Part shown: positions 1-64,000 of the stretch, piece after piece
Position numbering within the stretch: position 1 is the stretch's first letter
Layout of the letters: every line of letters starts with the position of its first letter
Source: Burkholderiales bacterium
Lineage (GTDB): Bacteria; Pseudomonadota; Gammaproteobacteria; Burkholderiales; WYBJ01
Direction of reading: 5' to 3'
Length of the DNA stretch: 64,000 nucleotides
Assembly: GCA_020848435.1 (NCBI GenBank)
Contig: JADLAC010000027.1
Span: 1-64,000 of the forward strand
Notes under the pieces: generated by a model
Told to the model about the DNA's origin: nothing
The model's database searches: none
Seen by the model: the letters and a program-made list of their open reading frames with translations, nothing else
Made by a program: the position numbers and the translations under genes

Positions 1-15
1 AGGAGGACGACGCAG

Positions 16-34
16 CCGATAGCGAGACTATCGG
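16..34. repeat. Short perfect hairpin in left-edge intergenic DNA
   Basis: A 7-bp perfect inverted repeat (CCGATAG, 5-nt spacer, CTATCGG) lies near the left edge. It has no T-run on either side, so it is not a convincing intrinsic terminator. Bases 1-292 hold no gene I can support; this hairpin and the longer inverted repeat to its right are the only structures seen there. Confidence 0.4.
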
Positions 35-83
35 CAAGTCGTTCGACACCGCCATGCGCGAAAAGCGCCCCGTCCCTTCGGGT

Positions 84-169
84 TGCGCCCACAACGCACG
101 CATGCGGCGTTGCTCGGCTTGCCAATACTGGTCTGCACCGAGCGCCTTGCCTGCGGGCGTTGTGGGCAC
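84..169. repeat. Long imperfect inverted repeat (about 33 bp arms)
   Basis: The left arm (84-117) contains GCCCACAACGC and ends GCTCGG. The right arm (138-169) starts CCGAGCG and contains GCGTTGTGGGC. Read as reverse complements, the arms match over most of about 33 positions around a 20-nt spacer. The transcript would fold into a long hairpin just upstream of the valS-region gene. It resembles REP-like intergenic palindromes, but no copy was noticed elsewhere in the window. Confidence 0.5.
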
Positions 170-292
170 AACGCATCGCGCGAAATCAAGTCCGACAGGC
201 TCCTGGCTCGGATATTTCACCGGGGCAGCTCCCGAAAGAGCGATACGTTTGATCAATTCGTCGAATATCACGGCTAGCCCGGGATCGGCGCC

Positions 293-3200
293 ATGAGCAC
301 CGACGATCTGCACGATCGCGAATTGATTCGCAAGGTCGATTCCTTGCTGAGCAAGCATCGCGGCATGACTGAGGTGGCACAGCCCGAGCCGCCATCGACC
401 GAGCCGGTATCGACCGATCGGCCGCCGACCGAACCGCCAACGTCTGAACCGCCATCGTCTGATCCGGCATCCTGCGAACCGGCCTCGAACGACCCGCCTT
501 GGTCCGATCGGCGATCCTCCGAACAGCCATCGCTTGAGCCGCCCGCAACCGAGGCTCCGGCTGCGCCGCCTGTGCAGGCCGATGATGCCATGCCGAGTGC
601 GCAGTTCGCCGTCGCGCAAACCATGGCCGCCGATGCCCTCGGCGCGGCACCGCAACCTGCTACCGCGACAGCCGCGGAAGCCGGCCAAGCGCCGCCAGCG
701 GCTGGAGCCGAATCAGGCTCAGGGGAAGTCCTCGCCGCGGCCGATGACGACCCTGACATTCCGACCTTGATCGATATCGTGCTCCCGCCATCGCCGCTGT
801 TCCAGAGCCGTGACGAGGCGCAGGCGCAAGCCGATGCGGCTGCGCAAGTGATCGCGCCCGCCGAGGTCGAGGTTACGCCCGCCGAGGCCGTCGCCGAAAA
901 TGCCGAGCCGTCGGTGATGACCCGCGTCCAGACGCAGAACCTGGAGCACCAGGTCTATCTGAAGCTCACGGCGAGCCTCGACCAGAGAATCGCGCAAGTC
1001 CTCGAAGAGCGCTTCCTACCGGCGATCGGCAGCGCCTTGAACGACGCGATCGAACGCATGGCGCGAGAGCTCGAAACCCGCGTGGCCGGCAGCGTTCAAG
1101 CGAGCGTGCGCGCTGCGTTGACCCAGGCTGCGACGCACGCGCCGCAGGCGCTGCCGCCGGCAGCGGTCGAGCAGGCGTCCAGTATAATCGCGCCCTTTGC
1201 CGCGCCGCCGCCCGCCATGGAACTCGCCAAGAGCTTCGAACCGCAGGACATCGAACGCGCCTGGTACGAGCGCTGGGAGACGGCGGGCTATTTCCGCGCG
1301 GGCGAGGCCGGCAACAAGGCGAGCTATTGCATCCTGCTGCCGCCGCCGAACGTGACGGGCACGCTGCACATGGGTCACGCGTTCCAGCACACGCTGATGG
1401 ACGCCCTGATCCGCTACCACCGCATGCTCGGAATGAACACGCTGTGGCAGCCCGGAACCGATCACGCCGGTATCGCGACCCAGATCGTGGTCGAACGCCA
1501 GCTCGACCAGCAAGGGGTGGATCGCAGGCAACTCGGCCGCGATCAGTTCGTCGAGCGGGTCTGGCAATGGAAAGCCGAATCGGGCTCCACAATCACGCGC
1601 CAGATGCGCCGCCTGGGCGCCTCGTGCGACTGGCAGCGCGAGCGCTTCACCATGGACCCGGGGCTCTCGCGCACGGTGAGCGAAGTGTTCGTGCGCCTCC
1701 ACGAGCAGGGGCTCATCTACCGCGGCAAGCGGCTGGTCAATTGGGATCCGGTATTGCAGACGGCGGTTTCCGATCTCGAAGTGGTGTCGGACGAGGAAGA
1801 CGGACAGCTCTGGCACATTCGCTATCCGCTCGAGGACGGCAGCAGCGATATCGTCGTGGCCACGACCCGGCCGGAAACGATGCTCGGCGATGTGGCCGTC
1901 GCGGTTCACCCTGAGGATGCGCGCTATGCGCACTTGCTCGGCCGCCGCGTGCTGCTGCCGCTTACGGGACGCAGCATCCCGGTGATCGCCGACGAGTACG
2001 TCGATCCGCAATTCGGTACCGGCTGCGTGAAGATCACGCCCGCGCACGATTTCAACGACTACCAGGTCGGACAGCGGCACGCGCTGGAGCCCCTCAACGT
2101 GATGACGCTCGATGCGCGCATGAACGACAACGCGCCGGCGGCGTATCGCGGGCTGGAGCGCTTCGAGGCGCGTGCGCGCATTGTGGCCGATCTCGATCGC
2201 GAGGGCCTGCTCGCAGAAATCAGGCCGCACCGCCTTACGGTACCGCGCGGCGATCGCAGTAATGCCGTCATCGAACCGTTGCTGACTGACCAATGGTTCG
2301 TCGCCATGTCGGCACCCGGGCCGAGCGGTAAGTCGATCGCGCAGGCCGCGCTCGACGTGGTCGCGAGCGGCGAAGTGCGCTTCGTGCCCGACAACTGGAC
2401 CGGGGTCTACAACCAATGGCTCACCCATATCCAGGATTGGTGCATTTCGCGCCAGCTTTGGTGGGGCCATCGCATCCCGGCATGGTACGACGCGCGCGGC
2501 GTGGTTTTCGTGGCGATCGACGAGGTGGCGGCGTATCGGCGCTATGCCCAGGCGATGGGGGCCTCGGCGCAGCCTGCTGCCGATCGCGAGCGGCTCAATG
2601 CGCTGGTAGCGACGCTCGATGTGCTCGATGTCACGGGCGCCCTTCCCGCCGATCTGCGCGCCGACCTCGAACGCACCCATCCGCACCTGCTGCTGCGGCA
2701 AGAGGAGGACGTGCTCGACACGTGGTTCTCGTCGGCGCTGTGGCCCTTCTCCACCCTCGATTGGCCACGGGACAACACGGCGCTCGCCCTGTACCTGCCC
2801 TCCAGCGTGCTGGTGACCGGATTCGACATCATCTTCTTCTGGGTGGCGCGGATGGTGATGATGACCTTGCACTTCACCGGCAAGGTGCCGTTCCGTGAGG
2901 TCTATGTCACCGGGCTGGTGCGCGACGCCGAAGGCCAGAAGATGAGCAAGTCCAAGGGCAACATCCTGGACCCGCTCGACCTGATCGACGGCATCGCGCC
3001 GGATGCGCTGGTGGCCAAGCGCACCGCCGGGCTCATGAATCCGAAGGACGCGCCCAGGATCGAAGCCGCGACGCGCCGCCAGTTCCCCGAAGGCATCCCG
3101 GCGTTCGGCACCGATGCCGTGCGCTTCACCTTCGCCAGCCTGGCGAGCCACGGCCGCGACATCAAGTTCGACTTGAGCCGCTGCGACGGCTACCGGAATT

Positions 3201-4111
3201 TCTGCAACAAGCTCTGGAACGCCGCACGCTTCGTGTTGATGAACACGCAGGACAAGGATTGCGGCCGCGATGGGTCGGGCGAGGCCACTCTTTCCGACGC
3301 CGAGCGCTGGATCGTGAGCCGCCTGCAGATCGCCGAGACAGCGGTGATCGCGGGCTTTCGCGACTATCGTTTCGACATGGTGTCGCGCGCGATCTACGAG
3401 TTCGTCTGGGACGAGTATTGCGATTGGTACCTCGAGCTGGCGAAGGTGCAGCTCGCGAGCGGCGATGCGGCCGCGCAACGCGGCACGCGCCGGACGTTGG
3501 TCGAAGTCCTCGAAGCCGTACTGCGGCTCGCGCACCCGGTCATTCCGTTCATCACCGAAGCGTTGTGGCAGCGCATCGCGCCCCTGGCGGGCGCGACGGG
3601 GCCGAGCGTGATGATCCAGCCCTATCCGCGGCCGCAGCCCGCGCTCATGGACGCGGGCGCCGAAAATCGGATCGCGCTGCTGAAGGACATGATCAACGCC
3701 TGCCGGCAGCTCAGCGCCGAAATGGGCGTGAGCCCGGGCAAGCGGGTGCCCCTGCTGGCATCGGGCGATGCCGCGCGCATCGCGGCCTACGTCCCATATC
3801 TCAAGGCACTGGCGCGCCTGTCGGACGTGAGCGTGGTCGCCGAGCTGCCGCAAGCCGATGCCCCGGTCGCGATCGTGGGCGACTTCCGCCTCATGCTCAG
3901 AATCGAAATCGATGCCGCCGCCGAGCGCGAGCGCCTGTCGCGGGAGGCCGAACGCATCCAGGCCGAAATCAGCAAGGCTGAAGCCAAGCTCGCGAACCGC
4001 AATTTCGTCGAGCGCGCGCCCGAGCGGGTGGTAACCCAGGAACGCGATCGGCTCAGCGCGCACCGCTCGACACTCGACAAGCTGCAAGCCCAGCTTTCGC
4101 GCTTGGCGTGA
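293..4111 (+). CDS. valS: Valyl-tRNA synthetase with a 308-residue N-terminal extension (DUF2486-like fusion)
   Basis: ValS charges tRNA-Val with valine and edits threonine in the cytosol. The class I signatures are present: HMGH at residues 359-362 and KMSKS at 883-887. An anticodon-binding domain and the usual C-terminal valyl coiled coil (about 1200-1272) follow. The ordinary ValS start is Met309 at base 1217, giving a normal 964-aa enzyme. The 308 residues before it run in the same frame without a stop. They are Pro/Ser/Glu-rich with short repeats to about residue 85, contain a [12 protein letters not shown] motif, and end in a helical segment. This resembles the small DUF2486-type protein usually encoded just upstream of valS in betaproteobacteria. 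Either the genes are fused or ValS is also initiated internally; a TATAAT at 1183-1188 favours the second route. Identity of ValS is secure; the extended start is uncertain. Confidence 0.93.
1183..1188 (+). promoter_or_regulatory. Possible internal valS -10 element (TATAAT)
   Basis: A perfect TATAAT lies 29 bp before the conventional ValS ATG (1217), inside the extended reading frame. No good -35 hexamer is found at 16-18 bp spacing. It could be a native valS promoter retained inside the fused frame. This rests on sequence match only. Confidence 0.35.
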
Positions 4112-4145
4112 GCGTTTTCGAGCGCGTGCAACCCGTCATGGCGGC

Positions 4146-5393
4146 ATGAAACATTCGCTGCGCGCGTTCCGGCATTCCAACTTTCGCCTGTTCTTCGCCG
4201 GCCAAAGCATTTCGGTGATCGGCACCTGGGTGCACGCCGTGGCGATGAGCTGGCTGGTCTATCGCCTGTCCGGGTCGGCTTTGATGCTCGGCCTGACCGC
4301 CTTCGCCAGCATGGCGCCGATATTCTTCTTCGCGCCCTTGGGCGGCCTGCTCGCCGATCGCGTAAACCGGCAGAAGCTGCTGACATTCACCCAGGTGCTC
4401 GCCGCCGTCCACGCGGTCGCCATGGCTGCGCTCGCCTACGCGGACTTGCTCGGCCCCTGGCACGTGATCGCGCTGGCGACGCTGATCGGAATCATTGCCG
4501 CGTGCGAGACGCCGATACGCCAAAGCTTTCTTCCCGAGATGGTGCCAGTGCGCGAAGACCTGCCGAGCGCCGTGGCGTTCAACGCGTTCATGCAGCAGGC
4601 GGGACGCCTGATCGGACCGACCATCGCCGGCCTGCTGCTGGCCGCATGGAGCGAGGCGCTTTGCTTCCTCGTCAACGGCGCCAGCAAGCTCGCCGTGATC
4701 GCCGCCATCGCGGCGATGGCGGTCGACGAAAAGCCGCGCACGCGCCGACGCCCGCGCCTGCGCTCGGAGCTCGCGGATGGCCTTCGCTATGCCTGGGACA
4801 CGGTGCCGGTGCGCATATTGCTGCCGACATTGGCGCTGGTGAGCTTCTTGGTCGCCCCGTATCAAAGCCTGATGCCGATCTTCGCCGCCGAGATCTATCA
4901 CGGCGGTGCGGATACGCTCGGCTATCTCATGGGCGCGGCCGGCCTGGGCGGCGCCACCGTCGTGCTCGTCTTGGCCTCGCGCAAGGACGTGCGCGGGCTC
5001 GCCCGCATCATCCTGGTAGCGGCGATTACGGCCGGTCTCGCGCTGGTCGCATTCGCGCTCACGCGTTGGCTCTGGCTCGCACTGCTGCTGATGCCGCTGG
5101 TCGGGGCGGGAATGCTCGCCGTCATCACCGGCACCAGCACGGTGTTGCAGATCATCGTGGAGGACGAACAGCGCGGCCGCGTGATGAGCCTCTACACCAT
5201 GTCGTTTCTGGGCATGGTCCCCATGGGCAGCCTCGCCGCCGGCGTCGTCGCCGACCATATCGGCGCGCCGCTCACCCTCGCGCTATCGGGCGGCTGCTGC
5301 GTGGCGGCCGGGATTGCGTACTGGACCCAGTTGCCGCTGCTGCGCGCCCACATGCGCGCTCATTACGTTCGGTTGGGAATCATGCGGGAGTAG
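4146..5393 (+). CDS. MFS transporter (MFS_3/EntS-like exporter)
   Basis: This is a 415-aa integral membrane protein with about 12 hydrophobic segments. It has the MFS loop 2-3 signature (GGLLADRVNRQK, near residues 65-76) and a central cytoplasmic loop rich in Arg (RTRRRPRLR). The N-terminus (FRHSNFRLFFAGQSIS) is typical of the MFS_3 family that includes the enterobactin exporter EntS. The family exports siderophores or other small molecules by proton antiport. No siderophore genes are nearby, so the substrate is unknown. It starts 34 bp after valS on the same strand and may be co-transcribed. It faces tusA tail to tail. Confidence 0.8.
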   Translation: MKHSLRAFRHSNFRLFFAGQSISVIGTWVHAVAMSWLVYRLSGSALMLGLTAFASMAPIFFFAPLGGLLADRVNRQKLLTFTQVLAAVHAVAMAALAYADLLGPWHVIALATLIGIIAACETPIRQSFLPEMVPVREDLPSAVAFNAFMQQAGRLIGPTIAGLLLAAWSEALCFLVNGASKLAVIAAIAAMAVDEKPRTRRRPRLRSELADGLRYAWDTVPVRILLPTLALVSFLVAPYQSLMPIFAAEIYHGGADTLGYLMGAAGLGGATVVLVLASRKDVRGLARIILVAAITAGLALVAFALTRWLWLALLLMPLVGAGMLAVITGTSTVLQIIVEDEQRGRVMSLYTMSFLGMVPMGSLAAGVVADHIGAPLTLALSGGCCVAAGIAYWTQLPLLRAHMRAHYVRLGIMRE

Positions 5394-5440
5394 CGATTCG
5401 GCCCGATCGCCGGCCATGCGCCGAAGGGCCTGCCGAGGGC

Positions 5441-5671
5441 TTACTTCTTGCGCATGAGAAACGTGTACTCGCCGTCCGCCTGCGCGTGTTCCAACAGCTC
5501 GTTGCCGGTCTGCTTGCAGAACGCCTGGAAATCCTTTACCGATCCCGGATCCGTCGCCAACACTTTCAAGATCTGACCGGATGACATGTCGGCGAGCGAC
5601 TTCTTGGTGCGCAGAATCGGCAATGGGCAATTGAGCCCGCGCGCATCCAACTCCTTGTCGTGCTGTTCCAT
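5441..5671 (-). CDS. tusA: TusA-family sulfur carrier protein
   Basis: This is a 76-aa protein with the family hallmark LDARGLNCPLPILRTKK near the N-terminus; the Cys of the CPxP motif carries the persulfide sulfur. TusA proteins relay sulfur from IscS-type desulfurases to tRNA thiolation, molybdenum cofactor or sulfur-oxidation partners in the cytosol. The start chosen has GAGGAG 7 nt upstream and the usual family length; the frame is open upstream for 46 more codons, but that part has no family resemblance. It is a single gene, convergent with the MFS exporter. Confidence 0.88.
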   Translation of the reverse strand: MEQHDKELDARGLNCPLPILRTKKSLADMSSGQILKVLATDPGSVKDFQAFCKQTGNELLEHAQADGEYTFLMRKK

Positions 5672-5828
5672 GACTTGCTCCTCACGCCTTACGCAATCCG
5701 GCCGCAAGCCCCAAGCGCGACCGGCGCTCCCTGAATCGCAGGGCGCAGCGAAGGCTATATTAGCAAAAGCGCGGCGACGGCCCGGGCGGGCGTACGCCCC
5801 GGCTGCCATGCGAGGTAGCAGGAGCGCG

Positions 5829-7163
5829 TCAGGACGTGACCAGGTTGCGCTCGGCGAGCAATTGGCTCAAGCGGGTGTTGGCGAGCGCGAGCCGGTCCAC
5901 CAGCATGGCGAGGAACGCGCCGTTGAACTGGTGGCGACAGTTCTCGGAGGCTTGCTGCAGGCGTTCGGACTTGATTTCGATGACCGTGATCTGCGACAGC
6001 GCGGCCACGCTCGCGTTGCGCACGAACTGGCGCTTGGTGAGGTGCGCCATTTCGCCGAAGCAAGCACCGGCGCGAAGCACGTTTAGCAAGCGCCCCTGCT
6101 TGGTGACCTTGACCTCGCCGTGGGCGAGCACGAAGAACGAGGTGCCGACCTCGCCTTCGCGAATCAAGACCGTATCCTTCTGGAACCGATGCCAGTGGGT
6201 GATGCGCAGCACCTCCCACAGCTCCACGTCGCTGAACGGTCCGAAGAACTCGAGCTGCCGCAGGGTGTTGAACTTCTCGCTGTCGGGAATGACTTCGGCC
6301 CGGCTGGCGAGGTTGCCGAACACGTTCGCCAGGTCGAAGGCGAACTCCTCCCAGGTCGGATAGCGCGCGGCTGTGGTCTTGTGCATGGCGCGCGCGACGA
6401 TGGCGTCCAGCTCCGCCGGCACGTCGGGGCGGTAGCGTGACGGCGCCGGCGGCTCGGTGTTGATCACGTGGTAGATGAGGCTGTAATTGTTGTTCGCCTG
6501 GAACGGCAGCCGGCCGGTGAGCAGTTGGAACAGCACCACGCCGAGCGAATAGATGTCGGTCTGGTGGTTCAGCGTCACTTCCTTCACCTGCTGCGGCGAC
6601 ATGTAAGCGGGCGAGCCGATACCGCTCACTTGCGTGGTTTGGGCGCTGTCGGTAAGCGCTGCGCCGAAATCGGTGATCTTGATCTGGTTATCCTTGGTGA
6701 GCAGGATGTTGGCCGGTTTGATGTCGCGATGTATGACGCCGTGCTTGGCGGCATAGTCGAGCGCCTTGCAGCACTTGAAGACGATTTCCAGCACCTGCGG
6801 GATCGGCAGCAGGTTGTCGACGCGGGCATAGCGCTCGAGCGTGCCGCCGTCGACGTATTCCATCACGATGTAGCTGCCGTCGTCCTCCGCGACGGCATCG
6901 TAGATGGTCGCGATGTGAGGATGCGAGAGCTTGCCCGCGAGGGATGCTTCGGTGATGAAGAGCTTGCGATAGCGCTTGCCGTGGTCGCGGTCGCGCAACG
7001 CTTCCGGCAGCACCCACTTGATCGCGACGCGCCGGCCCGTGAAGGGATCGACGGCTTCGAACACGGCGCTGGTCGCGCCGCGGCCGAGCTCGCGTACGAT
7101 CTCGTACTTTCCGATCTTGCTCGGGATCACCGCTATGACATAGGGAAATGCAGACGCGCTCAC
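5829..7163 (-). CDS. Serine/threonine protein kinase with C-terminal cyclic-nucleotide-binding domain
   Basis: This is about 444 aa. Residues 20-290 form a Hanks-type kinase: Gly-rich loop ELGRGATSAVF (25-35), ATP Lys49, catalytic HRD at 145-147, metal-binding DFG at 165-167, and a GSPAYMSPQ activation segment. Residues from about 310 form a cNMP-binding beta-barrel (FFGPFSDVELWEVL, REGEVGTSFFVLAHGEV, GACFGEMA). A single chain joining both domains suggests kinase activity gated by cAMP or cGMP, by analogy with PKA/PKG; this is inference. There is no transmembrane segment, so it is cytosolic. The start is uncertain: GTG at 7163 was chosen, GTG at 7130 is an alternative, and the frame stays open upstream. 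An adenylate cyclase lies at 28815-31091. Confidence 0.85.
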   Translation of the reverse strand: MSASAFPYVIAVIPSKIGKYEIVRELGRGATSAVFEAVDPFTGRRVAIKWVLPEALRDRDHGKRYRKLFITEASLAGKLSHPHIATIYDAVAEDDGSYIVMEYVDGGTLERYARVDNLLPIPQVLEIVFKCCKALDYAAKHGVIHRDIKPANILLTKDNQIKITDFGAALTDSAQTTQVSGIGSPAYMSPQQVKEVTLNHQTDIYSLGVVLFQLLTGRLPFQANNNYSLIYHVINTEPPAPSRYRPDVPAELDAIVARAMHKTTAARYPTWEEFAFDLANVFGNLASRAEVIPDSEKFNTLRQLEFFGPFSDVELWEVLRITHWHRFQKDTVLIREGEVGTSFFVLAHGEVKVTKQGRLLNVLRAGACFGEMAHLTKRQFVRNASVAALSQITVIEIKSERLQQASENCRHQFNGAFLAMLVDRLALANTRLSQLLAERNLVTS

Positions 7164-7388
7164 GATAGCACACGCCCCCGGGTGCCAAGCCCGGAATTGG
7201 GCCGCTGATCGTGGCCAATTGCCCGCCGTCGCGCGAGCCGGGTCGACCGGCCGATGCGTGCACCCGGGCGTCACCAGCATGAGGCTCGCCCTGATCCTCC
7301 GCCCCATGCAGATGGCCGCGGTCGCGGCGCGCAGCATTCGAACCCTATCCACGAGGAGCACTCTTGCCTGCACCACGAGGGTCGATGG

Positions 7389-8825
7389 CTAATGCTGGCG
7401 CTTTTCCTTCTCGGCTTCCTTCAATTGCACGCGCAACTCGCGCAGCCGCGCTTCCACGCTCGATAGCTGGTAGAAATCGCCGTCGCCCGCGCGAGCGGCG
7501 ATTTGCAGTTGCTCGACCGCCGCGCCCAATTGCCCCTGGCGCGCGTACGCCTCGGCTTGCGCCTTGTGCTGCAACAGGCGCTTGCCGAGCGCGGCATAAC
7601 TGCGCGCTTGCATGGCATACAAGCGGCTGTCGGCAGGGGTATGCCGGAGCTGAGCCTCGATCAGGGTCAAGGCCTCGTCAGGACGCTGATTGGCAATCAG
7701 CGCGTCCGCGTAGTCGTAGACGAGCGCGCGATAGCGCGGAAAGGACTTGAGCGCTACGGCGTAGTGCGCGAGCACGGCCTTCGCATCGCCTGCGGCGCTC
7801 AAGAGCTGGCCGCGCAGCGCGGCCACCGCCGGCTCGTTCGAGGTCATGCGCTCGACCGCCGCTAGCTCCTGGCGCGCGCGTTTCAGATCGCGGGCGCGCA
7901 TCGAGGCGAGGGCGAGGCCGTAGCGCGTCGCCGCTTCGTTGATGAAGCGGCGCTCTTTCAGCGCCTGCTCGAAGAAGGTCACGGCTTGACGCGGCTCGTC
8001 GCCGTTCGCGCGCAGGCGCGCACGCACGATCTGGAATTCCAAGCTATCGGAAATCTGCCGGTATGCGATCGATTCGGTACGATTCTGCAGGTCGGCGATC
8101 CGCTCCGACGTGATCGGGTGGGTGCGCAAGTAGGCAGGAGCATTGTTCTCATAGACGCGCGTGGCCCGCTGGAGCCGGTCCATGAATACCGGCATCGCCC
8201 CCACGTCGAAGCCGCCTTTTTCGAGGATTTGAACGCCGATGCGGTCCGCCTCGCGCTCGTGCTCGCGCGAGAAATCGAGCTGGCTCTGGATCGCGGCGGC
8301 TTGCGTGCCGGTGATCACCGCCTGACCCAACTGGGAGCTGGAGCGCGCCGCCAGGATGCCGATCGCCAGCGCGGCCAGGGCGGCAAGCTGGCTCTTCTCC
8401 TGGCCCGCGATCATGCGGGCGATATGGCGTTGGGTGACATGCGCGACCTCGTGCGCGAGCACGCCGGCAAGCTCGGATTCGGTCTGCGAGGTAAGAATCA
8501 AGCCTGTATGCACGCCGATGAATCCACCGGGCAACGCGAAGGCATTGACCGTCACGTCCTGCATCAGGAAGAACTCGAAGCCCTGGCGCGGATCGGGGCT
8601 GGCCGCGACCAGGCGGTTGCCGAGGGCGTTCAGGTAATCGGTGGCGACCGGGTCGTCGAGATAGCTGCGGTCGGCGCGCACCCGCTCCATGATGCTCTCG
8701 CCCAGGCGCCGCTCGATGCCCGGAGAGAACACGGCCTGGGACACGTCGCCCAGATCGGGCAGGTTTTGCGCGCCACAACGCAGGCAATAGAGGATGGCAA
8801 CGATGAATAGGAGCGGCCGGCGCAC
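7389..8825 (-). CDS. bepA: BepA-like M48 metalloprotease with TPR domain
   Basis: This is a 478-aa exported periplasmic protease. An N-terminal hydrophobic signal segment covers residues 5-19. The zinc site HEVAH is at 125-129, with a downstream glutamate region ([10 protein letters not shown]) giving the third ligand. The C-terminal half is TPR helices. In E. coli, BepA (YfgC) assists LptD assembly in the outer membrane and degrades misfolded outer-membrane proteins. Length and domain order match BepA. The start is a GTG without a clear Shine-Dalgarno, divergent from moaC with only about 60 bp between the genes. It probably precedes the kinase gene in transcription order, but a 225-bp gap separates them. 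Confidence 0.88.
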
Positions 8826-8827
8826 GA

Positions 8828-8836
8828 TGCTATGAT
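8828..8836 (+). promoter_or_regulatory. Possible extended -10 for moaC
   Basis: TGCTATGAT matches an extended -10 (TGN-TATNNT) 53 bp before the moaC ATG, in the short bepA/moaC divergent gap. No convincing -35 was found. Confidence 0.3.
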
Positions 8837-8888
8837 AGATCGGAGCGCGGCCAAGTTCCTAGATCGAAACGATTCGTTACATCCTTCG

Positions 8889-9401
8889 ATGTCAGCCCAG
8901 GGCCTCAGCCATTTCGACGAACACGGGGCGGCACGCATGGTCGACGTGGGCGCCAAGGCGCCCACCCACCGGATCGCCCGGGCCCGCGGCTGCATCCGCA
9001 TGCAGCCGGGCACCCTGGAGGTGATCGCCCAGGGCAAGGCAAGCAAGGGCGACGTGCTCGGAATCGCGCGGGTTGCCGCGATCCAGGCGGCAAAACGCAC
9101 CGCCGACCTGATTCCATTGTGCCACCCGCTCGCGTTGACGAAGGTCGACGTGAGCTTCGAGCTCGATTCGGGCGCCGCCGCGGTGACATGCATCGCGACC
9201 GTGGAAACCATCGGCCGCACCGGCGTGGAAATGGAGGCGCTGACGGCGGCGAGCATCGGCCTGCTGACGATCTACGACATGTGCAAGGCCATCGATCGCG
9301 GAATGCGCATCGAGCGAATCGGCCTGCTGGAGAAGCGCGGCGGCAAGTCGGGCGAGTGGCGGGTGGAGGCGGATGGCGAACCGTCAGATGTCCGCGGCTG
9401 A
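8889..9401 (+). CDS. moaC: Cyclic pyranopterin monophosphate synthase MoaC
   Basis: This is a 170-aa cytosolic enzyme that, after MoaA, converts 3',8-cyclo-GTP to cyclic pyranopterin monophosphate in molybdenum cofactor synthesis. Family motifs are intact: LIPLCHPL (active-site His), [14 protein letters not shown] (catalytic Glu pair) and YDMCKAID (Asp and Lys). The chosen Met begins the usual MoaC N-terminus ([15 protein letters not shown]); a Met 19 codons upstream is possible but the extra part is unlike the family. No other moa genes are adjacent. The molybdopterin formate dehydrogenase at 49884 needs this cofactor pathway (or its tungsten version). Confidence 0.93.
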
Positions 9402-9424
9402 GCCGAACCAGTCTGCCTTTGTCC

Positions 9425-10243
9425 ATGATGCCGGCTAGGGCGCGCCTCGAGCAATACGCGGACGAGCTGAGGTCGCGCGGGTCGGACGATCCCGCAATTC
9501 TGGCCTCGCTATGCGAAGTCTACTGGCAGCTGGGCCGCCAACCGGAAAGCGTGGAAACTTACCGCAGCTTCTTGCGACACGAGGCACCGGCCCCGGATCC
9601 TGATTTCGATCGCATCTATGTTGCCGGGTTGCTCGCCACGGGCACGTCCCCGACACCGACTCGCAGGCGTGCCCGCTTTATTCATCTCGTCGAGCTGCTA
9701 CGTCGCACCCGCGATGTCCCTGGCGCCGTGGTGGAATGCGGCTGCTTCCAGGGCCTGTCATCGTTCGTGATGTGCAGCTACCTCAAGCAATGGGCCCCGG
9801 GTTTCGACGGCAGCGGCTATCATGTTTTCGACTCGTTCGAGGGTCTTAGCGAGCCGACCCTGGACGACGACATCCCCGAGACCTGGGACAACGCGGCCAA
9901 CCTACGCTTGATGAGCTATGCCGGCAACTTTGCGGCGTCCCTGGAGCAGGTGCGCAAGAACCTAGCAGCGTTCCCGCGCATCAGCTTCCACAAGGGCTGG
10001 ATACCGCTTTGTTTCGCCCATCTGCCTGAAGCGCGCTATCGATTCGTGCATGTCGATGTCGACCTGTACGACCCGACGCTGGATGCCTTCAACTACTTCT
10101 ACCCCCGGCTATCGGCCAAGGGCATCATAGCGAGCGACGACTATACTTGGCCCGGCGCCCGAACGGCGATCGACGATTTTTGTGCGGAGCGAGGGATCAC
10201 GTTCGACGTCACCGCCCACGGCCAAGCCGTCTTGGTGAAGTAA
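9425..10243 (+). CDS. TylF/MycF-family O-methyltransferase
   Basis: This is a 272-aa SAM-dependent methyltransferase-like protein. The TylF family core runs from about residue 70: GAVVECGCFQGLSS (SAM motif I region), HVFDSFEGL, FHKGWIPLCF, and FVHVDVDLYDPT, whose acidic residues bind the metal in macrocin O-methyltransferases. Family members methylate sugar hydroxyls; in this island the likely substrate is a surface glycan or glycosylated pilin, which is inference. The start is the first of two tandem Met codons (9425/9428); the frame extends upstream through moaC but that part is antisense-like in composition. It is on the plus strand, facing the pilin genes tail to tail. Confidence 0.82.
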   Translation: MMPARARLEQYADELRSRGSDDPAILASLCEVYWQLGRQPESVETYRSFLRHEAPAPDPDFDRIYVAGLLATGTSPTPTRRRARFIHLVELLRRTRDVPGAVVECGCFQGLSSFVMCSYLKQWAPGFDGSGYHVFDSFEGLSEPTLDDDIPETWDNAANLRLMSYAGNFAASLEQVRKNLAAFPRISFHKGWIPLCFAHLPEARYRFVHVDVDLYDPTLDAFNYFYPRLSAKGIIASDDYTWPGARTAIDDFCAERGITFDVTAHGQAVLVK

Positions 10244-10354
10244 CGTGCCTCGGGTCGTTGCCGCAGCGTGCTCTGTCGCAGCGTCTCGGTCGCGCACCCC
10301 ACAAAGGATCGCTCGGTTGATGTATCCGAGCTAGCCTAACCCTCGGTGCCAGGG

Positions 10355-10783
10355 CTAGTGCCTGCACTCGGCCGGCACGTACTTGAAGATAGATGAGTTG
10401 CCGCCGGTGGAGCACGCCCAGTTGATGCGCCCGCTCACGATCGACGGCGTCAGCACGATGGTCACATCGGTACCCACCGTCGCCGCGCTTCCCGTGATTT
10501 GGATGAGACCGACGTTGGTCACCGATCCGCCGGCGACCTTGCCCGTCGCCGTCACCGTGAGCCCCATGCCGGCGCTCGCCAGCGTCGCATCCGTGAACGC
10601 CTTATCCGACACCTGTGTCTTCCAACCGGTCGCTTCCATTAGAAGCTCGGAGACGCGCGCTCGGATGGTGTAATCCTGGTACGCTGGCAGCGCTATGGCC
10701 GCCAGTAATCCGATGATCGCAACGACGATCATCAATTCGATGAGCGTAAAGCCGCGCGCGATTGTTCTGGCGACGGGGTTCAT
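10355..10783 (-). CDS. pilA: Type IV pilin (major-pilin type), copy 1
   Basis: This is a 142-aa prepilin. The leader [11 protein letters not shown] precedes [16 protein letters not shown]: cleavage by PilD after Gly11, N-methylated Phe, conserved Glu5 of the mature protein. The mature protein forms the pilus helix. A C-terminal Cys pair (WACSTGG and PAECRH) would close the D-region disulfide. It is a clear paralogue of the next upstream pilin with the same C-terminal end (KYVPAECRH), so this is a tandem duplication. No own promoter is obvious; an intrinsic terminator lies between the two copies, so expression may depend on partial read-through. Confidence 0.92.
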
Positions 10784-10858
10784 TTGTTCGGCTTTGCAAA
10801 GACAAGGTTAGATTCTCGCGGACTACCGCGGCGAGTCGTCTTCGCCGGCTGAGAGACA

Positions 10859-10880
10859 CAAAACCCCTCGTACGAGGGGT
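10859..10880 (-). terminator. Intrinsic terminator between the two pilin genes
   Basis: The perfect 16-bp palindrome CCCCTCGTACGAGGGG (10864-10879), extended by flanking A:T pairs, is followed on the minus strand by TTTTGTG. It lies 33 bp past the stop of the upstream pilin (10913-11332) and before the second pilin, so it should reduce transcription of copy 1 relative to copy 2. Confidence 0.8.
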
Positions 10881-10912
10881 CTTGTGGCGTTAGCTATCGC
10901 AGTGACCGTCAA

Positions 10913-11332
10913 TCAATGACGGCACTCGGCGGGGACGTACTTGAACGTGGCCGTCGTACCACCGGTGCTGCACACCCAAAGGACCTTTCCGGCGTTCAGC
11001 GACGGCGTGAGGATGATCGAGACATCCGTGCCCACGGTGGCCGCGCTGCCGTTTATCTGGATGATACCGCCAGGGGTCACCGACCCGCTCGCCACCTTGC
11101 CACTCACCGTGACGGTAAGACCGATGCCCGCGCTCGCGAGCGTATTATCGTTGTTCGCCTTCTCGGCGACCGTGGTCTTGAAGCCGCTCGCTGCCAGCAC
11201 CAGTTCCGAAACCTTGGCCCGGATGGTGTAGTCCTGGTATGCGGGCAGCGCTACCGCCGCCAAGATGCCGATGATGGCAACTACGATCATGAGTTCGATC
11301 AGTGTAAAACCGCGTTGTACTCGTCTTAACAT
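10913..11332 (-). CDS. pilA: Type IV pilin (major-pilin type), copy 2
   Basis: This is a 139-aa prepilin with the short leader MLRRVQRG and the mature start [16 protein letters not shown] including Glu5. The Cys pair in the C-terminal D-region is kept (WVCSTGG, PAECRH). It has a strong ribosome site (AGAGGAG, 7 nt before ATG) and a sigma-54-type promoter upstream, so it looks like the principal expressed pilin of the pair. Sequence similarity to copy 1 runs over the whole length. It lies at the end of a surface-glycan gene cluster whose products could modify it (inference). Confidence 0.93.
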
Positions 11333-11718
11333 CAGTCAGCTCCTCTGGGTCGATAAATCGATTAGTGCGACTGCAACTTGTCGATCACTGGCGATGTAAG
11401 GCAGGTTTCATGCCATCGGCGCCCCGTACGGCGACCGTCAGGCCGTTGCTGCCCGTTGCGCAGCCGCCGCAGGCTACGCCCTTCCAAGTCCAGCCGTCCG
11501 CCGAAAAATAACGACCGCCACCCTGGTCACTTTAGCGTTTTGTCGCGTTTCTACCGGTTCCGCTGCGGATACGAACTGCGGCCGGGCCGCACGGACTGCA
11601 TGAGAACGACATATGCCCGCGCACGACTCAGCACAGCCGTCGCCCAAACCCGGCACAAACTGACCAATTTGGTCACCCCGCAGTCGATAGTCGGCGCTTG
11701 GGCTTCGGACCCGCGGCT
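11333..11718. other. 386-bp non-coding stretch upstream of pilin copy 2
   Basis: There is no credible gene here. It holds the sigma-54-type promoter at 11400-11415 and presumably the PilR-type activator sites further upstream, which I could not identify. It also includes the 3' untranslated region of the TylF-type methyltransferase ending at 11719. Confidence 0.6.
11400..11415 (-). promoter_or_regulatory. Sigma-54 (RpoN) promoter for pilin copy 2
   Basis: The minus strand reads TGGCATGAAACCTGCC, matching the -24/-12 consensus TGGCAYR-N4-YTGC with the required GG-N10-GC spacing. Transcription would start near 11389, giving a leader of about 57 nt. Sigma-54 with PilS/PilR control is the rule for pilA genes in many beta- and gammaproteobacteria. 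Confidence 0.75.
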
Positions 11719-12489
11719 TCAAGCCATTTTCACCGCCACTGAGCTATTCGACGAGACGAAACCGATGTACTGGTAGCTCCGGCCCGAGCGACCGACGTAC
11801 TCCTGGAAGGCACGGAACTCGTGCTGCCTCCATCCGGGGTAGTTCAGGTATTCGTCGAACACGATCACTGTGCCCGGAACGATGCGCGCCGCAAGATGTT
11901 CGAGGATCGAACGGGCCGATGAATACAGATCGCAATCGACATGGATAAAGCGCGCGGGCTCGGCGTGCCGAGCCAGGAATTGCGGCAGGGTTTGATCGAA
12001 CCAGCCCTTATGCAGATGTATTCTCGTATCGTCGAACACGGGCGGCTCGGATACCAGGCTGAAGCGTCCCTTCTTCTGGTAGTACGTCCAATCTTCGGGC
12101 AGTCCTTCGAACGAATCGAATCCGTGGACAGCGTGCTCGCAGCGGCGCGCGATGAGCTGCAAGCTCTCGCCGCGATAAACGCCGAACTCCATGACCAACC
12201 CTGCGACGGTCGCTTGGTCGAGCGCGTACTCGAGCAAGACATCTCGCCGCTCGAAGTTCATGGCGCCCATCATGTGACCGACCATGTACTCCGCGGACTC
12301 GTAGCCGGCCGCAAGCCATGCGAGGGTTTCGTAGTTGATGTGTTTCGGATGAGGCAATGGCTCGCGCAGGAAAGCGAGCACAGCCGCGCGCGGCGCTCCA
12401 GCCTTGGACGGCACAGCGCGCACCGGCGACTCTACGGCCGAGCGCGACGAAAGCGTGCGCCGTAGCTCGCGGATTAGACTTTTCAACAT
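11719..12489 (-). CDS. TylF-family class I SAM methyltransferase
   Basis: This is a 256-aa protein. Motifs are: GLVMEFGVYRGESLQLIA (SAM site; Glu and Gly-rich turn), HGFDSFEGLPEDW, HLHKGWFDQTLP and RFIHVDCDLYSSAR (acidic metal-binding loop), then VFDEYLNYPGW. This is the TylF/macrocin O-methyltransferase fold, a second and diverged member beside the gene at 9425. The start Met is preceded by GAGAAGG. It is the last gene of a minus-strand series of glycosyltransferase-like genes, 68 bp after the preceding stop. It probably O-methylates a glycan made by its neighbours (inference). Confidence 0.82.
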   Translation of the reverse strand: MLKSLIRELRRTLSSRSAVESPVRAVPSKAGAPRAAVLAFLREPLPHPKHINYETLAWLAAGYESAEYMVGHMMGAMNFERRDVLLEYALDQATVAGLVMEFGVYRGESLQLIARRCEHAVHGFDSFEGLPEDWTYYQKKGRFSLVSEPPVFDDTRIHLHKGWFDQTLPQFLARHAEPARFIHVDCDLYSSARSILEHLAARIVPGTVIVFDEYLNYPGWRQHEFRAFQEYVGRSGRSYQYIGFVSSNSSVAVKMA

Positions 12490-12557
12490 GACGCCTTCTC
12501 GCCCTGACAGGACCCGCCCCCCGCGCGCCGGCAATGACGCACGCTCTCGCCATGCGG

Positions 12558-14252
12558 CTAACTCGCGTCCGCGAGCTCGCGCAAGCAATTCGCGGCCTGG
12601 ACCATGACGCCAGTCCAGTCCCCCGCCGAGTGCTGGCGCAACAGTCGTATGGAGGGATACCAGGGCATCGTATCGCCCTGTGCCATATAACGCCACTCCG
12701 GGGACTCGGGCACGAGCACCCAGGCTTTGCGGCCGAGCGCGCCGGAGAGGTGAATGACGGCCGTGCAAACGCTTACAATGCCATCCAGGGCGGCGACTAG
12801 CGCCGCTGTTTCGTCGAAGTCGTCGATCGCCTCGGGCCAATACGCCACATCGATACCTCGCTCTCGCCGCAGCGCGTCGAGCTCGGCGACGCTGTGGCCG
12901 TACTGAAGATTGACGAAATGCGCGCCCTCCTGGCGCAGTAACGGCTCCCACACAGGCAAATCGATCGAGCGCAGATTGCGCCGCGTCGATACCATGCCGC
13001 CGCGCCACGATATGCCGATCTTGATACCGGGACCGAGCTGTTTCAGCCGACAGCGCCAATTAGCCACGCGTTCGGCATCGGCGACGAGGTAGCCAGCATG
13101 CGCCGGGAATGCCGCGTGCTCGCGCCTCAAGTACCGCGGCAGCGAGCCCGCCGGCACTTGCAGATCGATCGCGGGTGCGTGCACTAACCAGCCTGGAGTC
13201 GGTTCGCTCTGACTGCCGGCGACGACGCTCGCCTGCGGAAACGAGCGCCGGAACAATCGCTCGAGCGACGGCGCGCATTCGATGATGCAGTGACGCGCGC
13301 GCCCGAACACATCGCCGAAGCACGACGCGAACATGATCTCGTCTCCGAGCCCTTGCTCGCCGTGAATCAGTAGCGTCCTGGCGGCGATCTCCTCGCCGCG
13401 CCACTCGGGATATGGAAACGCGCGCGGAACGAAATTGCAGCGCACCTGCTTGCGCGCTTCGTAGTCATCCCAAGCGGTCTCGAAGCGGCCGAGCTTGAGC
13501 AGCGCGAGGGCGCGGTTGAGCCGGGCCTCGTGCAACTGTGGCTGCGCCGCCAGCAGGCGATCGCATAGGCGTATCGCTTCCTCGAGCTCGCCGCGATGGG
13601 CAAGCACCAGGCTGTAGTTGCATTGCACGAGTGCATTTTGCGGTGCGAGCTCGACAGCGTGCTCGATATGACGCGCGCCCCGATCGTATTCGGCGCACTC
13701 ACGCATCAGCAAGTAACCGAGGTTGCTGTGCGCGAGCGCATGGTTGGGATCGATCCCGCACGCCTGTTCGAAACTCTCTACCGCGCCCCGCAGATCACCT
13801 TGCTCGAGCAGCAATGCTCCCTGAAGATTGAAGCTATCGGCGTTGCGCTCACCGCGCTCGATCGCACGTCGGACACTCTCGAGCGCCTCGGCTCTATGCC
13901 CTTGCTTGTGCTCCACCACGGCGAGTGCATAGTGTGCGGACCCCATTTCTGGGGCGAAGCACAGCGCCATAACGAGGGCATCGGCGGCTTCCTCGTGCCG
14001 GCCGAGACGCAACGTCGCAAGCCCGAGGTAATAATGCGCTTGCGGCCAGTCGTGGCGCTGCACGAGGCAGCCTTCCAGGCATGTGATCGCATCGACATAA
14101 CGGTGCGCATTGAAGTGACTCAAGGCGGCGTCGAACAGCGATGAATTATCCGGGGCCGGCGGTTCGATCGGAGGGCGTACTAACCGCGGTTCGGGTTCTT
14201 GCGCCCGCTCGGAGCTGCGCGGCCACAGGCGAGCCAGCCATCGCGCGTTCAT
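12558..14252 (-). CDS. TPR protein with GT9-like glycosyltransferase domain (paralogue 1)
   Basis: This is 564 aa. Residues from about 35 to 265 are tandem TPR helices. The C-terminal half is related to ADP-heptose/GT9 glycosyltransferases: IHGEQGLGDEIMFASCFGD, AGSLPRYLR, KIGISWRGG (nucleotide-binding first strand of the second Rossmann domain), and SVCTAVIHLSGALG, followed by PWYPS. In classic GT9 enzymes the TAxxHL segment has Asp before it; here it is Cys. GGAGG precedes the Met used. It is one of four tandem-like paralogues here (14313, 16139 and 20815). A role in sugar transfer to a surface polymer or protein is inferred. Confidence 0.75.
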   Translation of the reverse strand: MNARWLARLWPRSSERAQEPEPRLVRPPIEPPAPDNSSLFDAALSHFNAHRYVDAITCLEGCLVQRHDWPQAHYYLGLATLRLGRHEEAADALVMALCFAPEMGSAHYALAVVEHKQGHRAEALESVRRAIERGERNADSFNLQGALLLEQGDLRGAVESFEQACGIDPNHALAHSNLGYLLMRECAEYDRGARHIEHAVELAPQNALVQCNYSLVLAHRGELEEAIRLCDRLLAAQPQLHEARLNRALALLKLGRFETAWDDYEARKQVRCNFVPRAFPYPEWRGEEIAARTLLIHGEQGLGDEIMFASCFGDVFGRARHCIIECAPSLERLFRRSFPQASVVAGSQSEPTPGWLVHAPAIDLQVPAGSLPRYLRREHAAFPAHAGYLVADAERVANWRCRLKQLGPGIKIGISWRGGMVSTRRNLRSIDLPVWEPLLRQEGAHFVNLQYGHSVAELDALRRERGIDVAYWPEAIDDFDETAALVAALDGIVSVCTAVIHLSGALGRKAWVLVPESPEWRYMAQGDTMPWYPSIRLLRQHSAGDWTGVMVQAANCLRELADAS

Positions 14253-14312
14253 CGCGGCCCTCCGCCTTCGCCCTGTCGATGGCACAGCCGCGATGCGATC
14301 ATGGCATACGCC

Positions 14313-16106
14313 TCACGCTTGCCGCGGGCCCGCGCAGGCTAGCCGCGCTTGGAGCGTAGCGAGCACGCTGAGTAGCGCGGGCCCGGCGCCGCCCTCGGCC
14401 GGCGCGTGGAACAAACGAACGGACGCGTACCAGGGCATGCGAGCCCCGCGCCTCGGATAGCGCCATTCCGGCGCCGAAGGCAGCAGTACCCAGGTTTCCG
14501 TCCCGAGCGCGCCGGCCAGATGCACCAGCGTGTTGTCCACGCTGATGACGAGATCGAGCGCCGCCACGATAGCGGCCAGTACATCGAGATCAACGCAATG
14601 CGCGCTCAAATCGACGATGTCTGTGGAAAGCGGCCCGCAAACCGCGTCGAGCTCCGCCCGATGGTCACCATTCTGAAGAGCCACGAATCGGCAGTGAGGC
14701 ACCGATAGCAGCGATCGCCATGCCTCCAGAGGCACCGAGCGTAGCCATTGCCGCGTCCGCAACGCCCCTCCGCGCCATGAGATGCCGATCGTCAGATGCT
14801 GCGTACCTGCAAGTTTCGACTGCCATTGGCTCACCTGCACGGGATCTGCATGCAGGTAAGGGGCGCCGTCGAACGCCGCCGCGCTGGCGCGGAAGTAACG
14901 CGGCAGGCTGCCGATCGCCACTTGAAAATCGCAGGCGGGCAAGCGTCGCAGCGAGCCGCTGTCCGCATCTTTTGCAACGCCCTCGACGCAAGCGCCGGGA
15001 AAAGAGCGTGCGAAGAGCTTCGCAAGCCGCGGGCTACAGGCAAGGACGCAGCCCTGCGCCTGCGCAATGAGATCACGCAGGCAGGATGCGAACATTATTT
15101 CGTCACCCAAACCTTGTTCAGCATGTACGAGCACGCGCCGGCCGCGCAGCGGCTCGCCTCGCCAGAACGCAATACCGACGTCGCGCCTCGGGGTGGCGGT
15201 GGCTTCGAAGCGGGATTCGTACCTCTCCCACCCGGCCGCCAGATCGCCGCGCATCAGATGTGCATAGCTCGCGTTGATGCGTGCGTCGCCGAAGTGCGGA
15301 TACGCCTCGAGCACGCGCTCGTAAACCGCGCATGCCTCGTCCAAACGGGCGAGATCGCGCAGCGCATGTCCCACGCACGCCAGGGATTCGGCGCCGGCTT
15401 TGGCCTCGTAGGCGCGGTTGAACTTATCCAGCGCCTGCTCCGGAAAGCCGGTCTCCAGGTCGAGCAACCCGCCGTTGTGCAGGGCGGATAGATTGCCGGC
15501 ATCGAGCTCGAGTGCGCGCGTGAATGCCGCGCGGGCTTGCGCATAGTCGCCGATCAGGAAACACGCGTAGCCGAGCTGCGCATTCAACTCGGCCGATTGC
15601 GGCTCCGCGGCGACCGCACGATCGAAACAGCCCGCGGAATCGACCAACTGGCCGAGCGCCTTGTACGCGTAAGCGCAGCTCGTCCACACGCGTGCCGACG
15701 CGCCCCGCGAGCCGCTGGCCTGTTCGATGGCATCGAGCGCAGCTTCGCGCGACCCGAGCCGGGCCCGAGCCCACGCGAGGTCGGCATGAGCACCGGCGCA
15801 TTGCGGGTCGTACAGCACGGCGAGCTCTAGACTATCCGCTGCATCTTCCAGCAAGCCCAGCTGTAGTTGCACGCTGCCCAGTGCGTGATGTGCCGGCGCG
15901 AAGTCGTGGCACAGATCGAGGGCTCGCTCGAATTCGGCACGAGCCGGCTCCAACTCGCCGCGCTCGATTCGGGCCATACCACGCTCGAAGCTCTCCTGGG
16001 CACTCCGAAGATCCGATCCGGGTACAGTAGGATGCCCCGCCTGGGATGACTCGCCCTCGCCGGTGCGATGGCCTGCGAGGCGGGCGATCAGAGTTCCGAA
16101 CCTCAT
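14313..16106 (-). CDS. TPR protein with GT9-like glycosyltransferase domain (paralogue 2)
   Basis: This is 597 aa from the chosen Met (MRFGTLIARLAG), preceded by an AGAGAA stretch just after the upstream gene's stop; the frame is open further upstream but overlaps that gene. About seven TPR units are followed by the GT9-like half: VHAEQGLGDEIMFASCLRD, IGSLPRYFRA, TIGISWRGG, SVDNTLVHLAGALG and PWYASVRL. Unlike its paralogues it keeps Asp at the GT9 position (SVDNT), so it may be the catalytically most conventional of the four. It is followed after 60 bp by paralogue 1. Confidence 0.75.
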   Translation of the reverse strand: MRFGTLIARLAGHRTGEGESSQAGHPTVPGSDLRSAQESFERGMARIERGELEPARAEFERALDLCHDFAPAHHALGSVQLQLGLLEDAADSLELAVLYDPQCAGAHADLAWARARLGSREAALDAIEQASGSRGASARVWTSCAYAYKALGQLVDSAGCFDRAVAAEPQSAELNAQLGYACFLIGDYAQARAAFTRALELDAGNLSALHNGGLLDLETGFPEQALDKFNRAYEAKAGAESLACVGHALRDLARLDEACAVYERVLEAYPHFGDARINASYAHLMRGDLAAGWERYESRFEATATPRRDVGIAFWRGEPLRGRRVLVHAEQGLGDEIMFASCLRDLIAQAQGCVLACSPRLAKLFARSFPGACVEGVAKDADSGSLRRLPACDFQVAIGSLPRYFRASAAAFDGAPYLHADPVQVSQWQSKLAGTQHLTIGISWRGGALRTRQWLRSVPLEAWRSLLSVPHCRFVALQNGDHRAELDAVCGPLSTDIVDLSAHCVDLDVLAAIVAALDLVISVDNTLVHLAGALGTETWVLLPSAPEWRYPRRGARMPWYASVRLFHAPAEGGAGPALLSVLATLQARLACAGPRQA

Positions 16107-16138
16107 CGCGTCAATTCTCTGCGCCCGGCGTGCCGCGG

Positions 16139-17818
16139 CTAGGCTCTGAGCGCGCTCAACCATTCCGCGACCGGGCCGATGGTCGCATCGAGCGGGTGGC
16201 AGCGTTCGGCGCGAAGCAGCGTGAGCGACGGATACCAGGGGCTTCTCTCGCCACTCTGCCACCAGCGCCATTCTGGGCATGCGTTCAGCAGCACCCAGGC
16301 CGGACGTCCGAGCGCGCCCGCCAGATGGGCGTTGGTGTTCGCGACCGTAACGACGACATCGAGCGCCGAGATTAACGCCGCGGTCGCGTCGAGGTCTGAC
16401 GGGATCTCATCCCAAACAGCGACACCGTAACCGCTGAGCGCCCTGCGCTCGGCCTCGTGCAGGCCGTGCTGCAAGCAGACGAAGCGTGCCTGGGCGATGT
16501 CGAAAAACGGGCGTAGCGAGGCGAGATCGAGCGAGCGCAGCATCGAGCGGGTCTTGTCCGTACCGCCGCGCCATGACAGACCCACACGCACGCTGCCGCC
16601 CAGGGCGTCGAGCCGGGCGCGATACGCCGCGACTGCTTTCGGGTCGGCGCGCAGATACCCCTGATGCCTGGGGAAGCTTGTCAGGTCGTTTCGCGACCGT
16701 GCCGGCAAGCTGCCGATCGCGGTCTTGGCCACGAGGTCCGGATACGCATCGAGCCAATCGAGCGCGGCTTGGCGCTCCACGCCATGCACATGCATGCCGC
16801 CAAACGAGCGCGCGAACAGCGGCGCGAGCCGGGGCGAGCATTCGACCACCACCCGATGTGCGACAGCGCGCAGATCCTCGAGGCAGGAAGCGAACATGAT
16901 TTCGTCGCCCAGTCCCTGCTCCGCCAGCACGAGCAGCCCGCCCTCGCGCAGTGTATCGCCGTCCCAGTCGGGGTATGGGAAACGACCGAGCTTGCGCCCA
17001 CCCGGTCGCGAGAACCTCAACTCGTAATCGGGCCAACCCTGGGCATAGTCGCCGAGCGAGAGACGAGCGAGCGCCTGATTCCAGCGCAGCTCGGTATGGT
17101 CCGCATGTTGGCGCAAGGCATGCCGGTAAAGCTCGAATACTTCGACATGGCGCCCCTGGTCATGCAGCGCGAGGCCGAGATTCGCCAGCGCTTCGACCCG
17201 AGTAGCGTCAACCGCCAGCGCGGCGCGAAAGTGCGCTTCCGCCTCGCGCGCCTCGCCGAGCTGCTGCAAATGAACCAGGCCGAGATTGATGTGCGCGGCC
17301 GCTGCCCTCGGATTCAATGCGATCGCCGTCCGATACGCCTGCACGGCGGCGGCCACGCGGCCAGCGCGATTCAACGCCAGGGCCAGCTCGCAATGGAGAT
17401 CCGAGCGCATCGGCTGGAGCGCGACGGCGCGTTCAAGCAGCGCGATCGCCTCCGCGACCGCGCCGCTGTCCCGCCGCAGCGCTGCCAGGCACTGCAACGT
17501 AGCGACGCATTCAGGATTGAGCGCCGAGGCGACTTCCAGGCTATCGAATGCCTCGTCGATGCGACCCAACGCGATATAGGCGCGCGACTGTCCCAGGTGC
17601 GCCCGAGCGCAATCGTCGCCCGCCTCGATCGCGGCCTGGTATTCGCCGCACGCCCGCTCCGCCAGCCCCTGGGCGAGCAATCGGTCCCCCGCCAGACAGT
17701 GGCTGGAGCCGGCAGCCGTCGATGACGGCGCCGCCACATCGGCCTGTGGGACGGCAGGCGACCGCGGCGTGCCGCTGCGTGCTGCGGTTCCACGGCGAAT
17801 GCGTTCGAATACGCGCAT
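16139..17818 (-). CDS. TPR protein with GT9-like glycosyltransferase domain (paralogue 3)
   Basis: This is 559 aa. The TPR array covers about residues 40-270, then LAEQGLGDEIMFASCLED, GSLPARSRN, RVGLSWRGG, TVANTNAHLAGALG and PWYPSLTLL. At the GT9 Asp position this copy has Ala (TVANT). The start codon overlaps the stop of the upstream glycosyltransferase by one base (TGATG), indicating translational coupling. It is part of the same minus-strand glycan operon. Confidence 0.75.
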   Translation of the reverse strand: MRVFERIRRGTAARSGTPRSPAVPQADVAAPSSTAAGSSHCLAGDRLLAQGLAERACGEYQAAIEAGDDCARAHLGQSRAYIALGRIDEAFDSLEVASALNPECVATLQCLAALRRDSGAVAEAIALLERAVALQPMRSDLHCELALALNRAGRVAAAVQAYRTAIALNPRAAAAHINLGLVHLQQLGEAREAEAHFRAALAVDATRVEALANLGLALHDQGRHVEVFELYRHALRQHADHTELRWNQALARLSLGDYAQGWPDYELRFSRPGGRKLGRFPYPDWDGDTLREGGLLVLAEQGLGDEIMFASCLEDLRAVAHRVVVECSPRLAPLFARSFGGMHVHGVERQAALDWLDAYPDLVAKTAIGSLPARSRNDLTSFPRHQGYLRADPKAVAAYRARLDALGGSVRVGLSWRGGTDKTRSMLRSLDLASLRPFFDIAQARFVCLQHGLHEAERRALSGYGVAVWDEIPSDLDATAALISALDVVVTVANTNAHLAGALGRPAWVLLNACPEWRWWQSGERSPWYPSLTLLRAERCHPLDATIGPVAEWLSALRA

Positions 17819-18510
17819 CAGGCCGCTTCGTCATCGCTACGCTGCGTTGCGTGAAGCATGCGATCGCGCTCGGCAAACCACTCGCCAGCGTATTCGCAAT
17901 CTCGATACTCGTCGAAGTACGGACCGCCGAGCGTGTAGTGGACGAGCGACCTGCCCGGCCGCGGCGGGTCATATCCGACCAGATGATTCCAGGCGTGTGG
18001 CAGCTCGCCGATCAGCGCATCGTCTGGCAGCCACTTAAACTGATGCAGCTCGAGACCGCTCGCCGTGTTGACATATTCAGGCGTGAGCGAGCGGCAGCGC
18101 GCGTTGTTGAACAACATGACGCTCGACCAGTTCTTCTTTTCGTATGCCGACTGCGGCTGATCGAGAAACTTGACGCGCTCGCGCGGCGTGTGCTCGTGCT
18201 TGACCACCATCACTGCATAGCGTTCGTCCCGCAGCGCGTACAGCGTCGCGACATCGTCCAGAACGAGCATGTCGCAGTCCATGAAAATGGACCAGCCGGC
18301 GAAATCCGACAGATACGGCGTGAGAAAGCGCGAGAACGAGAAATCGGTCGATTGCAACGGATGGCGCTCCCGGCTCAGCACGCCTCGAAGCTGCGACAAT
18401 GCAAGCGGGACGATCGCGACCGGGCAAGAGGCACGCGCCTGGATGCTGTGCGCGAGCACGTTGTAAGCAACGGCCTCGCGTGGATCGAAGCCGAGAAATA
18501 CGCGGATCAT
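17818..18510 (-). CDS. GT8-like (GT-A fold) glycosyltransferase
   Basis: This is a 230-aa protein beginning IRVFLGFDPREAVAYNVLAHSI, typical of a small cytosolic nucleotide-sugar transferase family. The DxD metal/nucleotide-sugar motif is FMDCDMLVLDD (near residues 81-91). The Met chosen is preceded by GAGAGGGGG; a 52-codon open extension upstream lacks family features. The conserved end contains LVHYTLGGPYFDEY. The stop is coupled to the next gene (TGATG). It probably adds a hexose to the glycan built by this operon; the sugar is unknown. Confidence 0.78.
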   Translation of the reverse strand: MIRVFLGFDPREAVAYNVLAHSIQARASCPVAIVPLALSQLRGVLSRERHPLQSTDFSFSRFLTPYLSDFAGWSIFMDCDMLVLDDVATLYALRDERYAVMVVKHEHTPRERVKFLDQPQSAYEKKNWSSVMLFNNARCRSLTPEYVNTASGLELHQFKWLPDDALIGELPHAWNHLVGYDPPRPGRSLVHYTLGGPYFDEYRDCEYAGEWFAERDRMLHATQRSDDEAA

Positions 18511-18666
18511 CCCCCTCTCCCGATGGCTCGGTTGCCGCCCCATTATACTGCCGCGCTCGCTCCGCGACCGGGTGCGCAAGCCGCGAGCACGACCCATTTC
18601 CTGGCTCTCATTCAGGGCTTGCACGATCTGGGGAGCGAGCCGCAAGCCCCTCGAGATTCTTGACAC

Positions 18667-20034
18667 TCACCCGGCGAGCGGCCTGGCATAACGGCGGAAA
18701 CGCTCGTCTTCCAAGCGATATCGATAGAAATTGCCGATGTGCCAAACGCGCTGCTGGAGCTCCGGCGGTATGGCGACGACGCGCAGCGGCTCGCCATAGA
18801 GCTCGTTCATCCGCAGCACGGAATCCAAGGCGATCTGGTCCAAGTGCCACCGGAGTTGCGAGCGCGTGCTGCGCAAGGCGATGTAGCCGGCAACGCGCTC
18901 GGCGAAGCGCACGGCGGCTGCGCTGGGCGTGATTACGAAGTGGTTGGCGACGATATCGAGCCAGGGAGAATCCGGCGGTTCGCGTTTCAGGACGGCGACG
19001 TCGCAACCATCGGCGAGCGCCGCAAGGGCGTCCAGCGGCTGTTCAACGACAGCGTCCATATCGAGCAACACCACCGGCAACGCATCGACGCGCAACCAGC
19101 GCGGCAATTGGAGAAAGCGCGCGCAGCTATAGTACGTCCGGCGCGCGTTCAGGTGCTCGGCTACGTCGTCAGGAGTGTATTCGATGGTCACGCGCAATCC
19201 GGGCAAGCGCAATTCGCGTATGACTCCATCGACGACCCTCGAAAAGGCGTCATCTGGATCGACGACGTGCAGGTGCAACCGAGCCCGCGGCCCGGCGTTG
19301 CGCGCGAACGAGCGCAGAAAAGCCGCGCCATAGCGATTGAGATAGACCGAATCGCATGCCACCATGACGACGTACTTGGCCTGCGATTGCGCAGCCGCTT
19401 CGTGCACGATGTGCGCCTGCGTCTCGATCTCTGCAGCGGCCTTAATCAGGGCGGCCCACGCCTCACGATCGACCCGAATTGAGCCGCAGTGCGCAAGCGC
19501 AGGAGAAAGCTTCGCGGCGCGAACGAATTGCACGCGCGCCTCGTCGGTCAAGCCCAGGCGCATCAAGGTCGCGCCCAACCGTGCGGCCAGAAGCGCCGAA
19601 TCGGGGGCGAGGCGCAAGCCTTCTTCGGCGGCTTGGCGCGCCTCGGCGAACCGACCCATGCCGTGCAGCACGGTGGCATGCACCAAGGATAGCTCGGCAT
19701 CGAGAGCGCCTGACGCTCGCGCGTGCTCGATGCAGTTCAATGCGGCATCAAGCCGGCCCAGCCGCCAGCGGCAGCTCGCCAACCGGACCGCGATGCCGGT
19801 ATTGAAAATACGCTCGGCTGCCCGCGCCAAGTACGTCTCGGCGCTGTCATAGTCGCCGATCCCTTCTGCGGCGAGCCCGCGCAACAACCAGGCTTCGGCG
19901 CAATCGCTCTGTTGGTCGAGCAGTGCACTTGCCAGAGCGTCGGCATCCGCATAGCGACGCGCCTCGATCGCCGCACGCGCGCGGTCGAGCAACTCGCCCA
20001 GGCTCGATGCGGAGGGTACTGGGATCACGCTCAC
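18667..20034 (-). CDS. TPR protein fused to a GT-A glycosyltransferase-like domain
   Basis: This is 455 aa. The first 190 residues are TPR helices. The remainder resembles a GT-A transferase: VVMVACDSVYLNRYGAAFLRS, HLHVVDPDD, then the DxD motif in VVLLDMDAVVEQPLD, and LRWHLDQIALDSVLR. The domain plan differs from the four TPR-GT9-like paralogues (other transferase fold), so this is a parallel evolution of TPR plus transferase in one operon. The start is GTG (20034) with only a weak ribosome site. The substrate is unknown. Confidence 0.7.
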   Translation of the reverse strand: MSVIPVPSASSLGELLDRARAAIEARRYADADALASALLDQQSDCAEAWLLRGLAAEGIGDYDSAETYLARAAERIFNTGIAVRLASCRWRLGRLDAALNCIEHARASGALDAELSLVHATVLHGMGRFAEARQAAEEGLRLAPDSALLAARLGATLMRLGLTDEARVQFVRAAKLSPALAHCGSIRVDREAWAALIKAAAEIETQAHIVHEAAAQSQAKYVVMVACDSVYLNRYGAAFLRSFARNAGPRARLHLHVVDPDDAFSRVVDGVIRELRLPGLRVTIEYTPDDVAEHLNARRTYYSCARFLQLPRWLRVDALPVVLLDMDAVVEQPLDALAALADGCDVAVLKREPPDSPWLDIVANHFVITPSAAAVRFAERVAGYIALRSTRSQLRWHLDQIALDSVLRMNELYGEPLRVVAIPPELQQRVWHIGNFYRYRLEDERFRRYARPLAG

Positions 20035-20128
20035 GGGGCGGGCGTCGGGTTCTATCCGAGGTCGCCCGAACCGGACCCCGGCGATCTGGTCAAGGCACGG
20101 CAGTCAACCATCGCGGCCACAGCAGGGA

Positions 20129-20824
20129 TCAGCCACGGCCGATGCGTTGTTCCTGCAGCTTGGGGCCGAGATCCGTCTGGATCAGCGTCTGCACCCAGAC
20201 TTCCCAAACGAGTCCAGGCCGGCTGGCCGTTGCCGCCTCCAGCCGCTCCTGCCACCAGGCGAGCGGTCTGATCGTGCAGTGCGCGTTCTCGCCGTTGGGC
20301 AGCGTCTTCTTGGCGGGGAAACACGCGATATTCGCGTATACGAAGCGCTCGGCGAAGCCGAAGATCTCGCCGATGATCCAGTCCACGTCTTGTTCCGGAC
20401 AGTGCTCCAGCACATCGGTCGAGACCACGCCGTCGAAGCGCGCGGTAGGCAACGCGCTGTAGGGGAAATAACAGGGATCGTAGCAGTGCACGTCGTCGAC
20501 ACCCCAGTAGTCGATTACGCCGTCGTAGATCGTGCCGTCGGCCACCTTGAGCTGCATCGGTGCATACTGCTGTCCTTTGCCGCTGCCGTAGTCGAGAATG
20601 CTTCGCGCGCCCGTGCGGAGAATCAAATTCTTGATCCGCGCAAGCTGCGGCATCAAGCTCATGCCGTTGAATGTCTGCTCTGGGGGCAGCCCGAGGCGCT
20701 TTTCTCCGCTCTCGTGCAGTTCGATGTACAAGCGCTGGAGCTCGCGGTAGCGGGAACTGGGATTGTCGCGACTGAATTCCATGACGATCTCCGAGAGCGT
20801 AGCGGGATTTTCGGTTAGCGACAT
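20129..20824 (-). CDS. SAM-dependent methyltransferase (class I)
   Basis: This is 231 aa. The SAM-binding motif I is SILDYGSGKGQQY (near residues 75-87), with FDGVVSTDVLEHCPEQDV as the motif II/III region. It ends in a His/Trp-containing segment (HCTIRPLAWWQERL). This arrangement is seen in methyltransferases of polysaccharide and lipooligosaccharide clusters. Its start lies inside the end of the upstream TPR-glycosyltransferase gene (10-bp overlap), which supports co-translation. The target is unknown; a glycan or its lipid/protein anchor is likely from context. Confidence 0.75.
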   Translation of the reverse strand: MSLTENPATLSEIVMEFSRDNPSSRYRELQRLYIELHESGEKRLGLPPEQTFNGMSLMPQLARIKNLILRTGARSILDYGSGKGQQYAPMQLKVADGTIYDGVIDYWGVDDVHCYDPCYFPYSALPTARFDGVVSTDVLEHCPEQDVDWIIGEIFGFAERFVYANIACFPAKKTLPNGENAHCTIRPLAWWQERLEAATASRPGLVWEVWVQTLIQTDLGPKLQEQRIGRG

Positions 20825-22569
20825 GATGCCTGCAAGCGCGCCTTTACCGCGGCGATGACCGGGCCCCAGTCGCCGCGCTCGCCCTGGCGTATCACGCTCG
20901 CTGACGGATACCAGGGCATGTGCTCACCGTGCAGCCCGTAGCGCCACTCCGGCACCTGGGGCGCCAGGATCCAGACCGGGCGTCCCAGCGCGCCGGTCAG
21001 GTGAATTAGCGCCGTGCAGACGCTGACGACCAGATCGAGCGCGCATACTAGCGCAGCCGTCTTATCGTAATCAGCGAGCGCATCGGCCAGGTGAAGCATG
21101 CGACCGACTCGTACGGCGTCGGCGATTTCCGGCTCGCTCCCCGGACTGTCGTACTGGAGGTTCACGAACTTCACGCCCGGCGTGTCGAGCAGGCTATTCA
21201 GCAGTTCGGCCGGCAAAGTGCGCAGCATCTGGCGCGACTTCGCCGTACCGCCGCGCCAGGAAATGCCGACCTTGAGCCCGGGGCCAAAGGCCTGCAAGCG
21301 CCGCCGGATGACGGCGACTTGCTCGGCATCCGCCTCGAGGTAGCTGCGATGAGTAGGAAAATCCGCGCGCGTGCGCCGGAACTCGCGCGGAAGACTGCCG
21401 CTAGCCACCATGAGGTCGGTCGCGGGGATCGCTGCGTTCTGTGCCGCGCTCGCCGCCGCGCCCCCTGCGACGCAAGTCGTTCCGGCAAAGGAACGCCGGA
21501 ACAGCGTGACGAGCTTGGGCGCGCACGCAATGACCACATTCGGGCAGCGCCGCAGAACGTCGGGAATGCACGAAGCGAACATGATCTCGTCGCCGAGACC
21601 TTGTTCCCCGTAAATGAGCAGCGATCGCTGCGCCAGATCCTCCCCGTTCCAGACGCGGCGCTCGACGGGCGACCTGCCTCGTTCTTCGCCTAGGTGTCGC
21701 AGCTCGTAGTCGCCCCACGCTTCGTCATAGCGACCGAGCAGCAGCAAGCCCAAGGCGCGATGGAAACGAATCGCATGCATCGTCGGATCGAGAGCAAAGG
21801 CTGCCTCGTAGCTCGCCAAGGCCTCGTCCATGCGACCGAGGTCCTGCAGCGCGATGGCGCGATTCGCGTGCACTTCCGCGTCCGAAGCGTCGACTCGAAG
21901 CGCGCGGTCGAGGTGATCGAGCGCGGCCGCGGGCTCGAGTAAACGCTTGAGGAGGACAAAACCCAGGCTCGCGTGCGCGGCAGCATGTTCGGACTCTTCG
22001 CTCAGCACTCGCGTGCAAATCGCGATCGCTTCGGTGGGGCGCGCCTGTCGGTCGAGCATGGCAACCAGCGCCTTGAGCGCTTGCGGATGCGCGGGTGGCG
22101 CGGTGAGCTCGGTCAAGCGAGCGATCGCCTCGGTGTCCTGGCCAGTCCCCTGCAGCAGCAGCGCGAGATTGAAGCGCACCGCGCGGTTGTCCGGATCGAG
22201 CGCGAGCGCACGGCGATAGCATGACTCGGCATCGGCCGGACGTTCCTCCAGGCGCAGCACGTTGCCTAGATCTGCCAGGCAGGAGGCGTCGTCCGGGTCC
22301 AAAGCGACGACTCGCTCGAGCACGCTGCGCGCCTCGCGCAATTGTCCCGTCGCACCCAGGACGCTACCGAGCAAACGCTGCGCGGAGATCCAATCGGGCC
22401 ATGCGAGCGTCGCCTCGCGCAGCACGCGTTCCGCCTCGGCGTATCTTCCTGTCCCGGCGAGACCGCTTGCCTGCTCGAGGACGCGCTGCTGCTTTGCTCG
22501 GTCGGCGGCCGGCGCGGGCGTGCGCTTCGCGCGTGTCGCGAGCCGCGTGAGCATGCGCGCGAGCATCAT
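20815..22569 (-). CDS. TPR protein with GT9-like glycosyltransferase domain (paralogue 4)
   Basis: This is 584 aa from the first of two tandem Met codons; a further Met lies 8 codons upstream. TPR units span about residues 30-290, followed by IYGEQGLGDEIMFASCIPD, SGSLPREFRR, KVGISWRGG, SVCTALIHLTGALG and PWYPSASVI. As in paralogue 1, Cys stands at the GT9 Asp position. It is the first gene of the minus-strand series, so the operon promoter should lie in 22570-22700; I could not define it. Confidence 0.75.
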   Translation of the reverse strand: MMLARMLTRLATRAKRTPAPAADRAKQQRVLEQASGLAGTGRYAEAERVLREATLAWPDWISAQRLLGSVLGATGQLREARSVLERVVALDPDDASCLADLGNVLRLEERPADAESCYRRALALDPDNRAVRFNLALLLQGTGQDTEAIARLTELTAPPAHPQALKALVAMLDRQARPTEAIAICTRVLSEESEHAAAHASLGFVLLKRLLEPAAALDHLDRALRVDASDAEVHANRAIALQDLGRMDEALASYEAAFALDPTMHAIRFHRALGLLLLGRYDEAWGDYELRHLGEERGRSPVERRVWNGEDLAQRSLLIYGEQGLGDEIMFASCIPDVLRRCPNVVIACAPKLVTLFRRSFAGTTCVAGGAAASAAQNAAIPATDLMVASGSLPREFRRTRADFPTHRSYLEADAEQVAVIRRRLQAFGPGLKVGISWRGGTAKSRQMLRTLPAELLNSLLDTPGVKFVNLQYDSPGSEPEIADAVRVGRMLHLADALADYDKTAALVCALDLVVSVCTALIHLTGALGRPVWILAPQVPEWRYGLHGEHMPWYPSASVIRQGERGDWGPVIAAVKARLQASCR

Positions 22570-22692
22570 TGAGCGCAATCGCCTCGGCCGCACTGCGCGA
22601 CTGCCGCCCGGTAAGGCGGTGTGAACTGTCCCCGGCGGCGCTGGCAGGCGAGTCTAAACTTCAATATCATGGATCAGCGCTAACCTTCGGCG

Positions 22693-23453
22693 TTGACGAT
22701 GGACCTTGAAGAGTACGGAAACCCCGATCCCCACATAAGCGTGGATAGCCCTGCCGGTCCGGTTCATTTCTCGACGCCGAATCGAGCGACCGCATGGCGC
22801 GTTGAAACGCTTTTCACCAAGGGGCCGGACACCATGGCGTGGATTGCCGGCTTCTGGCCTCGTTCCGCCCTGGTCGACTCGGCGCCAACGTCGGAATGTA
22901 CACGATCTGGGCAGCCAAGACCCGCGGCACGAAAGTGTTCGCGTTCGAGCCCGAATCGCAGAGTTGTTCCATCCTCAATCGCAACATCCTGCGCAACGGT
23001 CTCGTCGAGCTGCCGTCGGCTTACTGCGTCTCTCTGGCCGATACAGTGGGTTTCGGTCGCCTCGCTTTGATCGCATTCATGGCCGTCAGTTCGGTGCATC
23101 AGTTCGCCGATAGCCTGAAAGCAGGGCGGAGAGCTGCCGCTTTTCTCCAAAGCAGCTACGGCTCGACTTTGGATACACTGGTCGCCGATGCTTCGATCAC
23201 TGTGCCCATCGATCCAGGTTTCCGCTGCGACGGAGCCAAGCACCACGGCTTCGAGTTGTTCAGGCAAGTGATGACCCCGCCGTACTCGCCCAATTCCCTA
23301 TTCGGGTTCTTCAAGACCGACCAAGCGTTTCACGGAATGGAGCGAATCGATCGACCGCGCATTCAGCGCGACTTGATGCTATACAATATTCACGGAAGCA
23401 ATGTGGCCAAGCGAGCCGCTGCGCCGCGCGCCACGGCCGAGAGGGAGACGTAG
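22693..23453 (+). pseudogene. Decayed FkbM-type methyltransferase
   Basis: In one frame (from 22693) the sequence reads like the FkbM N-terminus (FSTPNRATAWRVETLFTKGP, then AWIAGF). Near 22855-22885 the frame is lost, and the next frame continues with LGANVGMYTIWAAKTRG (SAM motif I), FAFEPESQSCSILNRN and YGSTLDTLVAD. The usual catalytic-end motif (HIKIDVDG) has decayed to a string around RCDGAKHH. A small deletion plus frameshift and loss of motifs indicate a non-functional remnant. It is on the plus strand, opposite to the glycan operon. Confidence 0.7.
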
Positions 23454-23454
23454 G

Positions 23455-23811
23455 ATGGGCATATTGCAACGCTTATCGGGCAAGGACGTCGACCAGTTCG
23501 CCAAGTCCCTGGCCGTCGAAATCTCCAAGCGCTATCCGCCTTCGCTCGACCAGGCGAAGGAAAAGAAGATCTCGCAGAACCGGATCGCGCGCGTGCTCGA
23601 GGACGCCTATGGCAAGGCGATCGAATTCAAGAGCGCCAAGAACCTCGGGGTGTACCGCAAGGCCCGCTTGGGCAACACCTTCCGCTGGGAGCTGACCGAG
23701 CTCGGCTACAGCAAGCCCTTCGTCGAGATGGCGACCGAAGGGCTGGTGGTGTACATTACGCGCAAGTCGCCTTCCGCCCAGGAAACGAAAGCCGGCAGCG
23801 ATAAGCGCTGA
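23455..23811 (+). CDS. Small conserved-looking protein of unknown function
   Basis: This is 118 aa. I do not recognise the family. It is soluble, charged and mostly helical, with an N-terminal half rich in Lys and a C-terminus of low complexity (SAQETKAGSDKR). The start has GGGAGAC and TAGG just before the ATG; an in-frame extension upstream overlaps the FkbM remnant. Coding character is supported by balanced composition and a plausible ribosome site. It stands alone, convergent with the HD-GYP gene, with a repeat tract between them. Confidence 0.6.
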   Translation: MGILQRLSGKDVDQFAKSLAVEISKRYPPSLDQAKEKKISQNRIARVLEDAYGKAIEFKSAKNLGVYRKARLGNTFRWELTELGYSKPFVEMATEGLVVYITRKSPSAQETKAGSDKR

Positions 23812-23844
23812 ATGCGCGGCACAGCCGATCCGCGCTCGGCACAT

Positions 23845-23962
23845 CCCCGGTCAGCACACCCCGATCAGGGCGCCCCGATCAGGGCGCCCCGATCAGCGCG
23901 ACCCTGATCTCGGCGCGTCTCCGTTCAGCGCGACCCTGATCAGCGCGTCCCGGATCAGCGCA
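23845..23962. repeat. Degenerate tandem repeat, about 8 units of 14-15 bp
   Basis: Units approximate CGCCCCGATCAGSGCG, with two exact adjacent copies (CCCCGATCAGGGCG, near 23859-23886) followed by more diverged ones. Each unit carries the self-complementary GATC core. The tract fills the space between two convergent genes (stops at 23811 and 23981), so it may act as a structured bidirectional 3' end. There is no spacer pattern, so this is not CRISPR. Confidence 0.65.
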
Positions 23963-23980
23963 AGGCGCCACCACGCCGCG

Positions 23981-25612
23981 CTACGGGTTGTAGCCCGGGA
24001 TCGCGGTCTCGTCGACGCGGTTGATCTGCACCGGATCGAGGAACTCCTCGGCGTAGCGCAGGTACACCTTCTCGCGAATGAACACGTCGAACAGGTGCGC
24101 GTCGACGTGATTCTCCTCGGCCATGCGGCCCAGGATCTCCAACGATTCGGACAGCGTCTTGCCGGGCTTGTACGGCCGGTCCTTGGCCGTCAACGCCTCG
24201 AAGATATCGGCGATCGCGACGATCCGCGCCTGTAGCGGCATCGCCTCGGCGGTCAGGCCGCGGTGATAGCCCTTGCCGTCGAGGCGCTCGTGATGGCTGG
24301 CCGCGATCTCCGGCACGCCGCGCAGATGCTTGGGCCACGGCAGCGCGGAGAGCATCTTGTAGGTCATCGCGACGTGATTGTTGATGACCTGGCGGTCTTC
24401 GCGCGTCAGCGTCCCGCGCACGATCGACAGGTTGTAGACCTCGTCCTCGGTCAACAGGGCGGCACGCTCGCCTTGCTCGTTCACCCAGGTTAGACGCGCG
24501 ATCCGCTGGATGCGCTCGAGCTGCTCGCCGGTCATGAACTCCCCGCCGACGTTGACGCGGCGCAGGAAGTCCCGGTCGTCGTCGAGTCCCGCGAGGCGCT
24601 GGCGCAGCTCGGCGTCCAGCCCGGAAACATCCGCCGCGGGATCCTTCGCGATGAGCTTGAGCTTCGTTTGCAGCGAGTCGATGACCGCTTCGCGCTTGGC
24701 CACCTCGAAGCGCGTATCGATCAAGTCGATGCGATCGAAAATGATCTGTAGCTTGGTCGCCTTGTCGACGATGTGCACCGGGGTCGTGACCTTGCCGCAA
24801 TCGTGCAGCAGGCCGGCGAGCTTGAGCTCGTAGAGCGCATGCTCGTCGAGGGTGAATTCGCGCAACGGACCGGTGCGCGCGCGGATCGCGGCCTGCGCTA
24901 GCATCATGGTGAGGATCGGCACCCGCTGGCAGTGGCCGCCGGTGTAGGGCGACTTGTCGTCGATCGCGGTATTGATGAGATTGATGAAGGCCTCGAACAG
25001 CTCCTCGAGCTGGTTGATCAAGAGCCGCGTGGTCAAGGCGATCGCGGCCTGCGAGGCGAGCGACTCGGCGAGGCTCTGGTCGGCCGCCGAAAACGGGATG
25101 ATCTCGCCCGTGCGCCGATCCTGCGCGTTGATGAGCTGCAGCACGCCGATGATCTCGTTCTCGTGGTTCTTCATCGGCACGGTCAGGAACGACTTCGACC
25201 GGTAGCCGGTCTTCTTGTCGAAGTTCTTGGTGCCGGAAAAATCGAAGCCCTCGGCCACGTAGGCATCGGGGATGTTGACGGTGCGATCGTGCAACACCGC
25301 GTAGGCGACGACCATGGAGTTGTTCGGCAAGCCTTCGCGCCCGATCAGGTGGATCGGGTAGAACGGAATGGCAACGCCGGTGGTACCGCCCATCGCGATG
25401 TTGAGCGAGTCGGTACGCATGATCTCGAACTGGCAGTTGCCTTCGTCGTTGATGCGATAGAGCGTGCCGCCGTCGGCGTTGGTGATGGTCTTGGCCGCGA
25501 CCAGGATCTTTTCCAGCAGCCGCGTGATGTCCTTCTCCTTGGAGAGGGACACGCCGATGCTGTTCAGCTCCTCGAGCCGCGCGAACAGGTCGTCGTGATC
25601 GGCCGCTTGCAT
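23981..25612 (-). CDS. GAF-HD-GYP domain cyclic-di-GMP phosphodiesterase-like protein
   Basis: This is 543 aa. An N-terminal GAF domain (about 15-185) contains [12 protein letters not shown] and [14 protein letters not shown]. The HD-GYP domain starts with [14 protein letters not shown]; the metal HD is in [10 protein letters not shown] and the signature segment is [14 protein letters not shown]. The canonical last Pro of GYP is His here. An unusually long insert separates the HD and HH motifs. HD-GYP proteins hydrolyse c-di-GMP to pGpG/GMP in the cytosol. It is the last gene of the signalling operon, 15 bp after the ATPase gene; the GAF domain is close in style to that ATPase's. Confidence 0.85.
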
Positions 25613-25626
25613 GGCGCTCAACGGTC

Positions 25627-28005
25627 CTACTTGATGCAGACGGCGCGGACTTGCTTGATGTCGGTGATGCCCTGCAACACCTTTTCGATGCCGTCCTGCT
25701 TGAGGGTGCGCATTCCGTCTTCGAGCGCGGTAGCGATCATCTCGGCCACGCGCGCGTGCTCCTGGATGTTCTTCTTGACCGCGTCGGTGCCGAGCAGGAG
25801 CTCGTGCAGACCGACTCGACCCTTGTAGCCCGTCCCCCCGCACACCTCGCAGCCCACCGCCTCGTACAGGACGATCTCGCCCTTGTCGTTGCCGAAGCTC
25901 GCGGTCCATTCCGTGAGCAGCGCCTCGCGCTGCGCCTGCGGATCGTCTTTCCAAGAGCTGGTATGGGTGAGCTCCTGGGCGAACTCTTCCATCAGCGCAT
26001 CGATCTCGTCAGGCGCGGCGACGTGCGAGCGCTTGCACTTGCCGCACAGCCGCTTGGCGAGCCGCTGCGCCAGGACGCCCAACAGGGCATCGGCGAAGTT
26101 GAACGGATCCATGCCCATGTCGAGCAGGCGGATGATCGACTCCGGCGCGCTGTTGGTATGCAGCGTCGCGAACACCAGGTGACCGGTGAGCGAGGCTTCG
26201 ATGCCGGTCGAGGTGGTTTCCTTGTCGCGCATCTCGCCGACCATGATGATATCGGGATCGGCGCGTAGGAACGCTTTCATCGCCACGGCGAAGTTCAGCC
26301 CCGCCTTGGGATTCATCTGCACTTGGCGCAGTCCGCGCTGGGTGATTTCGACCGGATCCTCGGCGGTCCAGATCTTGGTGTCGGGCGTGTTGAGATAGCC
26401 CAGCACGGAGTGCAGCGAGGTGGTCTTGCCCGATCCAGTCGGCCCGCAGACGAAGAACAGGCCGTAGGGCTTTTCGATGGCCGACTTCAACCGCTCCAGG
26501 TTTCTCGCCGAAAGCCCCAGCTTGTCGAGCGGAATCGGCTCGCCCGCGGCCAGGATCCGCATGACGATGTCCTCGACCCCGCCCTGGGTCGGGATGGTCG
26601 CCACGCGCAGCTCGATGTCGAGCGGGCCGAACTTCTTGAACTTGATCTTGCCGTCCTGGGGCTTGCGCCGCTCGGCGATGTCCAGGTCGCACATGATCTT
26701 CAAGCGCGCGGCGATGGCGCTGCGGTAGCTCGCGGGCACCGAGATGTAAGGCTGCAGCGAGCCGTCCTTGCGAAAGCGGATCTCGGTCTTCTGCTTGCCG
26801 GGATAGGGCTCGATGTGGATGTCGGAAGCGCCCTGGCTGTACGCGTCCATGATGACTTTGTTGACCAGCTTCACCAGCTCGTTGTCGTTGGCCGCGTTGA
26901 CCGCGTCGTCGCCGCTGCCGCCCTCCTCCGGCTCGAGCTCGTCGGTGAGACCGCCCAGCATGTCGTCGATCGAGCGGCCCAGGTCGGTCTCGACGCCGAA
27001 CATCTGGTCGAGCGTCAGGCCGAATTCGCGCAGCGAACAGACCTTGTAGACGATCTTCGCCTTCGGATAGACGTTGTTGACGACGCGCGAGCTCTTGATC
27101 TTCTCCGGGTCCGTCGTCAGTATGATCAGCCCCTCCTTCGTATCGTCGATCGGCACCCAGCCGCTCGACTCGCAAAAGTCGCGCTTCAAGTTGCGCAGGA
27201 GGTCGAGCGGCTTGACGCGATCGGGCTTGTTCGGCTCGTACGGTACGCCGAAAAACGCGCCCAGCGCTTCGCCGAGCGCCTGCGGTTTCACCTGGAATTC
27301 GTCCAGCAGAACCGTTTCGACCTCGAGATTCTTGCGCCGCGCCGAGCGCGCCGCCAGCTCGAGCTCCTCGGCCGAGATGACCGCGTTGGCGACCAGCGCA
27401 TCGTACTTGCCGCGCACCAGCGGCTGGGACTTGCTGCGCTGGCGGAAGGCGATCGCAAGGGTCTCGGCGAGGTGCGTCACGCCCTCCTCGATCATCGTAG
27501 AGAACGGCTGCCCGCCCTTGGAGTTGATGATCTGGATGACGCCCATCAGGTCGCGGGTGACGTTGTCGATCACCGGCGCCACCAGCATCTGCTTGGTGCG
27601 ATAGCCCGTGCGCTTGTCGACCTCCTTGAGGAAATTCAACTGCGGGCTGTACGACTTCAGCTCCTGGTCGTCGTACACGTCGCGGATGTTGATGACCTTC
27701 TTGTGCGTGGCGCAGTAGCCCGCGATGCTCTGCTCGCTGATGGGGAGCTTCAGATCCTTGAACTGGTTGAGCCCCATCTTCACCTTGGAGATGATCGACT
27801 GCTTGTCTTCCGAAACAGCGTACAGGGTGAGCCGGTCCGCGTTGAACAGCGAACAGATGTCCTGGCTCAGCTCCAACATGATCTCGTCGATGTTGTTGGT
27901 CGCGTGGATCTTGTTGGTGACCGCTTGCAGGTTGCGCGAGAAGCTCAGCTTCTCGGCGAGGACGTTGTCCTGCGCGACCGGCTTGGTTTCGAGTACGCTG
28001 CTCAT
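25627..28005 (-). CDS. GAF domain-containing GspE/PilB-type secretion ATPase
   Basis: This is 792 aa. Domains in order are: GAF (about 40-185, [15 protein letters not shown]), a GspE/MshEN-like N-terminal domain (about 200-335), and the T2SS/T4P ATPase. Walker A is GPTGSGKT at 521-528; the Asp and His boxes and the C-terminal zinc-binding Cys set (CGKCKRS and CEVCGGTGY) are present. Family members power pilus assembly or type II secretion at the inner membrane. Ordinary PilB/GspE lacks a GAF domain, and no other pilus-machine gene is adjacent; instead it sits between a phosphodiesterase and an HD-GYP gene, so it may be a regulated accessory motor. GAGGGG precedes the start. Confidence 0.87.
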
Positions 28006-28045
28006 CGGCTCATCCCCTCGGTGAAGGGCTGCTCGCTAACGGCCA

Positions 28046-28810
28046 TCAAAGCTCGAAGACTTGATTGTTACGCAGCATGCGCGGGCGGTAGGCGCGCGCG
28101 CAGTCGTCGATCTCCTGCATGATGAGGTCGGGTTCGCCCGGCTTGAGATGGGTGATGAAAATCTCCGGCGTACGCGTGAGCTTGGCGAGCTCCTCGGCCA
28201 GCATGCTCGGGCACAGGTGCTTGGAGGCAACCGCCAGATCCCGTTCACGATTGCAGAACGCCGTCTCGATGATGAGATACCGCAGGTTATCGATCTGGTT
28301 GACGAGCGTCCACAACTCGTCGTTGGTAGTCGTGTCGCCGGTGAAGACGAGGCTGGTGCGGCCGCTATCGACATGATAGCCCACCGCGGGAACGACGTGG
28401 TTCGCCGGCATGGCGGTAAAGGAGCGGGCGCCGAGTTTCACCGCGACTCCCAGGCGCACCGGCTCGAAGCGCAGGAATGGCTTGTCCTTGCTCGGAATCT
28501 CGGTGAAGTCCGGCCAGATTTTCCAGTTGAAGATGTGGCTGCGCAGGATTTCCAGGGTCGCCGGGGTGGCATGTACGGCGAGCGGCGTTGAGCGCATCCA
28601 GCCCACGGTATCGGCCAGGAACGGAATGGAGGTGATGTGATCCATGTGCGAGTGCGTCACGAACACATGGTCGATTGCCGCCAGCTCCGCGATCGACAGG
28701 TCGCCCACGCCCGTCCCGGCGTCGATCAGGATGTCGTCGTCGACCAGCATGGACGTGGTGCGCAGACACCCGCCGATGCCGCCGCTGCAGCCGAGAATCC
28801 TGAGTTTCAT
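28046..28810 (-). CDS. Metallo-beta-lactamase-fold hydrolase, class II cAMP phosphodiesterase-like
   Basis: This is 254 aa. The MBL metal motif is HSHMDH at residues 53-58, after an N-terminal RILGCSGG strand. Further ligands lie in MPANHVVPAVGY, VFTGDTTT and FITHLKPGE. The HSHxDH form with early position resembles class II cyclic-nucleotide phosphodiesterases (PDEase_II) and RNase Z-like hydrolases. Since the next gene upstream is an adenylate cyclase, ending 4 bp before this start, cAMP hydrolysis is the most economical guess, but the substrate is not proven by sequence. Confidence 0.75.
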   Translation of the reverse strand: MKLRILGCSGGIGGCLRTTSMLVDDDILIDAGTGVGDLSIAELAAIDHVFVTHSHMDHITSIPFLADTVGWMRSTPLAVHATPATLEILRSHIFNWKIWPDFTEIPSKDKPFLRFEPVRLGVAVKLGARSFTAMPANHVVPAVGYHVDSGRTSLVFTGDTTTNDELWTLVNQIDNLRYLIIETAFCNRERDLAVASKHLCPSMLAEELAKLTRTPEIFITHLKPGEPDLIMQEIDDCARAYRPRMLRNNQVFEL

Positions 28811-28814
28811 CGTT

Positions 28815-31091
28815 CTACTTGTGCTCGAACGTGAACGCCCCGTCCCAATCCCTCCCCGGAGAATGGGCACGGTAGATCCCGACGCGGTCCACGTACAGTT
28901 GGTAGAGCTTGGATTCGGGCGAGAACTTGAGCAGGTTGAGCAATTGCAGCTCCGCCATGTCCCATTCCTGGGCCCGGTAGAGCTTTACCGCCTGGTTGAA
29001 CAGCTTCAGCTCGTCGAGCTTGCGCTTGTCCACCTCGCCCACCACGCCGATCGGCTCGTATATGGCCACCGGCTCGAGCTTGCCTTTGACGCGTACCCGA
29101 TCCAGCTCTCGGAATACGAAGTCATGCGCCGTCAGCTCGCGGGTGGTTTCGCCGACAATGATAGCAGCGCCGTATTCCTTTGTGATGCCTTCCAGGCGCG
29201 AGGCCAGGTTGACCGCGTCGCCCATCACGGTATACGCGAGGCGGATTCTCGAGCCCATGTTGCCGACGCTCATGCGGCCGGTATTGAGGCCGACGCCGAT
29301 GCGAATTTCGGGCCAGTTGCGGCTATGAAAATGGGGCTGCAGCTCGGCGAGCTTGCGATGCATCTGCAAGGCGGCGTGGATCGCCTGGCGGGCGTGATCG
29401 GGCGCGGCCAAGGGCGCGCCCCAGAAGGCCATGATCGCATCCCCCATGTACTTGTCGATGGTGCCGCGATGACTGTAGATCACCTCGGTAAGGGGCGTGA
29501 GGAATTCGTTCATCAGGTTGGATAATTCTTTCGGCTCCAACCCTTCCGATATCGTGGTGAAGCCGCGGACGTCGGAGAACAGGACCGTCATCTCCCGGCT
29601 CTCCGGCGCCATCGAGAAATGCTCGGGGTTCTTCGCCATTTCGTCGACCAGCTCCGGGGGCACGTACTGCCCGAACAGGCCCGTGATCTGGCGCTTGCCG
29701 CGCGCTTCGACGAAGAAACCGTACGCCATGCTGAACGTGAACAGCACCAGGATCATGAGCACGCCCGAGGCGAGCGGCAGGACCAGGTTGCCCTCGTGAA
29801 AGACCCAGACGTTGGAGCCCACCGTGGCGAGCAGCACCACGGCCGTCGCCAGTGCCTGCTTCACCGGGGTGAGCAGCGGCAGCAAGAAAGTCATCGCGAC
29901 CCCGGTGAGCATCAGCAGGACGATCTCCGCGCCCAGCACGTACGGCGGCTTCTGCTTGATCGTCTGGTCGAGCATCCCGGCGATGAGATTGGCGTGAATC
30001 TCCACGCCTGGGTACACGGAAGCGACCGGCGTCGATCGCAAGTCGAACAACCCCGGCGCGGTAGTTCCGACGAGCACGATCTTCCCCTTCAGGTCGTCCG
30101 GATTTGCCTTCCCCTGGATAACGTCCGCCGCTGGCAAGTACTTGAAACTGCCCTGCTTGCCGCGATACGGCACGAGCGCGGTGACCTTGTCGTCGACGGG
30201 AATGCGCACCGGGCCCACCTGCAGCCACTCCAGGCCCTGATAGCCGCGCGACCAGATCGCGTCGCTCGGGTAGCCGGGGACGACTTGCGGCAGCGCGACC
30301 GTGGTGCTTTTCGCTTTGGCCGCCTGCGACAGCCCCAGCAGCACGCGCACCATCGCGAGCGATAGCGGCTCGTAATACGCGCCCTTGTACTCGGCCAGCA
30401 TCGGAACGCGGCGCGATACGCCGTCGGAATCGGTCGACGGATTGAAATGACCGGCGCCGGCGGCCGCTTTGACCAGCTCAGGCAGGTTGGCGCCGTAGCC
30501 GTGCGCGGTATAAAAGGGGATGTTCTTGCCCGCGAACGTGCCCGGCGGCAGCACCGGCGCGGGCAGAACGCCACTGATCGCCGCCCGCAGCTCGGGCGAA
30601 AAATAGTAGCCGAGCACGACCGGGCGTTGCCGGATGCGATCCGCGAACAAGCGGTCGTAGCTCAGCTGCGGTTCGAGCTGCGACAGCGCGCTCTGGAAGC
30701 GTTCGTCGTCCTTGAGCCGATCGCGGGCCAGCTCGCGCAGTACGTTCAGTCCCGAGCTCTCGTCCGGTTCGGCGAAGACGACGTCGAAGCCGACGATGGC
30801 TGCACCGTAGCGCTCGAACAGGTGGTCGACCATCAGCGCCATGCGATTGCGCGGCCAGGGCCAACGGCCTTCGCCGCCTTCCTCGCGCGGGCGCAGGCTG
30901 TTTTCGTCGATATCGACGATGACGATGCGTTCGTCCACCGTCGCGGGCATGGTCAGATTGAGGCGGGCGTCGTAGGCGAGCGCTTCCAGCCGATCGATCA
31001 ACGGTATCCGGTACCACTTGTCGGCCGCGTGCCCGATGAAAACGAACACGACGACGAGCCCGAAGACGATGCGGGCAGCGTTCTTCTTCAA
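28815..31091 (-). CDS. CHASE2-domain adenylate/guanylate cyclase
   Basis: This is about 758 aa. After an N-terminal membrane segment, a periplasmic CHASE2 sensor (about 40-370) is followed by three closely spaced transmembrane helices (about 370-460) and a class III cyclase domain: VLFSDVRGFTTISEG (first metal Asp) and KYMGDAIMAFWGAP (second Asp). A helical tail follows. It should make cAMP (possibly cGMP) in response to an extracytoplasmic signal. The chosen start is TTG with GGAGGGAG just upstream; a Met 35 codons earlier (31196) is the alternative. The partner genes are a phosphodiesterase (downstream) and phospho-signalling proteins (upstream). Confidence 0.87.
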   Translation of the reverse strand: MKKNAARIVFGLVVVFVFIGHAADKWYRIPLIDRLEALAYDARLNLTMPATVDERIVIVDIDENSLRPREEGGEGRWPWPRNRMALMVDHLFERYGAAIVGFDVVFAEPDESSGLNVLRELARDRLKDDERFQSALSQLEPQLSYDRLFADRIRQRPVVLGYYFSPELRAAISGVLPAPVLPPGTFAGKNIPFYTAHGYGANLPELVKAAAGAGHFNPSTDSDGVSRRVPMLAEYKGAYYEPLSLAMVRVLLGLSQAAKAKSTTVALPQVVPGYPSDAIWSRGYQGLEWLQVGPVRIPVDDKVTALVPYRGKQGSFKYLPAADVIQGKANPDDLKGKIVLVGTTAPGLFDLRSTPVASVYPGVEIHANLIAGMLDQTIKQKPPYVLGAEIVLLMLTGVAMTFLLPLLTPVKQALATAVVLLATVGSNVWVFHEGNLVLPLASGVLMILVLFTFSMAYGFFVEARGKRQITGLFGQYVPPELVDEMAKNPEHFSMAPESREMTVLFSDVRGFTTISEGLEPKELSNLMNEFLTPLTEVIYSHRGTIDKYMGDAIMAFWGAPLAAPDHARQAIHAALQMHRKLAELQPHFHSRNWPEIRIGVGLNTGRMSVGNMGSRIRLAYTVMGDAVNLASRLEGITKEYGAAIIVGETTRELTAHDFVFRELDRVRVKGKLEPVAIYEPIGVVGEVDKRKLDELKLFNQAVKLYRAQEWDMAELQLLNLLKFSPESKLYQLYVDRVGIYRAHSPGRDWDGAFTFEHK

Positions 31092-31407
31092 TCTCCCTCC
31101 ACTCGGGCGCTCGCTGCGCCCCGTGCGGCTGCGGGCGTCAATCCATGGCCGTGCCGCTCCGGTACGCCCGCGCGAACCAGATGCCGGCGCCAGCATAGCC
31201 GAGGCCGCGACCGGGAAGTGCCCAAATAAGCGCGGAAATCGGCCTCACGGTGGTCGCATGAGGACGCGCAGCCGCGGCCGCGCCGGAGCGCCGCCGATGC
31301 GCAATCCGGTGCGGCATGCGCGGTGCAATTGCAGGGCGGCTGACGAGCATTACGGCGGCGGACGAACCGCGGCAGCGCCCCAGGCGTGCGCGACAGCGCG
31401 CAAGCGC
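31092..31407. other. 316-bp gap inside the signalling operon
   Basis: There is no credible separate gene. If the cyclase starts at the ATG at 31196, its first 35 codons lie here. The rest (31197-31407) is GC-rich with no terminator and no recognisable promoter. Confidence 0.5.
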
Positions 31408-32331
31408 TCATCCGCCCCTGTGGAAGAACTCCATCTTCACGCCCGCGAGCTCCACCACGTCGTGATCGCGCAACGGGTGCGCCTGCGCATCGAGCGTCTT
31501 GCCGTTGATGATCGGAAAGTTGGCGCCCTCGACGTGGGTGATGTAATAGCCTTGCGGGCGGCGCGTGATCACCGCCACTTGCACCCCCGGCTTGCCCAGG
31601 GTGGTGAGATTCTTGACCAGGTCGAGCTCCTTGCCGGCGCTCGGCCCGGTGAGGATTTGAATGGCGCCCATCAAGGGGCCGGCGGCGGCCGGGGCCATCG
31701 GTGGAACGCTGGTCTGGGTGGCGGCCGCGCGGGCAACGATCGGCTGCGGGCCGGTCTGCGGGCCGGTCGGCGGGCGCGGCGCGACGGCGGCGGACGGCGC
31801 GGCGGCAGGTGGCACGGCGGGCCGTTGCGCGGCTGCGGCGTGGGCCGAATACGGTCCCGGCCCGGTCGTGGCGCCGGCGACGGCATGGCCGAGGGGCCCG
31901 GTCTGGGTGGAGGTCACACCGACCTGGCTGGCACCGAATCCCTTCCCCGCGCCGGACTCGGCTGCGCGGGAGGCGGCGGCGGGCCGGATCACCATGGTCT
32001 TTTCGTAATCCGCGGCCGCCGCCGTATGCGCCCCGGTCGCCAGGTTCTCGGCCAGGTACTTCAGCTTGTACTTGCCGATCTCGACCACGTCGTTGTGCTG
32101 CAAGATGTGCTTCTTGATCGGCACGCCGTTCACCAGGGTACCGTTGGTGCTGCCGAGGTCCTCGAGGAAGGAGTCGTTCAGGATCGTGACGATGAGCGCA
32201 TGCTCGCCGCTCACGGCCAGGTTGTCGATCTGCAAGTCGTTGGAGGGACGGCGTCCGATGGTCAGACGTTCCTTGTCGAGGGGGACTTCCTTCATCACTG
32301 TCCCGTCCAGACTAAGAATCAGCTTCGCCAT
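31408..32331 (-). CDS. Protein with two FHA domains
   Basis: This is 307 aa. The N-terminal FHA domain (about 1-95) has the phosphothreonine-binding signature: LTIGRRPSNDLQID, VSGEHA and STNGTLVNG. A middle linker (about 100-215) is Ala/Pro/Thr-rich. A second, more degenerate FHA domain covers about 215-307 (LGKPGVQVAVI, FPIINGKT). FHA domains bind phosphothreonine peptides. Here the gene lies between a PP2C phosphatase and a cyclase in a kinase-led operon, so it likely reads out the kinase's phosphorylation. GGGG precedes the ATG; 16 bp separate it from the phosphatase stop. Confidence 0.88.
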   Translation of the reverse strand: MAKLILSLDGTVMKEVPLDKERLTIGRRPSNDLQIDNLAVSGEHALIVTILNDSFLEDLGSTNGTLVNGVPIKKHILQHNDVVEIGKYKLKYLAENLATGAHTAAAADYEKTMVIRPAAASRAAESGAGKGFGASQVGVTSTQTGPLGHAVAGATTGPGPYSAHAAAAQRPAVPPAAAPSAAVAPRPPTGPQTGPQPIVARAAATQTSVPPMAPAAAGPLMGAIQILTGPSAGKELDLVKNLTTLGKPGVQVAVITRRPQGYYITHVEGANFPIINGKTLDAQAHPLRDHDVVELAGVKMEFFHRGG

Positions 32332-32346
32332 GGCAGTACCCCGTGC

Positions 32347-33174
32347 TTATTTGAACCACGAAAACAGCCGCGCGATCCAGCCTTTCGGCGCGGCATAGTC
32401 GTCCTTGACCCTGACCAGTATGACCGAGATATTGTCGCGCCCGCCGTTGTCGTTCGCCTGCTGCACGAGTTGGTCGGCCGCCAACTGGAGATTGGCTTGC
32501 AGGCTGCTCAGCGTCAATTGCATGTCCTCGTCCTCGACCATGTCGCTGAGGCCGTCGGAGCACAGCAGGTACACATCCCCCGCCTTCGTATCATAAACAT
32601 GCACCTCGGTGTCGACATCGGCATCGATCCCCAAGGCTCGCGTCACCAGGTTCTTGTTTTGCGAAAGCTTGGCTGCCTCCTTGGTAATCATGCCGCTGTC
32701 GATCTGTTCCTGCAACAAGGAATGATCGCGCGTGATCTGCTCGAAGGAGTCCCCGCGCATCCGATACAGCCTGGAATCGCCGACGTGCGCGACGCAGATC
32801 CGGTTGTCGAAAAACAGCGTGACTACCAGCGTGGTTCCCATGCCGGAGTACTGCGGCTGGCTGCGAGCCGCCTCGAAGATCGACGTATTCGCCTTGGCCG
32901 CATGCTCCTTGGCGATGCGCTCGGCCTCGGTCAGCCCGCTATCGGGATCGAGCCTGCTGAGTTGGCGCCCGGAGAAGACCCGCTTGATCTCGGATGAAAC
33001 CACCGCGACCGCGATGCCGCTGGCCACTTCGCCGGCGTTGTAGCCGCCCATGCCGTCGGCGAGCACCGCCAAACCGATCTCGGGATCGGTGCCGATCGAA
33101 TCCTCGTTGTGTGAACGGACCCGGCCAGGGTCGGTCGCCGATGCAAACTCGAGAGCCGCGCTCAGACTCGCCAT
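32347..33174 (-). CDS. PP2C-family protein serine/threonine phosphatase
   Basis: This is 275 aa. The PP2C motifs are in order: RVRSHNEDS (near 18-26), LAVLADGMGGYNAGEVAS (metal Asp and Gly), GMGTTLVVTLF, AHVGDSRLYRM, LLCSDGLSDMV and GGRDNISVI (metal Asp). These are the Mn/Mg-dependent Stp/PppA type that reverse Hanks-type kinases. The start lies 6 bp after the stop of the CHASE2 kinase gene, so the pair is almost certainly co-translated. It ends with a short amphipathic tail (GWIARLFSWFK). Confidence 0.93.
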   Translation of the reverse strand: MASLSAALEFASATDPGRVRSHNEDSIGTDPEIGLAVLADGMGGYNAGEVASGIAVAVVSSEIKRVFSGRQLSRLDPDSGLTEAERIAKEHAAKANTSIFEAARSQPQYSGMGTTLVVTLFFDNRICVAHVGDSRLYRMRGDSFEQITRDHSLLQEQIDSGMITKEAAKLSQNKNLVTRALGIDADVDTEVHVYDTKAGDVYLLCSDGLSDMVEDEDMQLTLSSLQANLQLAADQLVQQANDNGGRDNISVILVRVKDDYAAPKGWIARLFSWFK

Positions 33175-33180
33175 GGCCGG

Positions 33181-35730
33181 CTACAACCCGATGTCGACCG
33201 TGTCGGCGGTGAGGCTCGCCGCGCATGCGCGGATCGCCTTGGCCATCTCTTCCCCGGTCTGGAAGCGCTCATCGGGGTTCTTTGCCAGCGCGCGGTTGAT
33301 GACCGCCGCCAGGCAATCGGGCACGTCGGGGCGTATGGTGAGAATGTCGGGGTGCGGCTCGTTGGCGATCTTGAACATGAGCTGGGCCATGGAATCGCCC
33401 TGGAAGGGGAGCTGGCCGCAGATCATCTGAAACAGCGTCGCGCCGAGCGAAAACAGATCCGATTGGCCGCCGATCTTCCTGCCGGCGAGCTGCTCGGGCG
33501 ACATGTACGAGGGCGTCCCCAACACCATCCCGGTCTTGGTGCGGGAAGAGTCGGTGATGCGCGCGATGCCAAAGTCGGTCACCTTCACCGTGTCGCTCTC
33601 GGGCTCCCACATGACGTTGGCGGGCTTCACGTCGCGGTGCACGACGTTCTGCGTGTGCGCATACCCCAGCGCCTCCGCGACGCGCGCGACGATGCTCATG
33701 GTCTTGGTCATGGGCAGCAGGTTATCGGGCTTGGTGTAAGGCACCAGGTCCTTGCCCTTGAGGAATTCCATCGCGATGTAGGCGAGATCGTGCTCTTCGC
33801 CGGCGTCGTAGATGGTGACGATGTTCGGGTGCGTCAGCCGACCGGCCGTCTCGGCCTCGCGGAAGAAGCGCGCCTTCACGTCCTCGAGCTCATCGGCGTC
33901 GAATTCCTGTGCGAGCGCCATGGTCTTGATCGCGACCACGCGATTGATCTTCGGATCGCGCCCGCCGTAGACCACGCCCATGGCCCCCTTGCCCAGCTCG
34001 CGCTCGACCTGGTAGCGGCCCAGCATGGGCTTTTCCGCGCCGGCGCCAAGTACCATGGTCCCGCCGGGGTGCGAGGTGCCGCCGCCGAGCAGCACCGTTT
34101 CGCTCATGGCCTTGGCCCGGCCCAGGCGCTGCTCCAGATCGCGGAACTTCGGGTTGTAGTCCGCCATGTAGCGGAACACCGACTCGGCCTTGTTGAACTG
34201 CCGCTTGCGCTCGAAATCGAGCGCCAGGTTATAGAGCAGATCCATGACCGAATCGTCGATCGGCAGCTTGCGGAACATGTCGAAGGCCATGTCGAGCTGG
34301 CCCTGGCCTTGCAGCGCGAGCCCGAGCATCCGGTTGGAATGGGCGGATTCGGCCTCGGACTTCTCCTTGCCTCGCTCGGTCACGAGGAAGCGTTTGGTGG
34401 TGAGCAAGGCATGACCGATCACCAGCAACGCGGCGGCGGTCATGAATTGAAGCCACATCTGCTTGCTTACCATCAGCGCGAAGTGCGCGACGATGAGCGT
34501 GATCAGGATCGCGGCCGAGACGGCGGCCCCCATGCCTGCTTTGAGCTTCGGCAGCACCGCGATCAGGTACGCGGCGACCAACAGGATGAGCAGCAAGCGC
34601 ACCCAGATGCCCCAACCGGGAGCAACGAAAAAATGCTCCTTGAGGATACTGGAGACCGTATGCGCCATGGTCTCGACCGGCGAGGTCGCGGCGGAGACCG
34701 GCGTCACCTGGGCCTGACCCAGGCCGGTTGCCGTCGGCCCGATCAGCACCACCTTGTCGCGGTACTTGTCGGCGGGAATCTTGCCCGTGAATACGTCGAA
34801 GAACGAGTCGATCGGAAACGGCGAGCGCCCGCCTTCGTGGCCGGAATAGAAATAGGTGTACATCCGCAGGTTCGAATCGGTGCGGATGCGCAACTTGCCG
34901 AGCGAGAGCTCCTCGCCGAAAGTGATGCGGATGTCGGACGGCTTCAGATTGAGGCTCTGCGCCGCCAGCATCACCGACAACGCGGGGAAGTACTTGTCGT
35001 AATAGCGCACCACCAGCGGCTCGGTGCGCACGGCGCCGTCGACGTCGCGATCGGCATTGAGATGGCCCATGGCGACCGCGCTGGTGGCGAAACCTTCCAG
35101 CGGATAGAGCGGATTGATGGCCGGAATGGGCAGGCGGTCGAGGTCGATGCCCCGGTCGGAGGCGTTAATGGCGCTTTTCGCCATGTATTCCGGCAGCGGC
35201 TTGTCGGGATTGCCTTGGGGCTCGACCAGCGCCTGGAACACGAACGGCAGCAGCACGTTGTTGGCGCGCCTGAAGCTGCCTTGCAACGCGGCATCAGTAT
35301 TGAGCGCTTCGGCCGCCTCGGTCAGGATGCGATTGAACCGGCCCGCCGCCGGATCCGCGCTATTGCGGAAGGAGGATGCGGCAAAGGCCTCGGAGAGCTT
35401 GTTGATGTATTCGAGGCCGGGATCGATCTGCGGCTCGAAGAAGAACACGTTGTAGCCGATCACCTTCGCCTTGGCGCCGGTGAGGATCTCGGTCATCTTG
35501 GCATGGACCTCTCGCGACCAGGGCCAGCGGCCGATGTTGGCGATCGATTGGTCGTCGATGGCGATGACCGCAATGCGGTCGTTGGGGACCTGCGAGGTGG
35601 CGCGAACGCCTAGATCGTAGGCCTTGCGCTCCAGGCTTTGCAGCAGATCCTGGCCCGAAAAAACCAGGACCACCAGCGTCGCGACGACGCCGATAAACCA
35701 ATCTGACCGCCAGAAGTCTAGTTTTTTCAT
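33181..35730 (-). CDS. CHASE2-domain transmembrane serine/threonine protein kinase
   Basis: This is 849 aa. A first transmembrane helix (about 10-28), a CHASE2 sensor (about 30-370) and three further helices (about 375-450) precede a cytosolic helical linker with a TPR-like segment. The Hanks kinase domain follows from about residue 570: RYQVERELGKGAMGVVYGG, ATP Lys in VAIKTMA, HRDVKPAN, VTDFGIA and GTPSYMSPEQ. The sensor architecture matches the cyclase four genes later in the map, so both may read similar extracytoplasmic cues. It is the first gene of the seven-gene signalling operon; its own AT-rich leader holds a palindrome. Confidence 0.92.
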   Translation of the reverse strand: MKKLDFWRSDWFIGVVATLVVLVFSGQDLLQSLERKAYDLGVRATSQVPNDRIAVIAIDDQSIANIGRWPWSREVHAKMTEILTGAKAKVIGYNVFFFEPQIDPGLEYINKLSEAFAASSFRNSADPAAGRFNRILTEAAEALNTDAALQGSFRRANNVLLPFVFQALVEPQGNPDKPLPEYMAKSAINASDRGIDLDRLPIPAINPLYPLEGFATSAVAMGHLNADRDVDGAVRTEPLVVRYYDKYFPALSVMLAAQSLNLKPSDIRITFGEELSLGKLRIRTDSNLRMYTYFYSGHEGGRSPFPIDSFFDVFTGKIPADKYRDKVVLIGPTATGLGQAQVTPVSAATSPVETMAHTVSSILKEHFFVAPGWGIWVRLLLILLVAAYLIAVLPKLKAGMGAAVSAAILITLIVAHFALMVSKQMWLQFMTAAALLVIGHALLTTKRFLVTERGKEKSEAESAHSNRMLGLALQGQGQLDMAFDMFRKLPIDDSVMDLLYNLALDFERKRQFNKAESVFRYMADYNPKFRDLEQRLGRAKAMSETVLLGGGTSHPGGTMVLGAGAEKPMLGRYQVERELGKGAMGVVYGGRDPKINRVVAIKTMALAQEFDADELEDVKARFFREAETAGRLTHPNIVTIYDAGEEHDLAYIAMEFLKGKDLVPYTKPDNLLPMTKTMSIVARVAEALGYAHTQNVVHRDVKPANVMWEPESDTVKVTDFGIARITDSSRTKTGMVLGTPSYMSPEQLAGRKIGGQSDLFSLGATLFQMICGQLPFQGDSMAQLMFKIANEPHPDILTIRPDVPDCLAAVINRALAKNPDERFQTGEEMAKAIRACAASLTADTVDIGL

Positions 35731-35775
35731 GCCATCCCCGCGTTTTATCTTTTTTTTCTAGTGGTTACGCCATCG

Positions 35776-35801
35776 GGTTGACTATTCTACGATATTCAAC
35801 C
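35776..35801. promoter_or_regulatory. 26-bp palindrome upstream of the CHASE2 kinase operon
   Basis: The minus strand has GGTTGAATATCGT followed directly by its imperfect inverse AGAATAGTCAACC. The outer 6 bp (GGTTGA/TCAACC) are perfect. It lies 46-71 bp upstream of the kinase ATG in an AT-rich segment (35731-35830) where the promoter is expected. It could be an operator; the binding protein is unknown. A TAGAAT inside it could also serve as a -10, which would place an operator over the promoter. Confidence 0.45.
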
Positions 35802-35885
35802 GAAAAGCATATGATTTTCTGGACACTAATGCCTTCGCCATCGGCTTGTATGGCAGCCGTACAACACCGCCGGCAGGCGCATACG

Positions 35886-35912
35886 AAAAAGCCGCGGTAT
35901 CCTCCGCGGCTT
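35886..35912 (-). terminator. Intrinsic terminator after the formyl-THF hydrolase-like gene
   Basis: On the minus strand, a 9-bp stem (AAGCCGCGG / CCGCGGCTT) with a 6-nt loop is followed by a run of T. It lies 29 bp past the stop at 35941 and ends the oxc-frc-formyltransferase-like transcription unit. Confidence 0.85.
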
Positions 35913-35940
35913 GGCCTCGAGCACCGGCAACTCGGCGCGG

Positions 35941-36873
35941 TCATGTCCCCAGCATAGTACCAGCCGCAAGCCCGGCGGAGCGGACAAATTCGACTGCGTC
36001 CATCTTCTTTCCATCCTCGTGACGCAGGCGCAGCACTTCGATCTGCCCGCCTGAGGCGGTCACCCTGATGCTGTGCTCCCCGATCGCGCTCACCTCGCCG
36101 CTCTTGCCGGCGACATCGGCGAAACGGCGGAACACCAGCTTGCGGGCGTCGTAGATATAGAGCTTCTTGCCGTTGAGCGTCGTCCAAGCGCCCGGCGCGG
36201 GATTGCAGCCGCGGATGAGGTCGTACACCTGGCCCACCGGCCGGGTCCAGTCGATTCTGGCCTCGGCGGCGCGGCACCAGCCCTCGTAGGTCGCTTGCGA
36301 TTCGTCTTGCACGGCTTGCTTGTGCTTGCCGGCGAAGACGAGGTCGGCGGCTTCCGTCATGGCGGCGACGCCCATGGGAAAGAGCTTGTTGAAATAGACA
36401 TCGCCCAGCGTTTCGTCGGCGCCGATATCGCAGCTCTTCTGCAGCACCACGGGCCCTTCGTCCAGGCCGTCGGTCGGGCGAAAGATCGTCAGGCCGGTCC
36501 GGGGCGAGCCCTGGATGATCGGCCAGTTGATCGAGCTCGGCCCGCGATGCTTGGGGAGCAGCGAGGGGTGGTACTGGATCGTTCCCAGCCGCGGAATGGT
36601 GACGAATTCCTGCGGCGCAAACAGCAGCACGTACGCCATGATGCCCAGATCGACGTCGAGCTCGCGCAAGGCGTTCTGTGCTTCCGGCTTGCGATAGGAG
36701 GGAAACTGAAAAAGCGCGAGGCCCTTTTCCTGCGCCGCGAGCTTCAGCGGATCCGGTCTCGCGCCTTCCTTGTCGGGGGCGACGAACACGCCGGCGATCT
36801 CGTCGCCACGGGCGAGAAACGCCTCCAAGACGGCCTTGCCGAAATCCTGCTGTCCGATGATGGCAATCTTCAT
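35941..36873 (-). CDS. Formyltransferase-fold protein like the hydrolase domain of 10-formyl-THF dehydrogenase
   Basis: This is 310 aa. The N-terminal formyltransferase fold (IAIIGQQDFGKAVLEAFL) carries the folate site YHPSLLPKHRGPSSINW; catalytic His102 and Asp138 (DGLDEG) are kept. The C-terminal OB-like domain includes ARIDWTRP and RGCNPAPGAW. This pattern is closer to the N-terminal hydrolase domain of ALDH1L1/FDH than to methionyl-tRNA formyltransferase, which has Asn-x-His (here QYH). It is not fused to a dehydrogenase. It lies 160 bp after frc in the same direction and before a terminator. It may hydrolyse 10-formyl-THF or move a formyl group between formyl-CoA, formate and THF; the second option is speculation. 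Confidence 0.8.
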   Translation of the reverse strand: MKIAIIGQQDFGKAVLEAFLARGDEIAGVFVAPDKEGARPDPLKLAAQEKGLALFQFPSYRKPEAQNALRELDVDLGIMAYVLLFAPQEFVTIPRLGTIQYHPSLLPKHRGPSSINWPIIQGSPRTGLTIFRPTDGLDEGPVVLQKSCDIGADETLGDVYFNKLFPMGVAAMTEAADLVFAGKHKQAVQDESQATYEGWCRAAEARIDWTRPVGQVYDLIRGCNPAPGAWTTLNGKKLYIYDARKLVFRRFADVAGKSGEVSAIGEHSIRVTASGGQIEVLRLRHEDGKKMDAVEFVRSAGLAAGTMLGT

Positions 36874-37032
36874 GCGTGCTCCTTCACGTAGCGCGATCCG
36901 AATGCTGCGGCCTGACCGTGGAAAAACGACAGCGGAAAGGGAAACGGCCGCCGGCTATCGTTCGCGATTGTCGCCTGATCCGACCGCGCTCCGACCCTCG
37001 ACGCTGGTCCGACCCCGGTCCGCTTTCTTGCT

Positions 37033-38301
37033 TCAAGCCTTACGCGGCGGCACGCTGAAGGCGCCCGCCGACTTGAGGCTCGCGATGCGCGCATCGTCGT
37101 AGCCCAGCACTTGGCGCAATACCTCCTCGGTGTGCTCGCCGAGCAGCGGCGAGCGCTCGATCTTCGCGGCCGAGGCCGACAGCTTGATGGGCATGCCGAC
37201 ATTGTGCCACCTGCCGCGCTGCGGATGATCCAGCTCGACCATCATGTCGCGCAGCTTGACGTGCGCGTCGTTGAACAAGTCCTCGGTCGACATGATCGGC
37301 CCGCACGGCACGTCGAGCTCGTTCAGGATCTGCATGAGCTCGCGCTTGCTGTACTTGAGCGCGAGCTCGCCGATGAGCTGCCACATCTGCGCCTGGTTGT
37401 TACGCCGCTCGCCGATGGTGGCGAACTTCGGGTCGGTGGCAAGATCGGGCATATCGAGCTCGGCGCCGATGCGCTTCGCCAGCGCATCCCAGACGGCCTC
37501 CTGCACCACCACGTAGATATAGTCGTTGGGGCCGCCGGGCTTGCAGTGGATCGCATTGCCGAGCTGACCGCCGCCGGAGTCGTTGCCCGCGCGCGGCGCC
37601 GCACCCATGCCCTTGTGCGTGGGCACGGAGTACTCGGACAAGCCGCCGTGCCACAGGCGCTGGTGATCGCGCCACTTGACGCGGCACAGGTTCATCACCC
37701 CGTCCATCATCGCCACCTCGACGTACTGGCCCAGCCCCGTGCGCTCCGCCTGGCGCAGGGCGGCGAGCAAGCCGATCGCCAGGTGCAAGCCCGTGCCCGA
37801 ATCGCCGATTTGCGCGCCCGTGACATACGGCGGGCCCTCGGGAACGCCGGTGGTGCTCATCGCGCCGCCCATCGCCTGGGCGACGTTCTCGTACGCCTTG
37901 AAATCGGCGTACGGCCCGGAAGAGCCGAAGCCCTTGATCGATCCCATCACGATGCGCGGGTTGATCGCGTGGATCTTCTCCCACGGGAAGCCGAAGCGGT
38001 CGAGCACGCCCGGGCCGAAGTTCTCCATCACGATGTCGCAGCTCTTGAGCAAGTCGACGAACACCTGCTTGCCCTCGGCCGTCTTCATGTTGACCGTGAT
38101 CGAGCGCTTGTTGCAGTTGAGCATCGTGAAATAAAGGCTGTCCGCGTTGGGCACGTCGCGCAACTGGCCGCGGGTGGCATCGCCCTGCGGCGGCTCGAAC
38201 TTGATCACGTCCGCGCCCATCCACGCGAGCAGCTGCGAGCACGTCGGCCCGGCCTGCACGTGGGTCATGTCGAGGATGCGTACGCCCTTCAAAGCTTCCA
38301 T
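37033..38301 (-). CDS. frc: Formyl-CoA:oxalate CoA-transferase
   Basis: This is 422 aa, a family III CoA-transferase. It makes oxalyl-CoA from oxalate using formyl-CoA (or another CoA donor) in the cytosol. Close agreement with Oxalobacter Frc is visible: THVQAGPTCSQ at the start, NCNKRSI, YENVAQ, the catalytic Asp167 in QIGDSGTG, the flexible Gly loop SGGGQLGN, and ending APLLGEH-like SPLLGEHTEEVL. GGAGGACAGC precedes the start. It is downstream of oxc (61-bp gap) in one operon, which fixes the pathway assignment. Confidence 0.93.
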   Translation of the reverse strand: MEALKGVRILDMTHVQAGPTCSQLLAWMGADVIKFEPPQGDATRGQLRDVPNADSLYFTMLNCNKRSITVNMKTAEGKQVFVDLLKSCDIVMENFGPGVLDRFGFPWEKIHAINPRIVMGSIKGFGSSGPYADFKAYENVAQAMGGAMSTTGVPEGPPYVTGAQIGDSGTGLHLAIGLLAALRQAERTGLGQYVEVAMMDGVMNLCRVKWRDHQRLWHGGLSEYSVPTHKGMGAAPRAGNDSGGGQLGNAIHCKPGGPNDYIYVVVQEAVWDALAKRIGAELDMPDLATDPKFATIGERRNNQAQMWQLIGELALKYSKRELMQILNELDVPCGPIMSTEDLFNDAHVKLRDMMVELDHPQRGRWHNVGMPIKLSASAAKIERSPLLGEHTEEVLRQVLGYDDARIASLKSAGAFSVPPRKA

Positions 38302-38362
38302 GCTGTCCTCCAGAAAATCTCGCGGCAGGCGCCGAAAACACCCGCCGCGCCCGGCGTTCGGG

Positions 38363-40111
38363 TTATTTCTTCTTTGCGCTGGCCGGATTGAGACTGGTGA
38401 TGCGCCCGCTCTCGGTACCGGCGGTTTCGTCGATCATGGCATTGACGAGCGTCGGCTTGCGCGTGCGGATCGCATCCTCCATCGCTGCGCGCAACTGCGC
38501 CGGGGTCGTCGCGTGCACGCCTACACCACCGAAAGCTTCCATCAGTTTGTCATAGCGCGCGCCCTTGACGAACGCGGTGGGCGCGGGATCCGAACCGCCG
38601 GTCGGATTGAGGTCGGTGCCGCGATAGACGCCATTGTTGTTGAAGATCACCACGCACACCGGCAGGCCGTAGCGACAGATCGTCTCGACCTCCATGCCGG
38701 AGAAACCGAACGCGCTGTCGCCTTCGATCGCGATCACCGGCTCGCCGCTGACCACGGCCGCCGCGACGGCGAAGCCCATGCCTATGCCCATCACCCCCCA
38801 CGTCCCCACGTCGAGGCGTTTGCGCGGCTGGTACATGTCCACGATGCTGCGGGTGAAATCGAGCGCGTTGGCGCCTTCGTTGACGAGGTAGGCGTGCGGG
38901 TTCGCTCGGACGATGTCGCGCACGACGTTGAGGGCGCTGTGGAAATTCATCGGCGTCGGGTTCTGCGCGAGGGTCTCGGTCATCTTCGCGATGTTCTTGT
39001 CCTTGCGCTCGGCAATCGCCGCGAGCCACTGCGCCGGCGGCCGCGGCCAGGACGCGTCCATGCCGGCCAGCAATGCCGCGACGCACGAACCGATATCACC
39101 GACCAGCGGGGCGTCGATGCGCACGTTGCTATCGGCCTCTTGCGGCGAAATGTCGACCTGGATGAATCTCTGGCCGCCCCAGGCCTTGGCCTGCTTGCCG
39201 CCCCAGGTCTTGCCCTTGCCGTGGGAAAGCAGCCAGTTGAGCCGGGCGCCGATCAACATCACCACATCGGCTTGCGGCAGCACGTAGGAGCGGGCGGCGG
39301 CGGCGGACTGCTCGTGGGTATCGGGGAGCAGCCCTTTCGCCATCGACATCGGCAGGTAGGGGATGCGGCTGCGCTCGACCAGGGCGCGGATATCGGCGTC
39401 GGCCTGGGCATACGCCGCGCCCTTGCCGAGGATGATGAGCGGGCGCTTGGCGCCCCGCAGCAGGTCGAGCGCGCGCTGGACCGCGTCGTGCGCGGGGATT
39501 TGGCGCGGCGCCGGATCGACCACCTCGATGAGCGAGCTCCTGCCCGCCTCGGCATCCACGCTTTGAGCGAAAAGCTTGGCCGGCAGATCCAGGTACACCC
39601 CGCCGGGACGCCCGGATAAGGCGGCGCGAATGGCGCGCGCGATGCCCACGCCGATGTCCTCGGCGTGCAATACCCGGAATGCCGCCTTGGCGAGCGGTCT
39701 GGCGATCGCCAGTTGGTCCATCTCCTCGTAATCGCCTTGCTGCAGGTCGACCACCTCGCGCTCGCTGGAGCCGCTGATGAGAATCATCGGGAAGCAGTTG
39801 GTGGTGGCGTTGGCAAGTGCCGTCAATCCGTTCAGGAAACCCGGCGCCGACACGGTCAGGCAAATGCCCGGCTTGCGCGTCATGAAGCCCGCGATGGCGG
39901 CGGCGTTGCCGGCGTTCTGTTCGTGGCGAAAGGAGATCACGCGCATGCCATTGGCCTGCGCCCTGCGCGTGAGATCCGTGATGGGAATGCCCGGCAGGCC
40001 GAAGATCGTGTCGATGCCGTTCAGCTTCAGCGCATCGATGACGAGCTGAAAGCCGTCGGTCGCTTCGTGGTCCTGCGACTGTGCGTCGGTCTTGATGCTG
40101 AGATCGGTCAT
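38363..40111 (-). CDS. oxc: Oxalyl-CoA decarboxylase
   Basis: This is 582 aa, a thiamine diphosphate enzyme converting oxalyl-CoA to formyl-CoA and CO2. It follows Oxc closely: RHEQNAG (catalytic Glu), [79 protein letters not shown] and the ThDP motif [10 protein letters not shown]...NNNG. It ends [12 protein letters not shown] like Oxalobacter Oxc. The Met chosen starts the family-like N-terminus; 48 further codons upstream are open but unlike the family and overlap the promoter. It is the first gene of oxc-frc-formyltransferase-like; an FNR-type box and a TATGAT -10 lie upstream. Confidence 0.95.
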
Positions 40112-40257
40112 GGTGGGATACCTCGCGTTTCTGGCCGTCGATCGAAGGGTGTTGCAAGAGACATCCGTCGTGGCAGCCGAAGCGATCCAGGCTTCACCGC
40201 CCACGCCGGACCCGGGCCACCCGAAGGCCGCGCTGTGGCTATGCCGTGCAGGCACAT

Positions 40258-40300
40258 ATCATAGGGCGCGCGGCGCGCGGGGGCTCTTGACCGCGATCAA
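40258..40300 (-). promoter_or_regulatory. FNR-type activator box and -10 for oxc
   Basis: The box TTGACCGCGATCAA at 40287-40300 matches TTGAT-N4-ATCAA at 9 of 10 positions. The minus-strand -10 TATGAT is at 40258-40263, exactly 23 bp from the box, so the box centre falls near -42 from the predicted start (about 40251), the class II activator position. The same layout occurs before fhs and sucC. The box is also about 82 bp upstream of a TATACT that may serve the divergent regulator, so autoregulation is possible. Confidence 0.75.
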
Positions 40301-40363
40301 GATCCGCCTCCCGAGGCAAGCGCAGCGAACGCCCACCGGCGCTGATCGGGTGGCGGAGCGCGC

Positions 40364-40369
40364 TATACT
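40364..40369 (+). promoter_or_regulatory. Possible -10 (TATACT) for the Crp/Fnr regulator gene
   Basis: TATACT lies 33 bp before the regulator ATG, which would give a leader of about 27 nt. The -35 region is poor, as expected for an activator-dependent or weak promoter. Confidence 0.4.
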
Positions 40370-40402
40370 GGCCGTTCGCGGCGAATAGCCCGCTGTGCCA
40401 CG

Positions 40403-41020
40403 ATGTCTCTGCTCGCACCTCATCCAGAAGCCCCGATCATCCGCACGCAATTGCGGCAGAATTTTGCGTTGCGGCAGCTCACGCCCGCGCAATGGCTGGA
40501 GCTGGAGCCCCTGCTCGACATCATCGACTACGCCAAGGGCGAGTTGCTCGAGCACCAAGGCGACCGCTCGATGGAGCAGTATTTCATCCTCGATGGCATC
40601 CTGAAGCGCGTCGTCTCGAACGCGGAGGGCCACGAGATGATCCTGCGCTTCGCGGCCGAATCCGATATCGATACGAGCTACGCCGCCTGGCGGCTGAAGA
40701 CGCCGATTCCCTATTCCATCCGGGCCGTGACGCGTGTGCGCGCGGCCAAGCTGTCGATGGAGGAATGGGTCGGCTTCATGGATCGGCACCCGCCGGTCAA
40801 GTCGGAATTCGAGTTCCAGGTGATGAAGCTCATGAGCGAGGTGATGGCCCATGTCATCACCTTGCACCTGCTGGATGCGCCGGGCCGGGTGCAGCGTTTC
40901 TTGCGCAAGCAGGCCCGGCTGGGCGAACGGCTGCCGAAGAAGGAATTAGCCTCCTATCTCAATCTGACGCCCGAGACGCTGAGCCGGCTGAAGAAGCGCG
41001 GCAAGATCAGCGGACCCTGA
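40403..41020 (+). CDS. Crp/Fnr-family transcription regulator, cysteine-free, with FNR-type recognition helix
   Basis: This is 205 aa. An N-terminal cNMP-binding-type beta-roll (about 20-120, FILDGILKRVVSN) is followed by a dimer helix (about 132-158) and a C-terminal helix-turn-helix (about 162-200). The recognition helix reads PETLSRL: Glu191, Ser194 and Arg195 coincide with the E-x-x-S-R residues with which FNR contacts TTGA. There is no cysteine, so it cannot carry the FNR Fe-S cluster; the sensed signal is unknown. It is divergent from oxc with a TTGA-type box between them, and matching boxes precede fhs and sucC. I infer it controls oxalate/formate genes. Confidence 0.85.
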   Translation: MSLLAPHPEAPIIRTQLRQNFALRQLTPAQWLELEPLLDIIDYAKGELLEHQGDRSMEQYFILDGILKRVVSNAEGHEMILRFAAESDIDTSYAAWRLKTPIPYSIRAVTRVRAAKLSMEEWVGFMDRHPPVKSEFEFQVMKLMSEVMAHVITLHLLDAPGRVQRFLRKQARLGERLPKKELASYLNLTPETLSRLKKRGKISGP

Positions 41021-41048
41021 TCGCTTGGAATCGGCAGGCGGCGTCCGC

Positions 41049-42542
41049 TCAGCCGTAACGCAGGCGAGCGATCAAGCTGGCGCCGAGCGGCCAGAACAGC
41101 AGCACCAGCGCCAGCGCGGTAATGCCGCCCACCAGGGCGTTGGAGAAAAAGATGCTCACGTCGCCCTGGGACATCAACATCGACTGGCGGAACGAGTCCT
41201 CGGCGCGATCGCCCAGCACCAGGGCGAGCACCAGCGGCGCCAACGGGTAATCGAGCTTCTTGAAGACATAGCCGATCACGCCGAACAGCAGCATCAACCA
41301 GATATCGAGCATCGCGTTGTGCACGGTGTACGCGCCGATCGCGCAGATCACGATGATGACGGGCGCGATGATCGAAAACGGCACCCGCAGAATCGCCGCG
41401 AACAAGGGCACGCAGGTCAGCACGACGATGAGGCCGGCCAGGTTTCCCAGGTACATGCTGGCGATGAGGCCCCAGACGAAGTCCTTTTTCTCGACGAACA
41501 GCAACGGGCCGGGCTGCAATCCCCAGATGAGCAAACCGCCCAGCAGCACGGCGGCGGTCGGGCTTCCAGGCACGCCGAGCGTGAGCATCGGCAGCAACGC
41601 GCTGGTGCCGGCGGCGTGCGCCGCGGTTTCGGGCGCCACCACGCCCTCGACCTGGCCGGTGCCGAACTTCGGACCGTTGCGGGAAACGCGCTTGGCCACG
41701 CCGTAGCTCATGAACGACGCCGGGGTCGCGCCCCCGGGCACGATCCCCATGGCGCAGCCGATCAGGCAGGCGCGCAGCGACGAGGTCCAGTAGCGCGGCA
41801 GCTTCGCCCAGGTTTCGAGCACGATGCGCGAATTGATCTTCGCTTGCTTGCCTTGGAAGGCCAAGCCTTCTTCCATAGACTGCAAGATCTCGCCGATCCC
41901 GAACAGTCCGATTACCGCGACCAGGAAGTCGAATCCGCGCATCATCTCGGTCCAGCCGAAGGTGAGGCGCAACTGCCCGGTCACCGTGTCGATGCCCACC
42001 GCCGCCAGGGCGAAGCCGATCATCATGGCGGCGATGATCTTGAACGGCGCACCCTTGCCCAGACCGACGAAGCTGCAGAACGTGAGCAGGTAGACCGAGA
42101 AGAACTCGGGCGGTCCGAATTTCAGCGCGAAGCTCGCGACCAGGGGCGCGAGGAAGGTGAAGACGATGACCGCGAACAGCGCACCGACGAAGGAGGAGGT
42201 GAACGCAGCCGTCAAAGCCTCGCCGGCGCGCCCCTGCTGGGCCATGGGATAGCCGTCGAAGGTGGTCGCGACCGACCAGGGCTCGCCAGGGATGTTGAAC
42301 AGGACCGAGGTGATCGCGCCGCCGAACAACGCGCCCCAGTAGATGCACGAGAGCATGATGATGGCGGAGGTGGGCGGCATGGTGAAGGTCAGCGGCAACA
42401 GGATCGCAATACCGTTGGCGCCGCCGAGCCCCGGCAGCACGCCGATCACGACCCCGAGCAGGATGCCCACGAACATGAGCAGCACGTTGAGCGGCGACAA
42501 GGCCACCGCGAACCCATGGAACAGCGCGTTCAGCTCTTCCAC
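41049..42542 (-). CDS. tctA: Tripartite tricarboxylate transporter, large membrane subunit TctA
   Basis: This is 497 aa with about 11-12 hydrophobic segments. The family motif GVLPGLGGANGIAILLPLTF lies in the first third, and the equivalent repeat (GIVPGGATPASFMSYG) in the second half. TctA with TctB forms the inner-membrane channel driven by ion gradients; TctC captures the carboxylate in the periplasm. The start is GTG. It is the last gene of tctC-tctB-tctA. The substrate is not readable from sequence; the oxalate genes beside it make a di- or tricarboxylate likely. Confidence 0.92.
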   Translation of the reverse strand: MEELNALFHGFAVALSPLNVLLMFVGILLGVVIGVLPGLGGANGIAILLPLTFTMPPTSAIIMLSCIYWGALFGGAITSVLFNIPGEPWSVATTFDGYPMAQQGRAGEALTAAFTSSFVGALFAVIVFTFLAPLVASFALKFGPPEFFSVYLLTFCSFVGLGKGAPFKIIAAMMIGFALAAVGIDTVTGQLRLTFGWTEMMRGFDFLVAVIGLFGIGEILQSMEEGLAFQGKQAKINSRIVLETWAKLPRYWTSSLRACLIGCAMGIVPGGATPASFMSYGVAKRVSRNGPKFGTGQVEGVVAPETAAHAAGTSALLPMLTLGVPGSPTAAVLLGGLLIWGLQPGPLLFVEKKDFVWGLIASMYLGNLAGLIVVLTCVPLFAAILRVPFSIIAPVIIVICAIGAYTVHNAMLDIWLMLLFGVIGYVFKKLDYPLAPLVLALVLGDRAEDSFRQSMLMSQGDVSIFFSNALVGGITALALVLLFWPLGASLIARLRYG

Positions 42543-42621
42543 GAGGCGGTCCTCTTCGCGACGCGCGAAATCGCGGCTATCGATGTGCCGCCGTCGCGGC
42601 GCCCACCGGCTTCGACTGGCA

Positions 42622-43131
42622 TCAGTACCCCAGGAATGCGAGCGGATCGAGCATGCCTTTGTACAGGGGCACCTTGAACCACACTTCGAACATGAGGAAG
42701 AACGCCGCCATCACGCCGCAGCCGATCGCGCCTGAGAGCAGGGCAGAGTAGCGTCCGAGCCAGATCATGAATACGGCGATGTAGGCAGCGGACGCGATAT
42801 AGATGCCGATGAGCTGTATCCCCAGCACGTAGACCGCTGCGGGCCCGAGCACTTGCAGCACGCGACGCAACGCCGGCCACGAAACGAACACCCTGGGGCC
42901 GGCATGCTTGCCCACGAGGGCATAGAGCAGCACCACCGTGGCGCAGACGCAAATGATGGCGCCGATATAGAACGGGAAGTATCCGGCTTGCGGCCCGTCG
43001 CTCGCCCACTTGGAGCCCAGGCGAATGCTATCGAACACCACCATGGCGCCGAGTGCGAATATGGCCCCTGCGACAATGATCTCGACCGCCCGCGTCGATA
43101 CGCCGCGGGCGGTGTCCGCGCCACGATTCAC
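42622..43131 (-). CDS. tctB: Tripartite tricarboxylate transporter, small membrane subunit TctB
   Basis: This is 169 aa with four hydrophobic segments, typical of TctB, and the family segment FDSIRLGSKWASDGPQAGYFPF. The start is GTG with GGGAGG 7 nt upstream. It lies between tctC (83 bp) and tctA (79 bp) on the same strand. It is needed with TctA for transport. Confidence 0.88.
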   Translation of the reverse strand: MNRGADTARGVSTRAVEIIVAGAIFALGAMVVFDSIRLGSKWASDGPQAGYFPFYIGAIICVCATVVLLYALVGKHAGPRVFVSWPALRRVLQVLGPAAVYVLGIQLIGIYIASAAYIAVFMIWLGRYSALLSGAIGCGVMAAFFLMFEVWFKVPLYKGMLDPLAFLGY

Positions 43132-43214
43132 GCTCGAACCTCCCTTGCCACGTCAGTCACGCCGGCGCAGCGTTGCACCGCGCGAGCGGTGCGCCGCCGG
43201 GCGCTGGAGCGGCA

Positions 43215-44219
43215 TCACTTAGCCAGGAACCCCGCTTCCTTCATCAGAGTGCGATGCGTGCCTTCGGCCCCTTCCACCCACTTCACATATTCCGGGCCGC
43301 TCATGAACGTGGTGTTGAATGCGCCGTCGGACATGAATTTCTTCCACTCCGGTGTCTCGCGGACCTTGCGAAAGACATCGACATAGTAAGCAACGGCATC
43401 CTTGGGCGCCGCCGGGGCGGCGAATATCCCCCGCAGCATCACGTAATCCACCGGCACGCCGGCTTCCTTGCACGAGGGGATGTCGTTCCAGGACTGGTCC
43501 TTGGTGATCTTGTCCTTGTACGGCATGCGATCGTGGTCGAACACGCACAGCGGCCGCAGCTTGCCGGCGCGCCATTGCGCCACCGCTTCGATTGGGTTGT
43601 TCACCGACGAATCGATATGCTTGCCGACGAGCTGCACGGCCACCTCGCCGCCGCCCTTGAAGGGGATATAGGTGAACTTGGCGCCGGTCGCCTTTTCCAG
43701 CGCGACCGTGATGATCTGGTCTTCCTGTTTCGAGCCGGTTCCGCCCATCTTGAACTTGTTGGGACCTGCCGCCTTCACCGCCGCGATGTAGTCCTTGGCG
43801 CTCTGGTGCGGCGTCTCGGCATTGACCCACAGCACGAACTGGTCGAGCGCGAGCATGGCCACCGGGGTGAGATCCTTCCAATTGAAGGGTACGCCAGTCG
43901 CAAGCGGGGTAGTGAACAGGTTCGACAAGGTGATGACGATCTTGTGTGGATCGCCCTTGGCTTCCTTGATGGCGAGAAAGCCTTCCGCGCCGGCGCCGCC
44001 CGACTTGTTGACGACGATGAGCGGTTGCTTCATGAGGTTGTTCTTCTGCACGATACCCTGCAGCAGGCGCGCCATCTGATCGGCGCCGCCGCCGGTGCCG
44101 GCCGGCACGATGAACTCCACCGGCTTGGTGGGCTCCCACGCGAACCCGGGGCTCGACAACCCCAGCCCACCGGCGAGCGCGATCGCGAGCGTGCGCGCCG
44201 CACGCTTGAGCATTGTCAT
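43215..44219 (-). CDS. tctC: TctC/Bug-family periplasmic solute-binding protein
   Basis: This is 334 aa with a signal peptide ending around SPGFAWEP (residues 1-29). The Bug fold motifs are FIVPAGTGGGADQMARLL (ligand-loop 1) and VVNKSGGAGAEGFLAIKEAKGDPH. This lineage differs from common Bug proteins (no PGAGG). The start has AGGAGG 5 nt upstream; an in-frame Met 2 codons later is possible. It is the first gene of tctCBA; a candidate FNR-type box lies about 100 bp upstream. Confidence 0.88.
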   Translation of the reverse strand: MTMLKRAARTLAIALAGGLGLSSPGFAWEPTKPVEFIVPAGTGGGADQMARLLQGIVQKNNLMKQPLIVVNKSGGAGAEGFLAIKEAKGDPHKIVITLSNLFTTPLATGVPFNWKDLTPVAMLALDQFVLWVNAETPHQSAKDYIAAVKAAGPNKFKMGGTGSKQEDQIITVALEKATGAKFTYIPFKGGGEVAVQLVGKHIDSSVNNPIEAVAQWRAGKLRPLCVFDHDRMPYKDKITKDQSWNDIPSCKEAGVPVDYVMLRGIFAAPAAPKDAVAYYVDVFRKVRETPEWKKFMSDGAFNTTFMSGPEYVKWVEGAEGTHRTLMKEAGFLAK

Positions 44220-44319
44220 GATGTCCTCCTCGACTGTAGATGGCACTGCTGCCGCGAGCCCCTTCTATCGTGCACCCGCGAGCAGTCCTGGAATATCGCC
44301 CAAAGCACGGTCCGAAGAA

Positions 44320-44333
44320 ATGACCGAGATCAA
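44320..44333 (-). promoter_or_regulatory. Weaker FNR-type box upstream of tctC
   Basis: The plus strand reads ATGACCGAGATCAA, i.e. the boxes of fhs and oxc with the first T lost (minus strand TTGAT-N4-GTCAT). At the 23-bp distance the hexamer (ATATTC) is a poor -10. It is a possible fourth member of the regulon, much less certain. Confidence 0.3.
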
Positions 44334-44438
44334 GTTCACCTCCGGGCCGCCGGCGCGTACGCGTTCGACCCTGCGTGCTTCGGCGCGGGCTGCCCATCGG
44401 GCCGCCAAGCTCGCGGCTCGCCGCTACGGCGCTGCCGC

Positions 44439-44882
44439 CTAGCGGTAGACCAGCACCGGAATCTTGGAATGGGTCAGGACCTTCTGGGTTTCGCTACCCA
44501 GCAGCACGCCGGCAATACCACGGCGGCCGTGCGAGGCCATGAATATCAGGTCGCACTTGTACTTGGCGGCCGCCGCCATGATGGCATCTGCGGGAAACTC
44601 GTTGGTGGCGTGGACGCCCCGGAATGGCACGCCTGCCTTCTCGCATGCCTTCTCGATGACGCCGAGATACTTCGCGGCGGTCTTTTCGATCATTTCGGCG
44701 TGGCGCTCGGGCGTGGTATAGCCCACCGGCAGAATGCCTTGATAAACCAGCGGGGTCGCGGCAGGGGCAGCGAAGAATGCGGTCACGCGCGCGCCCAAGG
44801 CGCGCGCCAGCTTGACGCCATTCAGCGCCGCGGCGCGCGACAGATCCGAACCGTCGGTCGGGATGAGAATGTGCTTGTACAT
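44439..44882 (-). CDS. Universal stress protein (UspA family)
   Basis: This is 147 aa with the Usp fold: N-terminal YKHILIPTDGSDLSR and the C-terminal ATP-binding signature SHGRRGIAGVLLGSETQKVL, then IPVLVYR. Such proteins bind ATP and dimerise in the cytosol during stress or anaerobiosis. AAGGAG precedes the ATG. It lies 33 bp after the ion permease gene, so it is likely co-transcribed with the two transporters. A second Usp is encoded at 58441. Confidence 0.92.
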   Translation of the reverse strand: MYKHILIPTDGSDLSRAAALNGVKLARALGARVTAFFAAPAATPLVYQGILPVGYTTPERHAEMIEKTAAKYLGVIEKACEKAGVPFRGVHATNEFPADAIMAAAAKYKCDLIFMASHGRRGIAGVLLGSETQKVLTHSKIPVLVYR

Positions 44883-44915
44883 GGCTCTCCTTCTGGCGGC
44901 GATGCCGCGGCTCGT

Positions 44916-46229
44916 CTACTTCACGTAGGGCAGCACCCAGATCAGCATGCCGAGCGCGTAACAAATGATCGAGCATATGATCGTAAAGGGAATGCTCCAG
45001 GACAAGAACTCCCGCAAAGAAACCTTGCGACCCTCCTCTTTCTCGCCCAGGCTCAAAGCGACGTAGAGCGCCGGTGCGCCGGCCACCGTCAGGTTGCTGC
45101 CGAGCGTTCCGGACCACAGCAGCATCCACCACAGCGGCCAGGGTTCGATGCCCCCCTGGGCCATGTCCTTGATGGTATGCAGGAAGGTGAGGATATAGGC
45201 GTCGTGCTCGACGATGCCGACGATCGGCACCGTAATCCAGTAGAGCAGCGTCGCCCCGAGCGCATAGTTCTCCTGAAACACGGGACGGAGCGCTGCGGCG
45301 AGCTTGTCGAGGATGTGGCTTTTCTCCAGCCCGCCCACCAGCGCAAACAGGGCGATATAGAAAAAGATGGCGCGCCAGTCGAGCTCCTGCAGCACCTCTT
45401 CGAAGCTCGAGGTCTTCACCCGCTCGCCGAGCAGGGTAAGCACGAGCACCAGCGATAGCGCGCCCGTGAGCGCGATGAAGCCGAGCTGCACGCCGATGTG
45501 CTCGCGCATCGACATGGCGACCACGGTGCCCAGAAACCAGACGACGACCACGGTGGCGAACAGCGGATTGGGAATCCTCGCCTCGACGCCGAGCGAGCTC
45601 AGATCGGTCACGCGCCGATGCCCGCGGAAGCCGTACAGCCACATGGCGACGAGCGTGATCAGGAACGTGGCCATCAGGATCGGAAACGAGGATGGACGGT
45701 TGAACTGCCAGATGAAATCGAAGAACTCCGCACCCGCCACGCTATGCAGCATCTGCGGCGGCAGGTCGCCGATGATGAGCGCCGTGCCCATGAAATTGGC
45801 GCCGAAGCCGATCATGAGAATGACCGGCACGACCGGCAATCCGATCGCGCGCGCAAGCGGCAGCGCAACCGGGGCCATCATCAGGATCGTCACCACGTTG
45901 TCGACGAACATCGAGATGAAACCGGCGAGGAAGGTCAGAATGATGACCAGCAGCCCCGGCCGCCCGCCCGAGAGCTTGAGCGCTTGGATCGACAGCCAGC
46001 TCGGCACCCCCGACTTGCCGAAATAACCCGCGATGATCCAGATGCCGACCAGGATCGCCATGACGTTCCAGTCGACATAGTTGAACGCATCGGTCTCGGT
46101 CATGATCCCGATCCAGCACATGAGCGCCACGCCGATCAGCGCGGCCAAGGTGCTGTCGATGACGTTGGTGATCACGACCAGGATCGTGAGACCGAACACG
46201 ATCAAGGTTACCCACTGCATCATTTCCAT
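44916..46229 (-). CDS. ArsB/NhaD-superfamily ion transporter (CitMHS-type permease)
   Basis: This is 437 aa with about 11-12 hydrophobic segments. Two inverted repeats each carry the superfamily motif: FVDNVVTILMMAPVALPLAR in the first half and VGIVEHDAYILTF in the second. The superfamily moves Na+/H+, arsenite, citrate or dicarboxylates across the inner membrane. The second-half motif deviates (EHDAY instead of DN), so substrate specificity is open. It starts 4 bp after the preceding transporter of the same superfamily and precedes the Usp gene. Confidence 0.8.
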   Translation of the reverse strand: MEMMQWVTLIVFGLTILVVITNVIDSTLAALIGVALMCWIGIMTETDAFNYVDWNVMAILVGIWIIAGYFGKSGVPSWLSIQALKLSGGRPGLLVIILTFLAGFISMFVDNVVTILMMAPVALPLARAIGLPVVPVILMIGFGANFMGTALIIGDLPPQMLHSVAGAEFFDFIWQFNRPSSFPILMATFLITLVAMWLYGFRGHRRVTDLSSLGVEARIPNPLFATVVVVWFLGTVVAMSMREHIGVQLGFIALTGALSLVLVLTLLGERVKTSSFEEVLQELDWRAIFFYIALFALVGGLEKSHILDKLAAALRPVFQENYALGATLLYWITVPIVGIVEHDAYILTFLHTIKDMAQGGIEPWPLWWMLLWSGTLGSNLTVAGAPALYVALSLGEKEEGRKVSLREFLSWSIPFTIICSIICYALGMLIWVLPYVK

Positions 46230-46233
46230 CGAG

Positions 46234-47670
46234 CTATCTCCCTGTGATTCCTTCCGCGGCATCGATCCGGGGCAAACGAGGGGTGTCGGTCACGCCGATC
46301 CGTACGGCTTCGACCGCCGCGGCGGTGGGCTTCTCTCGTTTCTCGCTCGGATGCCAGCCCAATAACGCGAGCATGACGAAAAAGCCGACGATGTAGGCCA
46401 CCGTGACAAACCAACCGTGCTTCACCCACGCGCCGACCGACTTGGCCTGTGGGTACATGTTCGAGAGCGCGACGCCCGCGGACGAACCGAACCAGATCAT
46501 GGAGCCGCCGAAGCCGACGGTATACGCGAGCATGCCCCAGTCGTAACCGCCCTGTTTCAAAGCCAGCGCCGTCAGCGGAATGTTGTCGAACACCGACGAG
46601 ATGAATCCCAACCCGAACGCGGTCTGCCACGACGCGGCCGGCAGCTTCTCCACCGGCATCATCGAGGCGCAGCTCACCAGCGCGAGCAGAAAGATGCTGC
46701 CCTTGAATGCATCGGGCAGCAGCGACCACTGCGGCCGGCGCCAGCCGGCGGTGAGGATGATCGCGGCCCAGACGGCAAGCCCGATCGCGGGCAGGCGATC
46801 GCTCAGCTCGGGTGCCTGCGTGTTGAGCAGCACATTGGCGGCAATCGCCGCGATCAGAATGATCGCGACGATGAAGATGCGTGGCCAGTCGACGCGAGCC
46901 CCGGTCACCTCGTCTTTCGTAATGGGCGCGAACTTCTGCTGCAGAATGGCCGCGGGAATGCCGGTGACGACAACCGCCGCGCCGGCCGCGATGAATGCCG
47001 GCAACACGGCGGTCGCCGCGACGCCGTCGATCCACATCATCGTGGTCGTGGTATCGCCGACGACGCTGCCCGCGCCCCCGGCGTTGGAAGCAGCGACGAT
47101 CGCCGCCAGATAGCCGATGTGCACCTTGCCGCGGAATACCACGCCCGCGATGGTGCCGCCGATCAAAGCCGCCGCGATATTGTCCAGGAACGAAGACAGA
47201 ACGAAGATGAGCAGGAGCAGGACGAAGGCGCCCTTCCAGTCGTCGGGTAGAAATCGCGGCAGCAGCGCAGGCACGCGGCTTTCCTCGAAGTGTTTCGACA
47301 GCAAGGCGAAGCCGAGCAGCAATCCCAGCAGGTTGGTGAGGATGACCCACTCGTGGGCGAAATGTGTTCCCAGCCCGGCCAGGCCGTCACCCGTCTTGAA
47401 CCCGGTGAAGCCGAGCTTGTAGCCGATGATGGCGCCAAGCCCGGTCAACGCGACGGCGAGCGTGTGATGGTGAAACAGTCCGACGCCGATCAGGGTCAGC
47501 GCGAACAAGATGAAATCGACCGGTATGCCGAAAACGGTCGGTCCGTCCGCCGCGGTGGCGATCAGCGGGTACGCATAGAGTAACCCGCCCAGCGCCAAGG
47601 GTCCCCTCAGCGGCTTCGCCGCGTGCGCGGCGCGCGCGCGATCCTGGCTCGAGGCCTTCCTTAACGCCAT
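46234..47670 (-). CDS. NhaD-type sodium/proton antiporter-like permease
   Basis: This is 478 aa with about 12 hydrophobic segments. Both halves carry the NhaD/ArsB motif: SSFLDNIAAALIGGTIAG and SSVFDNIPLTALALKQGG. Between them is VVGDTTTTMMWIDG, as in NhaD. These exchange Na+ (or Li+) for H+ in the inner membrane. The Met used is preceded by GGGAG; an alternative Met lies 20 codons upstream. It heads a nhaD-permease-usp unit. Acid-anion uptake next door could benefit from the sodium cycling (inference). Confidence 0.82.
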   Translation of the reverse strand: MALRKASSQDRARAAHAAKPLRGPLALGGLLYAYPLIATAADGPTVFGIPVDFILFALTLIGVGLFHHHTLAVALTGLGAIIGYKLGFTGFKTGDGLAGLGTHFAHEWVILTNLLGLLLGFALLSKHFEESRVPALLPRFLPDDWKGAFVLLLLIFVLSSFLDNIAAALIGGTIAGVVFRGKVHIGYLAAIVAASNAGGAGSVVGDTTTTMMWIDGVAATAVLPAFIAAGAAVVVTGIPAAILQQKFAPITKDEVTGARVDWPRIFIVAIILIAAIAANVLLNTQAPELSDRLPAIGLAVWAAIILTAGWRRPQWSLLPDAFKGSIFLLALVSCASMMPVEKLPAASWQTAFGLGFISSVFDNIPLTALALKQGGYDWGMLAYTVGFGGSMIWFGSSAGVALSNMYPQAKSVGAWVKHGWFVTVAYIVGFFVMLALLGWHPSEKREKPTAAAVEAVRIGVTDTPRLPRIDAAEGITGR

Positions 47671-47993
47671 GCGCTGCTCCCTAAGTCTGACGGCCGGTGT
47701 CCTTGTCGGCGCATCCGGTCGAAGCGCCACCCGGACTTATTCCGGCGGCATTCTCACGTCACGTGTCTTACGGGCAAAGGTCTCGCTTGCAGCGCATGCC
47801 GGCGCGACCGGGAACGCCGTGACCCGGCTTTCCGTGATGACGGCCGCGCCGCGGCAGCATGGGATCGCTGCCGTAGCTACTCCCCTTTGGAGTTGCTTCC
47901 AGGGGCTGGCCCGGACGCAGTGCGGTTTTTATCACGCGCTCTTCGAAGGCGTCAACCGAACGGCGCAATCGAATCGATCTGCGGCGCGCGCTT
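47671..47993. other. 323-bp intergenic stretch between fhs and the antiporter gene
   Basis: No credible gene was found; short frames here lack family features. On the plus strand at 47882-47905 there is an imperfect hairpin (CCCCT...AGGGG with inner GGA/TCC) without a U-run on either strand. The promoter of the antiporter operon should be here, but no clear hexamers or FNR-type box were seen. Confidence 0.5.
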
Positions 47994-49667
47994 TCAAAAC
48001 AGCCCGACCACCTTGCCCTCGTCGTCGACGTCGATCTTCTCGGCCGAAGGGACTTTCGGCAATCCGGGCATGGTCATCATGTCGCCGCAGATCATGACGA
48101 CGAACTCGGCGCCGGCGGCGAGCCGCACTTCGCGCACGTTGACCACATGGCCGCTCGGCGCGCCGCGCACGTTCGGGTCGGTCGAAAACGACGACTGCGT
48201 CTTGGCCACGCACACCGGGTAGTGGCCGTAGCCCGACTCCTGCAGCTCCTTGATGCGGTTGCGCACCTTGGTGTCGGCGGTGATGTCGCTCGCCCCGTAG
48301 ACGCGGGTGGCGATCTTCTTCATCTTCTCCCACAGCGTATCCGAATCCTCGTACACGAACGTGGGCCGGGACTTCTGCTCGCACAGCTCCACCACCGTGC
48401 GCGCCAGGTCCGCGGCGCCCTTGCCGCCGTCGGCCCAATGCGTGGCCACGACGACTTTCACCCCGAGCTTGCCGATGCGATCGGTGAGCAGATCCATCTC
48501 GGCCTGGGTATCCGCGGTGAAGCGGTTGATCGACACCACGCAGGCAATGCCGTAGGTCTCTTTCACGTTGCGCACGTGGCGCTCGAGGTTGGCCAGGCCC
48601 TTCTCCAGCGCCGGCAGGTTCTCCACGTTGAGCTGCGCCCGCTCGACGCCGCCGTGGTGCTTGAGCGCGCGCACGGTCGCAACGATGACGCCGGCATTGG
48701 GCGTGAGCCCCGCCTTGCGGCACTTGATGTCGAGAAACTTCTCGGCGCCGAGATCGGCGCCGAAGCCTGCCTCGGTCACCACGTAGTCGGCCAGCTTGAG
48801 CGCGGCCTGGGTCGCGGTCACCGAGTTGCAGCCGTGCGCGATGTTGGCGAACGGTCCGCCGTGGATGAACGCGGGATTGTTCTCCAGCGTCTGCACCAGG
48901 TTCGGCGCGATCTGATCCTTCAGCAGCACCGTCATGGCGCCGTGCGCCTTCAGATCGCGCGCGCGCAGCGCCTTGCCGTCGCGCGTATAGCCGAACACGA
49001 TGTTGCCCAGGCGCTGCTTCAGATCTTTGAGCGAAGTGGCCAGGCAGAAGATCGCCATCACCTCGGACGCCACCACGATATCGAAGCCGTCTTCGCGCGG
49101 GTAACCGTTGGCCGTGCCGCCGAGCGAGCAGACGATGTCGCGCAGCGCCCGGTCGTTCATATCCATCACCCGCCGCCAGGTGATGCGGCGCGCGTCGATG
49201 CCCAGCTCGTTGCCGTGGCTGATGTGGTTGTCGATCATCGCGGCGAGCAGGTTGTTCGCGAGCGCGATGGCGTTGAAGTCGCCGGTGAAGTGCAGGTTGA
49301 TGTCTTCCATCGGCACGACCTGGGCGTAACCGCCGCCAGCGGCCCCGCCTTTCACGCCGAAGACCGGGCCGAGCGAGGGCTCGCGCAAGCAGATCATCGC
49401 CTTCTTGCCGATGTGATTGAGCGCATCGCCGAGCCCGACGGTGGTGGTCGTCTTGCCTTCGCCGGCGGGTGTGGGGCTCATCGCGGTGACCAAGACGAGC
49501 TTGCCGTCCGGGCGCTCCTTCAGCCCGGCGATGAAATCGAGCGAGACCTTGGCCTTGTAATGCCCGTAGGGCTCGAGATGCGATTCGCCGATGCCGAGCT
49601 TCGCGGCGACCTCGACGATGCGCTGCATCTTCGCCCGCTGGGCGATCTCGATGTCGGATAAGGCCAT
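47994..49667 (-). CDS. fhs: Formate-tetrahydrofolate ligase
   Basis: This is 557 aa. It joins formate to THF with ATP, giving 10-formyl-THF in the cytosol. Diagnostic motifs are: P-loop [13 protein letters not shown] (near residues 58-70), [21 protein letters not shown]-type segment ([13 protein letters not shown]), [22 protein letters not shown] and [14 protein letters not shown]. It is full length (about 555-560 typical). GAGGAG lies shortly before the Met used. It stands alone as a transcription unit with its own FNR-type box and -10; it links formate from Oxc/Frc to one-carbon metabolism. Confidence 0.96.
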
Positions 49668-49739
49668 GTCCTCGCTCCTCGCAGGTTCGCACAATCGCCG
49701 AGTGCGCCCGGCACCGGCCGCGGCTTCGATAGGGCCGCA

Positions 49740-49782
49740 ACTATACTGGGCCGCACAACGCAGCGCTCTTGACCGAGGTCAA
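49740..49782 (-). promoter_or_regulatory. FNR-type activator box and -10 for fhs
   Basis: The box TTGACCGAGGTCAA is at 49769-49782 (perfect TTGAC/GTCAA arms). The minus-strand -10 TATAGT is at 49740-49745, 23 bp away. The predicted start is near 49733, 66 bp before the fhs ATG, with the box centre near -42. Confidence 0.75.
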
Positions 49783-49883
49783 TTTTCCCCCGCGCGCGCC
49801 GCTCGCGGGTCACACCGGGTGCGCCAGCGCGGTTCGTCGAATGCTGCGTCCGCGGCGGCCGCTGACAGACAACGCGTGCCGAT

Positions 49884-52694
49884 CTAGCCCGTGTGCGCGA
49901 GCGCCAGCACCTGCCCGCCGCCGTAGGACGAAAGCGGTGTCAGCTCGCCGCCCTTGCTGACTTGCACCGCGCAGTACTTGAACTCGGGAATCTTGCCGAA
50001 TGGATCGAGCGCCGGATTGGTCAACAGGTTCGCGGCCGCCTCGTAGAAACAGAAGGGGATGAACACCGCGCCGAGCGGCGTGCCGTCGTCGGCGCGCGCG
50101 TACAGTGTGACCTGGCCGCGCCGCGACCGTACCGTGATCACGTCGCCCGCGTGCACGCCTAGGCGTTCGAGCTCGAGCGGATGCAGCGATGCCGTCGCCT
50201 CAGGCTCGATGGCATCGAGCACGCCCGAGCGCCGCGTCATGGCCCCGGTATGCCAATGCTCGAGCTGGCGCCCCGTGATGAGCACCAGCGGATAATCCGC
50301 ATCCGGACGCTCGGCGGCCGGAATGATGTCGGCGGGGACGAAGCGCGCCTTCCCCGTCGGCGTGGGGAAGCCGTCGATGAACACCACCGGCTCGCCCGGG
50401 TCGCCCTCTTGGAGGCAGGGATAGGTGACGCAGCCCTCGGCCTCGAGCCGGCTCCAGGTGATGCCAGCGATCGAGGGCATGGCCTTGCGCATCTCTTCGA
50501 ACACGTCTTCGGGCCCGGTGTAGTTCCAGTCCAGGCCCAGGCGCTGCGCGATCTGCTGGATGATCCACAGGTCGGGCATGGCATCGCCGGGCGGATCGAG
50601 CGCCTGGCGTCCGAGCTGCACCATGCGATCGGTATTGGTCACCGTACCGGTCTTCTCCGGCCATGCGCTCGCGGGCAGGATGACATCGGCGTGGTAGCAA
50701 GTCTCGGTCAGGAAGATCTCCTGTACCACCAGGAAATCGAGCGCCGCGAGCGCGTCACGCGCGTGGTGTGCGTCGGGATCGGACATCGCGGGGTTCTCCC
50801 CCATGATGTACATGCCGCGGATCTCCTTCGCGCGGGCGGCATTGACGATCTCGACCACGGTCAGACCGCGCTTGGCATCGAGCGAGGCGCCCCACAGCGA
50901 TTCGAACCTGGCGTGCGCCTTGGGATCGTCCACGAACTGGTAATCGGGGAATACCATCGGGATGAGACCCGAATCAGACGCCCCCTGGACGTTGTTCTGG
51001 CCGCGCAGGGGATGCAATCCGCAGCCCGGCCGCCCGACCTGGCCCGTCATCAGGCACAGCGCGATCAGGCAGCGGGCGTTGTCGGTGCCGTGGACATGCT
51101 GCGAGATGCCCATGCCCCACAAGATCATCGAAGCACGCGAGCGCGCGTACAGGCGCGCCACCGCCTTGATGGTTTCGGCCGCTATGCCGCACACCGGCGC
51201 CATCGCCTCGGGGCTGTAGCCCTCGACGTTCTTGCGCAGCTCCTCGTAGCCGATGGTGCGGCTGGCGATGAACGCCTCGTTCACCAGGCCCTCGTGCACG
51301 ATGGTGTGCATCATCGCATTCAACAGCGCGACATCGGTATCGGGCTTGAACTGCAGGTGGTAGGTGGCGTGACGCGACAGATCGGAGCGGCGCGGATCGG
51401 CGTAGATCAATTTCGTGCCGCGTTTGACCGCGTTCTTGATCCAGGTCGCGGCGACCGGATGATTCGAGGTCGGGTTGGCGCCGATGAGGAAGATCACCTC
51501 GGCATGGGCGACGTCGTTCACCTGGTTCGAGACCGCCGCCGAGCCGATGCCTTCGAGCAACGCGGCCACCGACGAGGCATGACACAGCCGCGTGCAATGA
51601 TCGACGTTGTTGCTGCCGAAGCCGGTACGCACCAGCTTCTGGAACAGGTATGCCTCCTCGTTGCTGCCCTTGGCCGAGCCGAAACCCGCCAAGGCACGTT
51701 TGCCGTGGCTGTCGCGGATGTGGCGCAGCTTCGCTGCGCTCAGCGCGAGTGCCTCGTCCCAGCTCGCCTCGCGGAACACCTCCATTGGTTTGGCGGGATC
51801 CATGACGAAATCGCCGCTTTTCGGCACGCCGGGCTTGCGAATGAGCGGGCGCGTGAGCCGCTGCGGATGGCTCACATAGTCGAAGCCGTAGCGGCCCTTG
51901 ACGCACAGCCGGCCACGATTCGACGGACCGTCGCGCCCCTCGACGTAGAGGATGCGATCGTCCTTGACGTGATAGGTGAGCTGGCAGCCCACGCCGCAGT
52001 ACGGGCAGACCGAATGCACCTGGGCGTCCGCCACTTCCATGCCGACATCGCCGGCGGGCATCAGCGCGCCCGTCGGGCACGCCTGCACGCACTCGCCGCA
52101 GCCCACGCAGGTGGACGCGCCCATCGGATCGTCAAAATCGAACACTATCTTGGAATGCGCGCCGCGGAACGCGTAGCCGATGACATCGTTGACCTGCGCT
52201 TCCCGGCAAGCGCGCACGCAGCGCGTACACTGGATGCAGGCGTCGAGATGCACCGCGATGCCGTGGTGCGAAGCGTCGGGCGCGGGCTGAGCGCGCGGGA
52301 CGAAGCGCGGGCTCGTCACCTTGAGCTTCTTCGCCCAGCGATCGAGCTCGCTGTCGAGCCGATACGAACGCTCGGGCATGTCCGCGGCCAACAGCTCCAG
52401 CACCATCGCCTGCGAGTTGCGCGCGCGCTCGCTGTCGCTCGTGACCTCCATCGCGGGCACGGGCTTGCGGCAGCACGAGGCCGCCAGCACGCGCTCGCCC
52501 TTGACCTCGACCATGCACGCCCGGCAGTTGCCGTCCGGGCGCAGGCCCGGCTTATAGCACAGGCGCGGAATCTCCACCCCGGCGCGCTCGGCCGCCCGCA
52601 GGATGGTTTCATCGCCGAAGGCAAGGATGTCCTTGCCGTTGAGCTTGAACGCAATGGGCTCGGGCTTGGGTGCGGCCGCGGTCAGGGTGGTCAT
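49884..52694 (-). CDS. fdhA: NAD-dependent formate dehydrogenase, alpha (molybdopterin) subunit
   Basis: This is 936 aa. Residues 46-74 give a 2Fe-2S site (C46, C57, C60, C74). Then come a His-Cys cluster region and two 4Fe-4S sets (CIQCTRCVRAC and CVGCGECVQACPTG), followed by the molybdopterin domain starting CPYCGVGC. The metal-ligand region DHCTRLCHASSV has Cys, not selenocysteine. The C-terminal MGD-binding domain has HWHTGAMTRRSG. It oxidises formate to CO2, passing electrons through the clusters to the beta subunit's FMN and NAD+. Overall layout is that of FdsA/Fdh1A. It starts 7 bp after the beta-subunit gene. Whether Mo or W is used cannot be read. Confidence 0.93.
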   Translation of the reverse strand: MTTLTAAAPKPEPIAFKLNGKDILAFGDETILRAAERAGVEIPRLCYKPGLRPDGNCRACMVEVKGERVLAASCCRKPVPAMEVTSDSERARNSQAMVLELLAADMPERSYRLDSELDRWAKKLKVTSPRFVPRAQPAPDASHHGIAVHLDACIQCTRCVRACREAQVNDVIGYAFRGAHSKIVFDFDDPMGASTCVGCGECVQACPTGALMPAGDVGMEVADAQVHSVCPYCGVGCQLTYHVKDDRILYVEGRDGPSNRGRLCVKGRYGFDYVSHPQRLTRPLIRKPGVPKSGDFVMDPAKPMEVFREASWDEALALSAAKLRHIRDSHGKRALAGFGSAKGSNEEAYLFQKLVRTGFGSNNVDHCTRLCHASSVAALLEGIGSAAVSNQVNDVAHAEVIFLIGANPTSNHPVAATWIKNAVKRGTKLIYADPRRSDLSRHATYHLQFKPDTDVALLNAMMHTIVHEGLVNEAFIASRTIGYEELRKNVEGYSPEAMAPVCGIAAETIKAVARLYARSRASMILWGMGISQHVHGTDNARCLIALCLMTGQVGRPGCGLHPLRGQNNVQGASDSGLIPMVFPDYQFVDDPKAHARFESLWGASLDAKRGLTVVEIVNAARAKEIRGMYIMGENPAMSDPDAHHARDALAALDFLVVQEIFLTETCYHADVILPASAWPEKTGTVTNTDRMVQLGRQALDPPGDAMPDLWIIQQIAQRLGLDWNYTGPEDVFEEMRKAMPSIAGITWSRLEAEGCVTYPCLQEGDPGEPVVFIDGFPTPTGKARFVPADIIPAAERPDADYPLVLITGRQLEHWHTGAMTRRSGVLDAIEPEATASLHPLELERLGVHAGDVITVRSRRGQVTLYARADDGTPLGAVFIPFCFYEAAANLLTNPALDPFGKIPEFKYCAVQVSKGGELTPLSSYGGGQVLALAHTG

Positions 52695-52701
52695 CGGGGT
52701 T

Positions 52702-54384
52702 TCACTCGATTTCGTCGGCGAAATACTTCATCACGCAGCGCAGCGGATTCGGCGCCGCCTGGCCCAGCCCGCAGATCGACGCATCGGCCATCACGGCGGA
52801 CAACTGCTCGATGAGATCCTGGTCCCACAGCGGGTCCTCGATCAGGCTGAGAGCCTTGGCGGTACCGACGCGGCAAGGCGTGCACTTGCCGCACGACTCG
52901 TCGGCGAAAAAGCGCATGACGTTCATGGCCGCGTCGCGCGCCCTGTCGGCCTGCGACAGCACCATGATCGCGGCCGAACCGATGAAGCAGCCGTAGGGCT
53001 GAAGTGTGTCGAAATCGAGCGCGACATCGGCCAGGCTCGCCGGCAGGATGCCGCCTGAAGCGCCGCCCGGGAGATACGCGTACAGCCGGTGCCCATCCTG
53101 CATGCCGCCGCAGTATTCGTCGATCAGCTCGCGCACGCTGATGCCCGCGGGCGCGAGGTGAACGCCGGGTTTCTTCACCCGCCCCGAAACCGAAAACGAG
53201 CGCAGTCCCTTGCGCCCGCGCCGCCCGTGCCCGGCGAACCAGTCCGGCCCCTTTTCCAGGATCTCGCGCACCCAGTACAGGGTTTCCATGTTGTGCTCGA
53301 GGGTGGGACGATCGAACAACCCGAGCTGCGCGACGTACGGCGGACGCAGCCGCGGCATGCCGCGCTTGCCTTCGATCGACTCGATCATGGCCGACTCTTC
53401 GCCGCAAATGTATGCCCCGGCACCGCGCCGCAACTCGATCCGCGGCAGCGGCGCGGGCGGATCGGCTTGCAGGCGTTGCAGCTCGCGGCCGAGGATTTCG
53501 CGGCAACCGGCGTATTCGTCGCGCAGGTAGACGTAGCACGCCTCGATGCCGACGCACCAGGCCGCGATCAGCATGCCTTCCAGGAATCGGTGCGGATCGC
53601 GCTCGAGATAGAACCGATCCTTGAAGGTGCCGGGCTCGCCTTCATCGATGTTCACCGCCATGAGCCTCGGCGGCGGTTCGGAGCGCACCAGGCGCCACTT
53701 GCGCCCGGCCGGAAAACCCGCGCCGCCAAGCCCGCGCAACCCCGAGCCCTCCATGGCCTGCATGAGCGTTTCGGCATCGCGTTGTCCGGCCATGCATTGC
53801 GCATAAAGCGAATAGCCACCGCTCGCACGGTACGCGTCGTAATCGACATAGGTTGCGACCGGACAGCGCAGCCGTTTCGTCTCCACCAGCGGCTTCACCT
53901 TCTCGGCGCTCGCCTGTGGCACCGGATTCTGCCCCACCACGGCGACCGGCGCCTGCTCGCAGCGGCCGACGCACGGCGCGGAAACGACGCGCACGTCGGC
54001 GCCGAAACACTCCCGCAGGCTCGCCAGCAGCGATTTCGCACCGGCGAGCTCGCACGCGAGCGAATCGCACACGCGCACCGTGATCGGCGCGGGCGGCGCG
54101 TCGCCATCCTTCAGCACGTCGAAGTGATGATAGAAGGTCGCGACCTCGAACACTTCGGCCGGAGCCAGATCCATTTCGCGCGCCAGTGCGACCAGGTGCG
54201 GCGCCGACAAATGGCCGAAGTGGTCCTGCAGCTTGTGCAAGTGCTCGAGCAACAGGTCGCGCCGGCGCGGCGCATCGCCCAGCAACTCGAGCACCTCCGC
54301 CAATGCCCGCGGATCGAGCGCCCGGCCCTTGGGAAGCGCACGTGCGCGCCGCGATCCGCGTAGCGCGGGCTTGTGTTCACCCAT
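52702..54384 (-). CDS. fdhB: NAD-dependent formate dehydrogenase, beta subunit (NuoE-NuoF fusion)
   Basis: This is 560 aa. The NuoE-like part (about 20-165) has Cys pairs CDSLAC and CVGRC for a 2Fe-2S cluster. The NuoF-like part has the FMN/NADH site GLGGAGFPAGRKW, NIDEGEPGTFKDR and GAGAYICGEESAMIES, and a 4Fe-4S site ESCGKCTPCRVG. A fused NuoE-NuoF diaphorase is as in the two-subunit Fdh1 of Methylorubrum; most FdsGB enzymes have two genes. It reduces NAD+. It lies 45 bp after sucD and 7 bp before fdhA. No fdsC/fdhD-type chaperone gene is adjacent. Confidence 0.92.
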   Translation of the reverse strand: MGEHKPALRGSRRARALPKGRALDPRALAEVLELLGDAPRRRDLLLEHLHKLQDHFGHLSAPHLVALAREMDLAPAEVFEVATFYHHFDVLKDGDAPPAPITVRVCDSLACELAGAKSLLASLRECFGADVRVVSAPCVGRCEQAPVAVVGQNPVPQASAEKVKPLVETKRLRCPVATYVDYDAYRASGGYSLYAQCMAGQRDAETLMQAMEGSGLRGLGGAGFPAGRKWRLVRSEPPPRLMAVNIDEGEPGTFKDRFYLERDPHRFLEGMLIAAWCVGIEACYVYLRDEYAGCREILGRELQRLQADPPAPLPRIELRRGAGAYICGEESAMIESIEGKRGMPRLRPPYVAQLGLFDRPTLEHNMETLYWVREILEKGPDWFAGHGRRGRKGLRSFSVSGRVKKPGVHLAPAGISVRELIDEYCGGMQDGHRLYAYLPGGASGGILPASLADVALDFDTLQPYGCFIGSAAIMVLSQADRARDAAMNVMRFFADESCGKCTPCRVGTAKALSLIEDPLWDQDLIEQLSAVMADASICGLGQAAPNPLRCVMKYFADEIE

Positions 54385-54429
54385 CTCGAAACGCCTTTCG
54401 TGGAGCGATTCTAGGAGCCAGGCAGCTAG

Positions 54430-55305
54430 CTACAGCACCGACTGGAGCAAGCGCCCCATTTCCGCCGGATTGCGCGTGGTCTTGATGCCGCATTCTTCCA
54501 TGATCGCGAGCTTTTCCGCGGCCGTCCCCTTGCCCCCGGAGATGATCGCGCCGGCGTGACCCATGCGCTTCCCGGGCGGCGCGGTCACCCCGGCGATGAA
54601 CCCGACCACGGGCTTGCGCATGTTCGCCTTGACCCAGCGCGCCGCCTCCTCCTCGTCCGAGCCGCCGATCTCGCCCACCATCACCACGGCTTCGGTCGAC
54701 GGATCGTCGTTGAACATGCGCATGACATCGACGTGCTTGAGACCGTTGATCGGGTCGCCGCCGATGCCGACGCAGCTCGATTGGCCGAGACCGAGCGCGG
54801 TCAACTGGCTCACGGCCTCGTAAGTCAGCGTGCCCGAGCGCGACACCACCCCGACCGGCCCTTGCTTGTGAATGTGCCCCGGCATGATGCCGATCTTCAA
54901 TTGGTCGGGGGTGATGACGCCGGGACAATTGGGCCCGATCAATAGTGTTCTCTTACCGCGCATGCGATAGCGCGTCCGGATCATGTCGCGTACCGGAATT
55001 CCCTCGGTGATGCAGATCACCAGGTCGAGATCGGCGTCGACCGCTTCCTCGATCGCCGCCGCCGCATAGGGCGGCGGCACGTAGATGACCGAGACGTTGG
55101 CGCCGGTTTGCGCTTTGGCTTCGCGCACGGTATTGAATATGGGCACCCCTTCGAACGCCTGGCCGCCCTTGCCCGGCGTGACGCCGGCGACGTAGCAGGC
55201 ACGCCCGTTCGCGTACTTGATCCCCGCGCTGGTGTGGAACTGACCGGTCTTGCCGGTAATGCCTTGGGTGAGGACCCGCGTCGCCTTGTCGATCAGGATG
55301 GCCAT
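54430..55305 (-). CDS. sucD: Succinyl-CoA synthetase, alpha subunit
   Basis: This is 291 aa. It carries the CoA-binding N-terminus ([20 protein letters not shown]) and the catalytic phospho-His region [25 protein letters not shown] and [12 protein letters not shown] are typical. With SucC it interconverts succinyl-CoA and succinate with nucleotide. The sequence follows SucD closely rather than malate-CoA ligase MtkB. It starts 1 bp after sucC's stop. Its position before formate dehydrogenase, not with sucAB, suggests a role tied to C1/oxalate metabolism. Confidence 0.94.
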
Positions 55306-55306
55306 C

Positions 55307-56473
55307 TCATTGCCCCTTGGCCGCCGCGATCACCTTCTGGGCGGCGTCGGCCATGTTGGCCGCCGCTATCGTGGCGAGCCCCGATTGCGCCAGGATGGTC
55401 TTGCCAAGCTCGACGTTCGTGCCTTCGAGGCGCACCACCAGCGGCACCTTGAGCGACACCTGGCGCGCGGCCTCGACCAGCGCGGTGGCGATCACGTCGC
55501 ATTTCATGATGCCGCCGAAGATGTTCACCAGGATCGCCTTCAGCTCCGGGTTGCGCAGCATGATCTTGAACGCTTCGGTCACGCGCTCTGCGGTCGCCCC
55601 GCCGCCTACGTCGAGAAAATTCGCCGGGGCGCCGCCGTAGAACTTGATGATGTCCATGGTCGCCATGGCGAGCCCCGCGCCGTTCACCAGGCAGCCGATG
55701 TCGCCCTGGAGCTGGATGTACGACAGGTCGTGCTTGGAGGCTTCGATCTCGGCCGGGTCCTCTTCGTCGAGATCGCGCAATGCGGCGATCTCCGGATGAC
55801 GATAGAGCGCGTTGTCATCGAAGTTCATCTTGGCATCGAGCGCCAGCACGCTGCCCTGCCCGGTGAGGATCATGGGATTGATCTCGGCGAGACTCGCGTC
55901 GGTGCCGTCGAATGCCCGGTAGAGGTCCTGCAACAACGTGCGCGCTTGCGGCAGCGCGCTGTGCGCAATGCCGATCTTGCGCGCGACCTCGTCGGCGTGC
56001 GCGTCGCTCAAGCCGGCGAACGGATCGATCGCCACCTTGTGAATCTTTTCCGGGGAGTTGGCGGCCACCTCTTCGATGTCCATGCCGCCCTCGGCGCTCG
56101 CCATCAACACCACGCGCTGGGAGACGCGATCGACCACCATGCCGACGTAGTACTCCTGGCGGATATCGGCGCCCTCTTCGACCAGCAGCCGGCGCACGGT
56201 CTGCCCCGCCGGACCGGTCTGGTGGGTCACGAGCTGCATGCCGAGGATGGTGCCGGCGTGCGCCCGCAGCTCCTCCTCGGAGCGTGCGAGCTTCACGCCG
56301 CCGCCCTTGCCGCGGCCGCCGGCGTGAATTTGCGCTTTCACCACCCATACGTTGCCGCCGAGCTTGCGCCCTGCCTCGACCGCTTCGTCGACGGAGAAGC
56401 ACGCGATGCCGCGCGGCGTGGGCACGCCGAACTTCCTCAATACCTCTTTGGCCTGGTATTCGTGGATTTTCAT
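55307..56473 (-). CDS. sucC: Succinyl-CoA synthetase, beta subunit
   Basis: This is 388 aa. The ATP-grasp N-terminus is [20 protein letters not shown], with [15 protein letters not shown] as the nucleotide site and [18 protein letters not shown] and [11 protein letters not shown] near the subunit contact. It ends like SucC. It heads the sucCD-fdhBA operon; a FNR-type box and -10 lie upstream. The alternative, malate thiokinase MtkA, was considered, but the residues follow SucC. Confidence 0.94.
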
Positions 56474-56520
56474 CTCAACTCGATCGGACCCGTGCGATGC
56501 GGCCTCGAGCGCGGCAATCC

Positions 56521-56563
56521 AATCTAATCGATCGGCGCGCGGCCGCACCTTGACCGCGGTCAA
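56521..56563 (-). promoter_or_regulatory. FNR-type activator box and -10 for the sucCD-fdhBA operon
   Basis: The box TTGACCGCGGTCAA is at 56550-56563, a perfect palindrome with TTGAC/GTCAA arms. The minus-strand hexamer TAGATT (56521-56526, 4 of 6 to TATAAT) is 23 bp away; the start is expected near 56514, about 41 bp before the sucC ATG. Spacing is the same as for oxc and fhs. Confidence 0.7.
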
Positions 56564-56662
56564 TTCCGCGGATGCGGCGCCGGCTTGGCCTGCCGGCCAG
56601 TGCGTGACCGGCCGCAATACCCGAGAGCATCCGGGCAGCCGGCGCAGTATAGCATCCTCGAT

Positions 56663-57802
56663 TCACGCCTCGCGCCGGGTGCGCGTTCGCACGAGCACGC
56701 TCGCGCCGAACAGCAGCGCCGAAGTCGCCCAGAAAAGCGGCATCATGCCGAGCACCGCACCGAGCGCGCCGAAGGCAACCGGCGCACCGGCCTCGGTGAT
56801 CTTGTTGACGGTCTGGCGCACGCCGAGCGCCTCGCCCGCGCGCCCGGCCGGAGCGCGCGCATGGATGATCATCAGCGACAGCGGGCTGCAACAACCCAGT
56901 CCCAGACCGAGCACGAACGAGAGCACCAATAGCCACGCGATATGACCCGCGAACGGGAAAGCGCAATACACGGCCGCCGACAGCAGCATCGACAGACGCA
57001 AGAGCTCGATCTCGCCGAGGCGGCGAACGAGCGCCGGCATCAGGAAGCGGATCGCCATGAGCGCCGCGGCGTAGGCGGCCATCACCATTCCGATCCGGGA
57101 AGCCGAGAGGCCGATCGCGTTGCCATGGATGGGCATGTAGAACGTGTACAGCTCGAGCCCGGTCTCGATGGCGCCACCCGCGATCAGCAGCTCGCGCAGG
57201 CTGCGGTTCCGGCGCAGCATCGCCAAGGTTGCCCGGCCGTGATGGTCGCTGCCGCGATCGCGCGGGCCGGGCAGAAAACGCGCACCGGCGGCGAGCCATG
57301 CGATCGCGACCGCCGGAACTGCGGCAATGAACAGGTAGGTCAGCGCATGGCCGTGATGGTCGATGGCGAAGCCCACGGCCAGCGGCCCAACCAGATTCGA
57401 TGCGGCGATCCCCAGGCTGAATACCGAATAGTTCTTGGCACGCTCCCCCGGCAGGAAACCGATCAGGCTCTGCATCGCCACGATGAAAAAGATGTAGAGC
57501 ATGCCGATCAGGGTGGCGGAGATGAACAGTGCGGCCACTCCGGAAAAAGCGAACGGGATGAGCAGCCCCGCCGCCAGGCCCGCGCTGCCGAGCAGCATCG
57601 GGCCGCGCATGCCGACGCGATCGGCGAGCTTGCCGGCGTAGACGGCGAGAACGATCGGAAACACCGAATACATGGCGTAGAGCACGCCGATCAGGAGCTG
57701 GGACGCACCCAGGTCGAGCGCATAGAGCGAGATGAGCACCTTGCTGCCCTTGAAGCTCGTGTGGTTCAAGAGCGCCAGGGCGACGACCAGGTAGAGCGTC
57801 AT
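56663..57802 (-). CDS. Major facilitator superfamily transporter
   Basis: This is 379 aa with about 12 hydrophobic segments. The loop 2-3 MFS signature is GKLADRVGMRGPMLLG. A basic central loop is present (RFLPGPRDRGSDHHGR). The substrate is unknown. It is short for a 12-helix MFS protein but complete. It is in the same direction as sucC, 189 bp upstream of it; the FNR-type box in that gap separates their regulation. The C-terminal end is Arg-rich (RTRTRREA). Confidence 0.78.
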   Translation of the reverse strand: MTLYLVVALALLNHTSFKGSKVLISLYALDLGASQLLIGVLYAMYSVFPIVLAVYAGKLADRVGMRGPMLLGSAGLAAGLLIPFAFSGVAALFISATLIGMLYIFFIVAMQSLIGFLPGERAKNYSVFSLGIAASNLVGPLAVGFAIDHHGHALTYLFIAAVPAVAIAWLAAGARFLPGPRDRGSDHHGRATLAMLRRNRSLRELLIAGGAIETGLELYTFYMPIHGNAIGLSASRIGMVMAAYAAALMAIRFLMPALVRRLGEIELLRLSMLLSAAVYCAFPFAGHIAWLLVLSFVLGLGLGCCSPLSLMIIHARAPAGRAGEALGVRQTVNKITEAGAPVAFGALGAVLGMMPLFWATSALLFGASVLVRTRTRREA

Positions 57803-58010
57803 GAATGCTGCGTGAATTCCGCGAAAGCCCGGATGTTTCCGCGTGCAGTTCTGAAATGCAACGCCCGGGAGTCGATCGAGCGGCGTCGATACGTACGTGC
57901 TTGTCGCGGGGAGGCCGGCAGTGTCAGACCAGCGTCATGCAGTGCATCATGGATCGCCGTGGCGTTCTCCAAGCGGCCCGGTGGACCCTCCTTTCGGCGC
58001 CGCGCGCGGG

Positions 58011-58095
58011 CAAAAAAAAGCGCAGCCTCAAGGGCTGCGCTTAAATCCACCAAAGGAGGAGGTTTTGGAGGAAACGTCGGACTGGCATCCAACGT
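58011..58095 (-). ncRNA. Candidate trans-acting sRNA with anti-Shine-Dalgarno (CCUCC) loops
   Basis: Predicted RNA of about 85 nt. At the 5' end an 8-bp stem-loop is possible (ACGU-U-GGA pairing with UCC-G-ACGU around loop UGCCAG). A mostly unpaired C-rich region follows with CCUCC and CCUCCUCC (complements of 58067-58071 and 58055-58062), able to pair with ribosome-binding sites. The 3' end is a 10-bp GC-rich stem-loop with eight U residues. The order of 5' hairpin, C-rich seed and intrinsic terminator is that of classical sRNAs. It resembles in style the CCUCC-motif sRNAs known from alphaproteobacteria; homology is not claimed. No coding frame fits. Confidence 0.65.
58012..58042 (-). terminator. 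Intrinsic terminator of the candidate sRNA
   Basis: The stem AAGCGCAGCC/GGCTGCGCTT (10 bp) with a 5-nt loop is followed on the minus strand by T8. It is among the strongest terminators in the window, yet no protein gene lies directly upstream of it on that strand. Confidence 0.85.
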
Positions 58096-58101
58096 TGCGC
58101 C

Positions 58102-58130
58102 ATTATGGCGCAGGCTCGGGTCGGGGACAA
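58102..58130 (-). promoter_or_regulatory. Sigma-70-type promoter of the candidate sRNA
   Basis: On the minus strand, -35 TTGTCC (58125-58130) and -10 CATAAT (58102-58107) are separated by exactly 17 bp. The predicted start is near 58095, immediately before the 5' stem-loop of the RNA. Confidence 0.6.
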
Positions 58131-58440
58131 GGCGTTTTTGTTGCTCTGCAAAAAAAGCGCTTTCGCGATATGAAATCGGCGGGGCGCACCGTTCGCCGTA
58201 CGGTCGAGGCATGGGCGACGGCAACGCCGGCGCGAGACATGAGACGCGCAACATGAGTTGCGCGTCCTCGCCCGCTCACCCACCGCTACAAGCACAGCGC
58301 GGAGGGCGCCTACCCGCTACGACACGGGACCCCGCGCCGTCATCGGTCATCCGGCCTACGCGCCTGGAGCTGCGGCGGCGAACCGCTCATCGCGGGGCAG
58401 ACCGTGTGCCGCCTCCCCCGCGCAACGGCCGCCCGCGGCC

Positions 58441-58881
58441 TCAGCGCACGACCAGCACCGGGACCTTGGCGTGGCTCAGCACCTTGCGCGTCTCGCTACC
58501 CAGCAGCATCGACATGATGCTGCGCCGGCCGTGCGAGGTCATGACGATGAGGTCGCAGCCGCGCTGCTCGGCGGCCTTCACGATCTCATCGTAGGGGTGA
58601 TCGCTGGTCGCGCGCACGGTATCGCACGCGACCCCCGCGTCCTGCGCTAGCTTGCGAATGTAGCCCAGGTAGTCCTCGGCCTTGGCCAAGGCTTCGCGTT
58701 CGATCTTCTCTTCAGTGGCGGGATCGAAAGCGCCCTCATAGGCGATCATGAGATGGAAATCGGGGACGACATGGATGCAGGTGATGCGCGCTTGATGCAG
58801 CTTCGCCAGGTCGACAGCAAAACGCGCGGCATGCTCGGAACGCTCCGACCCGTCGGTTGGCACCAGGATGTGCTTGAACAT
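58441..58881 (-). CDS. Universal stress protein (UspA family), second copy
   Basis: This is 146 aa. N-terminal FKHILVPTDGSERSEHAARF and the ATP-binding end SHGRRSIMSMLLGSETRKVL with VPVLVVR are diagnostic. It is related to, but diverged from, the Usp at 44439. The start has an AGGAGGGCGTC-type ribosome site. A TTGACT hexamer upstream (minus strand, near 58965) may be its -35. It is a single-gene unit. Confidence 0.92.
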   Translation of the reverse strand: MFKHILVPTDGSERSEHAARFAVDLAKLHQARITCIHVVPDFHLMIAYEGAFDPATEEKIEREALAKAEDYLGYIRKLAQDAGVACDTVRATSDHPYDEIVKAAEQRGCDLIVMTSHGRRSIMSMLLGSETRKVLSHAKVPVLVVR

Positions 58882-59116
58882 GACGCCCTCCTCTACGCTT
58901 CTATCTCTCGATCAGGGAAGCGGTCCGCATATGCGCGGCAAGGCAATCTTCCATAGGCCCATAGCCAAAGTCAACGCGTTTTCCGGTAATGCGCGCTCGG
59001 CTCTCGCATATTCGCGTGCACCTTGCCGTCGTCCGCGCTCGAAAACGTACGTGCAGGCGCGAGACCGGATGCGTGCTCGACTCACGACCCTGCGTGCACC
59101 GGCTTGGCAGCATGGC

Positions 59117-60268
59117 TCACGGTCCTTCGTCCGCCGGCGTACGCAGCTTGCGTGGCGGATACACCTTGGCCGGATGCGCCGCCACGGCTACCTCGTCGAT
59201 GTCGACGCCGAGTCCCGGCCGCGTCGGCAGGTCGACGTAGCCGTTGTTGGGCTTCAACTGGTTGGGCGATACCTTGTCGCCGAATTCGACGAACGGGAGG
59301 AAGTACTCGGTGATAATGAAATTCGGCATGGTCGCCGAGGCGTGCACGGTGGCGGCGAGCCCGAGCACGGTCGAGTTGTAGTTGTGCGGCGACACGGCGA
59401 TGAAGTACGGCTCCGCCATGGCGGCGATCTCCTTCAGCTCCAGGATGCCGCCGACGCAGGCGACGTCCGGATTGATGATGTCGGCGGCGCGGCGCTCGAA
59501 CAGCGGGCGGAAGCCCGTCTTCAAGTAGGTCGCCTCGCCGATCACGATCGGCAAGCCGGTTGCCTGGCGGATTTCGGCCAGCGCTTCGGCGTTTTCGGCC
59601 GCACACGGCTCTTCCAGCCAATAGAGGTTGAACTCCGCGAGCCGCTTGTCCAGCCGGATGGCATGCATCGGCGCAAGCCTGCGATGCTGCTCGATCAATA
59701 GGTCGATCTTGGGGCCGACGGCTTCGCGCACGGCTCTCACCACGGCAACCGCGCGGTCCTCGTGCTCTTTCGGAATGTAGCTGCGCCACGGCGATGGCAG
59801 CGGATCGAACTTCATGGCGGTAAAGCCGAGCGACACTACTTTCTCCGCGGCCCGAGCATAGTCGGCCGGCTCCTTCATGCCGTAGCTCCAGCCGTTGGCA
59901 TAGACGCGAATGCGCTCGCGGCAGCGCCCGCCCAGCAGGTTGTAGACCGGCTGCCCGAGTGCCTTGCCAACGATGTCCCACAGCGCCTGCTCGATTCCCG
60001 AGACCGCGCAGAAGAGCTCCAGCGAGCCGCGCCGCGCCGCGTAGTCGTCGAAGGCGAACTGGGTGAAATGCTTGATATCGAACGCCGGGCGCCCGATGAG
60101 GTAATTGCCGAGCGCGTTGACCTGGGCGAGCACCGGCTGATCGCGATCGTACTGGGAATACGCCTCCCCCCAGCCATGGATGCCGGCATCGGTTTCCACT
60201 TTCACGAACACCAGGTTCTTGCGCCAGCCCGGATGCACGCCGTAGCCGGTGACTTTGGTGACTTTCAT
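59117..60268 (-). CDS. Enolase-superfamily dehydratase (mandelate racemase/galactonate dehydratase-like)
   Basis: This is 383 aa. The capping domain is followed by a TIM barrel with Lys153 (AMKFDP), a metal/acid region IEQHRR (Glu193, His195), Glu219-Glu220 in WLEEP, Glu245 in IGEA, and His295 in SPHN. The set with C-terminal His matches the MR/GalD type that dehydrates acid sugars. The exact substrate is unknown. GGGGGGAG precedes the Met. With the next enolase and a Bug binding protein it may form an acid-sugar uptake and breakdown unit, though gaps of 256 and 98 bp separate them. Confidence 0.82.
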   Translation of the reverse strand: MKVTKVTGYGVHPGWRKNLVFVKVETDAGIHGWGEAYSQYDRDQPVLAQVNALGNYLIGRPAFDIKHFTQFAFDDYAARRGSLELFCAVSGIEQALWDIVGKALGQPVYNLLGGRCRERIRVYANGWSYGMKEPADYARAAEKVVSLGFTAMKFDPLPSPWRSYIPKEHEDRAVAVVRAVREAVGPKIDLLIEQHRRLAPMHAIRLDKRLAEFNLYWLEEPCAAENAEALAEIRQATGLPIVIGEATYLKTGFRPLFERRAADIINPDVACVGGILELKEIAAMAEPYFIAVSPHNYNSTVLGLAATVHASATMPNFIITEYFLPFVEFGDKVSPNQLKPNNGYVDLPTRPGLGVDIDEVAVAAHPAKVYPPRKLRTPADEGP

Positions 60269-60524
60269 CGCACTCCCCCCAAGGACGGTCCGTGTGCCCT
60301 TTTAACGTACCCGGCCGGCTTCGCCAAGGGCGAACCAGTGCGGTGTGCCGCGAGATCTCTGCCGCCGCCCAAGCGGCCCGCGCGCAACGGGTGCAAGAAG
60401 GCCGCATCGCCGATCGCGCCACTGCGCCTAGCGTTGACGCCGGCGCGACGGGCCCGAGCCGCCGCCGGGCTGCATATGATCCCGCTTCTCAATGCTGCCG
60501 CAAGCCGTTCGCGGCTCGGCCGTG

Positions 60525-61685
60525 CTAACTGTCGCAACGCAGGTGGCGGATACGGTCCTCGTCGAGCGTCAATCCCCAGCCTGCCCCTGCCGGCAGATGA
60601 ACGAACGGGCCGTCCCTGCGCAGCGGCTCGGTGACCACGTCGGCGTCGAGGAGGCTCAGGCCGACCGCGAACGGCCCCTCGAGCAGCGGCCCGGCCCACG
60701 CCGCTGCGAGATGCAGGACCGACGCCGTGGCGATGCTCGTCGCGGGATGGTTTCCGGGAAAGATGCGCATCCCGGCGGCGGCGGCTATACACCACAACTT
60801 GTGCATTCGCCACAGGCCGCCGTTTTTCGCGACCTTGGTCTGCATCACCGTCGCCGCACGCTTCTTGATGACGTGGATGAGGTCGTGGTCGGTCGCGACG
60901 CACTCGTCGGCCATGAGTGGAATGCTCACGTGCCGCGCGAGCTCCGCCATGCCGTCTACGTCCCACAGCGGCAGGAGCTGCTCCGCGGCATCGAGGTCGT
61001 AGGGCTCGAGCTTCTTCAGCAGCGCGAGCGCGCCGTCGTAATCCATGCCGGCATTGGCGTCCACGCGAATGACGACGTCGTCGCCCAGCCGCTCGCGCAG
61101 CGCGCGCACGTTGTGCTCGTCGTCACGCGGGTTCACGCCGATCTTCACGGTGAAGCTGCGAAACCCCTGGTCGTAATACTCCTGCGCGCCGGTCAACGTC
61201 TGCTCGCGCTCGGGCTTGATCGATAACGCGGCGCAGCCGGCGAGCTTGTCGCGGTAGCTTCCACCGAGCAGCAGATGGACGGGCACACCGAGTATCTTGC
61301 CCTGCAAGTCATAGAGCGCGTCGGCCACCGCAGCCTGCGCATACAGGCTGTGATAGATGCTCGCAGCGAGATTCTCCATGATGAGCGGCAATGCGAACGG
61401 AGAGTGACCGACGATGTGCGGCGCAAAGTGCCGCTGGATAGTGGCATCGAGCGTTATCAGCGTCTCGGAGCTTCCCTGGCGGCGCCATGCCTGCGTCTCG
61501 CCGATGCCGACCAGCCCCTGGTCGGTGTGCAGGCGCACGAGCATGACCTCGACGGCGGGGCGTTCGGGCCCGTTGGCGATCTTGAAAGGCGTGCGTAACG
61601 GGATGCGCAGGGGGATCGTCTCGACGCGCGTGATGTTGACGCCGACATCGGCGCGCACGAGCGCGGGCTCGTGGGGTTTGTTCAT
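60525..61685 (-). CDS. Enolase-superfamily protein, muconate cycloisomerase/epimerase-like
   Basis: This is 386 aa. Barrel residues are Lys181 (SFTVKIGV), Asp209 and Asn211 (VDANAGMD), Glu235, Asp260-Glu261 (MADECV) and Lys284 (QTKVAKNGG), i.e. a Lys on both sides as in the MLE subgroup. The usual KxK motif is TxK (Thr179). Family reactions are cycloisomerisation, epimerisation or o-succinylbenzoate synthesis; the actual one is unknown. GGAGGAG lies just before the Met used, excluding 47 open codons upstream. It sits between the dehydratase-like gene and the Bug gene. Confidence 0.82.
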   Translation of the reverse strand: MNKPHEPALVRADVGVNITRVETIPLRIPLRTPFKIANGPERPAVEVMLVRLHTDQGLVGIGETQAWRRQGSSETLITLDATIQRHFAPHIVGHSPFALPLIMENLAASIYHSLYAQAAVADALYDLQGKILGVPVHLLLGGSYRDKLAGCAALSIKPEREQTLTGAQEYYDQGFRSFTVKIGVNPRDDEHNVRALRERLGDDVVIRVDANAGMDYDGALALLKKLEPYDLDAAEQLLPLWDVDGMAELARHVSIPLMADECVATDHDLIHVIKKRAATVMQTKVAKNGGLWRMHKLWCIAAAAGMRIFPGNHPATSIATASVLHLAAAWAGPLLEGPFAVGLSLLDADVVTEPLRRDGPFVHLPAGAGWGLTLDEDRIRHLRCDS

Positions 61686-61783
61686 TGGCTCCTCCAATGC
61701 GGTGATCGATCCGACACGCGGCTGGGAGTTGCTGCGCGGATCATCATGGACGAATCGGATCCCGCTTGACAGAAAGGGCCATA

Positions 61784-62782
61784 TCAATCCACCTTGGCGC
61801 CCGAATCGCGCACGACCTTGCCCCATTTCACGACATCCGACTTGATGAGTTCCAGGTAGGCTTCCGGCGTGTTACGGAACGGTTCGAACCCGAGGCTCAA
61901 CATCCGGCGGTGCACATCCGGGTGTTGAATCTGCTTCTGGACCTCGGCATTGAGCTTGCGAATGATGCCTATCGGCGTCCCGGCGGGGGCGAGCAGTCCG
62001 TACCAAACGCTCGCTTCGTAGCGGGGCAGAGCTGCCGCCTCCGCGACCGTCGGGATGTCCGGGGCGATCTGCGAGCGTTGCGCACTGGTAACGCCGAGCG
62101 CGCGCAGTCTGCCGGCTTTGATGTGCGGCAGGTTCGTCGGCAAGCTATTGGTGTGGAGCTGGACCTGTCCGGCAAGCGCCGCGGCGATGGCGGGGGCCCC
62201 GCCGTTGTAGGGAACGTGCAGCAGCTTGATGCCGGCCATGGATCGGAAATACTCCATGGCGAGGTGCTGGGCAGTACCGCTGCCCGGAGAGCTGTACACG
62301 AGCTCTCCCGGCTTCTCCTTCGCCAGCGCGATAAGGTCCTTGATGGAGCCGATCGGCAGGCTCGGATGGGCGACCAGCATGTTCGGGGCGAGCGCGACCA
62401 GGCTGACCGGCGCAAAATCCCGCACGGCGTCGTAGGGCGGTCTTGCGTACAGGGTGACGTTGATCGCGTGCGACGAGACCGCCATGATGAGTGTATGACC
62501 GTCGGGTGAGGCCTTGGCCGCCAGCTCCGTCGCGATATTGCCGCCGGCGCCGGGCCGGTTGTCCACGACGAAGGTCTGGCCGAAGGACTCGGCGAATCGC
62601 TGCGCGAACAGACGCGCCATGACATCGGTGCCTCCGCCCGCCGCGAATCCCACGAGGATGCGCGCGTTGCGCGCCGGATAGGCAGCGGCTGCGGTGTCCT
62701 GCGCCACCTGCGCTGTTGCGAGCATCGGGCTCGACAGCGTCAAAGCAGTACAGAAGGCTCGAACGAGCTTATCGGCGCTCAT
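61784..62782 (-). CDS. Bug/TctC-family periplasmic solute-binding protein
   Basis: This is 332 aa with a signal peptide (about residues 1-25). Typical Bug motifs are: RILVGFAAGGGTDVMARLFAQ, VVDNRPGAGGNIATE, VSSHAINVTLYARPPYD, YSSPGSGTAQHLA and VWYGLLAPAGTP. It binds a carboxylate in the periplasm; no TctA/TctB partner is adjacent, as is common for orphan Bug genes. It is more canonical than the TctC at 43215. It precedes the two enolase-family genes in the same direction. Confidence 0.9.
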   Translation of the reverse strand: MSADKLVRAFCTALTLSSPMLATAQVAQDTAAAAYPARNARILVGFAAGGGTDVMARLFAQRFAESFGQTFVVDNRPGAGGNIATELAAKASPDGHTLIMAVSSHAINVTLYARPPYDAVRDFAPVSLVALAPNMLVAHPSLPIGSIKDLIALAKEKPGELVYSSPGSGTAQHLAMEYFRSMAGIKLLHVPYNGGAPAIAAALAGQVQLHTNSLPTNLPHIKAGRLRALGVTSAQRSQIAPDIPTVAEAAALPRYEASVWYGLLAPAGTPIGIIRKLNAEVQKQIQHPDVHRRMLSLGFEPFRNTPEAYLELIKSDVVKWGKVVRDSGAKVD

Positions 62783-62993
62783 GAACTCTTCTCCCCTATG
62801 GCAGCGCAGCCAGCCGCATGAATCCAGTATCCCCGGCTGTGGCAGGCCGAGTCAATCGCGGCGAAGTCCTCGGGCGTTGCTCGCCGCTGCGTGCGCGGGC
62901 AGGAGTGTGCGCGCCACCGCGAGGGCTCGCACTCGCCGATCAGGACCCTTCTCCCGCGCCATGCCCACTTTCCAAGAAGCTGCTCGGTCCAGC

Positions 62994-63404
62994 TCACCGC
63001 CTACCGGGCAGCCGCTCGCCCTGCTCACGCCGGAACTCGCCCTCGATCACCTCCGGCCCGGATGCTGCCGGCGGAAACGGCCGTGCCTGCGGCAAGGGCC
63101 AGACCAGCAACAGCAACGCGAGCACATCCGTAATGACGCCCGGAAAGATGAGCAGCAAGCCCGCGACCAGCGTGCGGGCGCTGGTGAGCAAGGCGGTCAG
63201 CGGCGAGCGGGACTGGCGCAGCGTCCCGGCGAGCCGTATGGCCCAGACGAGCTTCTCGAAGCGGATCAGCAGGGCGCCGGCGATGGCCGCGACCAGCAGC
63301 CAGACGAGCACCCAAGCGCCGAAGCGATCACCCAGGCGCAACAGCAGCCAGGCTTCGAGCACGGGAAAGCCCAGAACGCACAGAAAGATCGACAGGATGC
63401 GCAT
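62994..63404 (-). CDS. fxsA: FxsA-family membrane protein
   Basis: This is 136 aa. There are hydrophobic helices at about 3-22, 29-46 and 68-102, and the family-like segment FPGVITDVLALLLLVWPLPQ, then a charged cytosolic tail (EVIEGEFRREQGERL). FxsA in E. coli relieves F-plasmid exclusion of phage T7 when overproduced; its normal role is unclear. It is a single gene, 211 bp after the Bug gene's start and before the threonine synthase-like gene in map order. Confidence 0.85.
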   Translation of the reverse strand: MRILSIFLCVLGFPVLEAWLLLRLGDRFGAWVLVWLLVAAIAGALLIRFEKLVWAIRLAGTLRQSRSPLTALLTSARTLVAGLLLIFPGVITDVLALLLLVWPLPQARPFPPAASGPEVIEGEFRREQGERLPGRR

Positions 63405-63520
63405 CCGCGCGACTCGCTTAGTCCTTGTGTCCGTAGTTCATCGACCAGAGCAGCCCGCCTGCCGAGAACTCACCGACGGCCGCAAATGCCGTGCTCACGC
63501 AGAGCATTCCGGCGTAGCGC

Positions 63521-64000
63521 TCAGAGACGCAGCAGCGCGCCGATGCGCTCGCCCGCCTTGAGCCCCGAGCCGGTGAGCACGAGCACGGTCCTTTCGCCTG
63601 CGGCGACGACCCCGCGCGCCAGGAGCTGCGTCAAGCCGGCGCCCGCGGCCGCCGAGGTCGGCTCGACGTAGAGCCCCTTGCGGGCGAGCGCGCCCAGCGC
63701 CTCGGTAATCTCCGGCTCGCTCACCGCGATCACCGCGCCGCGCGATGCGCGCACCGCGCCGAGCACCTCGCGCACCCGCGTCGGCTGCGACGACGCAATG
63801 CCTTCCGCAATCGTGGGCTCGATCTGCGTCGGCAGCAGGTGATCCACGCCGGCAGCGTAGGCGGTGTAGTAAGGCGCGCAGTTGGCGGCTTGCACGGCGA
63901 AGATGCGCGGGGTGCGCGTTATCTCGCCACTGGCGGCGAGCTCGTCGAAACCATGGCCGCAGCCGAGCACGTTCGAGCCGTAACCGAGCGGGACGACGAT
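63521..64000 (-). CDS. thrC: Threonine synthase-like PLP enzyme, C-terminal part (cut by window edge)
   Basis: This is the last 159 codons of a minus-strand gene that continues past base 64000. Visible features are: VVPLGYGSNVLGCGHGFDEL (PLP phosphate-binding Gly region), FAVQAANCAPYYTAY, VEPTSAAAGAGL and the end signature LTGSGLKAGE, all typical of fold-type II threonine synthase or threonine dehydratase-like enzymes. The catalytic Lys lies outside the window. Distinguishing threonine synthase from a relative requires the missing N-terminal part. Confidence 0.78.
   Translation of the reverse strand: MVVPLGYGSNVLGCGHGFDELAASGEITRTPRIFAVQAANCAPYYTAYAAGVDHLLPTQIEPTIAEGIASSQPTRVREVLGAVRASRGAVIAVSEPEITEALGALARKGLYVEPTSAAAGAGLTQLLARGVVAAGERTVLVLTGSGLKAGERIGALLRL

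Follow-up and report, generated by a model that had tools for sequence, protein, structure and literature searches.

Transcription activators of the Crp/Fnr family that serve a single pathway are a known kind of regulator, and several described members can be set beside the one considered here, which is encoded next to the oxalyl-CoA decarboxylase gene (oxc) of a Burkholderiales bacterium and for which we coin the name CrpL. Class II activators of this family bind near position -41.5. FNR (PRK11161/NF008365) resembles CrpL in its superfamily, in the E--SR pattern of its recognition helix, in the TTGA-N6-TCAA half-sites and in its class II placement near -41.5. Unlike FNR, CrpL has no cysteine cluster, no C-terminal wing and no match to the FNR family model NF008365; its putative site has the core TTGACCGNGGTCAA, as against TTGATNNNNATCAA for FNR, and its predicted targets are oxalate and formate genes, whereas those of FNR belong to respiration. 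DNR of Pseudomonas aeruginosa (PDB 3dkw), the NO-responsive regulator of denitrification, is likewise FNR-like and free of the cluster, and ranks among the closest solved sequences (E = 6e-7) and folds; however, its identity to CrpL is about 20%, and no denitrification targets are found here. With CRP (PRK11753), CrpL shares the cNMP-binding fold, the dimerisation helix and, as a mode, class II activation. CRP reads TGTGA, though, and its cAMP contacts Glu72, Arg82 and Ser83 correspond in an ungapped alignment to Ser92, Ile102 and a proline in CrpL; on the ground of these replacements, cAMP was rejected as the ligand of CrpL. The best sequence match in the PDB, at E = 2e-9 only, is the cyclic nucleotide-binding regulatory protein 3dn7, which is colinear with CrpL and, like it, has little sequence beyond the recognition helix; we know of no link between it and oxalate.

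On the side of the pathway, the best comparison is Cupriavidus necator, which no longer grows on oxalate when frc-oxc is deleted and whose ApbA2 is a CoA-acylating glyoxylate dehydrogenase (PMC7486775). The frc-oxc operon of that organism encodes the same enzymes as the window (the whole 64 kb stretch of DNA analysed here), and PMC7486775 mentions no Crp/Fnr regulator. Our search of the open full-text literature on oxalate, oxc and frc genetics, outside which lie subscription journals and regulon databases, found no such regulator either. We found no description of the CrpL subfamily, its site or its regulon within the open literature searched, and the regulation of bacterial oxalate degradation in general seems equally undescribed there. 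Bacteria that live on oxalate are of importance to soil carbon and, in the case of Oxalobacter, a gut bacterium that degrades dietary oxalate, to the risk of kidney stones. The present analysis offers a specific candidate regulator gene, a site precise enough to predict promoters, and a defined regulon that would couple oxalate energy metabolism to C1 assimilation.

The CrpL protein

The gene crpL (40403..41020, plus strand) is divergent from oxc and encodes 205 residues. The N-terminal cNMP-binding domain is recognised by PF00027 (E = 3e-9; 37.2 bits, cut-off 27.5), and the C-terminal helix-turn-helix scores 20.2 bits with PF13545, below the cut-off of 27. In the AlphaFold2 model (pLDDT 80.8, with low values in residues 71-90, those of residues 80-88 being below 50), the last helices span residues 179-185 and 190-198, and the protein ends there. 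Comparison of the model with GlxR, CRP, DNR and FNR by Foldseek gave a probability of 1.00 over about 200 columns, with TM scores of only 0.43-0.56; the predicted overall fold is thus that of the Crp/Fnr superfamily.

Even the nearest sequences of known structure, those of 3dn7, DNR and CRP, are distant, and CrpL scores 35.6 bits with the CRP model PRK11753, whose cut-off is 266. CrpL itself contains no cysteine, and no conserved cysteine cluster is found in 102 orthologues. In the recognition helix, E191-T-L-S-R-L is invariant; the residues E191, S194 and R195 form the E--SR pattern, which also occurs in the FNR of the same genome (TLETVSR).

Boxes, promoters and genes in the window

Three intergenic boxes of 14 bp, all on the minus strand, are each followed after exactly 23 bp by a -10 hexamer. 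The box of the oxc-frc promoter (TTGACCGCGATCAA, or TTGATCGCGGTCAA as read on the minus strand; 40287..40300) is paired with TATGAT (40258..40263), that of fhs (TTGACCGAGGTCAA; 49769..49782) with TATAGT (49740..49745), and that of sucCD-fdhBA (TTGACCGCGGTCAA; 56550..56563) with TAGATT (56521..56526); the hexamers agree with TATAAT at 5/6, 5/6 and 4/6 positions, respectively. Boxes, hexamers and distances are exactly those listed by an earlier sequence-only reading, which missed a fourth and weaker site. This degenerate box, TTGATCTCGGTCAT (44320..44333, minus strand), lies 100 bp before tctC, and its score in the window alone, with a matrix from other genera, is not above background.

The pattern TTGACCNNGNTCAA matches these three sites in the whole 64 kb and no others; in dinucleotide-shuffled windows the mean was 0.02, and three sites were never reached. 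The whole genome holds 59 sites of the form TTGAYNNNNRTCAA and none of the reversed control pattern. When 54 sites of this genome were ranked by a matrix trained on oxc and frc sites of other genera, the three window boxes took ranks 1-3, in the order fhs, sucCD-fdhBA and oxc, with scores of 30.6, 22.1 and 19.6, followed by the next site at 17.0. For sites outside the window, membership of the CrpL set was judged by this ranking only.

The genes behind the boxes are all on the minus strand. Oxalyl-CoA decarboxylase is encoded by oxc (38363..40111; NF006721 and TIGR03254, both far above cut-off), whose start is placed at the ATG at 40111 in preference to 40255, because the latter abuts the -10 hexamer; downstream of it stands frc, for formyl-CoA transferase (37033..38301; TIGR03253 above cut-off). 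Formate--tetrahydrofolate ligase is the product of fhs (47994..49667; PF01268, and NF010030 above cut-off). The third box precedes sucC and sucD, for the beta and alpha subunits of succinate--CoA ligase (55307..56473, NF001913, and 54430..55305, NF004230, both above cut-off), then fdhB (52702..54384) and fdhA, the molybdopterin-containing alpha subunit of formate dehydrogenase (49884..52694; TIGR01591 above cut-off). The assignment of fdhB as the fused NuoE/NuoF-like subunit of an NAD-type formate dehydrogenase is based on similarity and position, as it scores below the NuoF cut-off and adjoins fdhA. A tripartite tricarboxylate-type transporter is represented by its membrane subunit tctA (41049..42542; PF01970, E = 8e-150) and its substrate-binding receptor tctC (43215..44219; PF03401). 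In relatives, tctA is retained next to crpL, and it is a candidate importer whose substrate would be oxalate. Between fhs and tctC (44916-47730) lie genes for a CitMHS-type transporter and an NhaD-like antiporter, which are retained in relatives of the same genus and show no box of their own.

Conservation of the boxes and co-occurrence with crpL

The comparison covered 80 loci of crpL orthologues from contigs and further loci from whole genomes. Because these were found via crpL, the linkage of boxes to crpL is partly a matter of selection; the evidence from co-occurrence, from FNR-less genomes and from Oxalobacter, given below, is free of it. Nearly all the orthologue loci adjoin oxc and/or frc, and the box between oxc and crpL is conserved. 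In 103/111 loci (some genomes counted twice), the 400 bp before crpL contain a TTGAYNNNNRTCAA box, at a median of 68 bp from the crpL start; two crpL genomes of one family (f8) have no full box. Counted by genomes, the first gene behind a box is oxc in 59, tctC in 31, frc in 15, fhs in 7 and an OxlT-like antiporter in 4, the antiporter family having been confirmed on one relative.

The promoters are conserved in the same detail. The fhs and sucC boxes keep their positions and their own -10 forms in several families, TATAGT of fhs being shared by L300, L301, L303 and L305-L307, and TAGATT of sucC by L301, L308 and L309; the sucC box is also in place in L303. The profile of -10 elements behind the boxes has a single sharp peak at 22-23 bp, which persists when relatedness is thinned to one vote per crpL cluster, and the oxc-directed promoters of relatives have no -35 element. 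With the site 22-23 bp from the -10, its centre near -41.5, and no good -35, these are class II promoters in form, as the sequence-only reading had proposed. That reading had named two findings that would speak against it, namely boxes not conserved at orthologous genes and a 14-mer as frequent as chance allows; the comparison instead gave conservation with the same spacing, and the shuffles and the genome-wide count gave an excess over chance. At oxc-directed sites the extended consensus consists of an A-rich flank and TTGACCGNGGTCAA.

The tctC boxes of the 31 relatives have the exact form and mostly lack a -10 at the class II distance. Judging from the motif, the predicted regulon is supported as also including tctC and, in relatives, frc, oxlT, other formate dehydrogenase operons and, once, thiC. 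This single case is Oxalicibacterium solurbis (L312, 2630-4806), in which a perfect box lies ahead of a TPP riboswitch and thiC; it suggests that synthesis of the Oxc cofactor may be tied to oxalate use.

Among 300 Burkholderiales genomes, crpL was found in 54, oxc in 51 and both in 46 (one-sided Fisher p = 5e-40, related genomes not being independent); five oxc genomes of the sample have no crpL. A box lies beside oxc in 26/26 loci from genomes with crpL and in 0/4 from genomes without it, four being all the crpL-less oxc loci examined.

In an Oxalobacter genome the two genes are far apart. This genome (G389) we assign to O. formigenes, or to a species very close to it, because its Oxc is identical at 551/552 residues to PDB 2c31, the O. 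formigenes enzyme. Here oxc lies about 235 kb from crpL, so that linkage cannot explain a box at oxc, and it is preceded by four tandem boxes spaced at exactly 24 bp, with CATACT 23 bp beyond the last box; the arrangement recurs in a congener. Two other genes, one of the frc family beside crpL and one for a second TPP enzyme, also have boxes before them, with TATGAT at 23 bp. The four-box array (L354, 1308-1393; L355, 1304-1393) is replaced by a single box in other species of the genus, and may tune a very high expression of Oxc.

The probable reader of the boxes and a proposed mechanism

We propose that CrpL acts at class II promoters as a transcription activator devoted to oxalate catabolism, a reading of the comparative sequence evidence to which we assign a probability of roughly 0.85. 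The readings that compete with it differ in what they take the boxes to be. That they are chance palindromes, or -35 elements beginning with TTGAC, can hardly be entertained, even though TTGACC resembles the -35 consensus TTGACA: only 0.02 such sites are expected in the window, and a -35 element belongs 17 bp from the -10, where GAGCCC, GAGCGC and GGTGCG stand at the three promoters, all unlike TTGACA. This explanation was rejected on the shuffles and on the sequence at the -35 place, and it is refuted by the conservation of the boxes at orthologous promoters. A more serious competitor holds that they are ordinary FNR/DNR-type sites through which the oxygen-sensing FNR controls oxc, fhs and sucCD, with crpL a mere neighbour. 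The box indeed has the TTGA....TCAA form of FNR sites, the genome encodes a genuine FNR (NF008365 over cut-off) as well as an FNR-like protein with the E--SR helix, and some of its other TTGAYNNNNRTCAA sites precede FNR-type, microaerobic targets (ccoN, hemN/fnr, UspA- and CBS-type genes, named by eye). With these two proteins and the 59 sites in the genome, a different approach to excluding FNR was needed, and genomes that lack it provide one. Seven of 35 crpL-bearing genomes have no FNR homologue (E ≤ 1e-10), yet six of the seven retain TTGACYNNRGTCAA boxes, 2-4 per genome, and 13/20 of the boxes in FNR-less genomes lie within 20 kb of crpL, against 0.2 expected. The complete 1.7 Mb genome G033 has a box between crpL and oxc, and CrpL was the single PF00027 protein detected in it. 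G300 has four sites genome-wide; they stand before crpL, a formate dehydrogenase operon, oxc and frc, and three of these lie on a contig other than that of crpL. The four oxc genomes examined without crpL are also without the box, and the oxalate boxes have a core of their own, CCGNGG, that sets them apart from the other sites of the genome, FNR and CrpL boxes differing mainly in core and flanks. FNR as the sole reader is rejected on the retention of boxes in FNR-less genomes, and we consider its control of these genes, with crpL a bystander, very improbable.

The boxes, then, persist independently of FNR, and we conclude from these comparisons that CrpL probably reads the oxalate boxes, with additional or shared occupancy by FNR possible. 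Some cases count against this reading: G249 has crpL and no TTGACYNNRGTCAA in its genome, G328 has the oxc box and crpL was not detected in it, the two f8 genomes have crpL and no full box, and most tctC boxes have no -10 at the class II distance. The sequence-only reading had pointed to the 40403 protein as the likely reader and to a single regulon of Crp/Fnr type that covers oxc, fhs and sucCD-fdhBA, and on both points the comparative evidence sides with it; its label 'FNR-type' suits the form of the box and not the protein, which lacks conserved cysteines and whose boxes outlast FNR. CrpL might also bind the boxes as a repressor that is lifted by an inducer: a site next to a promoter could block the polymerase and, at a median of 68 bp from the crpL start, might act on crpL itself. 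Against this stand the fixed distance of 22-23 bp from the -10 and the missing -35, which is the pattern of activator-dependent class II promoters, and the tandem array of Oxalobacter, which ends at the same spacing and also suits activation. We give repression a very small chance. If a Crp-like protein without a cluster indeed reads this FNR-like box, predictions of FNR regulons in Betaproteobacteria call for caution.

For CrpL as an activator, we infer direct binding, activation and the following roles of its targets. A CrpL dimer would bind the palindrome TTGACCGNGGTCAA, the centre of which would lie some 41.5-42.5 bp before the transcription start, and help sigma-70 RNA polymerase at promoters without a -35 element. 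It would turn on the uptake of oxalate (tctCA here, oxlT elsewhere), its activation and decarboxylation (frc, oxc), and the oxidation (fdh) and assimilation (fhs) of the resulting formate. SucCD perhaps supplies succinyl-CoA, and this link would be chemically sensible because succinyl-CoA could prime the CoA transferase. The signal is probably a metabolite of the pathway, e.g. oxalate, oxalyl-CoA or formyl-CoA, rather than cAMP or an Fe-S cluster. A bolder version seems possible to us, without our leaning towards it: CrpL may found a wing-less Crp-like subfamily, whose pocket would sense oxalyl-CoA, formyl-CoA or oxalate, and may govern oxalotrophy throughout Burkholderiales as its master activator, also in O. 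formigenes with its four-box oxc array.

Some further genes near boxes were noted. About 15 kb beyond the window, on contig C27 of the same genome (L156, 10449-14958), genes for the gamma, alpha, beta and ferredoxin-type subunits of a 2-oxoacid:ferredoxin oxidoreductase, named by eye, stand behind a TTGACGCAGATCAA box, which has a low CrpL score and is more likely an FNR site. A reductase of the PanE/ApbA family adjoins oxlT and oxc in several clusters (L315, 14782-15792; L317, 5692-6702), and is likely the counterpart of C. necator ApbA2, acting in the conversion between oxalyl-CoA and glyoxylate. Finally, a second TPP enzyme is encoded behind a box (L315, 2694-4460 and 19103-19900; L309, 2-943; L366, 1561-3012), in Collimonas-type genomes that lack a canonical oxc and, beside Oxc, in an Oxalobacter genome. 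Its best model is PRK05858 (acetolactate synthase), below cut-off, and not the Oxc model TIGR03254; it is a candidate for an alternative oxalyl-CoA or formyl-CoA enzyme.

Follow-up and report, generated by a model that had tools for sequence, protein, structure and literature searches.

What kind of gene, if any, occupies the short intergenic segment upstream of sucC, and what might control it? On the minus strand between 58130 and 58012 of the window (the whole 64,000-nucleotide stretch of Burkholderiales DNA analysed here), a sigma-70 promoter is followed by a 5' hairpin, a second hairpin with an open loop, and a strong terminator. Judged by its sequence and that of its relatives, this is very probably a genuine gene for a small regulatory RNA, divergent but related to a known betaproteobacterial RNA family. 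The features discussed below are collected in Table 1.

Table 1. Features of the small RNA locus, with coordinates in the window and the basis for each assignment
Feature	Position	Strand	Basis or remark
-35 box TTGTCC	58125..58130	-	sequence; TTGCAC / TTGCGT in genus members, at equal spacing
-10 box CATAAT	58102..58107	-	sequence; retained in genus members
Predicted sRNA, ~84 nt	58012..58095	-	fold z -6.9; RF02278 match 58012-58076; conserved block
5' hairpin, 9 pairs	58074..58095	-	minimum-energy fold; identical in L001-L003
Middle hairpin UCCUCCAAA-ACCUCCUCC-UUUGGUGGA	58046..58072	-	fold; compensatory changes in two pairs
Exposed loop ACCUCCUCC, presumed seed for pairing with ribosome-binding sites	58055..58063	-	fold; also present in sibling B, where the stem differs
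Intrinsic terminator (T run after a 10-pair stem)	58012..58042	-	sequence; compensatory changes in five pairs
PhaR/PhbF-type operator-like site TGTTGCTCTGCAA	58139..58151	+	8 bp upstream of -35; exact consensus match
sucC	55307..56473	-	neighbour tied to the sRNA in 49/52 subfamily loci

The gene and its predicted structure

On the strand of the predicted RNA, a universal stress protein gene lies upstream, and an MFS transporter gene, sucC and sucD (the last two named from sequence) lie downstream. In this genome alone, the MFS transporter gene (56663-57802, minus strand) separates the sRNA from sucC; it is absent from that place in the genus members G001 and G002. A search for tRNA and tmRNA found none.

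The promoter, TTGTCC-17-CATAAT (58130-58102, minus strand), is the sole sigma-70-like site in 57800-58441, where shuffled sequences lead one to expect 0.1. Two genus members retain a -35-like box, the -10 box, the 17-bp spacing and the 5' hairpin. The start of the transcript is placed by the position of the -10 box. Within the genus, conservation of the intergenic region is restricted to 58007-58161, at 83-86% identity. A 151-aa open reading frame (57799-58254, minus strand) runs through the segment and was rejected as coding, the frame being lost in relatives. In two of these, L002 and L003, a stop interrupts the frame immediately upstream of the conserved block, beyond which similarity ends, so the segment is non-coding in substance. 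The preliminary description had thus read the 17-bp-spaced promoter correctly and was right in effect that there is no coding frame, although a frame does cross the segment.

The 85 nt from 58095 to 58011 fold with an energy of -37.3 kcal/mol (z -6.9), and none of 200 shuffles folds as well. Some details of the structure first proposed need adjustment. The 5' stem-loop is present, with nine pairs in the minimum-energy fold instead of eight. The terminator does have a 10-pair stem (58042-58018), but this is followed by T6, and the T8 reported earlier is reached only when two U residues of the stem are counted. Both CCUCC motifs had been taken as exposed. The first is mostly paired in the minimum-energy fold, within the second hairpin (UCC-U-CCAAA / UUUGG-U-GGA), and therefore only CCUCCUCC, as ACCUCCUCC, with the second CCUCC, lies in an open loop.

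Both core stems, that of the middle hairpin as well as that of the terminator, show the compensatory changes that had been suggested as a check. When eight RNAs from the sucC-linked subfamily are aligned with two copies of sibling B (both described below), both partners have changed in 7 of 18 pairs and 93% of cells are able to pair, compared with at most two pairs and 52% for slid versions of the alignment. The 5' hairpin yields no covariation in the genus because its sequence is invariant there. In related genomes, different sequences that are able to form hairpins, as judged by eye, take its place.

Relationship to RF02278 and a sucC-linked subfamily

The RNA had been put forward as undescribed, but its kind is already known. 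It matches RF02278 (betaproteobacterial toxic sRNA) over the full length of the model, 1-64, with 48.0 bits and an E-value of 8e-9. This match is visible only in the E-value mode of Rfam; a scan of the window at the gathering threshold gives zero matches. By the formal cut-off of 50 bits the window copy falls outside the family, whereas by sequence similarity it is a homologue. Loci found by DNA search with the window RNA score 53-66 bits, and the window RNA has the architecture of the family, in which a hairpin with a CU-rich loop is followed by an intrinsic terminator. What stands well supported from the first reading, by promoter, fold, conservation, covariation and family match, is an sRNA gene with an anti-Shine-Dalgarno loop.

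Within the order, an RF02278 match at E <=0.001 is present in 128 of 200 genomes and 74 exceed the cut-off, compared with 0 matches in 14 control genomes. Three genomes of one family (G009, G057 and G177, family f7) carry eight or nine copies each, some of them near neighbours. RNAs of this kind include the double-hairpin RNAs of Burkholderia (PMC5688073), the Hsnc RNAs of Herbaspirillum (PMC7011215) and S17 of Bordetella (PMC11722255). Growth inhibition on overexpression is reported for RF02278 relatives (PMC5688073); S17 is barely toxic in E. coli (PMC11722255).

An exact 27-nt core of the window RNA is shared with 52 contigs from other genomes, almost all of which bear the label Betaproteobacteria, Burkholderiales or a member of these. 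In 49 of these loci sucC is present, mostly a few hundred bases downstream and on the same strand, whereas it is not adjacent to other RF02278 members. On these sequence criteria the sucC-linked loci appear to form a distinct subfamily, new here, that lies just below the Rfam cut-off. Annotation based on that cut-off would therefore miss the window gene. Eight sRNA-bearing MAG contigs (L205, L207, L217, L220, L227, L229, L231 and L247) have Bordetella parapertussis, Pirellulales or Chitinophaga pinensis in their titles; these look like wrong labels or the products of mixed bins.

A model built from the subfamily has three matches in the window's own genome: the window copy and two siblings, B and C. 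Sibling B (C43:62319-62383) has the loop ACCUCCUCC too, but the stem beneath it is another one, CCCCUAGA/UCUAGGGG. It makes up the 3' end of a frame of 65 aa (L190, C43:61984-62383) located behind the PhaR-type palindrome TGTTGCGACGCAACA, and is possibly a 3'-UTR-derived or dual-function sRNA. The frame has zero Pfam or NCBIfam matches, and it recurs together with sibling B in genome G003. Sibling C (L189, C51:23647-23712; GGUCUCCUCCUGGCGCUCUACUCGGUGUGGA) recurs in the genus members G001, G002 and G003. The MmgR and RF02278 models score it about equally, with 32.4 bits for MmgR (RF00519).

A PhaR-type site upstream of the promoter

PhbF of Herbaspirillum is a homologue of PhaR, and the site that it protects has the consensus TG[N]TGC[N]3GCAA (PMC3206438). 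A single match to this consensus is unremarkable alone because the window's own genome contains 83 exact matches, compared with 52 for a control pattern. Seven of the others were inspected and set aside, each lying inside or at the edge of a predicted reading frame. The site does recur at the same place in most of the subfamily. Exact matches are located upstream of the RNA in 36 of the 52 loci, mostly 87-89 nt before the core, whereas shuffles yield a mean of 0.23 and a maximum of 2; the shorter motif TGC-N3-GCA is found in 48 of the 52 upstream regions. Around it is a conserved island (T at -3 in 95%, C at +10 in 93% and A at +11 in 95%), for which the TGC and GCA bases by which the rows were selected are excluded from the evidence. 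The island is flanked by less conserved stretches and is separate from the -35 box.

TGC-N3-GCA also precedes 62 of 110 RF02278 members, compared with 9.6 in shuffles, with a sharp peak at a spacer of 3. Of the phaR-positive genomes 49 of 60 have it, and of the phaR-negative ones 6 of 22 (p 8e-6), a contrast drawn with a motif picked after some sequences had been seen. Counted by family, the numbers are 16 of 21 and 2 of 9 (p 0.013), with descent only partly controlled. There are exceptions both ways: the site is missing from some RF02278 members in phaR-positive genomes and present in some from phaR-negative ones. The counts of operators and loci are not independent because the loci share descent.

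The motif also precedes 19 of 30 phaR genes of relatives. In the window's own genome phaR stands beside phaC. Searching this genome with TTGCNNNGCAACA gives 11 matches, which fall at 9 places; the sRNA promoter is one of these, and the palindrome that precedes sibling B is another. Seventeen of the 52 loci (L201-L252) have a second exact PhaR-type site after the sRNA and before sucC, ~70-136 nt beyond the core, and for this reason sucCD itself might be under PhaR control.

A precedent comes from the alphaproteobacterium Sinorhizobium, where PhaR (AniA) represses the CCUCC sRNA MmgR. The promoter of MmgR, to which PhaR binds, contains TGTGCACCGCAGCA (PMC12542648). In the window a PhaR-type promoter site is present, at the level of sequence, as TGTTGCTCTGCAA. 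This conserved site is a new element that suggests how RF02278 RNAs may be switched on. We found no paper linking PhaR to these RNAs in the literature covered, which was mainly non-subscription, and the regulator of the Burkholderia double-hairpin RNAs has been called unknown (PMC5688073). Those RNAs increase in glucose medium and in starvation (PMC5688073), a pattern that fits, but does not prove, the departure of PhaR from DNA as PHB accumulates.

Alternatively, the RNA could be an RF02278-type blocker of ribosome-binding sites whose upstream motif serves another regulator or is a promoter element, with no role for PHB. The motif is short and degenerate, and it is still found in 2 of the 9 phaR-negative families. 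Against this stand the exact match to a footprinted PhbF consensus, the presence of the motif before phaR genes, its co-occurrence with phaR and the control of MmgR by PhaR. We regard this alternative as unlikely, if deserving of serious attention.

Proposed mechanism, targets and known systems

Our preferred reading, which we consider probable as a whole, combines an RF02278-type sRNA, blocking of ribosome-binding sites in carbon-uptake genes and control by PhaR. The minus-strand gene would yield an RNA of ~84 nt, from 58095 to 58012. Its gene, structure, family relationship and conserved operator-like site are supported by the comparisons above. The loop ACCUCCUCC would pair with ribosome-binding sites of the GGAGGAGG type, probably assisted by Hfq, and block translation of carbon-uptake genes. 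PHB-sensing PhaR would probably bind immediately upstream of the -35 box and control transcription, and the level of the RNA would then track carbon storage. We infer the binding, its sign, the part of Hfq and the targets; presumably, PhaR represses, and repression is relieved when PHB pulls PhaR off the DNA. A precedent for the blocking is S17, which represses by pairing to ribosome-binding sites in Bordetella, with Hfq dependence reported (PMC11722255), and one for the control by PhaR is its repression of MmgR.

The pattern GGAGGAGG-N3-9-ATG occurs 43 times in the window's own genome, compared with 6 times for the reversed pattern. Behind 30 of the GGAGGAGG sites are 27 open reading frames of >=100 aa, and 15 of these encode TctC-type solute-binding proteins. 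Such genes number at least 150 in this genome, including one in the window (61802-62617, minus strand). The enrichment has p ~3e-10 even if TctC genes are assumed to make up 8% of all genes, an estimate that sets 447 first-look candidates against some 5,500 genes. Strong ribosome-binding sites in an expanded gene family could also account for the enrichment, and those of TctC genes may exist without any sRNA. S17 likewise targets transporter genes (PMC11722255). Two other candidate targets were rejected: phasin, given that a Phasin_2 gene was not found in the own genome, and an unusually strong duplex at L276, which sits on a 51-aa frame of doubtful reality.

Pairing with sucC was also rejected, as 0 of 48 upstream stretches have a suitable ribosome-binding site. 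This result bears on a different reading of the locus, in which the segment does not act in trans but serves the downstream MFS-sucCD operon as its leader or as a cis element. The linkage to sucC in nearly all subfamily loci, and the strand shared with sucC, are what such a leader would display. However, a strong terminator lies several hundred bases ahead of sucC, the sucC leaders have no matching ribosome-binding site, the remaining RF02278 members are located away from sucC, and RF02278 RNAs are independent transcripts in Burkholderia (PMC5688073). We consider a leader highly improbable. That promoter and terminator elements have come together by chance in untranscribed, GC-rich intergenic DNA is scarcely credible in view of the conservation, covariation and family match.

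A broader form of the preferred reading treats the RF02278-type sRNAs as the counterpart of MmgR in betaproteobacteria: PhaR, as a sensor of PHB granules, would govern CCUCC sRNAs, and these would turn off carbon uptake through TctC and other solute-binding proteins. We judge the case for it to be evenly balanced. If it is true, alpha- and betaproteobacteria would have the wiring of PhaR to an sRNA as a conserved feature, and the induction of RF02278 RNAs, so far unexplained, would be accounted for. In many betaproteobacteria, PhaR control would also connect the storage of carbon with the post-transcriptional control of its uptake. The riboregulation of PHB synthesis in Cupriavidus has been described as undeciphered (PMC8401924), and the conserved PhaR-type operator makes both this and the regulation of RF02278 RNAs testable.

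Of the known systems, RF02278 is represented by ncS03/05/27/62 of B. cenocepacia and Hsnc059/063/086/107 of H. seropedicae. The window RNA resembles these in its full-length match, its CU-rich anti-Shine-Dalgarno stretches, its hairpin and terminator, its several copies per genome and the TGC-N3-GCA upstream in most phaR-positive genomes. It differs in its score, in a shift of stem register that leaves the first CCUCC paired, in an extra 5' hairpin and in its linkage to sucC.

S17 of Bordetella pertussis shares a terminator and conserved CU-rich sites directed against the ribosome-binding sites of transporter and regulator genes (PMC11722255). Its gene is located between a glycosyltransferase gene and coq7. 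S17S is processed by RNase E from a 190-nt precursor, whereas in the window a promoter directly precedes the short RNA.

Sinorhizobium MmgR (RF00519, suhB/alpha-r8) is likewise a short CCUCC sRNA connected with carbon storage (PMC12542648, PMC8401924). On RF00519 the window RNA scores 24.1 bits, below the cut-off of 41. Both genes have a PhaR-type promoter site, bound by PhaR in the case of MmgR and predicted from sequence here. The CCUCC of MmgR lies in a linker and that of the window RNA in a hairpin loop. The known effect of MmgR is on phasins, in contrast to the apparent lack of a Phasin_2 gene here.

Finally, the Neisseria RNAs NmsR, RcoF and NgncR_162-163 also have sibling copies and unpaired CU-rich stretches directed against the ribosome-binding sites of metabolic genes. 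The window RNA scores 22.1 bits on NmsRb (RF02877), below the cut-off of 52, and the Neisseria copies are arranged in tandem (PMC5688073).
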